DNA of 64,000 bases from Corynespora cassiicola. Taxonomy: Eukaryota > Ascomycota > Dothideomycetes > Pleosporales > Corynesporascaceae. A program made the position numbers and the translations under genes. The notes under the pieces were generated by a model. The model was not told the DNA's origin, made no database searches, and saw only the letters and a program-made list of their open reading frames with translations. This document shows, piece by piece, positions 1 through 64,000 of this stretch. The stretch's first letter is position 1; every line of letters begins with the position of its first letter. The stretch lies in the NCBI GenBank assembly GCA_022059125.1, contig JAEUWY010000023.1, positions 186,001 through 250,000 of the forward strand, given 5' to 3'.

Positions 1-36
1 ATCACATACAGAAATCTAAGCGCAAATGGTGCTTAC

Positions 37-219
37 TGCAATGGAGCAGGCATTGGCGGCAGACCGCTCCAATAGACCTGCTAGATCAGGAATAGCTGCA
101 ACATCAATGCCATTCTCAATGAGCGCGTTGGTCACGTTGAAATCTGTAGGCTCAAATTCACTCTGCACTGATGCGCCCACATATAGAGCGCAAAGAGCAA
201 ACTCGTAAGGAAACCGCAT
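37..219 (-). CDS. 5' exon of a secreted protein, possibly a FAD-linked (BBE-type) oxidoreductase; rest lies off the left edge
   Basis: The reading frame opens at an ATG (217-219) followed by a hydrophobic stretch that looks like a secretion signal (residues 1-20). It runs 61 codons to an in-phase GTAAGC donor (complement of 31-36); the original frame hits a stop 15 nt further on. The segment AIPDLAGLLERSAANACSIA resembles the region before the FAD domain in fungal secreted berberine-bridge-like oxidoreductases, where a Cys follows a short helix. No catalytic domain is inside the window, so the family is a guess and only the signal peptide and donor site are directly visible. The gene is transcribed leftward, out of the window. 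Confidence 0.4.
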
Positions 220-1358
220 TGCTTTTCTGTGGACTGATGGGGAGGATATGAAATAGAAATGAGCGCTGCGTACGGGTGCTGATAAAAAACCGCTGAGGTG
301 TGGTCGTAAAGTCCCGCTCTTTAGGCTGCCAATGCAGAAGCGACCTGCTTTTTATCACATTTCTGAGTGTTCTGCATGTAGCCTGAATAGGTGCCCAGTA
401 GTTTGGGCGCCTCGCTCGATCGGTTCCTCGGACTCGCAATGATTTCACGTTTTCATAGGGAAGGTCGATCTAGCAGATGGCACCAAGCTCGGGCGATAGA
501 TCAATTCCAGTTTAGCGACCATTCACAGCCCTTGTCCCCGCAGTGATCGGCTAGAATGAACCACCTATCAGCAATAGGGTGAGCAGGACGCCAAGGAAGA
601 TTCACCCGTTGCCACTCATCCTGCTGTGTCACATTGTCCTTCAATAGTGACTCTTCAACGCTGTATTAGAGCCTGAAGCTGTTCTATAAGCGATGCGAAG
701 ATATGCACAGGCAATAGGCAAGTGCAAGCCTGTGCGCACTTTGTGCAGTGTGGTCGCCGGATTGATCTGGGTGGCGATGCGGTAGGTCCCGGTCCGCCCC
801 TGAACTAGTCCCTATCCAGCAAGTTCTCCACATCCCGGGTCTCGACGGACCTTAAGCCCCTCTCAAGTTGGTGAGATGGCGGAGCCATCCAGATGCATAC
901 TCATGATACTCCTTTCCGAATAGCACCTGTACAAGCTGATAGACAATGGGGGAGTCAGCGTGTCCTACAACAGCAATCTCAAGTTACCTTCGCAGTCATG
1001 TTTTTAGTCAGCTTTTATGCCTCCAAACTCTGGAGTACCTGATCGGAGACTGCGTATTATCCTATATTGGGTCGGGAAATCTAGATAAATTCCCCTGGAT
1101 TGATGTGCTGTTGTCCTTTGGTATCAAAAGGTGTGTTCTGATATCATTGTTGAGTCTCGAGCTATGGTCGCGCAAGGCATTAAGTTCATGTCGGGATCTA
1201 AAAGGCCTATTTTATCATCTCTTAGGTTCATTTCGATCGCATATTGGACACAAATAATATAGCGAGTCTAAATTATAGGCAGGCTCACAACCACTTAGTT
1301 AACTCCATAATTCTTAGCTACTATAAACAATACGACCAACACCATCGATTTTCAGTGT
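220..1358. other. Intergenic, no supported gene
   Basis: About 1.1 kb between the 5' end of the clipped left-edge gene and the 3' end of the GH28 gene. Short open frames exist (for example 946-1257 on +) but lack family resemblance, splice logic or codon bias. The proximal part presumably holds the promoter of the left-edge gene. Confidence 0.6.
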
Positions 1359-2794
1359 CTAGCATTCTCCAGTCGAGCTCCCGCCTACGCAGACATTACC
1401 GGTACACTCCCATCCTTGGTTATCGACTACATTCCCACAAAGATAGCTCTCTGCACTAGTACCGTTGGCGAACTTTAGGTCAATGTTTTTAAGACGAATA
1501 TCAGTGCAAGGAGCAACTGCGCTGCACTGTAGACTTGTCACCCTCGAACTCCTTGTTGTGCCTCTCATTCCGTCGATCTCTACGTCGCGAACCTGGAACT
1601 CTGAGTTGGTGCAGTTGCCTTGACCTGGCGCACCGATGAAACGCGTGCATTGACTGATAGCAAATGCAGATCCTCTCATTGCCTCAATTGTGAGGTTTTT
1701 GAGAACCATGTCTTCCGCAAACCCAAGGCCTCCACCTCCCCCGTTGGGAGGATATCCATTCTGGTCATCGGTCCATGTCTTGACGTAGAATGCATGAAGG
1801 GTGTCCGAAAAGAACACATTCTCTGCCCGGATGTTTTCCACCGTCTCGAACACGTCGCGTAATTGACCAATGGAGCCGATTGCGATGCCTAATCCTCCAT
1901 AGAAACGGGAGTCTTGAAGTAAGATATTGGTGCTATTTGCTTTGAATGAGATGCTGTCATCGCCGTTATAGACGGTCCAGTTCTTAAAAACGATGTTAGA
2001 CGAAAAGATTGTATCGGCACCATCGGTGTTTGCTATTAGTTAGTTAGCATCTCTGGACAGTAGTGAATGGGAGAAATCGACTAAGCAAAACATACAGCTT
2101 TGTACTCTGTTTCCAGTGTTGTTCACCAAGATATCTTGGAAAACATTGTTGTCTGAATGGATGATGCTCATAGTCCACATCTGGCTCCGAAGGAAATTGA
2201 CACCCTTTACAACTGAGTTCTTGAGCCCATTAAACGTGATTTGATGCGGTCTTCCAGGGTAGTTTGACGTATTGGGCTGTTGGCGGATCCATTCATACCA
2301 GTAATCGCCATTTCCATCTAGCGTTCCGACGCCATGTCCATCCACGCGGACGTTGTTTCCACCGAGGATGAACGCTGTGGATTGATTTTGGTACCCAACT
2401 GGAAGCGAAGTATTGAGCCAAAAAGGGATGTCCGTGCTCCACTAAGCCTGGAATTAGTCCAATAGATCTGTTATGAGCTGATGTAATACGATCCATGTTG
2501 TCGTAAAAATACGGGCAAAGGACATACCAAAAGGGTCCCCTGAATATCAATATCTACGTCATCAAGACCGGTTACATTCAGAACCGAATTGACGTAGTAG
2601 GTGACGGGCTCAAAGACGACCTTTCCACGTTTTCCGCATTCAAGGAATGCTGAGCGGATAGCCGGCGCGTCATCGGTCTCATTGGACCCGCTTGCCTTCA
2701 CTACGCAAGTCTTTCGCCCTCCGCCTGGCACTGCACTCGCAAGTGATGCAAAAGCCAGTAGTCCGATGAGATTCATATTGTAACGAAATCGCAT
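1359..2794 (-). CDS. Secreted glycoside hydrolase family 28 (exo-polygalacturonase / rhamnogalacturonan hydrolase type)
   Basis: Three exons (2794-2528, 2441-2096, 2032-1359) give a 428-aa protein. Introns are 86 and 63 nt with GTATGT donors. The N-terminus carries a signal peptide ending in FASLASA. The right-handed beta-helix family is shown by GTLLWSTDIPFWL (made by the first splice), NTDGADT (N206-D208) and GDDSISFK (D229-D230). YVKTW lies in the position of the usual RIKT. The catalytic triad of acids is therefore present, but the GHG motif is replaced by YGGLGIAIGS, with no His. With the downstream YPPNGGGGGLG this points to the exo-acting or rhamnogalacturonan/xylogalacturonan branch rather than endo-PG. 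The role would be extracellular pectin side-chain or backbone hydrolysis. The start could also be 2824 or 2776; 2794 and 2776 both keep a good signal peptide. Confidence 0.85.
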
Positions 2795-4362
2795 TGTGAG
2801 CAACAGGGCATGCGCGGCTACCACATTTCATAACTTCGCTGCTCTTTATGTTGTGACACTAGTCTCGCTATTCGGTCCATCTCCATTTGTGCGGTCCAGT
2901 GCGCTTGCCATCATCCGTATGTCCAGCGCATTCGTGATGTCCGTTGCTCCAGGAGACCCTACGAAAAAGTGTGGAGATATACTGCGGGGAACCGCTGAGC
3001 GGTACCTGCTTGTCTGATATTGCACGAATCGGACATTTTCCGGCCTCCGCGACCCCCGAACTAGGAATGATCCTGCAGATCATCCATCAACCACCCGGTG
3101 AACATTACACCGAAAACTGCCTCCATGCCATTCTCATGGCAGGAAAGATCTTTCACAATCTAGTATATGCGCTTCGTGTGCGGAAGGCTTCCCCAAATTG
3201 TCATTACATAGATCACGCCTGCTCATACCAATGGTGTAGGGGACCACAGCTCACTAGCGCACGTAGTATCTATATCGTAATACTCACCTCTGAGCATCAT
3301 CTGGAGTAGAATTTATGCTGAAAATGAAAATAAAACTATCCTTTAGCCTGTGAGAACAAGGTGCATCTATAATAATCGAACAGGAGCAAGGGCACCAAAA
3401 GTTTCAGCTCGTCGATCTTCAACATTCATCATTGAAAAACTTTAAGCATCGCATTCACTCCAAAGGAATACAAATGACAGAGGTCCTTTTGAAAGATGCT
3501 CATATGTTGGGATCAGTATCAACTGTGAACTATGCGAACTAATTTGCCGTGTAGTTCAGGTTGTGTTTTGCCTCTACCTTAAAATGGATGTCGGAGGAAT
3601 GATCTCGGAGAGACGACCTTAGGACTCCGAAGTACGTAGCATGGACTAGGATTAATGGAGAGATCTCTTACTTCAGTGAATAGATATTTCCAAGCTTATA
3701 CATTGAACTATCTATGTTTTTTTTTAAAAAAAAAAACGGAAATTTTGTAAGAATGCAGTAACTTCTTGTTAATTGGGTATGCGATAAAACTAATACCGTT
3801 GATATTAAACAGTTTGATCCCAAAAGTCACTAGGCATTCAAAACGCTGAAAAACAATGACCCGTTCTCTTTTGAAAGCGCTAACGACTTTATTTACCCTT
3901 TCTAAGTCGATCACAGTATGGCCCAGTCTGGAATCGCTAAAACTCAGACAGAGCTATTTGATATTAAAAGAAAGGTGAAGATGGGGCTCTATAACTGCAT
4001 GTTATGTGTAAATTGAACATTCGAAACTAAGCTGACAGGTCATTTAAGAAGCAATAACAGACGTGACGAGGATCGTCCTGCCCGCGCTTCTGAGGTTACG
4101 AAGGGGTATTGTGAGCACACGAATATTCTGACGTATGACTCATATCCACGGATCTTAGAAATTCTTAAAATAATGTGAATATTAATTCAGGAGGCTGTTT
4201 GAATGAATTCAGAAAGAAAAAACATAAGTTGGAAACAACCTCGCCCTAAGTACTCTTACGATGTGACGAACTGATAAAATGAATAATTGAGCTTGATTCT
4301 CTGAGATCCGAAAAAAATCTGCTTTACTAAGGACTCTAAGTTAATTTCATACTTTTCTGATG
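2795..4362. other. AT-rich intergenic, upstream of GH28 and downstream of HET gene
   Basis: The first few hundred bases are likely the GH28 promoter. From about 3300 onward the sequence is AT-rich with a T-run directly followed by an A-run near 3716-3736. Small open frames (2944-3309 on +, 3708-3914 on -) show no recognisable product. No gene is supported. Confidence 0.6.
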
Positions 4363-6201
4363 TTATAAAAGACACAGCTCTACACATTTATCGCTGTCAT
4401 ATGCTGCTCCGTACATAATCCCATGCACGTACGCGTTTCCCAAAATTTGCCATCCCTTTTCCTCTTCTCTAATAACGTAAGGTCTTCTTCCACCTTTGAA
4501 TATGACAACAGAGTCTCCAACTTTTGATGGTATGGTGTCGGGATTCGTTAAGCTCGTACATGGGAACAATCCCATGAGATCACCCTCCATTCGGCCGACA
4601 ACCCATGTTTGACGACTCGCATCGACTTGTGAGACAGGTGCATCAAACAACAACTGCCCACGAATAAATTTAAATCCGATGATGAAAGAATGTGAAGCGA
4701 AATACGGTCCACTAATGATCCACAGCAGAAACCAAGGAAGAACCGACATCATGCGCCCGAATCGTCTGCAAATGCCGATGATGAACTCGCAGGAAGCAAC
4801 CCACCGCATAAAATCGCGGTCTTGGGTTTCATCTGAGAAAGGCCCTCCATTCGCGTTGAGAGTATGATAAAGAGCTTCGAGTAGGGGTTCGCCCGTAACA
4901 TAATTGGAGGCAAGGGGCTTGACGGAACCATCCGACGTGCGAGAGACTACCAGTTTCCATGAATTCAAAATTGCAGGAGCATCTGTGATGATACTCAGGG
5001 CATTTTTACTCGGGCAGAGTTGGCCTGCTGGCCAATACTTTGCTCGCAACTCCTGGATCGACGGTATGGGGGTTCCAAGGTCTACAATCTTGCCTATAAT
5101 ATGCCCCTGAAGAGTTAGAACTCCATCTCTATCATGAATGTCTCCGTTCAATTCTTTTCCAGCGCTTGCATCAAACCTCTCTGTTGCCGTCACCGTGTCG
5201 ACTGGGTTATCCAATGGCTGGTCAGTGGCAGACCAATCTGGTGCCCATGAGGGCAGCCCTTTGATTCGTGGCCCATTCACGTTTGGGATGCAATCTAAAA
5301 AGAGGTCGAGCCCTTTTGAGGATCGAAGTATGCTAAAAGCAACTCTCTGATAAACTTCTCGAGGCGACAGAGTGTAGTTCACTTGAACAACGGTCGGATC
5401 TTCTAACAAACTGAGGATACCAAACACTTTGTCAACCGAATGTGTTGCGTCAAAAGGCTGGAAGCTCCTCAATGCTTGATGGATATCAAAAGGCAGACCG
5501 TCACTCATTCTTTGTCGTGCATAGTTCAGTATGCGAAGGTAGTATGCTGGATGAAGGTGCTTGTAGCTACCTTCCACCGGGGTAGGATTGACGAATGATC
5601 CCAGTGGAGGTACTAGTGCGACAATGGCTGCAAGCTGATCCCAGTGAATGACGTCTTTGCCACAATGAACGAGTGCAACAGGTGCCAGTGCAACTTCTTG
5701 GATGATCCAGACCCGTGTGAACCATTGCCTGCGTAGAACGCTTGACAAAATTCGCGGATATTCCTTTATCCCTCTCCGTATCAAATCGAAGGCTTTCCTA
5801 CTCTCTTTATCGCTTTCTCCCAGCCATATCAAACACTTCACACATTTTCCGTATATGAACCCCATGAGAGGTACCTGAAAAGACTTCTCAACCAGATCAT
5901 CTTGGTTAATGCATACCGCATCTACCCAGAGTGTTCGAGGGGCATTGCTATCACGTAACGCGTGGAGTGCTGAACCCAAGCTTTTCGTTACAGAAACTGA
6001 TTTGCCATTGACGGATATCGTGGCCCGAAGTTTGGAATCACCCCAACAGTACGAGAGAGCCTCGTACTCAAGCCCATCATGTATCGCCGCGACACGAAGT
6101 TGGCACGTGACAAGGCTGTGACGCTGCCGACTCGGGCTGATGGTAAGGAGACGGATAGATACCCCATCATCGGGGATTGCCAATGTGTCATAGATGGACA
6201 T
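4363..6201 (-). CDS. HET-domain protein (heterokaryon incompatibility family)
   Basis: Single exon, 612 aa. The HET domain (about residues 40-190) is clear. It has YEALSYCWG, then LWVDAVCINQDD followed by QVPLMGFIYGKC, and RQWFTRVWIIQEVALA, the three conserved blocks of the family. HET domains act in fungal nonself recognition and trigger regulated cell death when paired with an incompatible partner. The partner of this copy cannot be told from sequence. The C-terminal two thirds contains a hydrophobic segment near residues 475-500 (WFLLWIISGPYFASHSFII) and ends with the common C-terminal HET-family region of mixed alpha/beta character. There is no NLR, lipase or prion-forming gene beside it, so it is probably one of the many orphan HET genes of moulds. 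The start ATG is the first in frame and precedes the domain by a normal spacing. Confidence 0.93.
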   Translation of the reverse strand: MSIYDTLAIPDDGVSIRLLTISPSRQRHSLVTCQLRVAAIHDGLEYEALSYCWGDSKLRATISVNGKSVSVTKSLGSALHALRDSNAPRTLWVDAVCINQDDLVEKSFQVPLMGFIYGKCVKCLIWLGESDKESRKAFDLIRRGIKEYPRILSSVLRRQWFTRVWIIQEVALAPVALVHCGKDVIHWDQLAAIVALVPPLGSFVNPTPVEGSYKHLHPAYYLRILNYARQRMSDGLPFDIHQALRSFQPFDATHSVDKVFGILSLLEDPTVVQVNYTLSPREVYQRVAFSILRSSKGLDLFLDCIPNVNGPRIKGLPSWAPDWSATDQPLDNPVDTVTATERFDASAGKELNGDIHDRDGVLTLQGHIIGKIVDLGTPIPSIQELRAKYWPAGQLCPSKNALSIITDAPAILNSWKLVVSRTSDGSVKPLASNYVTGEPLLEALYHTLNANGGPFSDETQDRDFMRWVASCEFIIGICRRFGRMMSVLPWFLLWIISGPYFASHSFIIGFKFIRGQLLFDAPVSQVDASRQTWVVGRMEGDLMGLFPCTSLTNPDTIPSKVGDSVVIFKGGRRPYVIREEEKGWQILGNAYVHGIMYGAAYDSDKCVELCLL

Positions 6202-6820
6202 TTGATATGGTATTTGATGACGGGTTGCGCGGATGCTGCAGTAAAGAATGCGGGGGAAGATGACGCGTCACTGAGTCTTAGCGTGGGGTCCAAGCCAGCT
6301 CTTAGAAAGCCACGGGCGTAATCCGCGACCCAGTCCCCGACTATTAGCCGAAGACAAGGGGCTGATTACTCGTCAGGTCTGAAACGCGTACGCTCTGCGC
6401 CCCTCTCCCCGAGTGTGAAATTCTAGCGTGTAGCTATGATAAGCCAATTAGAAATTTTATCGGCTTGAACAAGACCATCCGATTGGATTAAGTGGCCTCG
6501 CACCGAACGCCCGAAACCGGAGGGGACAGTGTATCGTACTGTTGCGTGGCCATGTCAATCCAAGCACGTTCGCACTATTGTACGAATGTACAGAAGGCCC
6601 CCTATGGTAAACGTGTTCAGGTTTTTTTATCATACATGTAAAACACATGCCAAATTGAACAAGAACAAAGTGAATAATTGAATAATTGGATAATGTGCTA
6701 TGAATGGACTGAGATTCAACCGGATCCCCAGTCCTAGTCCCAAATTACCTCTAGGGATGCGTGGCAAGCTGTTGAAGACGCAAATGTGGCCTGATAAAGC
6801 TTTATAAAGTTCTAGATACT
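6202..6820. other. Intergenic between HET gene and peroxidase gene
   Basis: About 620 bp with no supported ORF. It contains copy A of a decayed direct repeat (6421-6490), whose other copy lies at 8866-8936 on the far side of the peroxidase gene. Confidence 0.6.
6421..6490 (+). repeat. Decayed direct repeat, copy A
   Basis: Shares TCTAGCGTGT, a diverged A/CG-C/T-TATGA block, AGCCAAT(T/C)AGAAA, TCGGC and CATCCGATT in the same order and spacing as 8866-8936. Weaker resemblance extends to both sides (CCCTCTCC upstream; CCGA-AC..GGGGA downstream). Many of the differences are C/T or G/A transitions. Identity was judged by eye. It could be a remnant of a small transposon, a solo LTR, or an old segmental duplication. 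Confidence 0.55.
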
Positions 6821-8316
6821 CTACAAACTGGAGCTTGCATTACCAGCACCCGGAAAGGTGTCCTGAATTTCTTGCCACAGGGTCTCACCACCTTCAGTCA
6901 AATCTTTCCAAGCAGGGCAGGCAAGGCTAAGCAAGGGAGTAGCTATGATATCATCGACAAGTTTCAGAGGTCCTTCAAGCGTCTTGAGAATGCCCGATAG
7001 CGAGTTGGGGGCGAACGTCTTGAGAAGCTGCAACACAAAGCAAAGCAGATTGTTGTTCTCCAACAGGGTGGTGGTATTGAGAAGGCCCGATGTCACATTG
7101 GAAAGATCCAATCCAGTGAATGAGTTTACCTTGCCAGTGTTTCCGCCAATGCTGGTACTCTTGGTTAGCGCCTCATGTTTAATTTACTTGGAAAGTATAA
7201 ATTCTCACCTTCCCAGCTCGGGATGCTTGATGACCCAATCAATGAGGTCCAAGTTAAGCGGAATCAGCCCATACTCCAAAGGTTTGCGGTACCAGTTCTG
7301 AGGGATAGTCTCATGGCCCTTGCGGTACTCAAACTCTCCTTGAGCATTCTCGAAGACGGCAAAGAATTTCCTGAACACGTCTTGGGTGAGAATACCATCG
7401 GGATTTTCCTCGGTGTGATTCGAGAGCAGACGGCCAAGGAAAAGGTAACCGGCATTACGGCTGACCATTCCGGTGATAGGACCATAATAAAAGTTGGGGT
7501 TGTGTGCGACACTGTACTTCCAGCGACGTGCTGCTTGATCAGCGAGCAGGTCCATGGAGATTACACCATTCTCATCGGCCCTGTCGTGGATGTCGCGGAA
7601 GAGAGTCATGTTCATAGTCCAAGCATCTCCGGTCATATACAGATCATCACGGGTCAGGGAAGAATCAGACTCGATCCAGTTGTGTGATCCCTCCAAGCCC
7701 CTAGGATCACCTGCGGGAACATTAGTACGCGGTGCCCTGTAGATCAAACCATCAAAAAGGAAAGTGAGGCACCTACCAAGTAAACCGTCGAGATTATTGA
7801 GAATATTATCCGAGCCATCCACCGCGACAGTGCCCCCAATCGAAAAACCAGGGTTCAACGAGAGCGGGTTGCCCGTCCAGACGGTACCCATGAGACCGAG
7901 AATAAGAGCGAGCTCCACTCCCATGCCCATCACTTTGGGTGTTGGTCAGCGCCGAGCTCGCGGGATCATCAGAAGATTCCGCACTCACCTTGATTGATCG
8001 CATTGACGACTTCGGCGAAACTCGTGATACCATCCCGAGAAATGTAGCCATGATTTGCCAAGGCATTCAGCCCAGGGCAAGGCCCTCGCTGGTCCAAATC
8101 GCTCGGAGCCCGGAAAGCGTGCTGGCCGGTAACATCTATGGGCTTCTTGGAATCCACAATGATGCGCTTCGCAAGCCTTTCCTTCTCGAATGCGTGGAGG
8201 GCATTGGTCATCTGCTCAGGGGTAAGGTTTTCTAGGTTTCGGCGAGCGGCGGAAGGGAACGCATGAACAAGGCCGGCGCTCGACGAGAGCAAGAGAAGAG
8301 CAGAAGATAGCTTCAT
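6821..8316 (-). CDS. Secreted heme-thiolate peroxidase (chloroperoxidase / unspecific peroxygenase superfamily)
   Basis: Four exons (8316-7989, 7932-7777, 7710-7209, 7151-6821) encode 438 aa with a signal peptide. The heme-ligand motif PCPGLNALANHGYI places the proximal Cys at residue 80. The second block reads HNWIESDSSLTRDD, where chloroperoxidase has EHD and basidiomycete peroxygenases have EGD; here it is ESD. The block FEYRKGHETIPQNWYRKP is typical of long ascomycete members such as dothistromin-peroxidase-like proteins. Likely activity is H2O2-dependent oxygenation or halogenation of small organic molecules; the substrate is unknown. Introns are 56, 66 and 57 nt. The 66-nt intron (7711-7776) has a GTAGGT donor, a TACTAAT branch point and no in-frame stop, so reading through it would add 22 residues. 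The gene is flanked by two decayed direct repeats. Confidence 0.88.
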
Positions 8317-9385
8317 CGCGAGGCTGAGAGCAGTGCACAATTAGGGATGCAAGAAATGAATTAAAAATAGGTGTAAATTCGAAAATATGATAGTGAAAAA
8401 AGAATGACTACAGTGAGAATAGACGAAAGACGACCGGATACTGGGTAGTACTGAAGTGACTGTCTTGCGGGATATTAAAGACAAAAAGACTACGTCTTGC
8501 GCGTTGGAACGGTGGGGAACATATAGTACCAGTAAGAGAACAGATGATTACTAGGTCCCGTCTCTTCCCCTGGACACGACAGACCAACGGCTTCAGACTC
8601 GCGAATATTTCGATCAGCTACTGACTGTACTTCTTTCGGTCGGGCTGTGCGCTGTGATTCGGCCCGGAACGAAAAGCGGAAGGCCAGGCATATCCGTGCG
8701 CAACGCTCGTTAGCTCCAGTAACCGAAAGGGCGGTCAACTCTATCCTCGCCTTGAGCCTGAAATGGAGGCTAAGCACAAGCCAGAAACCGGGTGCAGTCT
8801 TCAGAACGCCAAAGCGGACGCGGTCCGCACGTAACTGAAGCGTATAGCCCTCTCCTGGGGCCGGGTGTCTAGCGTGTCGTTATGACAGCCAATCAGAAAG
8901 CTTGGTCGGCCTAACTAAGCGCATCCGATTAGCTGTGTCGACCCGCGTTAGTTGGACCCGAGACAAGGGGAGGACTGTGGGACTTGGTCGGAGAATTCTG
9001 CTAGTTGTGATCTTAGCATGCATACTCGTTGGGGAAAGCGTTGGAACAGGGAGGAAAGCATGAGCGAATCCCCTCGGAAATTCTTTCCGGCGGTGCAAGT
9101 TTAAGAGTGCTGATCCAGTCACACGCATCGCATGTAGTTGGGATCATCTCCTTACCCCTATCCCTACGGGGTAGGAATCGAAGATCAAAAGATCGATTGC
9201 GACCCAAAGCAGAGAGTGAGAGTCAAAGATTTGAATTAGTATGCAGGCCAAGTAAAAGCTTAGTAAACTGAACTTTTGGAATTTTCTTGCGAGAAAGTCT
9301 GCACAAGTATTCATAAACTAAAGAATTACAAGTCTATTATCTTCCGAACCCTGTATCCCCATTACGCTGTAGAATCAATCATGAT
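8317..9385. other. Intergenic between peroxidase gene and CFEM receptor gene
   Basis: About 1.07 kb. The part near 8317-8500 is the likely peroxidase promoter. Copy B of the direct repeat sits at 8866-8936. A short hairpin (TACCCC/GGGGTA) lies near 9153-9174. No coding frame is supported. Confidence 0.6.
8866..8936 (+). repeat. Decayed direct repeat, copy B
   Basis: Partner of 6421-6490 in the same orientation. Shared blocks are TCTAGCGTGT, TATGA, AGCCAATCAGAAA, TCGGCC and GCATCCGATT. This copy is more GC-rich than copy A; several differences are transitions towards A/T in copy A, as expected if copy A had been mutated by RIP. Confidence 0.55.
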
Positions 9386-10916
9386 CTAGACATGCTCCCT
9401 CTCTGTCCTCTGTCTGCCCATGGGCCAGCTATCTGACGCATCCGTGACCGTGCCGTTTGTTGGAATACCCACCGCCGTTTGTGTGTTCCAACTTAGCGTC
9501 TGCCTATCCGCGTCATGTTCGTTGGCAGAACCGGCCCGAGCACTGCTTGTTTCGATGTCGACCAAGGGTACGAAATCGCTCTCGTCACCCTGCTTGGGTT
9601 TGACCGAAACTCCAGCAGATTTACTGGTAACCGTGGCCCCCGATAGAACATTGCTCGACGACTGGCTTGATGCCTTGGTTGAAGCACCTCGGCTTGAGCT
9701 GATAGTCGATTTTACCCGGGTAAAGCATTTGACGAGAACCGCACGGTGGGCCGGCATGCATCCACAAATGATTGAGATGTCGATTTCGAGCAGACTCCAG
9801 TATCCCGCCTCGACATAATCCCACGTGATGTTTTGAGAATTGGCGAAATGAACCAGAGAGTACAAGCGGATAGCCGAAGTGAAGATGACGAAGATGCCGA
9901 CCGAGAACATGGACATGACCATAAGTTTCTTCTTCAAATCCATTTTCAGGTTCGCCAAGTGTTTTAGCGGAAGGATCATGACGATGAGGTCCAGCAAGAT
10001 GTTGATAGCGGCCGCGATCCATCCTTGCAAATGGATGTCGTTGCAGGTTCCTTCGTGAAGCTTATCCCACTGGTTCCAGGCCATACTGACGGGAATGCAT
10101 TGGAAAGTAGTAGCAAAGAAGAAAGCGATCGTGTAAGCCACGCAAACTCCCATGACGCCATAGACGAGGTTGCGGAATTGTCTGTCCGGAAAGACGCGAA
10201 GGTAAAAGAACAAGATGGAAATCTTGGAGATGCCTAGCCCGACAACGTAAAAGATTTCTCCATAGTAGTAGTACCTTAGGACATTCGTAATTTGATGAGC
10301 CTCCAGAGTGTACATGTCTTTTCCCAGTCCGTTATTGACCACTGCATTTCCAATCAGTTCCTGACATACATTGTATCCAAAGGTCTTTGAGAAACTTACA
10401 GATGGGAGCAAAGACTGTTGGTGGAATTGCACAAGCTACCACGATGGCCATTGTGGCATCGTCCCATGAGACAGGGCGGCCGGTAGAGCCCAAACTAGCT
10501 GCCATTCTCAGTAAGAAGGCTAGTACAGCAACAACACAGCCGCTAATTCCAAGGGCGTTGAATATCAACGAGTTGTTCCGGACAGGAACGCCACATCCGG
10601 TACTAGAGACATTCTTGGTTTGCAAAAGCTCGTAAACGGTGCAAGTCTGCATGGCACAAACGCCTACAGCGGCATTGAGTGCATCGTTTGTACACATGCA
10701 TTCAGACGTGAGATCCGTTGCGCAGCTTGATTTTGGAAGCTCTTCCATGAAGCAAGCAAGCTATTCCCGTGTTAAATTCATCCGGTGCATCTTGTAAAAA
10801 GGTGGTGTACATACCGAGCAGTTTGGCATCTGCGCTGCCAGAGCTTGCAAGGCATTTTGAGCCTGAGCAAAGGCAACAAAGACGGCGAGAAGGACCAGCG
10901 CAGTGGGTAGTCTCAT
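9386..10916 (-). CDS. CFEM-domain seven-transmembrane receptor (PTH11-like)
   Basis: Three exons (10916-10815, 10760-10400, 10341-9386) encode 472 aa. A signal peptide (residues 1-19) is followed by a CFEM domain with the eight-Cys pattern. The first splice joins PNCS to LACFMEELPKSSC, creating the CFEM core; TDLTSECMCT and VGVCAMQTCT follow. Seven hydrophobic segments then run from NNSLIFNALG to the block ending DISIICGCMPAHRAVL, followed by a Ser/Thr-rich cytosolic tail of about 115 residues. This is the architecture of PTH11-class fungal GPCRs, which sense surface or nutrient cues and signal through G proteins; the ligand is unknown. The family assignment is strong. The gene is divergent from the GMC oxidoreductase with 558 bp between start codons, which suggests a shared promoter region. 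Confidence 0.9.
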
Positions 10917-11474
10917 GGTGACGATGTGAAGGCGTGGTGTCTTGAGACGAATAGTCGGTACCCTCAGAATATAACCAGCTGAGGGTTTAAAGATTCTGGG
11001 CGGCGTACGCCAGCAGCGCACAGATCTCCTGTGCTTGTCATAACCTCCCAACGGCAGGTACCGCCGTTGAGCTAGGTTCCAGGGTACTGCGGATCAAGAT
11101 TTTCAGGGCTGCCCATTGGACATCCCGACTGAAGGCCGAACGATAAACGAGAATGGGAAAGACAAGTGGGGGTGTCTCGGTGGTTCTAGGGGAATGTGTG
11201 GGGGGGAACGGCCGAGCGATCAGCGCAATTACTTTAGCCTGTGCTTTGACGCTCCCCTGTCAGTCCCAAAAGAGTATCGCGATGAACATCAGACGGTTGA
11301 GCCTGACCGTTGCACTGGCTGCCCCTTGCAGGCATGTATAAAGATCATTTTCTAGAGCTCAACCTAGCCCTCCACCCTTCAGTCGCTCATTCTTCAAAAT
11401 TATTACGCATTTTGCTCTCTTATCTCTCGTCATTCGTTAATATTTGCTTTGGCTCCTCTAGTAATCACGCCAAG
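10917..11474. promoter_or_regulatory. Divergent promoter region, CFEM receptor / GMC oxidoreductase
   Basis: 558 bp separate the two start codons. A TATAAAG box (11337-11343) stands 132 nt before the GMC start, followed by a pyrimidine-rich leader. No TATA box was obvious on the receptor side. Small frames inside (for example 11116-11355) are not supported as genes. Confidence 0.6.
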
Positions 11475-13639
11475 ATGATTGTGTTCAAGTCTTTTACCCT
11501 TCTTACGCTCTTCAGCTCATTTGCCCTCGGCCGGATAATGTAAGGCCAAGCTTCCCCTCTCCCAATACCCACACCAGCCCTACCATACGTGAGCCTATTA
11601 ACACTGAATGTAGTGATGGTGCTGAGCATACGCCTTTTCGAGGGCCGAATGTAAAGCGGGCCCTGGATAACTCTACCACCGAGACTACGCTTGAGGACTA
11701 CGATTACGTCGTGGTCGGCTCCGGTCCCGGTGGCGCGCCTCTTGCCGCCCGACTTGCCATCGCGGGACACAAGGTCCTCTTGTTGGAGGCGGGAGACGAC
11801 CAGACCAACACTACGGAATACACTGTCCCCGCCCTTCACTCGGTTGCTGCCGAGTACGAGCCCATGCGATGGGACTTCTTCGTAAAGCACTTTGACGACG
11901 AAGCTGAGATTCGGAAAGATACCAAGGTCACTTACGAACTTACGGACGGCACCCGCTACACTGGACCCAACCCCCCCGCTGGAGCCAAGCCTCTCGGTAT
12001 TCTCTACCCTCGCGTTGGCTCCCTTGGAGGATGCTCCGCGCATAACGCCCTGATCACGATTCTTCCTTATCAAAGCGACTGGAACTACATCCAGAGCATC
12101 ACGGGAGATGAAACCTGGGGTGCAGACAACATGCGCAAGTACTACGAGCGCCTGGAGAGGGCCCGTTATCTCCCCAACAGCATCGCTGGTCACGGTTTCA
12201 GTGGATGGCTTGAGACTTCGCTGACCGAGTTGACTCTGATTGTTCAGGACTTCAAGTTGGTCTCGTTGGTCCTTGCTGCTGCGACCGGTATGGGCAAGAG
12301 CCTTGTCTCTTCTCTTCTCACCACCGTCACGGGTCTCGCACAGGTCCTGCTTCGGGATATTAACCACCCCGGCTCCGGCCGTGACTCGGAGGAAGGCATG
12401 TGGCAAGTTCCGCTGGCAATGCACATCCCCGACTACACCCGTGCAGGCCCCATTGATTTCGTCAGGGAGGTCATGAATGCACAGAATGAGGACGGCACCC
12501 CCAAGTATCACCTTGACATCCAGCTGAACACCCTCGTCACCAACGTCAAGTTTGGGAACAGCACCCAGGGGACCCCCAAGGCTACCGGAGTGGAGTTCCT
12601 CACTGGAAGGTCCCTCTACGGCGCTGATCCTCGCCGCCAGTCAGGCTCCGCTACCGGAAAGGGCACCAAGGGTTCCGTCACTGCTACCAAGGAGGTCATT
12701 CTCTCTGCCGGTGCATTCAACACTCCCCAGATCCTGAAGTTGTCCGGTGTCGGCCCCAGGGACGAGCTTGAGAAGTTCGGCATCGAGGTCGTCAAGGAGC
12801 TGCCCGGCGTTGGCACCAACCTGCAGGATCGCTACGAAGTCCCCGTCATTGGACAGGCCGACTCCAAGATCTCGCTTCTCAAGGACTGCACTTTCCTCGA
12901 GGGCGATAGTGACCCTTGTCTCGAGAAGTGGGAGAAGTACCCCATTCAGAAGGGCGTCTATGCTACCAACGGCGTGGCCATTGCAGTCACCAAGAAGGCC
13001 AGCAACACTGCCAACGGAAATGCCGATCTTTTCGTGGCTGGTTGGCCCGCTTACTTCAACGGTTACTACCCGAGCTTCTTCCAGAACGCCACCGACGGCT
13101 CCAACCACTGGACTTGGCTCACCTTGAAGGCCGAATCTCGCAACAATGCCGGTACTGTCACACTTCGCAGCGCGGATCCGCAAGACGTCCCTGATATCCG
13201 TAAGCGTAACTTCCAAGTTGGTGGCGACGAGGATCTGGATGCCCTTGTTGAGGGAATGAAGTACGGACGTCGCGTCTTCGAAACCCTGATCCCCCTTGAC
13301 GGCGACTTCACCGAGGTCTGGCCAGGCAAGGGTGTGCAGACGGACGAGGAGTGGAAGGAGTTCGCCAAATATGAGTCTTGGGGTCACCACGCGTCTTGCA
13401 CATGCCCCATTGGTGCTGATGATGACGAGATGGCTGTTCTGGATGGTAACTTCAAGGTCCGTGGCATCGAGGGCCTGCGTGTCGTTGATGCCTCTTCATT
13501 CCCAAAGATTCCTGGTAAGTTGAATTGAGTAATTCGTGCTTGGATAAATCACTAACACGATTAAGGAACCTACCTTGCCCTCCCCATCTACATGATCTCC
13601 GAAAAGGCCGCCGATGTCATCCTCGCTGACGCGTCCTAA
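11475..13639 (+). CDS. Secreted GMC-family FAD oxidoreductase (aryl-alcohol/glucose oxidase/choline dehydrogenase-like)
   Basis: Three exons (11475-11539, 11614-13514, 13566-13639) encode 679 aa. Exon 1 is a signal peptide (MIVFKSFTLLTLFSSFALG). The FAD dinucleotide motif is VVGSGPGGAPLAARLA. GMC signature 1 is GSLGGCSAHNA and signature 2 is GAFNTPQILKLSGVGP. The C-terminal block WGHHASCTCPIG carries the catalytic His, and the last splice completes GLRVVDASSFPKIPGTYLALPIYMISEKA. These enzymes oxidise alcohols with O2 or quinones and often supply extracellular H2O2. The substrate is not predictable. An insertion of about 45 hydrophobic residues after the first third (LVSLVLAAATGMGKSLVSSL) is characteristic of the larger ascomycete subgroup. 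Codon use is strongly biased to C/G at third positions, suggesting high expression. A H2O2-producing role next to an H2O2-using peroxidase 3 kb away is possible but unproven. Confidence 0.92.
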
Positions 13640-14515
13640 TTCGTTTGTCAACAACATCCAATGTAGTTTCGACGCCGACAATCATTCTCAAAATCTGTAG
13701 CGTTCTATCATATATGCAGTTGCACGATAATATATTTGATGGTGGTCTAGGCGAATGCCAGGAACTCATCCCTTCAATGGTTGTAATAATCACTCCACCG
13801 CATTGTGAGTTCATGCGTGATCAACCAATTGACGTGAAATGTGCTCTACTCGCATGGTTTGATTCTTCTCATAAATCCTACCATGTGCGTTTCTTTCAAC
13901 AGGAGCCTATGTAGCAATAGCGTGGCACCCACTGCATCGTTGCCACGTTGGTGAAAAGAAAACGGAAATCCTTCTGCAATGTATAATTCTGTCACATATT
14001 GCTTTATGCGCAGCATATATGGGTAAATAATAGCTTGTGGTTCCTTGTCCAGTTATCAATGAGCTGAAGCAAGGAGTTTTTAGTTGTCATCCTTCGCCCA
14101 CATCCGCGTCCGTCCGCCTCCTTACCGATTCCCTCATTGGACTAGACCATCCAAGCCTATAGTGATACCCGCAAAATTGCGCTATCGTTGGTGTTCGGGA
14201 CTTATTTCTGCATACAGTGGATCCTTGTCAGCAGTGGGGAATTTCGATCGGACCTGGAAGGTAGACCAATGCCAGGTCCACATTTGTACATGGGTAGGTA
14301 GATGCCGTATTGTAGATACACCATTTCAAACCTTCACAAAATAGGAAATCAATCTGTGAAAGTAAATGGGGACGGAACGGTGCACCGATTCACATCACCG
14401 TTTGCAGCAATGAGGTCTGTTCAAAAGCAAATGCTTAAGTGACTATAAAATGCGCGCCAACAGACAAAGACAAGCGCAATCATTACATTACAACCTTTAC
14501 GCTACAGCTTTTACA
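13640..14515. other. Intergenic between GMC oxidoreductase and P450
   Basis: 876 bp. No coding region is supported. A TATAAAA box (14444-14450) lies 66 nt before the P450 start. The ATG at 14450 overlaps that box and is therefore unlikely to be used, which favours 14516. Confidence 0.6.
14444..14450 (+). promoter_or_regulatory. TATA box of the P450 gene
   Basis: TATAAAA at a normal distance upstream of the ATG at 14516. It decides between the two candidate starts because the upstream ATG at 14450 overlaps it. Confidence 0.5.
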
Positions 14516-16590
14516 ATGGCTCTTAGACAATTCTACAGCCAATTTCTCGGAAATTATTCCACTGACAGCCTCATATTGGCTAGTTCGGCTGTATTTATCA
14601 CAATAATCACCCTCCTGCACTATGCTCTCCGGGTTGTGACATTTCCACGTCCCAAGACAGCACCAAATGGCCTCAAGATCCCTCCTCTTGTCCCATATTT
14701 CCTCCCCTTACTGGGAAACCTCCCCTGGCAGTACTTTTGGGATCCGGTCAAGTTGTTATCGACTTCCAAGTAAGTGCTTCACTATGAGCTTTGATTGCTT
14801 ACGTATTACTCTCTCTCCATCCCTTCTTCTTGGAAGAGTATGATACAAGGACAGTGAGCAATTTTCTGGGATTTACAGTCATGAATTTGCGCGTTGAACG
14901 TACCAATCGCAGATGAATACTACCCCAAACTGCTACACCTTACATCATGCTCCGCGCCACAGCGTTGATCTGTTGTTCTCACTATTTTGGCTCTCATGTT
15001 CCAAATCATTTCTCTCTCACGTTTCTCACAATCGCTCTAACCCATCACTCCCACCATACCCCCCGGTCACATCCCTAATCCCCCTCTCACAGATACTATG
15101 CCCGCACCCCGCACCCCCTCCGCCTCCGCCTCCTCACAACTCCCCTCCACCTAATCCTCGGCCCCCAAAATATCCTCTCCCTCCTAGGCCACACCTCAAC
15201 CGCAAACCGCACCTTCAAAGACCTCTTCCTCCGCTCCGCCCTCCGCATGTCGCCCGGCGCAATCTCCCGCTTCGCCTCCCCCACCGAGCGCGTCCCTCCC
15301 TACCACAAGCCCAAAAACAGCCTCGTGAACCCCCCGCTGTACGCATGGAGCTCCGTCTACATCCAAGACTTCATGAGCGGGCGCAGCGCCGCGGACCTCT
15401 CGCGGCGCTTCGAGAGCAACTTGTTTGCGCGCGTGGAGACGCGCAGGCAGTTCATGACGGCCGAAGGCTTCGTGGTGGGCGACTTTTTCGACTTTTTCGT
15501 GGAGGAGGTGTTGGGGGCGTTTTTGGAGGCGTTGTGTGGGAGGGGGTTGTTGGGGATGAATCCGCGGTTCCTGGGCGACTTTTGGACGTTTTGCTCTAGC
15601 GTGCCGACGTTTATGAAGGGTGTGCCCAGGTGGTGGGATAGAGAGGCTTATAGGGCGCAGGAGGAGGTTATTCAAGCGGTTGGGAGGTGGCAGGAGTGGG
15701 CGTGGCAGAATTCGGGGGGTGCTGGGGTGGGAGGACAGGTTGGATTTGGGGGAGAGGAAAGGAGCGATGGGGGGGATGCGTTTTGGGGGAGCAGGTTTTT
15801 TAGGGAGAGGTATGAGTGGTTTGTACGTGAGCTGGGGTTTAGTCCGAGGGATAATGCGTCGATGGAGACTGGGTTCTTGTTCGGGTAGGTATTCCTCAAG
15901 AGGCGTGTTTATATGGGGCTAACCGAGCGTAGGGCGACTACCAACGTCACGTACGCGACCTACTGGACTGCCCTAGAGGTCTACAAGGATCCCGATCTTC
16001 TTTCCGTCGTCCGAAAGGAAGTCCACAGCTGCAGGGAAGATTCCGAGAATGGGGATCTCTCGTTCAACATGGCTCGTCTCCTCCAGCAACCCCATCTGCA
16101 AGCAGTCTGGGCAGAATGCCTTCGGCTGCGCTGCCATAACTTGTTCACGAGGGAAGCAATGGACGACTTGTCGATTGGAGATTGGCTGATTCCCAAAAAT
16201 AAGCTGGTCGCGGCCTGGTCTACACCGGGCCATACTGACCCTGAGATCTGGTGTGGCGGCAGCAATTCCACCGCGCCACCTGTTCACGTCTTCTGGCCTG
16301 AGCGCTTTCTGAAACCTACCGAAGATGGCAAATCGGTCCGCTTTTCCCTCGCAGGAAGTGATGGTTACTGGCTGCCGTTTGGCAGTGGCGCGTACAATTG
16401 CCCCGGTAGACATTTTGCCAAAGTGCACAGTATGCTAACGGTTGCCATGATGGTCGAGACGTTTGATATCGACATTGCTGCTGGGAGTGAATCTCTGGGC
16501 ATTGACATGAAGAAATACGGCATGGGCGTGCTTGGCCCCAACAAAAAGGTGGCGGCGAGAATCAGGGACAGAAGCCATCCACTCAAGTAG
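14516..16590 (+). CDS. Cytochrome P450 monooxygenase, ER membrane-anchored
   Basis: Three exons (14516-14769, 15093-15884, 15933-16590) encode 567 aa. An N-terminal membrane anchor (about residues 20-45) is followed by a proline hinge (IPPLVPYFLPLLGNLPW). Later come helix I (GFLFGATTNVTYATYW, formed by splicing), ExxR (ECLRLR), WPERFL, and the heme loop FGSGAYNCPGRHFAK with the ligand Cys at residue 505. The overall look, with P-Y-F-L-P-L-LG and a short F-G region, is that of the fungal CYP7/CYP8-like (sterol hydroxylase / prostacyclin-synthase-like) clan rather than CYP52 or CYP65; this sub-assignment is tentative. The first intron is 323 nt, far longer than others here, but the joined sequence STSKYYARTPHPLRLRL shows no missing block. 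Exon 2 switches from C-rich to G-rich on the + strand half-way. Confidence 0.9.
15480..15800 (+). other. G-run-rich coding strand segment inside the P450 gene
   Basis: Many runs of three or more G on the coding strand, for example around 15537-15556 and 15714-15795. They follow directly after a C-rich stretch at about 15050-15330. Such runs can form G-quadruplexes in the transcript or non-template strand. Coding is intact across it. Confidence 0.45.
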
Positions 16591-16902
16591 AGGATGTTGA
16601 TGTGTTTTGGAGAATTGAGAGGTAGAGGACCAGGGTCACGTAAATATAGAGCTCTGTAGATGGGACTTCACATGCTCCTTCCTATCCAGTATTTAAGGTA
16701 TAACAGAATCTATCACTTGTTGGTCATACCTCTTTTATTCCGAAAAGGTTGATGATTTTAAAAGGTTTTCTTTCTATTTTATCTACATGCATGTGAATGC
16801 TATATGGGCATAAATCTTCGTTAACCATGAGACGCATGACACCGACGAACAGTAGCCTCATAAACCACACCATCCACATATTTACCCAAAGCTCCCACCT
16901 CT
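16591..16902. other. Tail-to-tail intergenic, P450 / P5C dehydrogenase
   Basis: 312 bp between two convergent stop codons. It is AT-rich in the middle (16680-16800), consistent with two 3' UTRs and polyadenylation regions. No gene is seen. Confidence 0.6.
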
Positions 16903-18678
16903 CTACTTATTACTCGGATAAAGATATTCCGTCTGCGCAAAAAACTCCTCCTTGATCAACCTCGGACTCGAAAATCTCAGCAAAACATTCGAACTTCCCG
17001 CCTTATCATTCGTCCCACTCGCCCTACTGCCACCAAAGCTCTGCTGCCCAATAAGCGCAGCCGTAGTCTTACAATCTGCAGGAACCTCGTTAGCTCACCT
17101 TCGCCAATGCTCCAAGGGATGAAACTCACTGATATAAAAGTTGCCCGCAGAGTACCTCAGCGCATCCTCAGCCTCACGAATCGCAGCTCGCGACTGTGCA
17201 AACACAGCCCCCGTCAACGCAAATCCACCACCGGCCTGGTCCACCTTGTCGAGCACGGCGCTCCACTCCGCATCCGGGTACACATAGATGGCCAGCACGG
17301 GGCCGAAAATCTCATAGTTGAAGAGGCGGTGGTCTGGCGAGTCAGCCAAGTAGACGGTCGGCTTCACGTAGAAGCCCTGCGAATCGTCGTAGGTCCCGCC
17401 CGTCAACAGCTTGAGCGAAGGATCCTTGTTGCTCTCATCGATAACGGCCTTGATCTTGTCGAACGACCGGCGGTGGATCACCGGCCCCATGAAGGCCGCG
17501 AGGTCCTTGTCCGGACTCCCAATCGTGATATCCCCGACGTCCTTCAGGAACAGGCCGAGGAACTCGTCGGCGCGCGATTGCGGGAGATACAGCCTCGACG
17601 TCGCCGAGCACTTCTGGCCTTGATACTCAAATGCACCACGCACCGTGTGCTTCGCCGCCGACGCTATATCGGCGCTGGGGTGCACGAGGGTGAAGTTCTT
17701 GCCGCTCGTCTCGCCGACGAGGCGCGGGAACTCGCGGTACGTGTGCTTCCCGATGCCCTCACCGATACGCGCAGACAAGGCGCGGAACACGTCCGACGAG
17801 CCGACGAAGTTGAGGCCGGCGAAGTCGTGGTGCTCGAAGACGACGTCGTTGATGGCCTCTGCGTCGCCGGGCACGAACTGGATCACGTCGGGCGGCAAGC
17901 CGGCTTCGAGCAGGATCTTGTAGACGATGCTGCTGGCGTACACGTTGGAGGGCGAGGGCTTCCACAGGACCACGTTGCCCATGAGGGCCGGACCGGAGAT
18001 TAGATTGCCGCCGATGGCGGTGAAGTTGAAGGGCGAGATGGCGTAGACGAATCCTTCGAGGGGGCGGTAGTCGAGGCGCGACCACATGCCATCGGAGCCT
18101 CGCGTGGGCTGGCGCTCCAGGATCTCGGCGGCATAGTTGCAGTTGAGGCGGAAGAAGTCTGCCAGCTCTGCAGCGGCATCGACCTCGCCCTGCCAGATGT
18201 TTTTGCCCTGGCCGAGCATCGTGGCGGCGATCAGGTCATAGCGGTACTTTGTTGCCACAAGCTCGGCGGCCTTGAGGAAGATGGCGGCGCGGTCTACAAA
18301 GGGCGTCTGCTCCCACGACTTCTTAGCCTTGAGGGCGGACTCAATGGCATTGGCTACTTGCTCCTTGGAAACGAGCGGGTAGTTTGTGAAAGTGGTGGCA
18401 TGCTCGGCCGGGAGAGGTTGGTCCCATGACTTGGATGCTGGCTGCGACTTGCCATTGAAGAGGATGTCGCTCTGGAGAGGCAGCTGGGAGCGCAGCTTCT
18501 TGAGCGACTCTTCTAACTTGGCGCGCTCAGCTGAGCCTTTTTCGTATGTCGGATTGGGTTCATTCCGGGCATCAGGCAACCTGAAGGGCACGGTGGCCTT
18601 GGTGCGGATGTGGATCTGGGGGCGGAAGAGCCGTGCACTGCGGGGGAGGCGGGAGCAGAGAGGTCGAAGGCCCGACAT
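16903..18678 (-). CDS. Delta-1-pyrroline-5-carboxylate dehydrogenase (ALDH4 type), mitochondrial
   Basis: Two exons (18678-17130 and 17075-16903, intron 54 nt) encode 573 aa, the normal length for the family. An Arg-rich N-terminus (residues 1-30, no acids) looks like a mitochondrial presequence. Catalytic Glu323 is in LVGETSGKNF and catalytic Cys357 in FEYQGQKCSATSR. The splice restores NFYINCKTTAALIGQQSFGG and SRASGTNDKAG, the ALDH4 C-terminal signature. It oxidises glutamate semialdehyde (from P5C) to glutamate with NAD+. The same enzyme turns the hydroxylated pyrroline derived from hydroxyproline into 4-hydroxyglutamate in animals. It is divergent from the DHDPS-family aldolase with 369 bp between start codons, so the two are probably co-regulated. 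Its fungal prn-cluster counterpart is prnC. The P5CDH function is secure; the hydroxyproline role is inference from context. Confidence 0.95.
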
Positions 18679-18731
18679 GGTGTCGAATGCTACCCGTGTT
18701 CACAGAGATTCGATTTGGAAGATGTCTTTCC

Positions 18732-18745
18732 CTCTCGATTGAGAG
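18732..18745 (+). promoter_or_regulatory. Candidate regulator site, dyad CTCTCGATTGAGAG
   Basis: Near-perfect inverted repeat (CTCTC-GATT-GAGAG) 54 bp upstream of the P5CDH start. Its first 12 bases recur at 18862-18873. No binding protein is known; it is a candidate because of the exact repetition within one short promoter. Confidence 0.4.
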
Positions 18746-18861
18746 AAGAGGTTCAAGTATTCATGCCCATGTGGATAGATCGGGTTGACAGCCGTGTGCT
18801 CGACACAGCCGTTGATTTCCGTCGAGGGCGGGGGCATTCACGCGTCTCAGGTAGCAAACCG

Positions 18862-18873
18862 CTCTCGATTGAG
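18862..18873 (+). promoter_or_regulatory. Second copy of CTCTCGATTGAG
   Basis: Exact 12-base repeat of the site at 18732, located 174 bp upstream of the aldolase start (19048). Confidence 0.4.
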
Positions 18874-19047
18874 GCCGATATCGACCAAGTGCCACCATCG
18901 GGAGGCCAGCCGAGCGATGGAGCAGGCGGAGAGTTAACAACAACATGTAGGAAAATAAGTATTGCGTCGCACGGCGTGTCTGGAGGGTCGTGACCAGTGC
19001 AGCCTGGTGATATCCGGTGCGAATTCGACGTTCCAGCCCCGTCCGCC

Positions 19048-20019
19048 ATGTCCCCCGTCCCCCCACGCGGCGTCTGGTGCCCAGCCGTGACCTTCTTCGA
19101 TGCAGAGTCGGATGCGCTGGACCTTGAGGCGCAGGCGCGCTACTTCGCCTATCTCTCCACCACGGGCCTGGCAGGGTTGGTGGTGCTCGGGACGAACGCG
19201 GAGACATTCCTCCTGACGCGCGACGAACGCAAGGCCCTGGTCGCCACCTGCCGACGCGCCGTGGGCCCCAGGTTCCCAATCATGGCCGGTGCCGGAGGCC
19301 ATTCGACAGCCCAGGTGCTGGAGCACATATCCGATGCTAGAGACGCGGGCGCAGACTCGGTCCTCGTGCTGCCGCCCGCCTACTTTGGCGCCGCCACCAC
19401 GCCGGCAGTGCTCGAGAACTTTTACGACACCATTGCCGCCCGCAGCGCCTTGCCCGTCGTCATATACAACTTCCCCGGCGTGTGCAATGGCGTCGATCTG
19501 GACTCTGCCTTCATTGCCGCCATGGCCCAGAAGCATGCCAACATTGTCGGTGTCAAGCTGACCTGCGGCTCCGTGGCCAAAGTCACCCGTCTCGCTGCCG
19601 AGCTGCCCAAGGACCGCTTTACAGTCTTCGGAGGCCAGTCCGACTTTCTGCTCGGGGCCCTGAGCTCCGGGGCCGGGGGCTGCATCGCGGCCTTCGCCAA
19701 TGTTTTCCCCAAGACCATTGTTCGCATCTACGATCTTGTGCAGGAGGCCAGGTGGGATGAGGCTCTTGCTCTGCACCAGAAGGCGGCCCTCGCCGAGCAA
19801 CCCATCAAGGGCGGCATTGCGCCGACAAAGTACGCTGCTGCCATACACAGCGCTGCATCTGCCGGTATCAGAGATGCTGCCGCTAAGTTGAAACCGCGCG
19901 CCCCCTATCTGGAACCGGCTACTGCTATCAAGGAGCGCATCAAGGTCACCATGGCAGAGGTCGCTGCCATTGAGAGGAGCCTGCCACCGGTAAATTCGCG
20001 CATATCAGCGAGAATATGA
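19048..20019 (+). CDS. DHDPS/N-acetylneuraminate-lyase family aldolase, candidate 4-hydroxy-2-oxoglutarate aldolase
   Basis: Single exon, 323 aa from the ATG at 19048 (good CCGCC context; an in-frame ATG at 18997 would add 17 residues with no targeting signal). The class I aldolase barrel is shown by LVVLGTNAETFLLTRDE, Tyr140 in VVIYNFPGVCNGVD, the Schiff-base Lys170 in NIVGVKLTCGS, and FGGQSDFL. The family splits pyruvate from 2-keto acids. Human HOGA1 of this family makes glyoxylate and pyruvate from 4-hydroxy-2-oxoglutarate, the last step of hydroxyproline breakdown. Fungal relatives also include the 2-keto-3-deoxy-L-galactonate and L-rhamnonate aldolases (GaaC, Lra4), which sequence alone does not exclude. 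Head-to-head pairing with P5CDH and the nearby PRODH and aminotransferase favour the hydroxyproline role. The C-terminus ARI is at most a weak peroxisomal signal. Confidence 0.85.
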   Translation: MSPVPPRGVWCPAVTFFDAESDALDLEAQARYFAYLSTTGLAGLVVLGTNAETFLLTRDERKALVATCRRAVGPRFPIMAGAGGHSTAQVLEHISDARDAGADSVLVLPPAYFGAATTPAVLENFYDTIAARSALPVVIYNFPGVCNGVDLDSAFIAAMAQKHANIVGVKLTCGSVAKVTRLAAELPKDRFTVFGGQSDFLLGALSSGAGGCIAAFANVFPKTIVRIYDLVQEARWDEALALHQKAALAEQPIKGGIAPTKYAAAIHSAASAGIRDAAAKLKPRAPYLEPATAIKERIKVTMAEVAAIERSLPPVNSRISARI

Positions 20020-20440
20020 ATATCGTTGCCGATGACAGAAGACCAGTTAGACTAGATCAGTGCCGCTTTCAAATGCTATGTCCTTCTCACCTTGACTTCC
20101 CGCTTTTTTTTTTTCCATCATCCGTGAGCTTACAAGCCCGCATCCGAACAGCCACGGCCTGCTTCCCGAGCGTACTCTGAGGCGTGCCGGCGCCTCACCC
20201 GACGCCTACTATGATACACAACAACTGGGGTGCATGCAAGGCCAGGCGGAGACACTACCCCAGACTGATCCTTACGTAGTTTGTGCCAGGGATTCCCAGT
20301 AACTCATTCCAAGCTATGACCGCTGATATCTGCCAGACCAAGATACAAAAATGAGGGAGAAACCATGGTGAAGCCCCCCTCCGCCAGCCTTTCCATCCTC
20401 TTTCCAATTTGCCCTTCATCCACCAGCGTTGTATTGCACA
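20020..20440. promoter_or_regulatory. Aldolase 3' region and permease promoter
   Basis: 421 bp. It contains a T-run (20101-20114) and the dyad TGAGGCG-6-CGCCTCA at 20178-20197. No coding frame is supported. Confidence 0.5.
20178..20197. promoter_or_regulatory. Perfect 7-bp inverted repeat in permease promoter
   Basis: TGAGGCG and CGCCTCA separated by six bases (TGCCGG), 244 bp upstream of the permease start. The symmetry and CGG content suit a dimeric zinc-cluster factor; no binding is known. Confidence 0.35.
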
Positions 20441-22196
20441 ATGGAGGAGAAGAAGAACATCCCCGTCCAGGACAAGCCCTTCGATAGCGCCTCGGACCAG
20501 GACATCTATCGCTCCGACACACATGGCGGATACAGCGTGCACCTGGGCTCCGTCCAGAACACCGATCAACTCCAGCGCCATCTCGGGAACCGTCAGGTTC
20601 AGTTGATTGCCATTGGAGGCTCCATCGGCACGGCCACGTTCGTCAGTATTGCGAATGGCTTGGTCAAGGGCGGTCCCGGCAGCTTGCTCCTGGCGTACAC
20701 GCTCTACTCATGTGTACTCGGCCTGGTCAACAACTGCATGGCCGAGATGGCGTCGTACATGCCCGTGACTGGAGGCTTTATCCGCATGGCTGGACACTGG
20801 GTCGACGAGTCACTCGGCTTTATGGTGGGCTGGAATTTCTTCCTGTACGAGGCGTTCTTGATCCCGTTTGAGATATCTGCACTGAATCTCGTCTTGACTT
20901 TTTGGCGGGACGACATTCCAGTGGCTGCTGTCGTTGCAGCCTGCATCGTATTGTACTTGTGAGTCCAATTTTTCCGGTCAGGAGAAGCCACATGCTGATT
21001 GTCATGGCAGTGCCATCAACGCCTTCGTCGTAAAATGGTACGGTGAAGCCGAATTTTGGCTCGCCCTGGGGAAAGTCGCACTCATTCTGATCCTCTTCTC
21101 CTTCACCTTCATCACCATGGTCGGCGGCAACCCCAAGCACGACGCGTACGGCTTCCGTTACTGGCGCAACCCCGGTTCCTTCGCGGAGTTTATCACTACA
21201 GGAGACCTGGGCCGGTGGGAAGGCTTTCTCGGCGCACTTTGGAGCGCCGCGTTTACCGTCGTGGGGCCCGAGTACGTATCCATGGTGGCCGGCGAGGTCA
21301 AACTTCCACGACGCTACCTCAAGAACGCATTCAAGGCAACGTACGCGCGCTTTGCCTTCTTCTTCATCGGCAGCGCCCTATGCGTCGGCATCGTCATCCC
21401 TTACAACGACGCCACCCTCATCGATATCCTGAGTGGCAGCTCCGAAGGCGCGGGCACAGCTGCTGCATCTCCGTACGTGATTGCTATGCGGAATCTAGGG
21501 ATAGAGGGGTTGCCGCATCTCACGAATGCGCTGCTTGTCACCAGCATCTTCAGCGCTGGGAACGCATATACGTACTACGGGACGCGCTCGCTCTATGGCT
21601 TGGCCATTGAGGGTCAAGCTCCAGCCTTTCTGCGCAAGTGCACAAAAGCTGGCGTCCCGTTGTATTGCCTCTGCATCACGACGCTCTTCCCGTTCCTCGC
21701 ATTCTTGAATGTGTCGAGCGGGAGCGCGAAGGTGCTCACCTGGTTTACCAACATCATCACCGCCGCACAGATCATCGACTACATTGTCATCTGCATCACG
21801 TACCTGTGCTTCTACCGCGCCTGCCGCGCCCAGGCCTTTGACCGACGCTCCATGCCGTACTTTGGACATTTCCAACCTTATTCGGCGTGGATTGGCCTCG
21901 TGTTTCTCACAATGGTTGTGTGCGTGTACGGATACACCGTCTTCTTGCCAGGGCACTGGGAAACTCAGACCTTCTTCACCTACTACATGATGGTACTAAT
22001 CGCACCAGTACTTTTCTGTGGCTGGAAGTTTACCAAAGGAACCAAGTTCATCAGACCCCACGAGGCGGATCTACGATGGGAAAAGGCCGTCATTGACGCC
22101 TATGAAGAGTCGTACTCGGAGGAGGCCGTGGGGTTCTGGACCGAGATTGTGCAAATGTTTGGCTTTCGAAGGCATCGTCGAGACAGCAAGGCGTGA
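20441..22196 (+). CDS. Amino-acid permease (APC superfamily, YAT family)
   Basis: Two exons (20441-20958, 21011-22196; 52-nt intron) encode 567 aa with about 12 membrane segments. The first is marked by QVQLIAIGGSIGTATFVSIA, the YAT hallmark at TM1. CMAEMASYMPVTGGFIRMAG follows in TM3, and YVSMVAGEVKLPRRYLKNAF is the conserved E-x-x-N/K-P-R-K type loop. It imports amino acids across the plasma membrane with protons. The fungal proline permease PrnB belongs here, and placement between the aldolase and aminotransferase genes suggests proline or hydroxyproline as substrate. Specificity cannot be read from sequence. The N-terminal cytosolic tail is short (about 65 residues) and the C-terminal tail ends in basic RRHRRDSKA. 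Confidence 0.92.
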
Positions 22197-22743
22197 TTCA
22201 TGGCTTTGTAGTTTTCTCTTCTTCATATCTACGGCCAAGGAGCAGCGCTGTCGATAGAGAGGGTTTTTAATTGGTGGTTTGGGCTGATGCACTGTACATA
22301 TATGAATAGTGACGAAAGTATTGCGTCAATGAGTTCTCTTTCCTCTTCCTTCGCAGCCCTTCTTTTTGCCGTGTATACTTTAGATACCGCTGCCATGAGG
22401 TACTAAAGAACCGTAGGCTAAGCCTTCGTTGGATGGCATTCTTGGCTCTTGCAAGTCTAACAGCCAAACCAGCTTTGAATTCGGCCCCACTCATCTTGGG
22501 CAAGCCCCAAGCGCTGTGTTCCAACGTATGAGCACTCGCTATGGATTCCGAACCATGGATCAATGGCTAAAAGTCATCTCGGAACCCATCCCGGCCCGGA
22601 AATGTTAGATCTTTGCATAGTAACAGCGAATCCGTATCGTCGGATATGGTATAAGTCGTTCGTTGTCGATATCATCGCCGGTAATTTGAATTCGGGTTGC
22701 AGCGCTTGACTTTAGAACTTGAATAGGCAAAATTTATTTCAGT
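22197..22743. promoter_or_regulatory. Permease 3' region and aminotransferase promoter
   Basis: 547 bp without a supported gene. A 98-codon antisense frame (22267-22563) has no family resemblance. Confidence 0.5.
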
Positions 22744-24289
22744 ATGTTTCGAACTGTGCCTGCAGGCCCTCCGGACCCGGTTTTCATTCTCAAGAATGCA
22801 GCGGATGCAGATTTGTCGAATGAAAAAATCGACCTGGGTGTTGGAGTTTACCGAAATGAAGAGGGCAACTTTCATGAATTGGAAGTGATTAAGAAGGTCA
22901 GTGGTCCCTCTCCCTTCTTATTTACAATAAATGAGGACTACACAGTACCTGAAAAACTTCACAGGCAAAGAAGATATTATCTGGGCAAAACCTGGGTCAC
23001 GATGTGAGGACACCCGACTTTTCAGCCTTCGTGCTGGGCTGATGGGCAATAGTATGAGGTAACGACTGGTGGTCCGGCATTCGTGGAGCGCGCATCGCAT
23101 GTCCTATTCGGTCTTGACTCGTTAGCAATCAAATCTCGAAGGGTTAGTCCATATATGCCATCTCGCTGGCAAAATATTTTTTTTGATGCACATATAGGTC
23201 ACATCTGTACAAGCAATCTCGGGTACAGGGTCCATCCACTTGGCTGCATTGTTTCTAAGCCGCTGCGCCGCGATCAAAGACCGAAAAGTCTATGTAGGAA
23301 CTCCAGCCTGGGGAAACTATGAGCCGCTTTTCAACTTGGTCGGGCTGTCAGTGGCCACCTACCGGCACTACGATCCCGCAAGTGCGTCCGTGGACTTCGA
23401 AGCTCTTGAAAAAACCACGTCGGAAGCTCCCCAGGGTAGTATTTTCGTACTGCAGGGCTGCTGCCACAATCCATCTGGTGCCGACCTCACCAAAGAACAA
23501 TGGCAAACGCTAGCTCGCATCATGCAGGAGAGGAAATTGTTCCCTTTGTTCGACATGGCCTACCAAGGTCTTGGAGACTCCCTCGCGGACGATGCCTACG
23601 GACTCAGGCTGTTCACCGAAATGAATCTTGAACTGGTCGCGTGCCAATCATTCTCGAAGAACTTTGGAATTTACGGTGAGAGATGTGGAGTTCTCCACGT
23701 GGTCAGCGAAGCGGAGGCCGTGGCCGGAAATGTCTACGATCAACTTCGATGTTTGATCCGGTGGGAATTTTCATCTTCGCCGGCGTATGGGTCCCGGCTG
23801 GTAAACATCATTCTTGGAGACGAAGAGTTGCGCCGACAATGGTACGTCGCTGACTCGCCTTGTTCCCCCAGCTAACGTCCAGGTAGGGCCGATGAACTGG
23901 AAAAAATGAGGCAGCGGCTCGCGCAGAATCGGAAATTGCTCTACGAAGCACTGGTGGTGAAGCATGACGTACGCATCCACCCCGTCGTCCCACAATGGCG
24001 TGCACTGACCCAACGGCCGCAGACTCCCGGAAAGTGGACCTCGATATTATCGTCCAAAGGCCTGTTCTGGTAGGAGTCCCTGCCTCTCACTCTTTTACGA
24101 CTGACCGACGAACTGTCCAGTTTTCTCCCTCTGCGGCCCGAGGAGTGCGCAAGCCTGCAGGCGCATCACCACGTCTACATGCTCAAGAGCGGGCGAATCA
24201 ATGTGTCAGGACTGAATCGGACGAACATTGGGCGGATGGCGTCGGCGATCGACCAAGTCGTCAGGGAGAGAACAACGTCCCGACTGTAG
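22744..24289 (+). CDS. Aspartate-type aminotransferase (PLP class I), ends in peroxisomal signal SRL
   Basis: Seven exons (22744-22896, 22965-23003, 23053-23142, 23198-23841, 23887-23968, 24023-24069, 24121-24289) encode 407 aa, the family length. Conserved blocks are IDLGVGVYRNEEG, QAISGTGSIHLAALF, CCHNPSGADLTKEQW, FDMAYQGLGD, SFSKNFGIYGERCG (PLP Lys248) and GRINVSGLN with the carboxylate-binding Arg. It transfers the amino group between aspartate or glutamate analogues and 2-oxo acids. In hydroxyproline breakdown such an enzyme turns 4-hydroxyglutamate into 4-hydroxy-2-oxoglutarate. There is no mitochondrial presequence, and the last three residues are SRL, a good PTS1 tripeptide. Six introns of 45-68 nt, including exons of only 39 and 47 nt, make automated models likely to be wrong here. 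It is tandem with the permease and the regulator. Confidence 0.9.
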
Positions 24290-24817
24290 TGCCGGAGATA
24301 GGTGCCCGGGCTCCAGAGCGGACATGCTGTTGAGTCGTTCCAGCCGTGGCCGTGCGATAGAGGTGCATGACGGTGGTCGCGCGGTTGGCGCGGGTGAGTG
24401 TCCGATGGAAGAGTCAGTGATCGGGCGGCCTCCCGGTGGACAGCGGCGCTAACCCAGAGAGGTGATCAGAACCCGCCATGGAAAAACGACAGAAGAAATG
24501 GCCGGACTTGGAGGCTCAGGGCATTTCGAAGACGTAAGTGCGTCATCCGAGTCATTCAGTTCCACGAACTGTGTCTCTCAGAGTGAATCACGTGACCGTC
24601 CAAATCCTCATCTCCACAATTTCCCCGCAAACGTCTGCATTTGGTGACTTGTGTGATGGCCTCTGGGCCCAGCAGAGCGACGCACAAGCTCTAGTGCTTC
24701 ATCACTTGACCACATCGGATCAGTCCGTATCATCACCACGGCCAGCCCCGCTTTGGTACCCCACTTTGGGAAGGCCCTCACACTGCGCCGGCGGACGACC
24801 ATGGCCAACACCATACG
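24290..24817. promoter_or_regulatory. Aminotransferase 3' region and regulator promoter
   Basis: 528 bp. Short frames (for example starting at 24478) do not lead by any consensus splice into the zinc cluster, so they are not taken as exons. Confidence 0.5.
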
Positions 24818-27346
24818 ATGGCCAACACCAGCGACCAGCGGCGAGTGAACAAGCGGTCTCCTAATGCGTACGTCCAGAGAGTCGAGCATGGCATGATACA
24901 CGTCTAACCAGAGGGACGCCACACAGCTGCACGCGGTGCCGAAGACAAAAGATCAAATGCTCCGGGCTGCAGCCATGCGCAAACTGCAGCCGGCGGAGCC
25001 TGGCTTGCATATTTGACGATCGAGACAATAAGATCTTAGTCACACAGGGGTAACGATATTGGGCCTTTTGCAACCGTCGAGGAGCCGTGCTAACACGCTG
25101 TTGAGCTATCTCGCCGATCTCCAAGCAAAACTCGCACGACTGGAGCAGAGCCAACGCGGCGAGTCGAGTGCCAGCATCTCACGCCCACAACAGCCGCAGC
25201 CGCCGCCGCAGCAGCAACAGCAGGATGACCCTCAGAATGCAGAGAGACACGAGGTGGAAGAGCAGCATGTCCAGCCCACGATGCGATCAAGCCCCGAGGG
25301 GACCAGAGAGAGCTCCCCGGGGCGGGAGCAACCCAACCCTGATGGAACAGACCTGACGAATCCATTGATCGAATCGCCCTCCAAGTTCATGGCATCGTCA
25401 ACTGGTAGGCCATGTAAGTCTGCCCCTCCCTGCAGCGCAGAAACATATTTGACGCTCTCGAGTCTATCTTGGGACCTCTTCCAATTGGTCGTTTCACGGA
25501 CAGATTCTAAACTTGGTTCACGAGCATATTCACAAGTCACCTCTCCCTGGCGCTGATTTGCTTTTTGATGGGTCTGCGTACGATCTTCCCTGGGATGGAT
25601 GTCGGAGTTTGCCCGAGTCGAGCACCCCTATCATTCCTAGCATCGACTATGCCATCTTTCTCATCAATGCCGTCAAGTTTCATTGCGCCCAGCTTGTACA
25701 TTTGTTTGATGAGGATGAGTTCATGGCCAATTTGCACAGATTCTATTCCACCTCAGATAATAGGGCTCCCAAAGAGAGTCTATGGTATATACATTTTCTG
25801 CTCATCATCGCTTTTGGAAAGACGTTTGTTCAGCACAAGCAGCATGCCCCTAGGCCTCCGGGCGCCGACTTTTTCATCCAGGCTCTGCAGCTTCTTCCAG
25901 ATACCACTCGCCTCTGCCGAGAGCCAGTCATGGCAGTAGAGGTGCTCTGTTGCATATCTTTGTACCTGCAGGCGCTCGATTCTCGCAACGCAGCTCATGC
26001 GACGGTAAGCAACCAGATGTTACCAAAGGCTGTGGACGTTGATGATTACAGATGGGACAAGCGATGCGCATCGCTTTAGCGCAAGGCATGCATACAGATA
26101 TGCCCGTGGTCGACCTTGGCGAAGCCCTCGTCCAACGGTGTCGAAAGATCTGGTGGACTGTCTACTTTTTGGACCGACAAATGACATCGCTAATGGGCCT
26201 ACCACAATCAATACAGGACGTAGATATAACCTGCCAGCTTCCGACCTTCTCAGGCTCAGTGCAGCGAGCTGCTACACTGAATATGCAGATCAAGCTAGCG
26301 CGAATCTATGCCGAAATCTCACGGAGTGAGTCTGTTCGCAATTCACCCCGTCTCAATGCTAAAATCCCTCCTCTAGCTGTATATGGTGCTACTGGAAGAC
26401 TGCGTAGGAAATTTGTAGTCAATATCAAAGCTGCGTTGGACAGCCTGGCACCACTTGCCGAAGAACTGAGACACTCTTTTCCTTTGCATGCTGACGAGCG
26501 ATTTGGCGGGATTTCCAGAATGCCGGCGCATTTGCATCTTCTGTACTACCAGGTCTGTCCATGAACGAGAACCACGTATGAATCACCACTAATACAGAGC
26601 AGAGCATTGTAGTCGTGACTAGACCTTTGTTGTTTTGCTGCTTGAAGAAGGTTTTCCAATCGCCACGTGAGGTGGAACCACTGGTTTCATCGCGGAAAAT
26701 CAGGCATCTACTTCACATGTCATTAGAGGCGTCGCAAAAGATTGTTGACATTCTCGAAAACCTACAAAATCAAGACCTTCTTGGTAGGATGTTCTCCCTG
26801 TTGACTGTCAACCACACTGACATTTGCATAGAAACATTCCTTCCATGGGATCTTGATGCCCTTTTTGTTTCCACAATGGTCTTTACTCTTACGAGATTTG
26901 TCGACCCCAGTCTCTTCGAGAACCATGCCATGTGGCTGGGGAAGGCATTTGGCTTCTTGGAGACTATGAAGCTGAGCGGCAACAGGATCGCACAGTTCCG
27001 GACAGTTGAGCTGCGAAAACTAGACGAAATGTTGGCAGAGTATCCATTCACTCAAGTTCGTCCATCGACAGCGTCCACTGTGGCAGTAGGCCAAATGAAT
27101 GCGAATTCGCAGAATGTAGCAGCAGGTCTTACGTTTTCAGAGAATGGTCACTCGTCAATGGGCATGCTTCCATCTAGAGATGCAATACCATACTATGAGT
27201 TCAGTGACGAGAGCGTTGGATTCGGTGAAGACTTGACGGCTGAACAGATTTTGGCGGTTGCTGAGTCCATGGATATCGAAAATACTGACTGGTTGTCTTT
27301 TGCAACGATGGAGAATTTCCAAATGGATGAATCGAACGACATGTAA
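24818..27346 (+). CDS. Zn2Cys6 transcription factor with fungal-specific middle homology region
   Basis: Seven exons (24818-24867, 24927-25049, 25106-25413, 25463-26004, 26052-26325, 26377-26552, 26603-27346) encode 738 aa. The first splice forms NACTRCRRQKIKC; the six Cys are C18, C21, C28, C34, C37 and C44, exactly CX2CX6CX5CX2CX6C. A linker and coiled coil follow (GYLADLQAKLARLEQ), then a Gln/Pro-rich stretch. The middle homology region contains YLGTSSNWSFHGQ, MRIALAQGMH, RKIWWTVYFLDRQ and VYGATGRLRRKF. An acidic C-terminus (EFSDESVGFGEDLTAEQIL) may be the activation domain. It sits in the middle of the amino-acid catabolic genes, as PrnA does in the Aspergillus proline cluster, and is the obvious candidate pathway regulator. 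Whether it answers to proline or hydroxyproline is unknown. Confidence 0.9.
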
Positions 27347-27435
27347 ATTGACTCTCATTTGCTGGCTTCCATAGAATATCTTGATACGAAATTGGACTAT
27401 TAATATATCTACCAACCTTGAAACCAAGTCAAAGC

Positions 27436-28793
27436 CTACAGCTTCGACTTTGGCGTAGTGATATCCCGCAATTCCTTCACATCACCTATCCGCCAACTCA
27501 CATCACCATCGTCGGCCTGTGACGCACCTGACGAGCTCTTCCAGCGCCACCTAGAAATCTCCTGCACATTATCCGGCGCTTTCAAAAGATTGTGAACCCA
27601 CCTCCCAACAATGGGAAACATCTTGAACCCATGCCCAGAGTCCCCAGACAACACCATGACCGACGAAGAAGTCTCTGGAACATAATCCACAATAAAATCC
27701 GAATCCGCCGTATCCGCAAACCAGCACAACGACTTCTCCACCAACGGCCGGTCCGCAAGATGCGGCAGCGTCTGCCGGAGCAGCTCCCGCATCTTCACCT
27801 CATCGTGCTCAGGCACGAACCGACTCTGCGCCAACCCCTCGGGCGCCTCCGACACTCCGGTCGCGGGATTCGTATTCACATACCCGCCCCCCATCGGACA
27901 CAGCTTGAGCAGATTAGTCTTGGGATCGGGCTCGAAGAAGAAGCCCAGATCGCGCGCATACGTGACGGGAATGCCGCGCAGGGCCGACGTCTCCTCGTCG
28001 CTGAGCCGCACGTGCGCCACGGACCACGACTTCGCCGCCACGCTGGCTCCCAGCTGCGGGACCAGCTTTCCCGCGCCCGCGCCCACGGCGACGATGACGA
28101 GCGCGCTGGGCCGCACCTCGCCGTCTGCCGTCCGCACGCCCACGCTCCTCCGCCCCGAGGGCGTGTCTGCGTACACGATCTCGCGCACGGCGCCGACGCG
28201 CGCGCCGAGGAAGAAGCGCACGCCGTTGGACCGCGTGGCGCGGTAGACGCCCCGCAGCGCGTCCGCAGAGTGCACGTAGCCGTCGTACCGGTTGAAGTAG
28301 CCCCTCCAGCCCGGAAGCTCGCCCTGGAACTGCCAGCAGAGGGCCTGGATGGCGGGCCGGTCGGAGACGGTGGAGACGAAGGGGGCCATGGCGGGATGGC
28401 GCTCTGCGGCGGCTTGGAAGCGCTTCATTGTGTCGGCGGCTTTTTGCGGGGCGTTGCCCGAGACGCAGTTTAGGAAGCCGACGCGGTGGAAGTAGGGGGC
28501 GTAGAGGGGGGTTTGCCATTCTTTGGTGGCTTCCTGGAGGGGTGTCAGGGTTGGGGGGTAGCTCTGGAGGTGAAAAGACGTACAACGGCTAGGTCGGTGT
28601 AGAAGTCGTCTTCGTATTCGGCGCGCATGATCTTGTTCAAGTCGTTTGCTGCTGACCATCGCGATGGAATGTCCGAGTCTTTCTCGAAGACTGTGATGTT
28701 TGTGTAGCCCTGCTTGGAAAGTTCGAGGGCGGTGGACAGGCCGAATGCGCCGCCGCCGATGATGCTAATCGGATCGCTTTTAGACAGAGTCAT
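27436..28793 (-). CDS. Peroxisomal FAD-dependent amine oxidase (sarcosine/pipecolate/fructosyl-amino-acid oxidase family)
   Basis: Two exons (28793-28584, 28533-27436; 50-nt intron) encode 435 aa. The dinucleotide motif is IIGGGAFGLSTALELSKQG. The splice creates FYTDLAVEATKEWQTPLYAP, typical of the family. Cys in KSLCWFADTADSDF matches the residue that covalently holds FAD in sarcosine and Amadori oxidases, and GDSGHGFKMFPIVGRW is the C-terminal FAD block. The protein ends in SKL, the canonical PTS1, so it should act in peroxisomes and release H2O2. Members oxidise secondary amines such as sarcosine, L-pipecolate, proline analogues or glycated amino acids. In this cluster a cyclic imino acid (hydroxyproline stereoisomer, pipecolate, proline) is a reasonable guess. 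It is divergent from the orphan gene with 459 bp between starts and convergent with the regulator gene (89 bp between stop codons). Confidence 0.88.
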
Positions 28794-29252
28794 GGTGAAA
28801 GGACAGTGTTGCAAGATTGTGATCCCGGGGAACTGATTGAGGGATGCTACGTCGATGCTCGCTGCATATATTGATATCTCAAGGCGGGCTTACTCACTTT
28901 CGCCATGTGGTGCGTTTGATGCACCACCCCGGTACGTAATTCCGAAGGTCCCGTTTATTCCGAACAAGATTAACATGCATCGGAACGGCAGACGAGGCTA
29001 CATCTGCACTAAGATCAACATGATAGTCAGACGTGTCACGCATCCAAATCGGACATGTTTCCGCTGCCTGGCTCGGCTACCCGACCGGTGCATGCATTCT
29101 GCTACCCAAAGCGGTATTCCTGCATTTGGGCAATTATCTGGGTACCACGGTGAGTGGTTTCTCGGAATTCGTGGCCGGGCTGAGAAGAGCAAGATCAAAC
29201 GCATTCTACTGTAGACATCTGTGCTCTTGGTTCTGTCATTTCATTTTTCATC
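28794..29252. promoter_or_regulatory. Divergent promoter, FAD oxidase / orphan gene
   Basis: 459 bp between start codons. Contains GATTGAG at about 28834 on +, a partial match to the motif in the P5CDH/aldolase promoter. No gene is supported. Confidence 0.5.
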
Positions 29253-30229
29253 ATGGCGCAGGGTGTAGTGCCTCATCAACTCTCGAACCGACTGAAAGAA
29301 GACACTTTGTTGCGAGAACTCGCGGGAGATTTGTTTGCAGCCTCGATATCTGCAAGTAGTATTGCCCCGATCATTACGGCAATTGATAGGTCAGTGCTCT
29401 TGGCCAAAGACCTTCAAGTCTCCAGGCCGTTCTAGTAGAATGATGATTCGTATATTGTCAGAGTGAACTAATTTACAACAGGGCTGTTGTTGAAAATGCT
29501 GCTTGTAGTAAATTCTCTCTCGTTTCAACACTGAAATCCCACATCATCAGCTCATTCCGACACCCAAGACTGTTTTTCAGCGCAAAGCCGTTTTTCATTG
29601 TGTGGACGCTGTACGCTGCTACATACACGACGGCCAATGTCACTGAGACCGTGTTTAGAGCATTTTCTCAGAAGAGAGATGAGGTTTTAGTTGGCTCCAT
29701 CACATTTCTGTCAACATGCCTTGTCAATGTTCCGCTGGGGGTTTGGAAAGATATTCGATTTGTTCAAGCATATGGGAATGCAAGGTTGCCGAATCCAGTT
29801 CTGCGAGGGAAAGAGCTGCCATCCTCAATCGTTCAACCATCGAGTGCTTCACTGCCTCGAGTTCCAAAAGTCGTCGGAGCAACGTTTCTCATTCGAGATG
29901 CAATAACCATTCTGGGTTCATTTACACTGCCATCTGTGCTGTGTGAACCTATCCCAGATACTGTTTTATCAAACCCAGTCATCAAGGCTGCAGCTGCACA
30001 GCTCATCGTACCCATCTTCTCGCAGGTATTCGCAACACCGGTACACATACTTGGTTTGGACCTCTATAATCATCCTCAGGCACAAACACGCGAGCGGATG
30101 TCTCGGATTAGAGAAAACCTCGGTCCTACGACTGCAATGCGGTGTTTCAGAATCATACCCGCTTTTGGGGTTGGGTGTATCATGAATACAAACTTGCGCA
30201 GATATTTCCACAAAGCGGCAGGAGGGTAG
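29253..30229 (+). CDS. Conserved fungal membrane protein of unknown function
   Basis: Two exons (29253-29389, 29482-30229; 92-nt intron) encode 294 aa. I recognise the general look of a conserved fungal family with no assigned function. The N-terminal region RELAGDLFAASISASSIAP is followed by TAIDRAVVENA across the splice. Then come FFIVWTLYAATYTTANVTET, TFLSTCLVNVPLGVWKDIRF, and a C-terminal REN-x-GPTTAMRCFRIIPAFGVG block. Several segments are hydrophobic enough to span or associate with a membrane, and small-residue-rich repeats recall mitochondrial inner-membrane proteins, but the carrier signature PxD/E-x-x-K/R is not evident. It lies between the FAD oxidase and the proline dehydrogenase, so it could be a transporter or assembly factor for the pathway. 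Confidence 0.75.
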
Positions 30230-30752
30230 CGTAGAGAATAAATATGTATCCAGCATGAATGCTAGATTTCCTACTTCCGATTTTAATGTTGTGATAAAGA
30301 GTGAAAAAAATTCATGAACTGAAAACTCTAAGCTCGCTATGGAGAAGCTTCAGTGCATGATCATCCGCTTGGTCAGTTGGTAATACGAGCAAGGTGCATC
30401 TCGAGTGTCAGCCCCGCGTTACCCCTCCATGGACAACACAATCGAGTCGCTTATCTCCCGATACTATCCTTATCAAGTTGCACTCGAACTAATCAAGTGA
30501 GCTGTACAATATAGGTATTCCCATCCCTTCCAATCGGCGCGCTGGCCGACTGATCACCAACCAATGTATGACCTCGCGGCCAGACGCGATACCCCACGTT
30601 GAGCGGGGTAAGTCGCTACGGAAGAGCAGGCAGAGAATGCGATGCGTCAATGGAAGCTTGGAAAGAATGTATATGTAGATGAGCACTATCAAAATCGTGT
30701 TGCACCATTCTCTCACTGTATTCGTCAACCTCGATCATACGCATCTGAAACA
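30230..30752. promoter_or_regulatory. Orphan-gene 3' region and proline dehydrogenase promoter
   Basis: 523 bp. Contains the dyad TACCCC-9-GGGGTA at 30590-30610. An in-frame ATG at 30642 upstream of the chosen start is possible but adds 37 residues that do not look like a targeting peptide. Confidence 0.5.
30590..30610. promoter_or_regulatory. Inverted repeat TACCCC / GGGGTA in PRODH promoter
   Basis: Six-bp arms, nine-bp spacer, 143 bp before the start codon. It contains CGGGG. C4-rich palindromes are also typical of stress-response elements, so the regulator is open. Confidence 0.3.
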
Positions 30753-32251
30753 ATGAAGACTCACACTCGACTCAAGATCCCTCCATTCAGATTTATCATG
30801 TACCGCGGAATATCTAGTAGAGCAGGCGCCAGCTCCGCGATAAGGCGCTCGTCTACTGTTGTGGCTCGAGTGAAGGATGAAAAGCTCCTGGACACGGCTT
30901 CCTCCTCGGATGTCCAAACACTACAGAAATTCCCGCTTTCTGGCATGCCAAACAACATGCTGGTTAGATCTCTTTTCGTCTCCACAATTTCTTCTCATCG
31001 GATGCTTCTTGTTCCATCGTTGTATCTGCTTTCGTTCTTGGCAGATCCGAAACGAAGCTTCTTGTTCAACATTGAACGAAACCCTGTTCTACATGGCATC
31101 CTCAAAAGAACCATGTACAACCAGTTTTGTGCGGGAGAGACGGAAAAGGAAACGAGATCGTGTGTTCGACAGCTGAAGGATCTTGGATTTCGAGGGGTCA
31201 TTCTGACCTACGCTAAAGAGATTGTTTTCAACCACCAGACCAAAGTTTCGCACCACCTAAGCAACCATTCGGGAGACTCGGCAAAGAACCCCGCTGCCAC
31301 CGACACCGACTCCAACATTGAAGCATGGAGAGTGGGAACACTGAACACGGTGGATTTGATTGACGAGGGGGATATTCTAGCAATCAAGTAAGTCCACCAA
31401 TCGAACAAAGTCGAATGACATATTGATGCGGATCAAGGATGACAGGGGCTGGCCCTTCGGTTGCGGATTCCTTCAACAAAGGCGAACTTCCGCAGCAGCA
31501 GATGCTCGATGCACTTGACGAGATTGCGACAAAGTGCAAGGAGCGTGGTATTCAGATCATTGTGGATGCCGAATCCCAACACTTCCAGAAGGGAATCGCA
31601 CGTGTCACTCTGGAGCTTATGCGGAAGTTCAACCGGCAAGAACGCGTTGTTATCTACAACACTTACCAAGCATATCTCAAGAGCACGCCTTCAGTTCTAG
31701 CTGGTCACTTAGCCGAGGCCGAAAAGGATGGATTTACTCTAGGGTTGAAGCTCGTCAGAGGCGCGTACATTTTATCGGACGACAGGTCCCTAATTCACGA
31801 CACGAAACAAGACACCGACGATGCTTACAATGGAATTGCCCAAGGAGCACTCCACTGCCATATTGGCAATTTTGGAGGCGAGGGGCCCGGATCTCGACCA
31901 TTTCCTTCAGTCAATCTCTTCCTCGCAAGTCACAACAGAGACAGCGTTATCACAGCACGGCGACTACAGCAGCAAAGGCTGAGCGCAGGGCTACCCACCG
32001 TACCTGTGGCATTCGGGCAGCTGCACGGAATGTCGGATGAAGTGAGCTTTTCGCTTTTGCAAGAGAAGGGCGAAGATCAGGCTTCGCCTGATGTCTTCAA
32101 ATGCTCGACCTGGGGGACCATGGGAGAGTGCATCGGATATCTGCTGCGGAGAGCTGTGGAGAACCGGGATGCGGTCTTACGGACAAGCGATGAATTTAAT
32201 GCCCTGAAACAAGAGGCGAGGAGGCGAGTTCGATCGGTGTTCTTTACATGA
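30753..32251 (+). CDS. Proline / hydroxyproline dehydrogenase (PRODH family), mitochondrial
   Basis: Two exons (30753-31387, 31438-32251; 50-nt intron) encode 482 aa. The N-terminal 40 residues are basic and hydroxylated without acids, fitting a mitochondrial presequence. The FAD barrel shows AIKMTGAGPSV, IIVDAES, YNTYQAYLKST, LKLVRGAY, ASHNRDSV, FGQLHGMSD and the substrate helix GYLLRRAVEN (Tyr446, Arg449, Arg450). The reaction is FAD-linked oxidation of L-proline to P5C, or of trans-4-hydroxyproline to the 3-hydroxy analogue. Twelve residues before Tyr446, the position of PutA Tyr540 (Ser in human hydroxyproline dehydrogenase PRODH2), this protein has Cys434. That loss of Tyr is compatible with hydroxyproline use, but may be common to filamentous-fungal PRODHs. 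The prn-cluster counterpart is prnD. Confidence 0.93.
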
Positions 32252-32664
32252 CGGCCATCGGAATCGATGATCAAGTTCTGAGATGCGTCATCACGTGCCC
32301 TGCATGAATGTCATGTGTGATGCCGTGTGAGATCCGCGAATCTTGCGCCAGAATAGACAAGAAAGGTTCGCCGTGAGACTTTGAGACTTTGAGACTTTTA
32401 GCGCCTGTAGTTGTAAAATAGCTGGTAGCAGTACCTTTCGGCTAACGCTGTTCGCGTGGCAAGTCTCGGAACCTCGCGGTATCTGTGTGCGAATCGGGTA
32501 AGTGGGGTCGGAACCATTCCCGACCGCTGCTAACCGACCATGCAATTCTGATCTGGCCGCTCACGTCTCTGGTAGCTCAGTATAACGCCTTTGCCTTCTG
32601 CTGCTGCTTCTTTATATGATCTGGAAAGGTGCAAATTCCTGAATTGCAGACTCGATCAAACACC
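32252..32664. promoter_or_regulatory. PRODH 3' region and P5C reductase promoter
   Basis: 413 bp with a short tandem repeat (three copies of TGAGACTT, 32374-32397). No coding frame is supported. Confidence 0.5.
32374..32397 (+). repeat. Three perfect copies of the 8-mer TGAGACTT
   Basis: Contiguous head-to-tail copies about 270 bp upstream of the P5C reductase start. Could be a multi-site promoter element or a simple microsatellite. Confidence 0.6.
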
Positions 32665-33632
32665 ATGGCTAAATCAGCGGTTTGCATTTTGGGCTGCGGT
32701 ATGACATCCCCTCGTCTAACAATTGCATGCCTCGCTGATCTCTCTTGTTGACAGGCAACTTGGGCTCGGCCATTCTTAGAAGCTTGGTCAATTCCTCCGA
32801 TAATGAAGCAAATGAGCGATTCGGCGTTTTCACCGCTTGTGTTCACAGCCAATCGTCGGAACAAAGATTAACAGAGACCTTCGCTGCCCAGGTCGAGTCG
32901 GGAAAGGTCGTCATATCCCGTGGAGACAACGCCAAGGCCGTTCAACAATCAGACATCATCATCCTCGGAGTTGATCCCGCAGACGTTCAAGATACCTTGC
33001 AGCAAGAGTCCATCGCCGAGGCACTGCAAGGCAAGCTACTCATCAGCGTTGCCGCCGGTTGGAAAAGGGAAAAGCTGGAAAGCCTGATCCCATCTACTGG
33101 ACTAGCGTCGAATCAGAAAGAAAGAACATGGGTACTCCGTGTTCTTCCCAACATTGCAGCTGTTGCATCCGAATCTCTTACCGCTATCGAAGAACCACAC
33201 CGGGATACGCCTAGCTCGTACACCGACATCACTGATTCCATCTTTAAGCAGATTGGAGAGACCGTGCGGGTTGCCCCCCGCTTGATGAATGCTGCGACTG
33301 CTGTGGGAGGCTCGACGCCGGCATTTTTTGCGGTCATTTGCGATGCGCTTATTGACGCTTCCGTTGCTGTCGGCGTGCCGAGGGCGACCGCTCAGGCCAT
33401 GATTTACCAAAGTATGAAGGGTACAGCGGCGATGCTACAAAGCGGCATGCACCCAGGAATTCTTAAAGATCAGGGGACTTCGCCAGAGGGTTGTACGATA
33501 GGCGGTCTTATGGTACTCGAGGAAGCAGGCACGCGCGGTCATATTGGTAGAGCTCTTCGGGAAGCAGTTACCATTGCTCGGTTGATGGAGAGTGAAAAGG
33601 ACGAACTTCACGTGAACGACACGAGACAATAG
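32665..33632 (+). CDS. Pyrroline-5-carboxylate reductase
   Basis: Two exons (32665-32698, 32755-33632; 56-nt intron) encode 303 aa. The tiny first exon carries the first half of the NAD(P) motif; splicing gives CILGCGNLGSAILRSL. Further blocks are ILGVDPADVQ, LLISVAAGWKREKLE, VLRVLPNIAAVASES, and the C-terminal dimer domain AATAVGGSTPAFFAVICDALIDASVAVG with SPEGCTIGGLMVLEEAG. It reduces P5C to proline with NAD(P)H and can also reduce the hydroxylated pyrroline back to hydroxyproline. A biosynthetic reductase inside a catabolic cluster is odd. It may recycle the intermediate, or reduce pyrroline-2-carboxylate or another cyclic imine made by the neighbouring FAD oxidase. Substrate choice cannot be decided from sequence. 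Confidence 0.92.
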
Positions 33633-34083
33633 AATACGTAGATCTGATATAAGGTTTTTTGCGTAACTTGATGTATCATGAACATCATGTTGATTGGTAT
33701 AGACCAAAAGTCTTGGCCGGTTCTGGCCTGAGGTTGTACACCATGCGCAACGACCACACGGGAACAGCACTACCTTAGGTACCATTATCGTCCATGAAAT
33801 CTTTTCCCAATGATCTTGTTTTATAGCTACACTACAGTCGTAAAAGAGTTGGAAGTTCCAAATTTATCCCTAGACCAATCAAGAGATTCCCAGCAGCCTG
33901 CAACTACCTAGGTATATAGTCCAAAAACGGGTGGATCTTCAACTTCAACTAGTGAAGTATCCCCAAAGGGCCTATCTCTCTAATTGCAAATATTATATGC
34001 TACGGATGGCAACAAAACCATTCACATTAAGGCTATGGTTTTAGGATTGGATTATCAATGTCGTTTTGTACGTAAAAGGTACC
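33633..34083. other. Intergenic, no gene seen
   Basis: 451 bp between the P5C reductase and the candidate small secreted gene (convergent). AT-rich after 33800. This is the right-hand edge of the amino-acid cluster. Confidence 0.55.
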
Positions 34084-34595
34084 CTAGTGAACGGGTAGAG
34101 TTGTGTAGCTTCGCTCCGCATTGATTCCAAATTCGATCCAGCTGTCTAAAAGCGAATCGATAACGGACCGAGGAGAGTTTGCGTGGAGTCCATGACTTTG
34201 TTCCAGACCCTGGTGTTGGCTATATCTCTGATCAGAGGGCCTAAAGTCATGAGGCAAGCTGCAATGATCCCGACCTGGGACTCTACAAGTCCCCAGACCG
34301 AAAATGATGTGACCATGGCTATCAAATATAAGTGACATGGATGTACCGGACCTAGCTTGTTGACTCACTGGCATAATCCAACGAGCTCTTCTTCAGAGCG
34401 CCTGAGATGTAAATATAAGCTTTCGCAACGCTACCGCCCACAGATCTTTGAAAACCTTAGTTATTTTTGCATACCTATACAAATTTCAGAGCTTTCTATG
34501 TAGCAAGGGACAGGGTAGAAACCTGGTGGCATGATGGGATTTGCAAGCACTATAGCTACAGATATGAGGAGAAAAATAAACTTGAGGGAAGCCAT
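34084..34595 (-). CDS. Candidate small secreted protein, 114 aa
   Basis: Predicted by hand from an ATG at 34595 followed by a strong signal peptide (MASLKFIFLLISVAIVLA). Two introns are proposed: 34402-34474 (GTATGC donor, CAG acceptor) and 34275-34368 (GTGAGT donor, CAG acceptor). They join exons 34595-34475, 34401-34369 and 34274-34084 into one frame ending at a stop at 34084. The mature part starts NPIMPPGFYPVPCY, has three Cys and no repeats. A TATAAAG/TTTAAAA cluster lies about 100 bp upstream (complement of 34696-34714). I recognise no homologue. The signal peptide is convincing, the downstream exons less so. It could be an effector-like secreted protein, or a precursor peptide for the UstYa-like enzyme encoded divergently 1.08 kb away. 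Confidence 0.35.
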
Positions 34596-35672
34596 GGTAT
34601 TGAAATATTGTGGCTGTTGATAGCTTTTGGGCCAATTGAACATTTGATGGGGTGTATAAAAGGTTGTTTCTGAATTGAAAGGGGCCGCCGCACGCTTTTA
34701 AATACTTTATAATGAACAAAGTATGCGAGCCTACTCACATGCCAAGAATAGTTGATCATAATGATGTATTGTATACTTTTGAGTTGCATCTGGCAGATTA
34801 TTCACGTTGCAGCAACCATAACGAAATCGTGTCTCAAAGTGGAGCTCAAGATAACAACCAATATGTTCGCAGGGCATTCAAACAGGCCTCCCACCCCTAG
34901 TCTCTGCATGGTATCACAGTCACTACGCCATAGGTCTTTCACGTCGTCTTAAACTAATCAAAGCATTTTCTATTTATGAGGAGGATTCATCATCGGACGA
35001 CAATGCGACTCGCTCTTTGGGATGATGATATTTGCTCAAACCGTTCGCGTAGAGCGCGTCGATTCGCATGCTAAGTATTAGGGATGATTGTGACAAGAGG
35101 GAATTTCAATCTACAGAGACAACGAGTAGCCATGTACATGATCGACATATTGATTGTTAAATTGGGAGAAATTCAGAACGAAAGACTGGTGAATGTATGA
35201 ATGTGGCCGATCGTGAGATTGAAGCTAAAAGCAGCCATGATGATGTCACAGGACTTCTTAGATGCTGATAGAAAAAATGCAGTAGCTTGTATATATTGCC
35301 GATCCATCCTGGGAGCCATATATCCTTGTTTCCAATACATGGATGTGATCGACGGGTTGTCAGGAAACCGTACAGAATAATCGTTGGATATGCAGTCTGC
35401 AGACACAGCAGGTAATCAAAGGCATACGGCATACGGACTTACCATTTGAGTTTTTTTTCCATGTTGTCACATGCAGGGAATATTGATACAACCTTCGGCA
35501 AATCCCCGGGCTTAATAGAGCATAAAGTGTGGAGAAGATGATGGCATCACGCCGCGATGGGGACGCCCGATATATTCCCGCCTTAAGGTTTCAAATTGCA
35601 TTTTCTAACATGTCATTTCTCACTCGATACTTTCCATTCAAGAAAATCCCCGCTTAGCTACTCATTGTAATC
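34596..35672. promoter_or_regulatory. Divergent intergenic, small secreted gene / UstYa-like gene
   Basis: 1.08 kb, AT-rich. TATA-like words near 34696-34714 (minus side). Open frames on the minus strand at 35157-35432 have no credible start, splice or family signature. No further gene is supported. Confidence 0.5.
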
Positions 35673-36685
35673 ATGAAGGAACATTTGGATGAGCCCTTGC
35701 TTTACGACGAAGAGAACACAATTTATGCAGATTGGAATGACAGCCAAACACCATTACCTTTGTGGAGAAAACGAATAACACTGGTAGCATTTCTCATTAA
35801 ATTATTTGCCCATCTACTCCTTGCCGCAGTTATCTTCGTTTTCCTTGCGTTCGCCTGTCCGCAATTTCTTCTTTCCTGTCTCCAAAACATTCCAGGAAGT
35901 CAAATTGAGTACGCATACAGACATTGTGAGTCCTTCCTACCACCAAAAAAGCCTATCTGATTTTTCAAGTTCCGTTGCAGTCTCAGGTTCGTTGGATGAA
36001 GCTCCCTGGTGATCCGCAATATTGGTCAAACACGTTGTACATGGGTGAGGCTTCACCTGAGAGTGACCTAGCGTGGAACGAGCTGATCAGAAGTAAGATT
36101 TCCGTATCTTTGAATTTCCAATCACTAACTTGCGGCATAGGGCACGGATTCAGAGCCTCCCACGAGGAAGCAGAGCGATTGAATTTAACGAGCAGCCTTC
36201 CCCTGGAGAAGGGTGGTGTATCTGCAAGTTTGGGTGTGGACCAGAATCTCCACTGCCTGGTAATGCGTTCCGAATCCTTTCAGGTGTAGTGTCTGATGTC
36301 TTTGCTGTAGCGACATTTCAAGCAATGGTACTTTCGAGACTATTACTATGCAAACAAGGCAGCCGAAGACATTGCATGGCTTGAGGAACATACTCGTAAG
36401 TATCTCATAAAGCATACATTGATTGTTGTCCAGCAGTACTAAGTTTCTTCAGTGCATTGTTTGGAAACTTTGAGAAAATCAGTCATGTGCGTGCCCGATT
36501 TGAACCTGAGCCCTTACTACATGGAACCAGAGCAGCCGCACCATCCCACCCACATTAGCACGTGGGGGGTTAGACAGTGTGTTGATTACGATATGCTTAA
36601 TCAAGGGTTGGATCAACGACATTATCCTCGATCAGAATATGGCAAAGCTGTCAATCAGTTACTTGATGCAGCTGGTCGTCGTTAG
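35673..36685 (+). CDS. UstYa-like protein (DUF3328 family)
   Basis: Five exons (35673-35925, 35970-36092, 36141-36259, 36311-36395, 36453-36685) encode 270 aa. A cytosolic N-terminus is followed by one membrane segment (about residues 38-62), then the lumenal UstYa domain. The fourth splice forms HTLHCLETLRKSVMC, a full HxxHC motif (His192, His195, Cys196). The first motif reads QNLHC, lacking its leading His. WGV-x-x-C near the C-terminus also fits the family. UstYa proteins oxidise and cyclise ribosomal peptides in ustiloxin, phomopsin and asperipin pathways, and related proteins act in other secondary metabolism as halogenases or oxidases. Context: a candidate small secreted protein upstream and an MFS exporter downstream. 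No repeat-bearing precursor was found in the window. Confidence 0.82.
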
Positions 36686-37551
36686 GCGGCAAAGGTCGCA
36701 AAGTGGAGAGAAGCGGATGGCACACCATGCGAAGAAGGGGCAAAGTGCATGGGTATTACACTCACAAGGCTACTCCAGCGACCCGTCCGACCTTCTGAAC
36801 TTTTGTTGTATGCGTCGAAACAAAGCAGCTCTGTACGACGTTAGTCGATTAATCCCACTCTGAAAGGCTCGCACGCGCAGTTCTGTCCATAATACCGTGA
36901 TGTATGATTATTGACACAACTTGCTCTTACATGTGCTTTCGCCTCGAGTTGGGGGATGGTGGCAAGGACACACGGGGGTGGCACAGTCAAGACAAGGCAA
37001 CAGAAATAACCTGAAAAGGCACAGCATGCATGTGGATGATCGGCAATGGCTGCACATTTGCCTGGGTAGTGGTCCCAACCCTGTTCGCGCCCGTAGCAAA
37101 ACGCTAATAGGCTAGCTGATCACAGTCAATATTCGAGCGATCCAGTGCACTGGAACCCTTCTCTCCGCTGATGGAACGGTATGACGAAATCGATGTGGGC
37201 TCCAAGCCAAATCGGAAACAAGTCTTTTCAATGTTGCACATTCAACACAGCCGATGCAGACCGGAGCAAGCCGGCATGTGGTGCATTCATGCTGGGCGGG
37301 ACATGATTTCATTTATTAGGTTTGCTACGGACGAGAGTAGTTTAGCATCTTGGCACAGAATCGCCTCTCCTTCCAAGGTCTATGAAGAAGCCGCTCACCC
37401 ATTCTTGCACCATACTTTTCTCGTTACTAATTGCTTCTGGCACCAAATAGCTCAAACTCTGTGGGCTGAGTCTGTTGTCTTCGAAAAGCGTTATCCCACG
37501 GCCGAGACGTCATACCGTGCCGCATAGGGCAGCTCGTAGTCGTTGGTGAGC
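36686..37551. other. Intergenic between UstYa-like and MFS genes
   Basis: 866 bp. No supported gene; frames such as 37171-37527 lack a recognisable product. Probably contains the MFS promoter. Confidence 0.55.
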
Positions 37552-39335
37552 ATGCCCGAGACTGTCACGCAGAGCTTCGGACCACCCGAAGACTTGGTGA
37601 GGGAGCGGTTTGTGGGAAATTCAACAGACGAGAAAGCAAAAGAGACACAGACCGTCGTCGCAGATACCGCACCGAACACAGAGACACCATGGCAACGAGA
37701 ACCTAGTAATCCGATGCGTTGGTCTAATGCGCGTAAATGGACGATTATACTACTCATAGCAGTGACAAACTTCTTCGCGTGCGTCAGACGCATTCTATTG
37801 CCCCTTTTATCAATTTCATAGCCACAAGGCTTCGCACATAAGCTGACTGATATCCTGAATCGCAGGCAGATGGCATATACAGCTTTCCAACCAGCCTTGC
37901 CAACCATCATGGACGATCTGAAGGTCAAATCCAATCGCGGTTCTCTCTCAACACTCACCATATCTATTAATATATTGGGATACGTCTTCGGTCCAATCTT
38001 CATTGCTCCCGTGTCGGAACATGTTGGACGCAGAACAGTGTTGATTGTCGCAATCCCGATTCTGTTGATGTCGATAGTCGGACCTGGCGCCTCTGTCAAT
38101 ATTGCCATGTTTCTAGTATTTCGAGCGATAGGAGGTTTTCCCACGACAGCCCTCAATTTGATCAGTTATGCAATCGTCGCCGACCTTTTACCGGTGGAGA
38201 GGAGGGGACTGGGGATGAGCATTGTTCTGGCCGGGCCCAGCATTGTCAGTCACTTTCGCGTTCCTGCGCATGTCTCAAGAGATAAAGAACCTAACGATAC
38301 CATCTAGGGTCCAACTATGGGCAAGTACAATGCGACTTTTACTGGTTCCAGAGATACTAAGACGAGATAGGGCCACTGACCGGTGGATACATTGCACAGT
38401 ATATCGGGTGGAGATGGATATTTTGGATATACACAATAGCTGTGAGTGCTTTTCCAGTGTACATTTGTTTTTCCACTTACAAATTTTAGTCAGGTATCTG
38501 CGGCGTATTGGTGGTTCTCGTATATAGAGAAACCTACAACCCTGTCCTTGAACGTCGATATTACGCCGCTCGGCTGAACGAACAAAATCGCCAGCCTTCC
38601 CATCGAGAAAAGTCCGAGCAATCGCCATCCAGTCTTCCACCTAATATCAAACCTCCTCCATCGCTTCAACAAGCTTGTGTGCGACCTTTCAAGCTTATGA
38701 GCACGCCTGTCGTAATCTACGCTACATTTGTTTGCTCCATTGCGAACAGCTACCTTGTCTTTGCTTTGGCAACCCTCGGTACCTCGTTCCAAGATCGATA
38801 TGGGTTTTCCGCTTCCCAGAGTGGTCTCGCATACCTTGGAATGACGGTCGGCTTTACCATAAGTCAATTGACTGCTGGACTACTCTCGGACGGCTATGTC
38901 CGGAAAAAGACCCGCAACGGAGAGCTCCCCGCCAAGCCAGAATATCGTCTCCCAATTTTGATGATAGGCGCCCTCATGCTACCAGCTGGCTTTATCGTCT
39001 ATGGATGGGGCCTTCAGTACCAAGTCCAGTGGATAGTACCCATCATTGGGAGTGCAATGATATCTTTGGGGGTCATGTACAACTTCATGCCCGTACAAAT
39101 GTACGTGGTCGATAGTTTTACCATTTATTCTGTCAGCGCCACTGGGGCGGTGGGCATCATTCGTTCAATCATCACAACCGTATTTCCACTGGCTGGAGAC
39201 CCTTTGTACGCCAGCTTAGATTACGGATGGGGAAACACTTTATTGGCATTCATTGCGCTGACCAGTCTGCCGATGGCCATCATCTTTTGCAATTATGGGG
39301 AAAGATGGAGGCTAAAATATCCCCCAAAGCTATAG
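37552..39335 (+). CDS. Major facilitator superfamily transporter, DHA1-type multidrug exporter
   Basis: Five exons (37552-37778, 37866-38244, 38308-38320, 38371-38441, 38490-39335) encode 511 aa with about 12 membrane helices. The motif-A region reads [47 protein letters not shown] is the motif-C region typical of proton antiporters (given here only as a span of exons 2-5). That block is only readable if a 13-nt exon (38308-38320) is included; the following intron uses a GCAAGT donor (GC-AG type, 38321-38370). NPVLERRYYAARLN starts the central loop. The likely role is export of a toxic compound or secondary metabolite. Its position beside the UstYa-like gene suggests it may export that pathway's product. 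Ends LKYPPKL. Confidence 0.9.
38308..38320 (+). other. 13-nt micro-exon of the MFS gene followed by a GC-AG intron
   Basis: GGT CCA ACT ATG G, flanked by TAG acceptor at 38305-38307 and GCAAGT donor at 38321. Needed to restore the conserved [10 protein letters not shown] of motif C. All phases agree on both sides. Confidence 0.7.
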
Positions 39336-41553
39336 ATCTTGATAGAACCCCAAAAGTTACATTAAAAAAGCTATGGGTGATTCATTAACCGCAGGACTGT
39401 TGCACGTTGAAAGAAAAATGCATTGAAACACACGACGTTTTTTATTGGATGTTTTGATCATGGTAGAGATTAAAATTATTTTTCTTACACTAATATTTTA
39501 TAGCAAGAGAAAAAGTTTTATTTGATGAAAACAGGGATGTATATGCCCTAGTCTGACGATATCCCCATGTGGTTTTCATATGCTTAGGAAGTGGGAAATC
39601 ATGATATACAAGAGAGCTAGACTATCAATGGTGGGAAGGCTTTATTTTCTATCCCATTCTAAATGGTATTGGCCCTAAAATGTGTAGAAAACCATACTCG
39701 TTCAGCTTCTTAGTGCCGAAGCATAACTTTCAGCAATGGAGAGGCCGGTTGTCTCAAGTGAGCATTTAACGAAAGCTTATGAAATTCTATGGTCTTTTAT
39801 GGAATCTATTCCAAATTCTTCTGCCCTCAACTCCGCTCTCCACCTTGATTCTCTACTTGTGTCCTCCCTCCAGCTCCATCAATGACGAAACCTATCCCGC
39901 GGCGTCATCTCACTCTGGAGTTGCATATTAGAAGAAGTAATATTGAGAGTGCTTTAGAACTCATTGTGCTTGAACAGTCGATAAATGGTCCATCTAAGCA
40001 TAGCCACGATGGTTGTAGGTGGCTGCAGGAGGCTTAGGACGTCTTGGCGGAACCGGGGAACCATCTTGGACCACTTTTGGCGTAATGATGGCGTTGCTCG
40101 ATAGCTTTAGTGTTAATACAATACGTTTTATGATCTGTAAAATACGCTGCGCATTGTTAAAGCCGTTTGCGCAAGGTATAGAGTGAGCGATGCTTAGGCT
40201 GGGAGCATAGCAGCTTGCAGTAGACGAGTATTTGTCTACCAGCCCGCTAATAAGCAGATAGAAACATCCTCGTGTACCTTTAGGCTGTTATTTTTTTCTT
40301 AATGCTGAATATTGCAGTCGTAGATACCCCCAATTGCTGTGTCGGCCTACATTGCGCTTTCCTCAGTCACGTGATCTAACTAAACCATTTTCGACTCCTC
40401 GTAGAGATGGCCAGATGCGATTCTGTAGCATCAGTCGTACCATCGACGTCGCATAGATGGAGAGGAAAACGTGTGGGAAATGGCGGCTTTAAGTTGTAGT
40501 GGAGGTCAGAGGTTGCAGACTAGCGCGGTTACTTGGTGAAAGTGAAAGTGAGGCTGCTTCAGGTGCCAGCCTTGCTCTTCAGAATAGAAGATAAAGTGAA
40601 GAAAAAGTCACTGTATTTGCCTTCAAGATACCCGCACAACCCTGGATGGACCTTTCGTCGAAGCTTATGCGGAAACATTAATTTAGGCTTGGGCGTCTAT
40701 CCGATCGCGGGGAGAGGTTAATGGGCTGATGTGGCGAGGCTAGTGGAAGCAAAAAGTTGCTGCTGTGAGGTGCGCGTATAGGAGGAATAGGGTTGTGAAG
40801 TCAGGTGGGAACATTGAGCTAGTATGTAATAAAAGTAGAAACGGGAATGCTGCGAATATGATATGGGGGAAATCTTTTGCGGTTAAGGTTCACATGTCGT
40901 GTAAAGAGAGAAGTTACAAGGCTGAGGGCTGAATATATTGCTTGGAAGAGAAGGTGTATCTATACGCGTCCGGGTGTTTATTTTTGTGCAGCCTGGTGTT
41001 CTTCCAACAGGGCTCATTCATCGGATGGCCTTACTCGCAATCAGATGTGTATCTAGGGGTAGATGCTTTCATCCTCACCGCCACCCTCATCTCCCTCCCA
41101 CCTCCCCCACCATCACCATCCTTACGTGGCTACAACTACACCATCTTGTTCGGCACGCCATCGTTTTTTAACTGTCCTCCCACCACTTACGACGCTTTTA
41201 GACTATATCTCCACATAGCGAGAGCTACCAGTCCTTCCCCTGCGCTGGGGAGAAAAAAAGTATGATATCTGCTGTGTATGTAAATTGCGTGCAAATTTTT
41301 ACCCTAGATGGAGAATTAGACTCTTCTATCACTCCTTCATTGGGGCACATTACACTTTTCTCAACTTCTCAAGTTCGCGATGAAGGCTGTGGATTAGGCG
41401 GAGGGTATGGGAGGCGCCGTATTTGTAAGCACAAGACATCTTCAGTGCTCTGCTCTAGGTTCCTTCTTTTAAGCTTCGGCATGCACGGGGTATATAGAAG
41501 GGTAGCGCTTTGTAGTATTGCCAATGCTCAGCTGTAGGCGGGGAGGCAACTGA
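39336..41553. other. Gene-poor AT-rich region
   Basis: 2.2 kb. The first 1.5 kb is AT-rich with no credible frame. A 107-codon frame at 40942-41265 contains a proline run and RGYNYTILFGTPSFFNCPPTTY, which looks protein-like. It lies in the same frame as the decayed gene at 41554, but shares no family I recognise and is interrupted between. It may be an upstream part of the same pseudogene. Confidence 0.45.
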
Positions 41554-42255
41554 TCTCCGCTGTACTGCGACCCCGGGTGGACGTGCGCGTACAACGACGC
41601 ATATTCGTGGTTCAGATGCTACACTGGGACTGCGGTTACGAACTGCGATGTGTATACCGGGTGTGTGGATAGCGTGAGTGTTGAGGAGTGTATGCTGAGG
41701 GAAGAGTGCTATGGTGATGCGCTGATTACTGCGTGGTGAGTTCGCACTTCCAAACTACGCTGAGGTATGGTGAATTTGATGAGAGATGGTGCGGAGAGGG
41801 ACGCGCCGGTTTGCGCGACACTGTATCCGGCTGTGGAGGGGAGGATGTATGGGCATTATTAATATGTTTGGGAGGTAAAATGAGAGTCGAGGTTAGATTT
41901 TCAAGTCGGATGGTAAAGGATACGCTTATTTGGGGGACGGGTATACGTTCTTTTACGGGGGGTTCTTGGGAGTGTGGGTGGAGAGAGTAGGAGTACTTCA
42001 ATAGCTGGTGGGGAGAGAAGTTCGAGGAGTATAACAGAAGAGGAACTGATTAGCTCGGAGGTGGTGGAGGGGGAGGTGACGTCGAGTGTGGATGTAATTG
42101 TGGAGGTATTTGTGGAAACGACTGGATAGGCACCGACTTTTGTGTAGAGGCGGGTCGTGAGCAAGACGGCTGAGGTGGGTGGGGCGGAGAGGATGGCGAG
42201 TGTGGGCGTTAGGGTGGTGGGAGGTGCGAATGGAGTGCTGACTTTGTTGGTTTGA
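41554..42255 (+). pseudogene. Decayed gene for a Cys-rich, Ser/Thr-rich cell-surface-type protein
   Basis: One reading frame can be followed across 700 bp despite in-frame stops. It begins with a Cys-rich block (CDPGWTCAYNDAYSWFRCY, then NCDVYTGCVDS and EECMLREECYG). It continues DAPVCATLYPAVEGRMYGHY, then an acidic/Ser region (RSITEEELISSEVVEGEV) and ends in a short Val/Gly/Leu-rich hydrophobic tail, like fungal GPI-anchored or single-pass surface proteins. Stops include TAA, TGA and TAG codons at places where CAA, CGA or CAG would fit, as C-to-T RIP would produce. One of the stops (near 41736) may instead belong to an intron with a GTGAGT donor. No intact start is seen. Confidence 0.45.
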
Positions 42256-42995
42256 TGGGATTATGGTGAGTATCGTTTGTAGTAGCATTGCGGTTTGAAT
42301 CAGGATAGAGCTGCGACTTGTTGGGTTCAATTGTTTTGTATATTGGGCAGCAAGTTTATCCCGGACGTGTGATGCAACGGCAATGTTTTCATCATCCGGC
42401 TGCTGCACCGACACTTCAGCCTTTGTGACAACCCTTTTCTCCTAATGTTGATAGATTAGTTTTAAATACTTAAGACGCTTTAGTGACGCCTTTTCTCGTA
42501 TATTAGCACATGACTCTCAAAGATCTTATAAGCGTTACAACCGAGTGCCCCACATGCTTATGAAGCAATTAAAGAAGATTTTCTAGCAGGGAAACCAACA
42601 ATTGTTTTGTATTTCCTCACCAATAAGAGGTTTGATATGGAAACTTTTGGATAACTGTTATCCATTCCGGCATATAATATGGACTTCATGCTTACATGGT
42701 AGCCTTACCCTTTCCCTTATAACATTGTTTTCACACAGAATCGACTTCTTGCAACAATCCAATGAATTCGTGGAAGTTTCAGAGATCTTCGTGCTCTCTT
42801 TCATCTCGACCATGGGGTTACAAAGGAAATTCTTTGCTGAGAAACAATGCAGGTTCAACACCGACGATTGGAGGCATAAATACTGCTTCTAAACCTTCGA
42901 TTCCCACTCATAACAACACCAAACCACAACTCAACAACGAAAAACACAACACAAACCACTACTACACCAAGCAAAACAACATCTGCATCAAGGAA
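42256..42995. other. Intergenic / leader upstream of the trypsin-like gene
   Basis: 740 bp, AT-rich, ending in an A/C-rich leader. The open frame of the downstream gene extends up to 42762, but the extra 78 codons are Asn/His/Thr low-complexity, typical of translated 5' UTR. Confidence 0.5.
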
Positions 42996-44810
42996 ATGGC
43001 TAGCTCGAACGACTCAATCGACCTTCGTGTTCCAGGCCGGGTTGGCTTCCCGATTCTACCCCCTTTCCCGGTGGAGAATCGATTCGACAGCAGCAAAGAA
43101 CTGGACCCTGACAAGTTCCTAGAAATCCAAGGCAGCGTCTATGATGTTCTCAAAAACTATAGCGAGAGTATGGTCAATGGCTATAGTATCTCCTCTTCCC
43201 TCCGGGCCAACCCTGGAGTGGCTGCTGATCCTGACCATCTCACGCTTGTTATCGTGGCTAATAGTGAATACGAAGACAAGCACGAAGCTGATTGGGTTGA
43301 AGCTGTGAAGAAAGTTCGCAAAGTCCTGCAGGATGAGTATGAACTGGATTGGAATGTCGAATTGATTGCGAAGCAGCTTTTCTATGACGTGGTCAAGTCT
43401 TTCCCTATCCCGGAGACTGAACATGATCTTATCCAAGGCTGGAATAAGGCGCGCCCTGATTTTGTTGCCAAGATCGAAGAGCATGATTGGATCAAAGTCG
43501 ATGTAATGAACCGTGGGTATAACCAGGAAGAGGCGCGCCCAACAATTGTTGTTAGCGCCCGCGATGCTGGGAGCGATGTTTGGTGGAATAGCACTCTCCC
43601 AGCCCTCCATGAAGTGCTGAAAACCCATAACCTCCCCCCATATGTCCAAATCGAGTTACGGTTCCTCCAGGGTCTAAGCCTTGTGGCGACGGATGACCAG
43701 GGTACCGAACCTTCTTTTCAAGTACGGGAGAATTTCTATGAGGACGATATGGACATGGGAACGTCATGCTCAACACCTCAGTCTAATGCCTCTGGAACTC
43801 TAGGTGGGAGGATTCAACTGAAGACGAAATCCTCTGTTCTTGATTTGGGTTTAACGGCCTACCACGTTTTAAAGGATGGTTTCTGCGAACGCGAAGATCT
43901 TTCTGGACCGTTTCCCCCGAATGATAGCCAATCATATGGAAAGGTGGTTAGCCCCTCTGACGGTGATCACACTACCACATTGAGTCATTTGCAAGAAGAA
44001 CTCCAGAAACAGAAGGCGAAAGAAGCGAGCTATAGCTATCTGGATTACATTACCTCGGATCCAATTACCTCGAACGAATCATCCTGGCCGCCAAAATTAC
44101 AGCAGTATCAAAAGTCCATTCACATGATTAGAGCCTTAGAGGCCAGTATAGCTATTGCAAATGGCTGTGATCGTGAAGTTGGACAGATTTTTTCAGCTTC
44201 TGGATTTACAACTCGTGACAACCCACGCTTTGAAGGTCTACCCGGATCATCAAATCAACACAAGGACTGGGCGCTTGATTGGTGCTTATTTCATGTAGGC
44301 AAACCTATATCCTGTGAGCTCAAGGATGTGCCTTCAACTGCTCATAACATCCTTGGCACGCCGAATAACCCAGCTCGAGTAACGCAGTACTGCACTATTA
44401 ACCCGACCAAGAACTACAAGGTTATGAAGCGCGGTAGGACATCAGGTTGGACTCGAGGCACCATTAGTAAGGCTGATTCGATAATCTGCACAGAGGCATT
44501 TCCTAAACCGAAAACTCCCACAAATGACCGCAAAACCCTCAAGGATAGGGGATTTGAAAAATTTGTTTCTGTCCATACTATCCTGTATGAGTCCTTCACA
44601 AAGCCATTTCTTGAACCTGGGGATTCTGGCAGCTTTGTCTTGCTGGATGAACCGTCCAAAAACAACGATGTAACCGTCGCTGGACTTGCGTTTGCTACTG
44701 ACAATTATGTCTGCGCTTCGTACATGATCCCTTTCGATTTGCTCGTAGAGGATATTGAGGAGGTTACGGGTGGGAAGGTCATCGAGCCGCGTTGCGCAGG
44801 TACAGTTTAA
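42996..44810 (+). CDS. Intracellular trypsin-like serine protease-domain protein with a large N-terminal region
   Basis: Single exon, 604 aa from the ATG at 42996 (first Met after an unlikely Asn-rich extension). A chymotrypsin-fold triad is visible: His290 in LGLTAYHVL, Asp428 in KDWALDWCLFHV, and Ser544 in FLEPGDSGSFVLLDE, the usual GDSG. Between them lies KRGRTSGWTRGTIS, like the S1 core strand before the Ser loop. The first 280 residues form a separate region (YSISSSLRANPGVAADPDHLTLVI ... RPTIVVSARDAGS) that I do not recognise. No signal peptide or propeptide is seen, so it should be cytosolic. Similar protease domains appear as effector parts of fungal NLR-type immune proteins and as stand-alone genes. 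The cleavage target is unknown. Flanked by AT-rich DNA on both sides. Confidence 0.8.
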   Translation: MASSNDSIDLRVPGRVGFPILPPFPVENRFDSSKELDPDKFLEIQGSVYDVLKNYSESMVNGYSISSSLRANPGVAADPDHLTLVIVANSEYEDKHEADWVEAVKKVRKVLQDEYELDWNVELIAKQLFYDVVKSFPIPETEHDLIQGWNKARPDFVAKIEEHDWIKVDVMNRGYNQEEARPTIVVSARDAGSDVWWNSTLPALHEVLKTHNLPPYVQIELRFLQGLSLVATDDQGTEPSFQVRENFYEDDMDMGTSCSTPQSNASGTLGGRIQLKTKSSVLDLGLTAYHVLKDGFCEREDLSGPFPPNDSQSYGKVVSPSDGDHTTTLSHLQEELQKQKAKEASYSYLDYITSDPITSNESSWPPKLQQYQKSIHMIRALEASIAIANGCDREVGQIFSASGFTTRDNPRFEGLPGSSNQHKDWALDWCLFHVGKPISCELKDVPSTAHNILGTPNNPARVTQYCTINPTKNYKVMKRGRTSGWTRGTISKADSIICTEAFPKPKTPTNDRKTLKDRGFEKFVSVHTILYESFTKPFLEPGDSGSFVLLDEPSKNNDVTVAGLAFATDNYVCASYMIPFDLLVEDIEEVTGGKVIEPRCAGTV

Positions 44811-47492
44811 GGCTGATTGAGTCTTTTCAAGCTTGATCGAGCCTAGCAAAGTATACTTTATTCAGAATACAGGGGTATCACGAAACGAAAGCTCATAAGC
44901 CACTACCAGGATTAGAACAAGAGATGTGAATGCTGGTCTGATCACCCGACAGATGCTAAGGCTGATTAAGTACATATATTAGATAAAAATTTTCAATACA
45001 AAGAGAGATACGGAAGATGACTTGGTAACGATATTAAGATGATAGGACTTCTTTGCCTTCTAGAGTTGCTCTAAAGTGGATGGTTAAACGTGTCAAGCGA
45101 TCACGTCTGGGGCAGTAAATAAGCGATGTCTAAATAGAGTGGTGTAAATCAAGCAAAAAGAGCACATACGAGACCGACTTATACATTTTTGGAAATGATC
45201 TAGATATCTGTTTTTGCTGCCTCGAGAAGCTTGTCACAGAGAAAGAGTGGGTGGACCACGTCTGTACTTATGCCAATTACCAATGCGACTCCTGCAGGCA
45301 ATCGCTCTGAGTCCATATTGCATGTCCTCATACACTTCATCAATTTAAGTGACCGCATAGGAACTCTATCGGTGTTCCATTTGGCGGCATCAAGAGAACG
45401 AGGTTGAAGCGTGGTGGCACGAAAAGTCAAAATAGAAATGAAACGCCTCCCATAGTATTGCAGTATTCGTTGTGAAAGGCCAATAGTGGTGGGTAGTACA
45501 GCTAAAGCTCACCGAACGCGGTTTTCTTCCCATATAGAAGTAAGAATGATGCTATCAAGCAGGACAGCTGCCAACTTTAACCGTCATCACGATGAAGGCG
45601 TCGTTTAGCAGCAATGCACAAAGGAGCAATATCGCCATCTGACCTGGGTGAACTTGACTAGCGCAATGTCGTCCTTGCGCGGCCTCGAAATTTTCCAGTC
45701 TGCGCCGCTGTTGTCACTGATACCCGGTGTCCATGCCACCGATGCAAGGGGAATCTCAAATTTCCGGCCCAAGCAATAAGGGCGCTGCGGAAGCGGGAGA
45801 CATCCCCTGGGAAAGGCGTGCTGTCTGAACGATCGCCAAAGAGTTAGAGCGCTTGGACAAAGTGGACCGGCTTCCTTCAGCTCATTCCCCGTCCCAACGC
45901 GCACGTGGGAGCAGGGGTTGTGTCCAGCGCTAGAAGAACAGTGCCTGTTGCCCGACACCAGCAAGTTTAATTGCCTGCGGCAGAAACGAAACCTTATCGG
46001 GGGGGATTGTCGTGGATACTCACCCACCGGCCCGGTCGGCACATGCTGACACTCGTTGACAGCTCGCATACACCGACTTTCTCGGGCTTGGCGACCACCT
46101 AGGTGCATGAGCTGCACATTCCCACGGGGACCCGGAAACGCGACTTTTCGAGTATAGCTCATGGGCACCCGGCAATGTACGAGAGGGCAGGGAGTAGCAG
46201 GACGTGCTGCGAACATGGCTGAAGCTGGATGCCCTTGCAGATGTACCTGGACCGTTTTTTTCTTTTCTTTTTTTGGGAGGGGGGAGGGGGGCTGGCTTCT
46301 ATACACTTTCAACTGACATTCGAAGTAATGTCTTTGGAGCGCCTGGTAGCGAGAATCTGCTTGATATATACAGCATGCAACCGAAGTGCATTGACTGTTG
46401 TTCTCTTATACCACTATCAACAGAAAATGATACAACGCTCCCAGAGTTGCACGTGGAGTTCATGGCCAGGCATTGTTCGTTCTCTAGGTGTTTGGCTTGC
46501 GCCATAGGGTACGGATTCGGTATGGATGAGATCCCGATTCGAGGGCGGGGCAAGCGGCAGCGATGAACATCACGGCTCTGTTCACGACAGCCGGGGTGGC
46601 ACATGCCCGCAATTCGGGCGTACGCTTCTCGGATGCAAAGACGGTGAAATTACGGCACGGACCTGGTTTCAGGCCTGAGATAGAATCTAAGCACTTCTGC
46701 GTAATTCCCTATCGGGTTTCCCTGTGGCAAGAATACGTCCTGGAGCCTCAATGCAAAGCAATGTACGTGTTTGCAGGAGATATGATCGAAGGCGACATCC
46801 AACAAGAAGGGACGTATGGAAAATTCCAGCTGGTAAATCTAAATCATCAGAGGTGGACTGAAGCTCTTCTCGTAACGGAGAGCGATTCACTCAGATGTAG
46901 AGCTGACGAGGTCAAAGCGCCCCACTAACCCGAATCTGCGAGAATTTTGGGAAACAGAAAATTGTGGCTTAAGATTTTGTGGGACATCGACGCGTAGTGA
47001 GCCAAACAAACTGCTCATTGAGAAGAGTAGAATCCTCCCGCTCTTGTCCCGATATACGTGAATTGGTCTACGCCGCATCAAAAGAAATTTTTCTAGAATT
47101 TTTCGAGGGCATCCGATGAGAAGCACGTTCATCCATACCCGAATCATTCAGAATTGGACAAGGTCTGCGGCAATGTTGATACACAGCCGTCTTGTCAAGG
47201 CCCTCAAGGGCCATATCAATCTCCTCGACGAGGTATATATATCTGCTCATATACCCACCAAGGTATGAATCTACTCAACTCTCTCCTCGCTATCGCACAA
47301 GCCTCTTTTGTACCCGGGATACTGTAATTCTGCCCTGCTTCTTCGTCTCCTTGGTACGAAAACCTGTGTCTCCTTTTATTAAAAAATAAAGTGCTAATAA
47401 CAGCCCTCTTCAGGAATACATGGGAGAATCTTGACTCCAATCAACAAGCGCTCTGGGCGAGTGTCCATCGTAACTCCAGAGCTGTTGTCCCC
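44811..47492. other. Gene-poor region, 2.7 kb
   Basis: No supported gene. The middle (about 45600-46230) is distinctly more GC-rich than its flanks and is open on the minus strand for 235 codons. The translation is Arg/Pro/Cys-rich without family resemblance and looks like read-through. A pyrimidine tract followed by G runs lies at 46251-46291. A 121-codon + frame (46563-46928) is also unassigned. 47200-47490 is the likely promoter and leader of the C2H2 gene. Confidence 0.5.
46251..46291 (+). repeat. Low-complexity T/C tract followed by G runs
   Basis: T-rich pyrimidine tract switching abruptly to GGGAGGGGGGAGGGGGG, four close G runs able to form a G-quadruplex. Confidence 0.5.
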
Positions 47493-48287
47493 ATGGCCGA
47501 AATAAACATGTCAACGAACGAGAACATTGTAATATGTCAAGAGATCATCTGCCCGTCTTGCAGATCTTCATGGAGTTGTCCCAAATGCAACCGGAAAGAG
47601 AAACGTCGTGTTCAAAAAGACGATGCGAACGGAGCCTATGCACCCAAGAGGACAAGGGACGTGTTCCACCCAGTCCCTGTCTACCCTACGAATTTCTGCA
47701 ACCACAACCCAAAGTATATGACAAAGCACCACCTCAACAGCCATATGCCAAGTCGCGAGAATGGATGGTACAGATGCCTATGCTGTCCCATGTTGCTCAA
47801 AACGCAATCACATTGGGAGGACCACGTCTTTTCTCATGCCCGGTTCCGATGCGATTGCTGTGGACGATATTTTAGGGATCAAGACGAGGCAAAAAGGCAC
47901 AGGAAAAAGTGCATCAAGGCGAAGTTCGATTCGAAGCAGCGCACTCTTTCTTCAGAAGGCATCTCGATACCATCCGTTGACCGAGGCCTTGACGAGACCG
48001 AATTCTCGGAGTTCGAATTCAACGCAGAGTCTTGGGATCAGCTGATGACCTACGATATGAATCCGGCGATTCCATACGATCCTTCCTTCGACAACCTTTT
48101 GGTGAACCAAGAAGACAAGTTGCAGAGCCAGGACAGGATGTTATTCAATCAGCCCTCAATGAACAATGCCAGTTACCAGCCCAGCGACGTGTCTGTTACT
48201 CAAGCCGATATGATATTTCAAGGAGGTTCTGCGATGAGAGGAAATGAGCCGTTCGATTGGAACCTGGAGTTCGATAGTAATTTTTGA
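47493..48287 (+). CDS. C2H2-like zinc-finger protein, candidate regulator
   Basis: Single exon, 264 aa from the ATG at 47493 (the frame is open to 47391 but has no earlier ATG). A CxxC-CxxC start (IICPSCRSSWSCPKC) is followed by three finger-like units. These are CNHNPKYMTKHHLNSHM (atypical, only one clear Cys), YRCLCCPMLLKTQSHWEDH with a following H, and FRCDCCGRYFRDQDEAKRH with a terminal Cys in place of the second His. The C-terminal 100 residues are acidic and rich in Asn/Gln/Ser (DETEFSEFEFNAESWDQL ... EPFDWNLEFDSNF), like a transcription activation domain. No homologue is recognised and the target is unknown. It is isolated in gene-poor DNA. Confidence 0.7.
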   Translation: MAEINMSTNENIVICQEIICPSCRSSWSCPKCNRKEKRRVQKDDANGAYAPKRTRDVFHPVPVYPTNFCNHNPKYMTKHHLNSHMPSRENGWYRCLCCPMLLKTQSHWEDHVFSHARFRCDCCGRYFRDQDEAKRHRKKCIKAKFDSKQRTLSSEGISIPSVDRGLDETEFSEFEFNAESWDQLMTYDMNPAIPYDPSFDNLLVNQEDKLQSQDRMLFNQPSMNNASYQPSDVSVTQADMIFQGGSAMRGNEPFDWNLEFDSNF

Positions 48288-49379
48288 AGCTGATAGACAT
48301 TCTTAGATAGCTCAGGGAAGAATTTAATCGTAGTGTTACACGAAGACCAACCCGTAGCTATACAATATGAACCACTGATCGCATGCCATAATGAGAGATA
48401 TGAATTATAAACATTTAGGTTTCTCTGATGAAAAGCTTTTGCAAAGATTGAACTTGTGTGTTTTTCTGCTTATATTATACTGCCGTTCTTCGTTTTGCTG
48501 CTACCTAAAAAGATACTACAGATAAATTTTCGCATTTGAGTTTAGCTTGAAAAATCAATCTCTAAAAAGGAGATACTGTACTGACAAATTGCCCGATCTT
48601 CTACTTCAACTTTATATACAAAGAACTAGCTCTAGCAAAGCCTAAGCCAGTTACCCCCTATTATCAAGCTAGAGAGTCTGCTTCGAAAGTGACTTTTAGT
48701 ATCAGAAATGTCTAGCTTAAAATAGTTTAGTTAGCAGGTGACAAGACAACGTAGTCTTATACTCTCATTTAGACTAAAAGTTTACAGCCGAGTAACCCCC
48801 CTGCAAAAACCCTACCTCTGCCCACATTACTCTCCCCGCCAGAATTCCACATATACAAGGTGCTCGATCCCATGCATTCTTTGGGAAGGGTCATGATGTC
48901 GGTACAAGTCACGAATCAAAGACATGATCATTGAACGACCGTTGGATTCATCCTACAAGTGCCATACTTGAGGTAGCAGCAGCAGCAGCCAGCCAGCCTC
49001 AAGCTCGCAAGCGCGCTCTAATGTATGCCCTCCTCCCCCTTTCTACCTATAAACCTTGCATTTCCTCTTCTTTCATGCTCCTTCTCATTCCCAAACGCCT
49101 TCCCGCCAGTGCCACCAACGAATGGACCCATGCGAAGAAAAAAAAACCCCCCCCAATTGCCCTTGCAAACGCCACTTCCCCATCACGCCATATCCTCCCC
49201 CCAAAAAAAGACAAAATGCAGGAAGATCAACAACGTCAAAGGACCAGCCAAAGAAACGGAGAAGAAGAAAAGATGTGAATCTCTTGAAAAAAAAAAGCAA
49301 GCAGAAGAAAAAATCCTCATAGTAGGATAGCCTCGGGGTATATCACCGCCCATGCACTTTATTCCGCTCCTAACAACCG
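48288..49379. other. Intergenic, no gene seen
   Basis: 1.09 kb. AT-rich to about 48800, then A- and C-rich low-complexity sequence (49130-49320) that is the 3' side of the convergent glycosyltransferase gene. Small frames there are simple-sequence artefacts. Confidence 0.55.
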
Positions 49380-51364
49380 TCACCAAACAATCCCCCTCCA
49401 ATCAAACTCCCCATCGATATTCCTCCAATTCCCCTTCTCCATGGCCGCCTCCCACCCCATCATAACCGCCAGCACTCTACACCCCGTGCTCGAAACCGTA
49501 CACACCACCGCATCCGCCCTCGCCAGCACCGCAAGATCCATGAGGTACGCCCTGCCGACCAACTCGCGGAGCTTCATGGCGCCCTCGGGCACATCCAGCG
49601 GGTCGAGTTTCCCCACGTCCTCCGCGTTGCCGACGGGGCGTCCAAGGCTGAGGAACACGTCGCGGTAGAAGCCGCCCTCCCAGCCCGTGATCTCGTCGAT
49701 CCAGGGGTTCTTCTTGCCCTGGGCGGCTTCTAGGGTTTTCTTGGCGGCGAGGACGATGCGGTCCTGCGCGCGGACGGTATTGGGGCCCAGCTCGGCGGAT
49801 TCGTAGACGTCCGGGTCGTCGGACGCGAGGACCATCTTGCTGGCGGTGTGGCGCGCGAACAGCTCATCCTTTTCCAGGCTGACCGCGCGCTTGGCCTTGG
49901 TGTTTGCATTCTCCACCTTGTCGATGTAGATGTCGCGCGCCGTGTCCGTGTACCTGCCGAGCGGAATGTAGTCCTTCTGGTACTGGAACTCGAAGGGGTG
50001 CTTGTCGCCCCTCCGGACGTGGAGGCCGATGCTGACGCCGCCGTCGTCGATGATGGGCGTGTAGAGCGATTCGGCGCGCTCGGCGACGTACTTTGCGTCG
50101 TCGGGGCGGAGGGTGAAGAGGGCTTCGTAGCCGGTGCGGAGCAGGGCGAAGATCTTGTGTTGGCGCTGGACGCGCATTTTGGTGGCGTCTTCCCATTCCT
50201 CGGTGAAGGCGTGGCCAAAGGTCGATTTGACGGTTGCACCTGAGACGACAATGTGGCGGGCGGTGTGGGGGCAGGGGACCATGTGCGAGGGGGGTGGGGG
50301 CAGACAGTTGGCTGAGGGGGGTGGGGTGAAGTAGTTCGCGTACTTTCCGTAGGGCCTAGGGCAGGGTTTTGCGGGTTAGCTTCGTGTGTATTTTTGGTTA
50401 TATTGGAGGCATGATATTACACAATTTTAATCCCCGGGCCGTGGGAGATGGTGGTAGGCCAAATCGGGGAATAAAATAAGAAGGAAAACGGTGGCAGGGC
50501 TGGAACTCACCATCGGCTATCGTCGACGAAAAAGGTCCGATTCTCAGCCTGGGCTAGGCCGTACGACATCCACATGCGCAGCAACGTGTTACCGAAGCCC
50601 GCATCGTCCGTCTCCATGACATACGTCAGACTCTTTTCGCACACAGGCAGTGCGTCGGCGGCCCCCTTGTTGGCTGCCAGTGCCTCGTCGTCGACGAACC
50701 CCTTTGGCCTTCCACTGGCCTTGGCCGGGGGCATCAAGCCCTGCTCCTCAGCGTCCTGGACGTCGATGTAGTACTGGTCCTTTTGATAGTAGTTAAGCAT
50801 TCGCTTCGCGATTCCACTCTGCGCTTTGGCCTCTTGGCGCAGCTGTTTTGACAGCTCCATCGACTGCGTGCAAATGTCACGGTAGTACGATGGCTTGAGG
50901 GGAAAGTCGTAGGTCGACGGTATCGAAACGGTCCACCGCTGTTTTCCCTTGAAATCCTGAACCACCAGCGCCGAGGGCTCCTCCGGGAGGGTGCTGCCGC
51001 CGACCATCTCCCACTGCTCGCCATCGTTTTCGTACTCGCTAGTGTGCTGCTGGGCGTAGATTTGGCGGATCACGATCCAGACGAGAATGGCGACGCCGCA
51101 GCAGCCGATGAGCAGACGCTTGACCAGCCTCGAGTGGCTCGCTGATGCAGGCTTCTTGCCATGGCGCGGGATCAGTGAGGGGAGGTTTGGCGACGGCGGT
51201 GGTGAGGGCGAGAGCAGCCCGCGTCGCGACGCTACTGTAGGGGACAGAAACGTGGCCGATGTGATGGAGGGGCTAAGCTGCGAGTATGAGGCCGACGACA
51301 CGGTCAGGTTGGGATTCCTCCTGGCGTGCATCTTGGTGACCTTTTTGGTGGCGTTGATGAGCAT
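49380..51364 (-). CDS. Type II membrane glycosyltransferase, GT23 / alpha-fucosyltransferase-like
   Basis: Two exons (51364-50511, 50355-49380; 155-nt intron) encode 609 aa. A basic, Ser/Pro-rich cytosolic N-terminus is followed by one membrane anchor (about residues 83-102, LLIGCCGVAILVWIVIRQIY) and a lumenal catalytic region, the Golgi glycosyltransferase layout. Near the N-side of the catalytic part is ETDDAGFGNTLLRMWMSYGLA. VSIGLHVRRGDKH is the HxRRGDK motif of FUT8 and related GDP-fucose transferases, and AVVCTVSSTGCRVLAVMMGW is the C-terminal nucleotide-binding block. Many moulds carry this family although core fucosylation is not established in them; donor and acceptor remain open. The splice joins DDSRW to PYGKYANYF. 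Confidence 0.85.
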
Positions 51365-52765
51365 GTCGTGTTCGGTGCGCTGCTGGTAACTTCGACGCTT
51401 AATATGGCCGAGTAAGGTCGGTGCAGGATAATGACGATTTTATGCAGAAGAGCACCTGTCCCTGCAGGTGTTCTCGGGCAGTGGGTTTAGTGTGCTAAGG
51501 AGGGGACGCTTGGGCAACAGCAGATGCCTCGGAGCAAAAGGAGGGCGCAAAGGAATAGAAGGAAAACCAAAAAAAAAAACGAAGAAGACGAGGCGAAGAG
51601 GATGAGGAAGAAGAAGAAGAAGGCAAGAGTAAGGAGCGGAAGAGGCCCAGCCGTCGGACTATGAAGTCATGAGCGGAGCTGTGGTGTTGCGGAATGGAGG
51701 CGTCGACAGGCTCTCTTTGAGGATTGGGAACGCGCAGGGTTTCACGGTCGCAAACAAACGGGCGCGATCTCCATCGAGGAGGTCCAATGTCAGGTGGGCA
51801 GAAAAGAGAATGGGCCGGCCGAGGGGTTAATTTGAGGGATGGGGCATTAACGGCTTCGGGCCACGATGGAGCTGGGACGTTTGCACGAACGGCAGCTGGC
51901 GCGGCGGACGGCGGACAGGCAAAGCTTGAGGGGGGGCGCTTGAGAGGCGGTTCGTCGAAGCGGGCGGGGCCTTCATTTTGAGGGCACTGCAAGCAGACTG
52001 GTCCTCTGCTGCCGTGGACCGCCGTGGGCCGCCGTCGACAGTGCTGAGAGTCGAATGGGAGCACAGCGCGGCCGTGGTGCAATCCTGAAACGTAGTGCAA
52101 CGTCTGAGGTCGCGCCGCGGCGCCCAGCTGTAGCCGCTTCGGGCCTGGCGCCCGGCCCTTGGTGCAAGTCGCAGTGCAGCCAGCGCCGGACTCCGCGCCT
52201 GACTTGCTCGCTTGCAAGTCCGCACCCCTCCCGCAGACCTCACATAGAGTGCACAGCATTGACGGCGACATGCCTTCTCTTCCTGCCATACTAATACACG
52301 CCGCACCTAGATGGGTGCTGCCGAATCGAATAGATACACGTAGATAATCAGACAGTAAGACGTTGCAGGAGAAACGGGGTATCAAATCGAGCCTCCCAGT
52401 CCCGGCGCAGCAGAAAAACACGAACCATAAGACCCTACCCGAGTCCGTGTGCTGTATCGCTCGCTCATACACGCGTCGTGCGTCGTACGCCGTGGGCCAT
52501 TCCTGTATAAACGCCTGTGTGCTGTTGGGAAGAAAAAACACATTGGAAAAGGACACACGCTTCCCCTCACAACCCGCCCGGGGGCCCCTCCGAGCCCGGA
52601 CAGGTCGTCATTACTTGTAACCATTAAGTGCTGCCACCCTCTGCTTTTTTTTGTTGTTGTTCATCGCATCGTGACGTAGCCATTTGTGGCTGCTGGTGCT
52701 GGTGCTGCTGTGACCGACCTTCGTCCTCATTTCGAGCTTCGGCCGTCGACATGGCCTTGTCGGCC
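51365..52765. other. Intergenic, glycosyltransferase promoter and kinesin 3' region
   Basis: 1.4 kb, GC-rich. Contains a purine-rich tract (51541-51650) with GAA repeats. A 353-codon minus-strand frame (51495-52556) has no family signature, Arg/Pro/Ala/Ser skew and no start context, so it is not called. Confidence 0.55.
51541..51650 (+). repeat. Polypurine tract with (GAA)n microsatellite
   Basis: About 110 bp mostly A and G on the + strand, with an A-run (51570-51579) and contiguous GAA units near 51606-51621. It lies upstream of the glycosyltransferase gene. Confidence 0.6.
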
Positions 52766-55702
52766 CTATGGGCGGATGCTGTCTCGCCGCGCGTTGTCCA
52801 CACGCATGTTGATCATCTCATCAAGCATGCGCGTCACGTCCTCGATGTTCTTTTCCGACTTGGACGATGCGGGGAATGCCTTGAGCGGCCCCTTGGGGCT
52901 GATTGGTGACCCCTTCGGCAGTAGGCTGACACTGCTGCCCTCGCTTCGCTGGTGCGACTGGTGCGACGTTCTTCTGCTCCCTGGAGATCCGTCGCTGCCC
53001 ACCTCGTGGGCGTTCTCGTTCCTTTTGCGGGCCGACGTCAGCGCCGTGATCATTCGTTCCTTATCTTCCAGCTGCTGCCGGAGATTGAAAATTTCCGCGT
53101 CCCTCTCAGCGACTATGGCAGAGAGCCCGCCGTCTTCCCCTGACAGCTTCTGCGAGAGGGACATGGAGACACGCGAGTGGCTGGACCTGCGCGCGTGGAG
53201 CAGACGCTTCTCAAGGGTGCTGATGTAGCGGTTCTTGTCCGCAAGATCCGACTGCAGCGCTTGTATCTGTGCTGCCTGGCTGGCCATGCCATCACCGTTC
53301 TCCCCAACAGAGTCGTCTTCTTCAGACCCTTCCAGGGGAAGCGAGTTGAAGTTTGCCGATGGGCCGTGTTGGCCAGGAACCTCGAGGGTAGCATGGCTGG
53401 CCGAAGATCGCACAGAACTGGGCCGGAATACACCTTGGAACTCGCCATTGCTGAGCACAGAGCCGCGCTGGAGGCTCATGGCAGAAAAGGAGCGCCCATT
53501 GTTGACCCCCAGGGACTTGGAGCTCAGAATCAGCCGATTCAGATGCTCTATACGCTCCTTGAGCGCCGTCCGGGCCAGCTGCATCTCGAGCATCTGTTCC
53601 TCATGTCGTGCCTTGTCTTCCAGCTCGCGGGCCTTCTCTTCAATGTCATCCTTCTCGCGCTCCAGCTCTTCCAGCTTGTTCTCTTCCTGCTTGTTCTCTT
53701 TTGCCTTGTTCTGCTCGTCCAACTGCTTTCGCAGCTCCTGGATCTCGAGGCGGTACCGATCGAGCAGGGCGCGGCTTCCTGCATCTGCACCAGCCCCCAA
53801 GGATTCGTCTGCCTTCTTGGCATGGCTGACAATGTTGTTCTTTGCGCGGGCGGCGAACTTGAGCGTGTTCAACGTCTCGCCCGTGTGGCTGTTGGATGCT
53901 GCGACACTCCCACTGGCCCCAATCTGAATGGTACACAGAATGCTGACAAGGGAGTTTCCGGAAAGAGCGGGCTGAAGCAGTCGAGTGAGCTTACTGTCTC
54001 GGTACGGAAGATGCTTCTCCTTGCTTGCTTTGTCTTTGGCCGACCCTTCCTTCTCCTTGTCACTGGATAGGCGGGCGATGACGGTCCCGAGCGTGAGCAA
54101 GCTCTTGTTGATGTGGGATCCTTCGGTACGACGCTCCTTGTTGTCGGCTGCCTTTTCCGATCCTGCCAAGTCGATGAGACTGAGTGTCGAGACACGAACG
54201 CCGCCAGGCGCAACCACTGCTGATCGCTTGGACTCTTTCAGGCTGCCGCCCCCTCCAGGCACACGCTCTCGGCTCTCCACGACAATCTGGACCACGGCAT
54301 GACTTCGAGAACTTCGGGCGTTGAATTGCGTTCCAGCAACTCGTCGGGCCTGGTCTCCCCTGGCGATCACTCTCAAAAGTTGCGTGGGACTCTGTACAAT
54401 CTCCTCCTTGAGGGGGGTTGCATAGACGCCACGCTTGCTGTCCTCCCTGAGTTTGATCTCCTCCTGAGGGCCAGGCCCTGCGACAGGGCCGGCCAGCAGA
54501 TCATGGATCTTTTCGTTGTAGATCTCAAGATAGCTGACACGAAGAAGAAACTCCCGGTGAGGGGTCTCTCGAATGTACGAGAAGATGTCGGTGATGGCCA
54601 GCGGAATCACACCAGGATTCGTCGCGGTTCCTTGCATGGAAAAGGTCTTACCGGTTCCGGTCATACCGTATGCGAAGACGGTGCCATGGTAGCCCTCCAT
54701 GACCCGTCGAACCAGTCGCTTGGCCGCCCCGTCATAAACCCGGGCGTTATTGTCTTGGGTGTCGAATACATTATCTAGATGGCGCCCGTCAGCCCAGCTC
54801 CGTCTTCATGCATGATGCGGTGCAACGTTACCGTAGATGTAGTCTCCGCCCTCGCGGCCTTTATATGCAATGAGGGCGCGCTTGTTGTTGACTTCCCATT
54901 CCTGATCCTGCTTGCTGTCTTTGGCGCCGACATCTGGTCGCACTCGCACGCTGACAATGACGTTGCCCTTGCCATCTTTTGTCGTGGACTGCCTGTTGGC
55001 GGCGGTTGTTTCTGATCTGCCTCGCACCTCATCGTCGCCAATGTCTTCAAAGGTGGTGGCGCTCGTCGCATACGAACCCTGGGCGGACGAATTTCTACTC
55101 TGTGGCGGCGACGGCAAGCTCAAATGGCTCGTCTCTACTGATACGGACTCACCCGTGCCGTTGAGCAGGCTGGGGGGCGACAAAGGAGACTTGGGCAAGA
55201 GCCCGCGACCACCGCCCACATTGGATACCCTGCTGGGCTTTCTCAGGCTACTCGCACGCGCGGGCGATGCTGTAGGCCTACTTGGTGCCGACAACCTCTG
55301 TCCGAGCGAGTCATTATTAGGGGTCGCGCTGGCCGACAGCGGGCTGGGTGGATGACTTGCCGATTTGCCAACATGCTTTGGCGGCTGGGGGAAGGCACCA
55401 ATGCTCACCGTCTTGCGCAGCGTCTTGCCAGGCGGTAATGGGCCAGCGGGCGAGTCGTCGGCGGTCAGGGTGGGCACGTTGGAGGTCGAGTTGGTGTGGC
55501 CCTTGGCATGAGGGCGTTGGGGCAGGGCCGATGACGAGACTGCGCGACTGCCGTTTGCGGGCGAGGGCAGTAGGGATGGATTTCCGCGCGACGCGGGGGA
55601 CACGTTGGAGGGCCGAGACTTGGCCACGGGTATCGAGGGCAGTGGGCCAGTGGGCGGTGCGATGGACGGGCGCGACGGGCGGGGGAGGGTCGTGGTGGAC
55701 AT
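52766..55702 (-). CDS. Kinesin motor protein of the Kip2/KipA (kinesin-7-like) group
   Basis: Two exons (55702-54832, 54774-52766; 57-nt intron) encode 959 aa. Residues 1-240 are Ser/Pro-rich and disordered. The motor domain starts at NVIVSVRVRPD and runs to about residue 660. It has YIYDNVFDTQ (formed by splicing), the P-loop GMTGTGKTFS, NARSSRSH (switch I), LIDLAGSE (switch II) and LPYRDSKLTRLLQPALSG. Coiled coils follow (EIQELRKQLDEQNKAKE..., DKNRYISTLEKRL). The long Ser-rich head, GREGGDYIY and the order of domains match yeast Kip2 and Aspergillus KipA. These plus-end-directed motors carry regulators to growing microtubule tips and help set polarity. The motor has an insertion of about 15 Lys/Glu/Ser residues (SSDKEKEGSAKDKASKEKH) before LPYRDS. 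Confidence 0.95.
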
Positions 55703-56039
55703 GATGCCTCGCGGCGGGCGGATGGCGAAGTACGACGGAACAGAGAAGAGGCGGACCTGAGAGTGGCAGTCGGACAGTCAGAGGCCAGACGCAGACCCGA
55801 GATTCGCAGGGCACTACGTCGACGCATTCATGTCCTGGACTGGGCAGGAATAGTCCGGGTGTGTTATGATGGCGGACGTCAGGCGCGGCGGCAGTAAAAG
55901 TTTGGGGATGCGGGACCGGGGGATGGTGTTGCGGCGGCGTGCAAGTGTTCGCCCACGGCGGCCGTGTCAAGTGCAACGGGGAGGGCCCTGCGGAGAGGAC
56001 GCTGGCGGCGGCAGAGGGGAGGGACGCGGTGCGAGTGCG

Positions 56040-56116
56040 GTGAGGGCGGTCGAGGGCGCGGACACGGGCGCGGGCGCGGGCGTGGGTGTGTGGGCGTGGG
56101 CGTGGGCGTGGGTTTG
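56040..56116 (+). repeat. GGGCGx / GTGGGC hexamer-like tandem tract
   Basis: Runs of GGGCGCG and GTGGGC(G) units (for example GTGGGCGTGGGCGTGGGCG near 56091-56110). Imperfect GC-rich microsatellite. Confidence 0.55.
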
Positions 56117-56396
56117 TTGGCGTGGCTGCAGGGTTGGCCTTCCAAGGTTTGAGGCGAGTCGGGCAGGCGCGCAGGCCGTGTACGTGGCGGGGGGTGGGCG
56201 GCCAACAAAAGGGATGTCCTGGCCGTCGCGGCGTGGTAGCGTTGAGCAGAGCCAGCAGCGCGCGAGAGCAGCACCTGGAGTCGCAGAGCTAGCGGAGCAG
56301 TGGAGCAGCGGTGGCAGCAGGATGGGATGGAAAGGGTCCTCGGCGGCTTTTGGCAGAAAACGAGCGGCGGGCAGGGGAGAGGGTGAAAAGGAGCTC

Positions 56397-56441
56397 GACT
56401 GGCTGGCCTGGCTGGACTGGCTGGACTGGCTGGACTGGACT
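56397..56441 (+). repeat. 9-bp tandem repeat GACTGGCTG, about five copies
   Basis: Units GACTGGCTG, GCCTGGCTG, GACTGGCTG, GACTGGCTG and GACTGGACT are contiguous. Near-perfect minisatellite. Confidence 0.7.
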
Positions 56442-57560
56442 GAACGGCCTGCAGCGCGCGGCCAGGAACGTTCGGCCAAAGCCAGAGCTTGCCTGCTGCT
56501 TGCTTGCTTGCAGGGTCAGGGACGGCAAGGAAGACAGGCCGGCTAGCCCAGGGCCCTGCCACGACGGGGGAGGGGACGGACGGGGACGAGGCTCGGTACT
56601 GCACCGTACTGTACTGTACGGCGCTGTGCTGCACCTTCGGGGAGGCGCAAATCCTTGCTATTCGACGGGCCCAGGGCGACGAATGCTACGACGGGCACAG
56701 CGCGCTGCTAGCAGAGGCCGACTGCCGCGGAGAGAAAAAAAAAATTGGACAGACGAAGAGCAAGCGGCGGCGGCGGCGGGCGGCAGCGGGCAGGGCGGGC
56801 AGGGCGGGCAGCAGCGTCGACGGGTGGTGCGTCCAGAGGCAGACAGAGTGCCGGCTGTGGGGCCCGCAGCACAGTCTTAAGGTTCGACAAAAACGAACTG
56901 CTCGTTCGGCGGGCGTGCTGCTAGAGCAGAGGGAGCCGCGGAATAGGGGTTTTGCGCGGGGTGCCAGTGTTGCCAGTGAACAGTTTGGTAACCCTCGAGC
57001 CCAAAGCGGCATGGCCTGTGGTGTAGATCATCATCATGGGCCCCAATCAGCCCGATGATGCGTGACGGATGATGTGATGCCGCCGCCCTGTCCTGCTCCA
57101 ACGAGGCGCCCCAGCGCCGCACACTGGACCGTTGGCCTCGCAAGTCTGCACACGCGCAGACGGCAGCCTCGTATGCCCGGCATCCGCCAGCCTGGCCAGC
57201 TCCAATGCCGCCCCCAACTCCAGGCCCAGCTCTCCAGATGCTGATATGGTCGCGTCTGCACGCATGCGCGCCTGCATGCGACCGCACCTTGGCTCCCAAT
57301 CTTAATCCCGGCACGCGTCGAGGCACAGTGCAGCAGCCCGGCGCGCCACAACCTATCCGCTCGCTGCAGACCGGCAATGCCCTCACCACCGCCTTTGGGG
57401 CTAGATAATCTCCGATGTCACTGTCGAATTGGTCGTCTCGGCAACCGGTCCGCACCAGACTTGGCCGCCGCCGTCCATCCTCTGCGGCTGTGGTGTCTAG
57501 TGACAGGCAGATCACGGCAATGCAGCTGGCACTGCACACAACGCCCCCCAGGCACCCATG

Positions 57561-57600
57561 CATCCAGGCATCCAGGCATCCAGGCATCCAGGCATCCAGG
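57561..57600 (+). repeat. 8-bp tandem repeat CATCCAGG, five perfect copies
   Basis: Forty bases of exact head-to-tail units, likely polymorphic between strains. Confidence 0.8.
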
Positions 57601-58406
57601 GTAGAGATGCCATGCCTCCAGGCGGGTCTCGTCCGGCAAGCAATCTCATTCGCCGCCCGTTGCCTCTCTCCTTCGCACTCGCGAGATGAGGGTCCTCTCC
57701 AACGGGCCTAGTGCATCGCGCCAAGTCTATCCGTGGGAGAAGCCGCCCAATATGCCAGTTTCAATTGCGCCATCTCCTCTTTGGGCATTTGGAATACACG
57801 TGGGAGCATTGCCTCTCTGACGGCAGCCCGCTCGGGGAGAAACACTACTGAGCCTCCTCGCCGCTCCCCAGATCTGCGCGCTCGTCTCCTCTTGGAAATC
57901 CAACACCAACAATGCCCGCTCGCCACTCCCATGTAGCCACCGCCCACCCCAGCTTGAAACCACCCTCGGATCAGATTCCGACGCCAGCGTCTGTTATGCC
58001 TGCCTCCACCCACCCCGTGCGGGGTGCAACGGCCAAAGCCCGAGTCCGCCGCTGTGCTCCCGCGGCGCTCGAGGGTCTAAGACTTGGCCAAACTTCCAGT
58101 TGGCTCTGCCCGTTGCAGAGGGCTGTAAATTGATTCAGGAGCGCACGAGGGCCGGTGCACCGCGACTTTCTCCCAGCCTATCACACCACTGCGGAACCCT
58201 TTTCCTTCGTCATCCCTTCAATAACACGCAAAGCCGCACACATTGCCTGCCATTCGCCATGCCCGTCGTGCCGTTCTCAGCCCACTATTCGGCCGGCATA
58301 AGATCCGGGGACCTGGTGGCAGTAACGCATGAAGAAACCTTTGCAACGCCCGACATTTGCCCTGTTCTTCTTTTCTTCTTCTGCGTGAAACGAGTCAAGC
58401 CGCCCT

Positions 58407-60340
58407 TCATAAGGCCCCCCACCCATAGGATTGCTTGCCGACCCAGGTGACGAAGAGGTACTGGCATCCCCATACTCCCAGGTCAATCGCCAGCTCTACC
58501 GCAGTGCAGAGAGCCACCCGGGAGAGCACGGTAGTAACCGCCTGCATGCTGCTGTCCTGTAACATGGACACGCTAGCGGTCCCTCCGTGCCTGGCCAAAA
58601 AGTGCGCCGCCGTCAGTTGTAGCCGAATCGTCCTAAAGGGGAGTGCGGCCAATCCGACTATTTGCATTTTGCAAATCTTACCAATCATTCGCGCCGGCTC
58701 CATGGACAGCATCGTGACCCGGTGGAACACCCAGTCCGATGCACTTCTGTCGCGCAACGAGTCTGCGCCCCCATGCTGCAGGGTTCCTGGAGCAGCATCA
58801 TCCACTATTTCTGTGTGGGTAGACAGAATTCGAGGTGGTAGGCGCACTTCCATCTCCACTATGCCAATGCCCTCGCGGGACGTGATGCGGATCCGCGGAT
58901 CGTTGTCGTGCTGGCTTGCTTCTGACGCCGTGGGAGACGGCGGCGGCATTACCTCAATCGATGACTCTGGCGGGGTACGAAGCCTATCTCCACCGCTCAG
59001 CTGAGCCACCTCTGCGTGCGCCTCGGGGATTTGTAACTCTCTGAGGTTGGTAATTTGATTACTACCAACCTCTATGGTTTCGTTTTGCGTTGCCTCGGGC
59101 CCGCCGTGAGAGGACGAAGCCTGCTGTGCTTCTTCGCCCGAAAAGAAAGGCTCGCCCCAGCCCAGTGTCACCAAAACCTTGTTTATTCCGTCCCGGATTA
59201 CCGAGTAAGATTTCTGCTGTCGACTAACAAGCACAGCGCGACGTTTCATATTGTCGTCCCCAAATGGAATGTCTGGATTGTCGGGCTGGACGATGGAGGC
59301 TTCAATAATGTCGCTCACCACATCGGTCACCCACCGCTCCACAATGTACTCTAAACACAAAAATAGTAGTGGCGAATTGACTAGTGTTTTGAAGAGGTCC
59401 GTGGTAGTGGCTGCTGAGGGGGTGGGGTGAAGGGATAGAGGGAAAACTGGCGACCACGCAGAGAAAGGGATCAAGGCTCGCCAAGAGGACAAAATTGGCC
59501 TTGCCGGTATCAGTCCAAGTGTTCGTAGGTCGGTATGATAGGTGATGGGGTAGAGTATGAGCTTGAGTGAAAGTTCGAGGCATCTCCGGGCTGTGTTTCT
59601 CCATCGCCGGCAGAACCGCCTGGTCTTTTGGGTTGCTCGTGTGGCATGGAGCAAGTGGTCGATCGGTCTGAAGAATTCCACAAGGTATATGATGGACATG
59701 AAAGAGTGATTGTTGACTAAATGGGAGGCGAAGCCAGCATAAAAAAGGGCTTTCTCGGACCGTTGGCGCTCAGCAGCCACGATGTTTGCAAAAGGCATGG
59801 CATTTTCGTATCGAAATGTCTTTGCGCACATTAATAGGATTATCCTCTTTGAGGAGCGGCAACTTACCAGAACTCTGTTTCTAATAGATCCGACCCACCA
59901 TGTGCATGCATCAGTTACCAAGTCACTGGCGTGGCCAATCTTGATGCCTTCGAAGTTTTCGTCCTCGATGCGTTCAAGCCGTTTCTGATACGAACCCGGT
60001 AGTCCGTCTACATGGGACCGGCGTCTCTCAACGACTCCAATAGAGGCTAGCACATCATTTTGTGCCTCCCTGAACCGACGCCCGTGCTCATGAGCGCCAG
60101 GGTTGATAGGGTTCCCGCGCTCGTCATACAGCTGGATATATCTGTTCACAGAGGAATCCCGCAGCGCTTCAGGAACCTCGCGCTGCGACGAGTATACTTG
60201 TTGGTACTCGGAAGACTGTGTAATGGTTTGACTTGGTTCAAAGGCCGATCGTCCCTAGCTCTGGTCAGCACTATAGTGGGGGACGGCTTGAGTGAGAGAC
60301 ATACCAAGGCGATCTTGGTCAGGTAGGCTTGTCTGCCCAT
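58407..60340 (-). CDS. Conserved fungal membrane protein of unknown function
   Basis: Three exons (60340-60305, 60254-59868, 59819-58407) encode 611 aa. The first exon is only 36 nt and gives MGRQAYLTKIAL, joined to GRSAFEPSQTITQ. The second intron (59820-59867, 48 nt, GTAAGT donor) has no in-frame stop and can be read through. Conserved-looking blocks are VNRYIQLYDERGNPINP, ASDLVTDACTWWVGSIRNR, SPLLFLCLEYIVERWVTD and a C-terminal pair of hydrophobic segments (VTTVLSRVALCTAVELAIDL, LGVWGCQYLFVTW). The N-terminal and central parts are soluble and partly basic; an acidic, disordered loop lies at about residues 385-470. I do not recognise a functional family. It shares a 243-bp divergent promoter with UTP13, so constitutive expression is likely. 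Confidence 0.75.
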
Positions 60341-60583
60341 GAGTGCTCCAGCTGCTCACAGGTCATGTGGCAGCCATATGAGTGGGCTTGGATGTTTTGT
60401 TGGCAAACGGCCGTCGGGATGGTTTGATAGATGCGCGCTGGCTTGGGGTTCGCGGGTCGACGCGCCTGGCGGCCGCGCTAATGCTTCTTATCGATAAGCC
60501 CAAAAATTCCCTTCGCCAAGATTTTGCGTTCACAATTCGCATGCCCTGCGCGTCAAGTCTCTCTCTCCCCACAACTTTGCGCC
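60341..60583. promoter_or_regulatory. Short divergent promoter, membrane-protein gene / UTP13
   Basis: 243 bp between start codons, with pyrimidine-rich sequence before the UTP13 ATG. Contains GCGATAAG-like GATA (60489-60496 region) and no TATA box, as in housekeeping gene pairs. Confidence 0.5.
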
Positions 60584-63398
60584 ATGGCCCAACGAACAGC
60601 GGTCAGGACGACCTATGCGGTAGATCGCACCCTCCAACCTATTTATGCTGGCGGAAGCATCGCATTGAGCGAAGACGGCCGCATTCTTGCCGGATCTCTG
60701 GGAGAAGATGTTTTGCTCACAGACCTCACAAATGGAAAAGAGCTGGCCAGGATCGAGGGTGTATGTGTTGACATGGAACGGATAATGTATTCCAAGACTG
60801 ACTGACCTGGCAGGATGGCGAAGTCATCACGGCTCTAGCGTGTAGGTGTTGAATGACAGCTCTGATGTGCTAGAACTAACCCAAACAGTAACGCCTTCGG
60901 CCTCCCATCTGATAATATGCTCGCGTTCCATGTCGATGCGCATATATAGCCTCGTCCCCTCTGAGATTGAAGAAGACCTTGTCCAAGCCGAGCTCCTACG
61001 ATCACTCCGACCCCACACTTCTCCCGTTGTGACGTTGGCCATTGATGCCACGGGCACCTTGGTAGCTACCGGTTGCGCAGACGGCGTCGTCAAAGTTTGG
61101 GATATTCGCGCTGGATACACCACGCACACATTCCACGCCCATCGTGGCGTTGTGTCTGCGCTTCATTTTTTCCAAATCGAAATCACCGAATCCCAGAACA
61201 ACAAGAAGCGCAAGCGCTCCACGTCCAAACGTACCGATGATTCTGACAATGAGGCGGAGAGAGGGGAGAAAAGCTTGGAATTCCGGCTGGCCTCTGGCGC
61301 AGAGGACGGCAAAGTTAAAGTTTGGAATCTACACAAACAAGAGAAGCCGTCTGATCTCGATTCTCACGTCTCCGTCGTGCGGTCGCTATCCTTCTCGCCC
61401 CAGCAAAACATGCTCCTCTCCGGGAGCAGAGACAAGACGCTAATCCTGTGGGACGCTAAAACGTGGAAGCCCAAGCGCACACTTCCTGCGCTGGAGGGCA
61501 TCGAAAGTGCCGGTTTCGTGGCGGACAGCCAAGCCATCTTTTCGGGTGGTGAGAATGGGCGCATACGATTGTGGAGCACGGAGACGGGACGCGAATTGAC
61601 CGAGGAGCAGGAGCCAGGAAACGAGACCGATGCCATAGTCGACGTTCTCTATTACTCGGGCTTGCCCTATCTCGTATCCGTCCACGCCGACCAGATTTTG
61701 AATTTTCATTCGCTGGATCCAGTCTCTTTGCCGCTCGTTGAAGAAACTCTAAACCCATTGCCAATCTTCCGACAAGTGTCCGGTACCCATGATGAAGTTA
61801 TTGATCTAGCCTACGTCGGCTCGGATAAATCGCTTCTCGCGCTCAATACGAACTCGGAAGACCTGCGCATCATTACGTTGAAATCATCACAGTCTCCATC
61901 TGCACAAGCCACAGACGCAAAATACTTTGGCGCAGATGTAGCATTCCTAAGAGGCCACGAGGATATTGTAATCTGTTTAGACGTGGACTGGTCTGGACAT
62001 TGGCTCGTGACTGGCGCAAAGGACAATACGGCTCGTCTGTGGCGATTGGACCCAGAAAACAACTCGTTTACGTGCGCTTCGGTCCTTACAGGCCATGCCG
62101 AGTCTCTCGGAGCGATTGCACTCCCCCATACAGCGCCACCGGAATCATCGGCTGCATACACGGACCCCCTTTCTCATCCACCAGCATACGTCGTGACTGG
62201 CTCCCAGGATCGGACAGTCAAACGCTGGGACATTGGCAGGGAAGTCAAGCAGAAGCTCCGGGCAAAATACACGCGCAAAGCACACGACAAGGACATTAAT
62301 GCCATTGACATTGATCCTTCGGGCAACCTTTTCGCCTCGGCATCGCAGGACCGCACGGTCAAAATCTATTCGGCATCAGAGGGCGAAGCAATTGGAGTGC
62401 TGAGAGGCCACCGCCGCGGTGTGTGGACTGTAAAGTTTGCGCCAAAAGACTCGCAACCCCCCAACTCTGGGAACAAGGGTCTGATCGCGACGGGCAGCGG
62501 AGACAAGACGGTCAAGATTTGGAGTCTGGCAGACTACAGCTGTCTGCTCACGCTTGAGGGCCATTCAAACAGCGTGCTGAAGCTTGCTTGGTTGCCCTAC
62601 CGACCAGTCGATGCCCGAGACAAGCGTGGCCCTCAAGTCGCCTCGGCTGCTGGCGATGGTCTTGTCAAGATTTGGGATTCGGTGAGCGGTGAAGCAATGT
62701 CGACTTTGGACAATCACACAGACCGAGTGTGGGCGCTGACTTCGCACCCGACGACGGGTGCTCTGATCTCGGGCGGTGGTGACAGCGTCATTACCTTCTG
62801 GAAGGACACCACCAACGCAACTCTCGAGGCTGCTACCTCAGCCGAGACGGAGCGCGTGGAGCTCGATCAGAAACTGCAGAATTACGCATATTCGGGCAAC
62901 TATCGTGAAGCCATCACGCTGGCCTTGCAGATGGACCAGCCTGGTCGACTCTTCACATTGTTCAAGTCGGTCGTCGAGACTGATACGCCAGATGAGGATA
63001 GCATGTCGGGCCTGATGGCTGTTGACGAGGTCCTTGCCAACCTGGCCGATGAGCAGCTTTACAAGCTGCTGCTTCGCCTGCGAGACTGGAATACCAACGT
63101 TCGATCTGCTCCCGTTGCGCAAAAGATTCTCTGGACGGTCGTGAAGTCGTATCCGGCAGCACGGTTGTCCAGCCTGAGACCTGCTGGCAAGGTGGGGGCC
63201 AAGGGCAGCTTGAAGGACATTTTGGACGCCATCAAGGCGTACTCGGAGAGGCACTATAAGCGCGTCGAGGAGCTGATTGATGAGAGTTATCTCCTGGACT
63301 TCACGCTCAGAGAGATGGATGAGGTTGGCGATGTGAGGGCCATCACCAACGGGACGTCGAAGTTGGGGGTGAAGGGCGACGTCGTCATGGCAGAGTAG
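60584..63398 (+). CDS. UTP13: U3 snoRNP / small-subunit processome WD40 protein Utp13
   Basis: Three exons (60584-60760, 60814-60841, 60889-63398) encode 904 aa. Exon 2 is only 28 nt. The protein is built of two WD40 propellers (residues about 15-690) with repeats such as TGCADGVVKVWDIRAGY, SGSRDKTLILWDAKTWK, TGAKDNTARLWRLD, TGSQDRTVKRWDIG, SASQDRTVKIYSASEG, TGSGDKTVKIWSLADY and SAAGDGLVKIWDSVSG. A C-terminal Utp13 domain follows (ERVELDQKLQNYAYSGNYREAI ... LRDWNTNVRSAPVAQKIL). It acts in the nucleolus in the UTP-B complex for 18S rRNA maturation. A Lys/Arg/Asp-rich insertion (KKRKRSTSKRTDDSDNEAE) in an early blade is a probable nuclear/nucleolar signal. Essential core gene, normal length. 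Confidence 0.96.
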
Positions 63399-64000
63399 GG
63401 TTAGAATCGCATATACCCGTTACCCGTTTTTGATAGCATTTAAAATTTTGGCGAAATCAATCAGTGTCGATAAGGCCAATGGCGTCGGTGCGGTGATCAA
63501 TGCGAGATGGTAGTGACTCTGTCGCGGGCCGTCTCGCTTCGTAGGGGGTCGTGGCACTCGCGGACTCGGTTATCGGACGGTGCGCCAAGACATGGTGCAT
63601 TCATGCTGTAAGGCTGCACGCCCGGTACACTTTACATCATAACGCTCCTAGACCGGCGATCCGGCATGGTCAATTGGAACACCTCGCTCCGTCGTCACCT
63701 TGGGCCAGCGCGCGGGACGAAGGGGCCAGGCGTGATTTAACGAGCAGAGAGCGCCACGCGTATCGCCAGCCACGCGAACTCTCACCTTCCGTAAAGAGGT
63801 TACTGCCCAGAGGCCGACCTTGGGCTCGCCTTTGCCATCGCCGGGACTGCCTCGATAAGCAGACCCCCCAGCCCAGCTCTTCCAAAATCCCCAAAATTCC
63901 CGGAGCTTGCCCACACGCGACACCGCAGCCGACCCGACCGCTCCCACACCCACAACTTCCTGTCGACCCTCCGTTCCATCACCACCAGCCTGCCTGCCAT
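63399..64000. other. Right-edge intergenic, possibly leader of a following gene
   Basis: 602 bp. UTP13 3' UTR, then GC-rich sequence. The last 80 bases are C-rich and pyrimidine-rich like a fungal 5' UTR and end in GCCAT, so a + strand gene may start just beyond the window. Minus-strand frames (63648-63953, 63800-64000) have no recognisable product. Confidence 0.45.

What the first reader, a model, noticed from the sequence alone, without database searches (positions are those of the whole stretch)
16903..33632. Nine-gene cluster with all enzyme classes for trans-4-hydroxyproline catabolism
Contiguous genes encode P5CDH, a DHDPS-family aldolase, an amino-acid permease, an aspartate-type aminotransferase, a Zn2Cys6 regulator, a FAD amine oxidase, a conserved orphan, a PRODH-family enzyme and P5C reductase. 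The animal hydroxyproline route uses exactly PRODH2, ALDH4A1, GOT2 and HOGA1, which are the families of four of these. The known Aspergillus prn cluster covers only regulator, permease, PRODH and P5CDH. The aldolase and aminotransferase have no role in plain proline use but are the two missing hydroxyproline steps. End products would be pyruvate and glyoxylate. Hydroxyproline is abundant in plant extensins and animal collagen, so this would be a nutritional system.
Basis: partly seen in the sequence, partly recalled or inferred. Interest (0 to 1): 0.88.

Follow-up and report, generated by a model that had tools for sequence, protein, structure and literature searches.

The report
Fungal gene cluster for eating hydroxyproline
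A leaf-infecting fungus carries nine neighbouring, apparently co-regulated genes that together look like a complete route for using hydroxyproline, an amino acid abundant in plant cell walls and animal collagen, as food; the step chemistry is inferred, not yet measured.

Summary
The nine genes are real: eight have open spliced models at the stated coordinates; the regulator's middle exons are unresolved. The genome is Corynespora cassiicola or very close. PRODH, P5CDH and P5C reductase here are second copies, the aminotransferase a third. Two new results support one functional unit. (1) The inverted repeat CGG-N8-CCG, a known type of Zn2Cys6-factor site, lies in 7 of 7 promoter-bearing gaps (11 sites; shuffles average 0.67 gaps); it is 4 times rarer in the cluster's coding DNA and 9-15 times rarer elsewhere. 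(2) Public protein lists show aldolase, aminotransferase and PRODH on contigs of identical length in other fungi (all three on 7), with similar gene spacing in Pleosporales, and PRODH-P5CR adjacency in 19 of 120 PRODH hits. Hydroxyproline catabolism to pyruvate and glyoxylate is the best reading (about 0.7). Against it: no substrate is tested; two other paralogues are closer to HOGA1 than the cluster aldolase; active-site residues and the PRODH substrate-gate residue do not discriminate; the oxidase and orphan have no clear role. One Fusarium homologue of the aminotransferase is annotated fused to an unrelated pyruvate aldolase, which fits the same chemistry. Seven searches of an open-access library found no such fungal cluster.

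The parts
16903..18678 (-). P5C dehydrogenase, second copy (exons 18678-17130 and 17075-16903, 573 aa); N-terminus of mitochondrial type (7 K/R, no D/E in 30 residues)
   Evidence: TIGR01236 697.6 bits; other copy 55% identical at C5:1811540-1812945
19048..20019 (+). DHDPS-family (class I, Lys) pyruvate aldolase, single exon, 323 aa; proposed 4-hydroxy-2-oxoglutarate aldolase
   Evidence: PF00701; close relative of PDB 3qfe; active-site columns
20441..22196 (+). Amino-acid permease, PF00324 (exons 20441-20958, 21011-22196)
   Evidence: 368 bits
22744..24289 (+). Aspartate-type aminotransferase, 7 exons, 407 aa; proposed 4-hydroxyglutamate aminotransferase
   Evidence: (NF006719 419 vs 377 bits); paralogues at 42% and 38%
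24818..27346 (+). Zn2Cys6 transcription factor; middle exon structure unresolved
   Evidence: PF00172; PF04082
27436..28793 (-). FAD-dependent oxidase related to fructosyl-amine oxidases (exons 28793-28584, 28533-27436)
29253..30229 (+). Orphan, 294 aa (exons 29253-29389, 29482-30229), no Pfam match; one paralogue in the genome
30753..32251 (+). Proline dehydrogenase family enzyme, second copy (exons 30753-31387, 31438-32251); N-terminus of mitochondrial type; Cys434 at the PutA Tyr540 position
   Evidence: other copy C23:1246727
32665..33632 (+). P5C reductase, second copy (exons 32665-32698, 32755-33632)
   Evidence: other copy 37% identical
18781..18794 (.). CGG-N8-CCG site, P5CDH/aldolase shared promoter
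18899..18912 (.). CGG-N8-CCG site, P5CDH/aldolase shared promoter
20155..20168 (.). CGG-N8-CCG site, permease promoter
20188..20201 (.). CGG-N8-CCG site, permease promoter
22580..22593 (.). CGG-N8-CCG site, aminotransferase promoter
24391..24404 (.). CGG-N8-CCG site, regulator promoter
24422..24435 (.). CGG-N8-CCG site, regulator promoter
29050..29063 (.). CGG-N8-CCG site, FAD oxidase/orphan shared promoter
29074..29087 (.). CGG-N8-CCG site, FAD oxidase/orphan shared promoter
30535..30548 (.). CGG-N8-CCG site, PRODH promoter
32509..32522 (.). CGG-N8-CCG site, P5C reductase promoter

Best explanation
A co-regulated nutrient-utilisation cluster for 4-hydroxyproline. The permease takes up hydroxyproline. 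PRODH oxidises it to 3-hydroxy-pyrroline-5-carboxylate and P5CDH oxidises that to 4-hydroxyglutamate, both probably in the mitochondrion. The aminotransferase makes 4-hydroxy-2-oxoglutarate and the DHDPS-family aldolase splits it into pyruvate and glyoxylate, probably in the cytosol. A Zn2Cys6 protein, most simply the cluster's own, switches the genes on through CGG-N8-CCG sites. P5C reductase may return excess (hydroxy)P5C to the ring form, as a relief valve. Shown: genes, families, paralogue counts, shared sites, linkage in other fungi. Inferred: every substrate, the compartments, which factor binds the sites, and the roles of reductase, oxidase and orphan.
For: All four enzyme families of the animal route sit together. 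Extra copies: 2 PRODH, 2 P5CDH at 55%, 2 P5CR at 37%, 3 aspartate-type aminotransferases; the other PRODH (C23, over 1 Mb away) and P5CDH (C5) have none of the other cluster genes in the 9.9 kb read around each, by eye. CGG-N8-CCG in 7 of 7 promoter gaps, 11 sites in 3,349 bp (3.3/kb) against 0.75/kb in the cluster's coding stretches, 0.21/kb in the rest of the window and 0.36/kb in 99 kb of other loci; every other spacer from 0 to 20 gives 2 sites or fewer. Linkage elsewhere: 19 of 120 listed aldolase hits share an exact contig length with a listed aminotransferase or PRODH hit, three on contigs of 30-51 kb, all three genes on 7; in 7 gene-pair comparisons from 5 species, locus-tag spacing equals the window's in 3, is one larger in 2 and differs in 2. 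PRODH and P5CR in one gene model in 19 of 120 PRODH hits. Aldolase keeps Lys196, Tyr168, Tyr140 and Asn78 of HOGA1, with Thr at Ser77 and Ser198 (residue roles PMC3188589, passages). Fusarium homologue P0356 joins the aminotransferase to an HpcH/HpaI pyruvate aldolase.
Against: No substrate or expression data. HOGA1 groups with paralogues L004 and L006 (support 93/91, under the tool's 95/80 mark, long-branch warning), and these keep HOGA1's Ser77, so they match it at 5 of 6 residues against 4 of 6 for the cluster aldolase. L003 and L007 have the same six residues as the cluster aldolase. Loss of the PutA Tyr540 equivalent is general: 119 of 121 PRODH rows have Cys, 2 Ser, and the genome's other PRODH has Cys. 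PRODH relatives occur in Aspergillus and Penicillium, so this enzyme may serve plain proline. P5C reductase is odd in a catabolic set. CGG-N8-CCG is also the reported site of the Aspergillus cellulase regulator ClrB (PMC8313289, passages), so another factor could bind here. Relatives of the HpcH/HpaI part of P0356 include sugar-acid aldolases. In Diaporthe the aldolase-aminotransferase spacing is 6, not 2. Linkage could be looked for only among the 120 best hits of each list.
Confidence: 0.7

Rival explanations
1. A prn-type proline-utilisation cluster that has gained an aldolase and an aminotransferase; the physiological substrate is proline, the aminotransferase only handles glutamate, and the aldolase is an accreted passenger.
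For: Regulator, YAT permease, PRODH and P5CDH are the core of the prn set (PMC5983819, passages). PRODH relatives occur in Aspergillus and Penicillium.
Against: PrnA-type CCGG sites are almost absent: 1 palindrome in 7 gaps (2 strand counts), none of the direct-repeat type. The aldolase and aminotransferase promoters carry the same CGG-N8-CCG sites as the rest. Aldolase-aminotransferase linkage recurs in Diaporthe. A separate PRODH and P5CDH exist.
Confidence: 0.13
2. Catabolism of another 4-substituted proline or 4-substituted glutamate (for example from plant or fungal metabolites), with the same last steps giving pyruvate plus another 2-oxo acid.
For: The same four reactions would fit; the FAD oxidase of the fructosyl-amine/sarcosine oxidase group could release the amino acid from an N-substituted form (inference).
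Against: Hydroxyproline is much the commonest such compound (established knowledge); nothing seen in the sequence points to a rarer substrate.
Confidence: 0.1
3. The aldolase acts on 2-keto-3-deoxy sugar acids from pectin or rhamnose and is unrelated to its neighbours; the CGG-N8-CCG sites are ClrB-type sites of plant-wall growth.
For: DHDPS-family members in fungi include such aldolases (recalled); the genome holds nine family loci, the cluster's included (pieces within 1 kb counted as one); the active-site residues do not discriminate; ClrB is reported to bind CGG-N8-CCG (PMC8313289, passages).
Against: Shared divergent promoter with P5CDH carrying two CGG-N8-CCG sites; linkage with the aminotransferase and PRODH in other fungi.
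Confidence: 0.05
4. The bacterial type of hydroxyproline route (epimerase, D-hydroxyproline oxidase of the DAO family, DHDPS-family deaminase, ketoglutarate-semialdehyde dehydrogenase).
For: A DAO-family oxidase and a DHDPS-family enzyme and an aldehyde dehydrogenase are all in the cluster.
Against: The dehydrogenase is a P5CDH equivalog and scores 166.5 bits against a 770 cut-off for a ketoglutarate-semialdehyde dehydrogenase model. The one racemase-family gene found in the genome is unlinked on C7 and has Thr in place of the second Cys, as recalled for trans-3-hydroxyproline dehydratases. The oxidase is closest to fructosyl-amine oxidases among solved structures.
Confidence: 0.02

Closest known systems
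Aspergillus nidulans prn (proline utilisation) cluster
   Same: Zn2Cys6 regulator, amino-acid permease, PRODH and P5CDH in one co-regulated cluster (PMC5983819, passages)
   Different: Adds aldolase, aminotransferase, P5C reductase, FAD oxidase and orphan; none of the Pfam matches is of a prnX type (prnX family recalled); CGG-N8-CCG sites instead of CCGG-type PrnA sites
Animal hydroxyproline pathway (PRODH2, ALDH4A1, GOT2, HOGA1)
   Same: The same four enzyme families and order of reactions (HOGA1 step: PMC3188589, passages; the other enzyme names recalled)
   Different: Gene cluster with its own regulator and permease; aldolase not the closest relative of HOGA1 in the genome; last two steps probably cytosolic (inference); extra reductase and oxidase
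DHDPS-family protein of known structure, PDB 3qfe
   Same: Solved structure of a very close relative of the cluster aldolase (451.8 bits, residues 4-312 aligned); source organism Coccidioides immitis is recalled
   Different: Deposited as a putative DHDPS-family protein, no function in the molecule name; its genome context was not seen
Bacterial hydroxyproline clusters (epimerase, oxidase, deaminase, semialdehyde dehydrogenase; recalled)
   Same: Same nutritional purpose; three shared superfamilies
   Different: Different intermediates; no epimerase in the cluster; dehydrogenase is P5CDH

Membership tests
prn-type proline cluster | Zn2Cys6 regulator, amino-acid permease, PRODH and P5CDH contiguous or nearly so | tested here: met
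   all four within the nine genes:
prn-type proline cluster | PrnA sites CCGG-N-CCGG or CCGG-N6/7-CCGG in structural-gene promoters | tested here: not met
   One palindrome in PERM>AAT only, no direct repeats in 7 gaps
prn-type proline cluster | Induction by proline | not testable with these tools
   no expression data
Animal-type 4-hydroxyproline route | PRODH, P5CDH, aspartate-type aminotransferase and DHDPS-family aldolase all present | tested here: met
Animal-type 4-hydroxyproline route | Aldolase orthologous to HOGA1 | tested here: not met
   HOGA1 groups with L004 and L006, not with the cluster aldolase (93/91, long-branch caution)
Animal-type 4-hydroxyproline route | HOGA1 catalytic and substrate residues (Lys196, Tyr168, Tyr140, Ser77, Asn78, Ser198) | tested here: inconclusive
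   4 of 6 identical, Ser77 and Ser198 are Thr; same in L003 and L007; L004 and L006 match 5 of 6
Animal-type 4-hydroxyproline route | PRODH lacks the Tyr that enforces proline over hydroxyproline | tested here: inconclusive
   Cys434 aligns with PutA 540, but 119 of 121 PRODH rows have Cys and 2 Ser
Animal-type 4-hydroxyproline route | Activity on hydroxyproline intermediates | not testable with these tools
   needs enzyme assays
Bacterial-type hydroxyproline route | Epimerase (PF05544) linked | tested here: not met
   single genome hit at C7:217190, unlinked
Bacterial-type hydroxyproline route | Ketoglutarate-semialdehyde dehydrogenase | tested here: not met
   P5CDH equivalog; 166.5 vs 770 bits

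The most novel reading that the evidence does not exclude
A widespread Pezizomycotina regulon for hydroxyproline, controlled through CGG-N8-CCG by its own Zn2Cys6 factor, in which the route is split between mitochondrion and cytosol and the final aldolase has been recruited more than once from unrelated folds (DHDPS type here and in Diaporthe, HpcH/HpaI type next to the same aminotransferase in Fusarium), and in which a linked PRODH-P5C reductase pair sets up a hydroxyproline/P5C cycle.
Probability: 0.25. Interest if true: 0.72.

Novelty: new variant of a known kind. Interest (0 to 1): 0.55.

Why it matters
If right, it gives a gene set for hydroxyproline use in filamentous fungi (none found in the seven searches aimed at it; open-access papers only), proposes a function for a solved but unassigned aldolase structure (3qfe), ties a CGG-N8-CCG regulon to one cluster, and gives direct knockout and enzyme tests for whether plant-wall or collagen hydroxyproline is a fungal food source.

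Tried and rejected
Tyr540-type specificity as proof of hydroxyproline use: dropped, because Cys is general in the compared PRODHs. Aldolase as HOGA1 orthologue: not supported. CGG-N8-CCG as a new kind of site: dropped, since three papers name it for other Zn2Cys6 factors, as ClrB's putative site, as a possible GliZ site and in a fragment bound by BcSpd1 (PMC8313289, PMC4006717, PMC9280406; passages). PRODH-P5CR 'fusion' as a real bifunctional enzyme: set aside, because 14 of the 19 fused models lack the Arg pair of PRODH that 101 of the other 102 rows keep and junctions differ in the six read in full; read as adjacent genes merged by annotation. Orphan as a mitochondrial carrier: my guess; not supported (no Pfam match; profile search of solved structures gave one match at E 0.72 to an unrelated protein; the AlphaFold model of one exon from two sequences had mean pLDDT 34.4 and was not used). 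Paralogue neighbourhoods as a guide to which DHDPS genes are pectin or rhamnose aldolases: eight regions fetched, six of them around DHDPS genes, frames read by eye, no clear answer. Permease substrate: no test found. Amine-oxidase substrate: unresolved. Literature: ten searches in all; seven aimed at a fungal hydroxyproline cluster or aldolase, the others at prn genes (40), PRODH specificity (52) and the DNA site (72). PMC12333218, PMC9108488, PMC10138971 and PMC8779045 were seen as passages only; two report a '4-hydroxy-2-oxoglutarate aldolase' transcript change in a fungus, none a cluster. Limits: the linkage test matches exact contig lengths in lists of 120 hits, not contig names; shift controls give 0.03-0.06 matches on average, at most 2. 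The 189 dyads are not independent (palindromes and extended forms are counted apart). Eight aminotransferase hits under 340 aa were left out of the tree.
Full report
What is there. The window lies at C23:186001-250000 of a 44.35-Mb genome in 23 contigs. The best aldolase hit, 98% identical, is from Corynespora cassiicola Philippines, and the best aminotransferase hit, 94%, from the same, so the genome is that species or a very close one. Nine genes run from 16903 to 33632: P5CDH (-), DHDPS-family aldolase (+), amino-acid permease (+), aspartate-type aminotransferase (+), Zn2Cys6 regulator (+), FAD oxidase (-), orphan (+), PRODH (+), P5C reductase (+). I resolved introns by hand for eight; all frames are open. 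The regulator has both its domains but its middle exons are unresolved.

Paralogues. PRODH has two copies in the genome (36% identical to each other), P5CDH two (55%), P5C reductase two (37%), the aminotransferase two further relatives (42% and 38%), the orphan one further relative (39%). The other PRODH lies on the same contig over 1 Mb away, the other P5CDH on C5; in the 9.9 kb read around each I saw, by eye, none of the other cluster genes. So the cluster holds spare copies of the proline enzymes plus an aldolase, which is what a route dedicated to something other than plain proline would need.

One regulon. I compared 189 spaced patterns in the seven promoter-bearing gaps. CGG-N8-CCG occurs in 7 of 7; 200 dinucleotide shuffles averaged 0.67 gaps and none reached 7; 5000 base shuffles averaged 0.95 sites, at most 6, against 11. 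There are 11 sites in 3,349 bp of gaps (which includes the 89-bp convergent gap, with none): 3.3 per kb, against 0.75 per kb in the cluster's own coding stretches, 0.21 per kb in the rest of the window and 0.36 per kb in 99 kb of ten other loci of the genome. Spacers 0 to 20 other than 8 give at most 2 sites. A flanking T or A is favoured (14 of 22 half-sites). No such site lies between the cluster's ends and the nearest neighbours (15378 on the left, 38901 on the right are the next). CGG-N8-CCG is a known kind of Zn2Cys6 site: it is reported for the cellulase regulator ClrB and named for two other factors (passages). The cluster's own regulator is the simplest candidate, since its promoter carries two sites, but a ClrB-type factor is not excluded. 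PrnA-type sites are nearly absent.

Conservation. The protein lists (120 best each of 1713, 1427 and 6540 hits) carry contig lengths. Exact matches: aldolase-aminotransferase 15, aldolase-PRODH 11, aminotransferase-PRODH 10; 19 of 120 aldolases have a partner; shift controls average 0.03-0.06. All three share one contig length in 7 cases. Three partners lie on contigs of 30,260, 30,313 and 51,325 bp; the rest are on longer contigs, where sharing a contig is weaker evidence. Locus tags give order in 5 species: Paraconiothyrium (aldolase-PRODH 6), Paraphaeosphaeria (aminotransferase-PRODH 4) and Kalmusia (aldolase-aminotransferase 2) equal the window; the two Kalmusia distances to PRODH are one larger; both Diaporthe species have 6 where the window has 2. 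Of 120 PRODH hits, 19 are annotated as one protein with a P5C reductase 46-69% identical to the window's. Of these 19, 14 lack the Arg pair of PRODH, against 1 of the other 102 rows, so I read them as neighbouring genes merged by annotation.

Chemistry. HOGA1 residues were mapped by alignment to the 3s5o sequence, anchored on Ser77; the six other reference residues fell where the paper puts them (PMC3188589, passages). The cluster aldolase keeps Lys196, Tyr168, Tyr140 and Asn78, with Thr for Ser77 and Ser198. The paper reports that S198T keeps turnover with a 7-fold higher KM. But L003 and L007 have the same six residues, L004 and L006 match HOGA1 at one more, and in the tree HOGA1 falls with L004 and L006 (93/91, long branches). 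So the aldolase is a plausible but unproven 4-hydroxy-2-oxoglutarate aldolase, and not HOGA1's orthologue. Its close relative 3qfe is a solved structure without assigned function. For PRODH, a profile alignment puts Cys434 on PutA residue 540, the Tyr that favours proline over hydroxyproline (PMC3718742 citing Ostrander et al., passages); Cys is found in 119 of 121 rows, Ser in 2, so this permits but does not indicate hydroxyproline use. P5CDH and PRODH have basic, acid-free N-termini (7 and 6 K/R, no D/E in 30 residues); aldolase (1 K/R, 5 D/E) and aminotransferase (3, 5) do not; a mitochondrion/cytosol split is inferred.

A convergent hint. One Fusarium oxysporum relative of the aminotransferase, P0356 (49% identical, against 42% for the nearer paralogue in this genome), is annotated as one protein with an HpcH/HpaI-type aldolase (PF03328), whose best solved relatives are 4-hydroxy-2-oxo-heptanedioate aldolases, with sugar-acid aldolases further down. 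In a tree of 112 of the 120 hits, rooted on this genome's other two aminotransferases, P0356 joins the window's enzyme in a clade of 97 with weak support (0.62). A pyruvate aldolase of an unrelated fold beside the same aminotransferase fits a 4-hydroxy-2-oxo acid product. It is a single case and could be a chance neighbour.

Known and new. The prn cluster has regulator, permease, PRODH, P5CDH and prnX; its review (2018) knew of no other permease of that family clustered with catabolic genes, and did not exclude more (PMC5983819, passages). The animal route has the same four enzyme families. Seven searches aimed at a fungal hydroxyproline cluster or aldolase found none; most subscription papers are not in that library. 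I therefore call it a new variant of a known kind: a fungal nutrient-utilisation cluster, with known enzyme families in a new, co-regulated set.

What stays open: every substrate; which factor binds the sites; the FAD oxidase (nearest fructosyl-amine oxidases); the orphan; the reason for P5C reductase; and whether this PRODH also serves proline, since its relatives are also in Aspergillus and Penicillium. After checking, I left the odds as they were and lowered interest by 0.01, because the site type is already known.

Noticed in passing
L040:1456-2793 (G000:C7:217190-218299, - strand): The one proline-racemase-family gene found in the genome, unlinked; second motif has Thr instead of Cys, as recalled for trans-3-hydroxy-L-proline dehydratase, so the genome may also use 3-hydroxyproline.
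   Followed up: partly
PRODH residue 434 (window 30753-32251) and 120 homologues: The compared PRODHs have Cys (119 of 121 rows) or Ser (2) at the position of PutA Tyr540, which favours proline over hydroxyproline; such fungal PRODHs may in general accept hydroxyproline.
   Followed up: partly
Protein P0356 (Fusarium oxysporum): Aspartate-type aminotransferase annotated as one protein with an HpcH/HpaI pyruvate aldolase.
   Followed up: partly
Proteins P0133, P0146, P0168, P0170, P0179, P0206 and 13 more; P0129: Public PRODH-P5CR chimeric gene models, 14 of 19 without the PRODH Arg pair, and a PRODH-only protein (P0129) named pyrroline-5-carboxylate reductase; probably annotation errors that reveal gene adjacency.
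   Followed up: partly
window 35930-36289: UstYa-like match just below the Pfam cut-off (24.7 vs 25 bits), right of the cluster; an MFS transporter follows at 37822-39335.
   Followed up: no
window 11465-16590: GMC oxidoreductase and cytochrome P450 genes left of the cluster; no CGG-N8-CCG site in the gap before P5CDH.
   Followed up: no
L036 (G000:C5:6217000-6226900): Another DHDPS-family gene lies in a locus with ten CGG-N8-CCG matches, the most of ten control loci, near an aldo/keto-reductase-like and a kinase-like frame (by eye).
   Followed up: no
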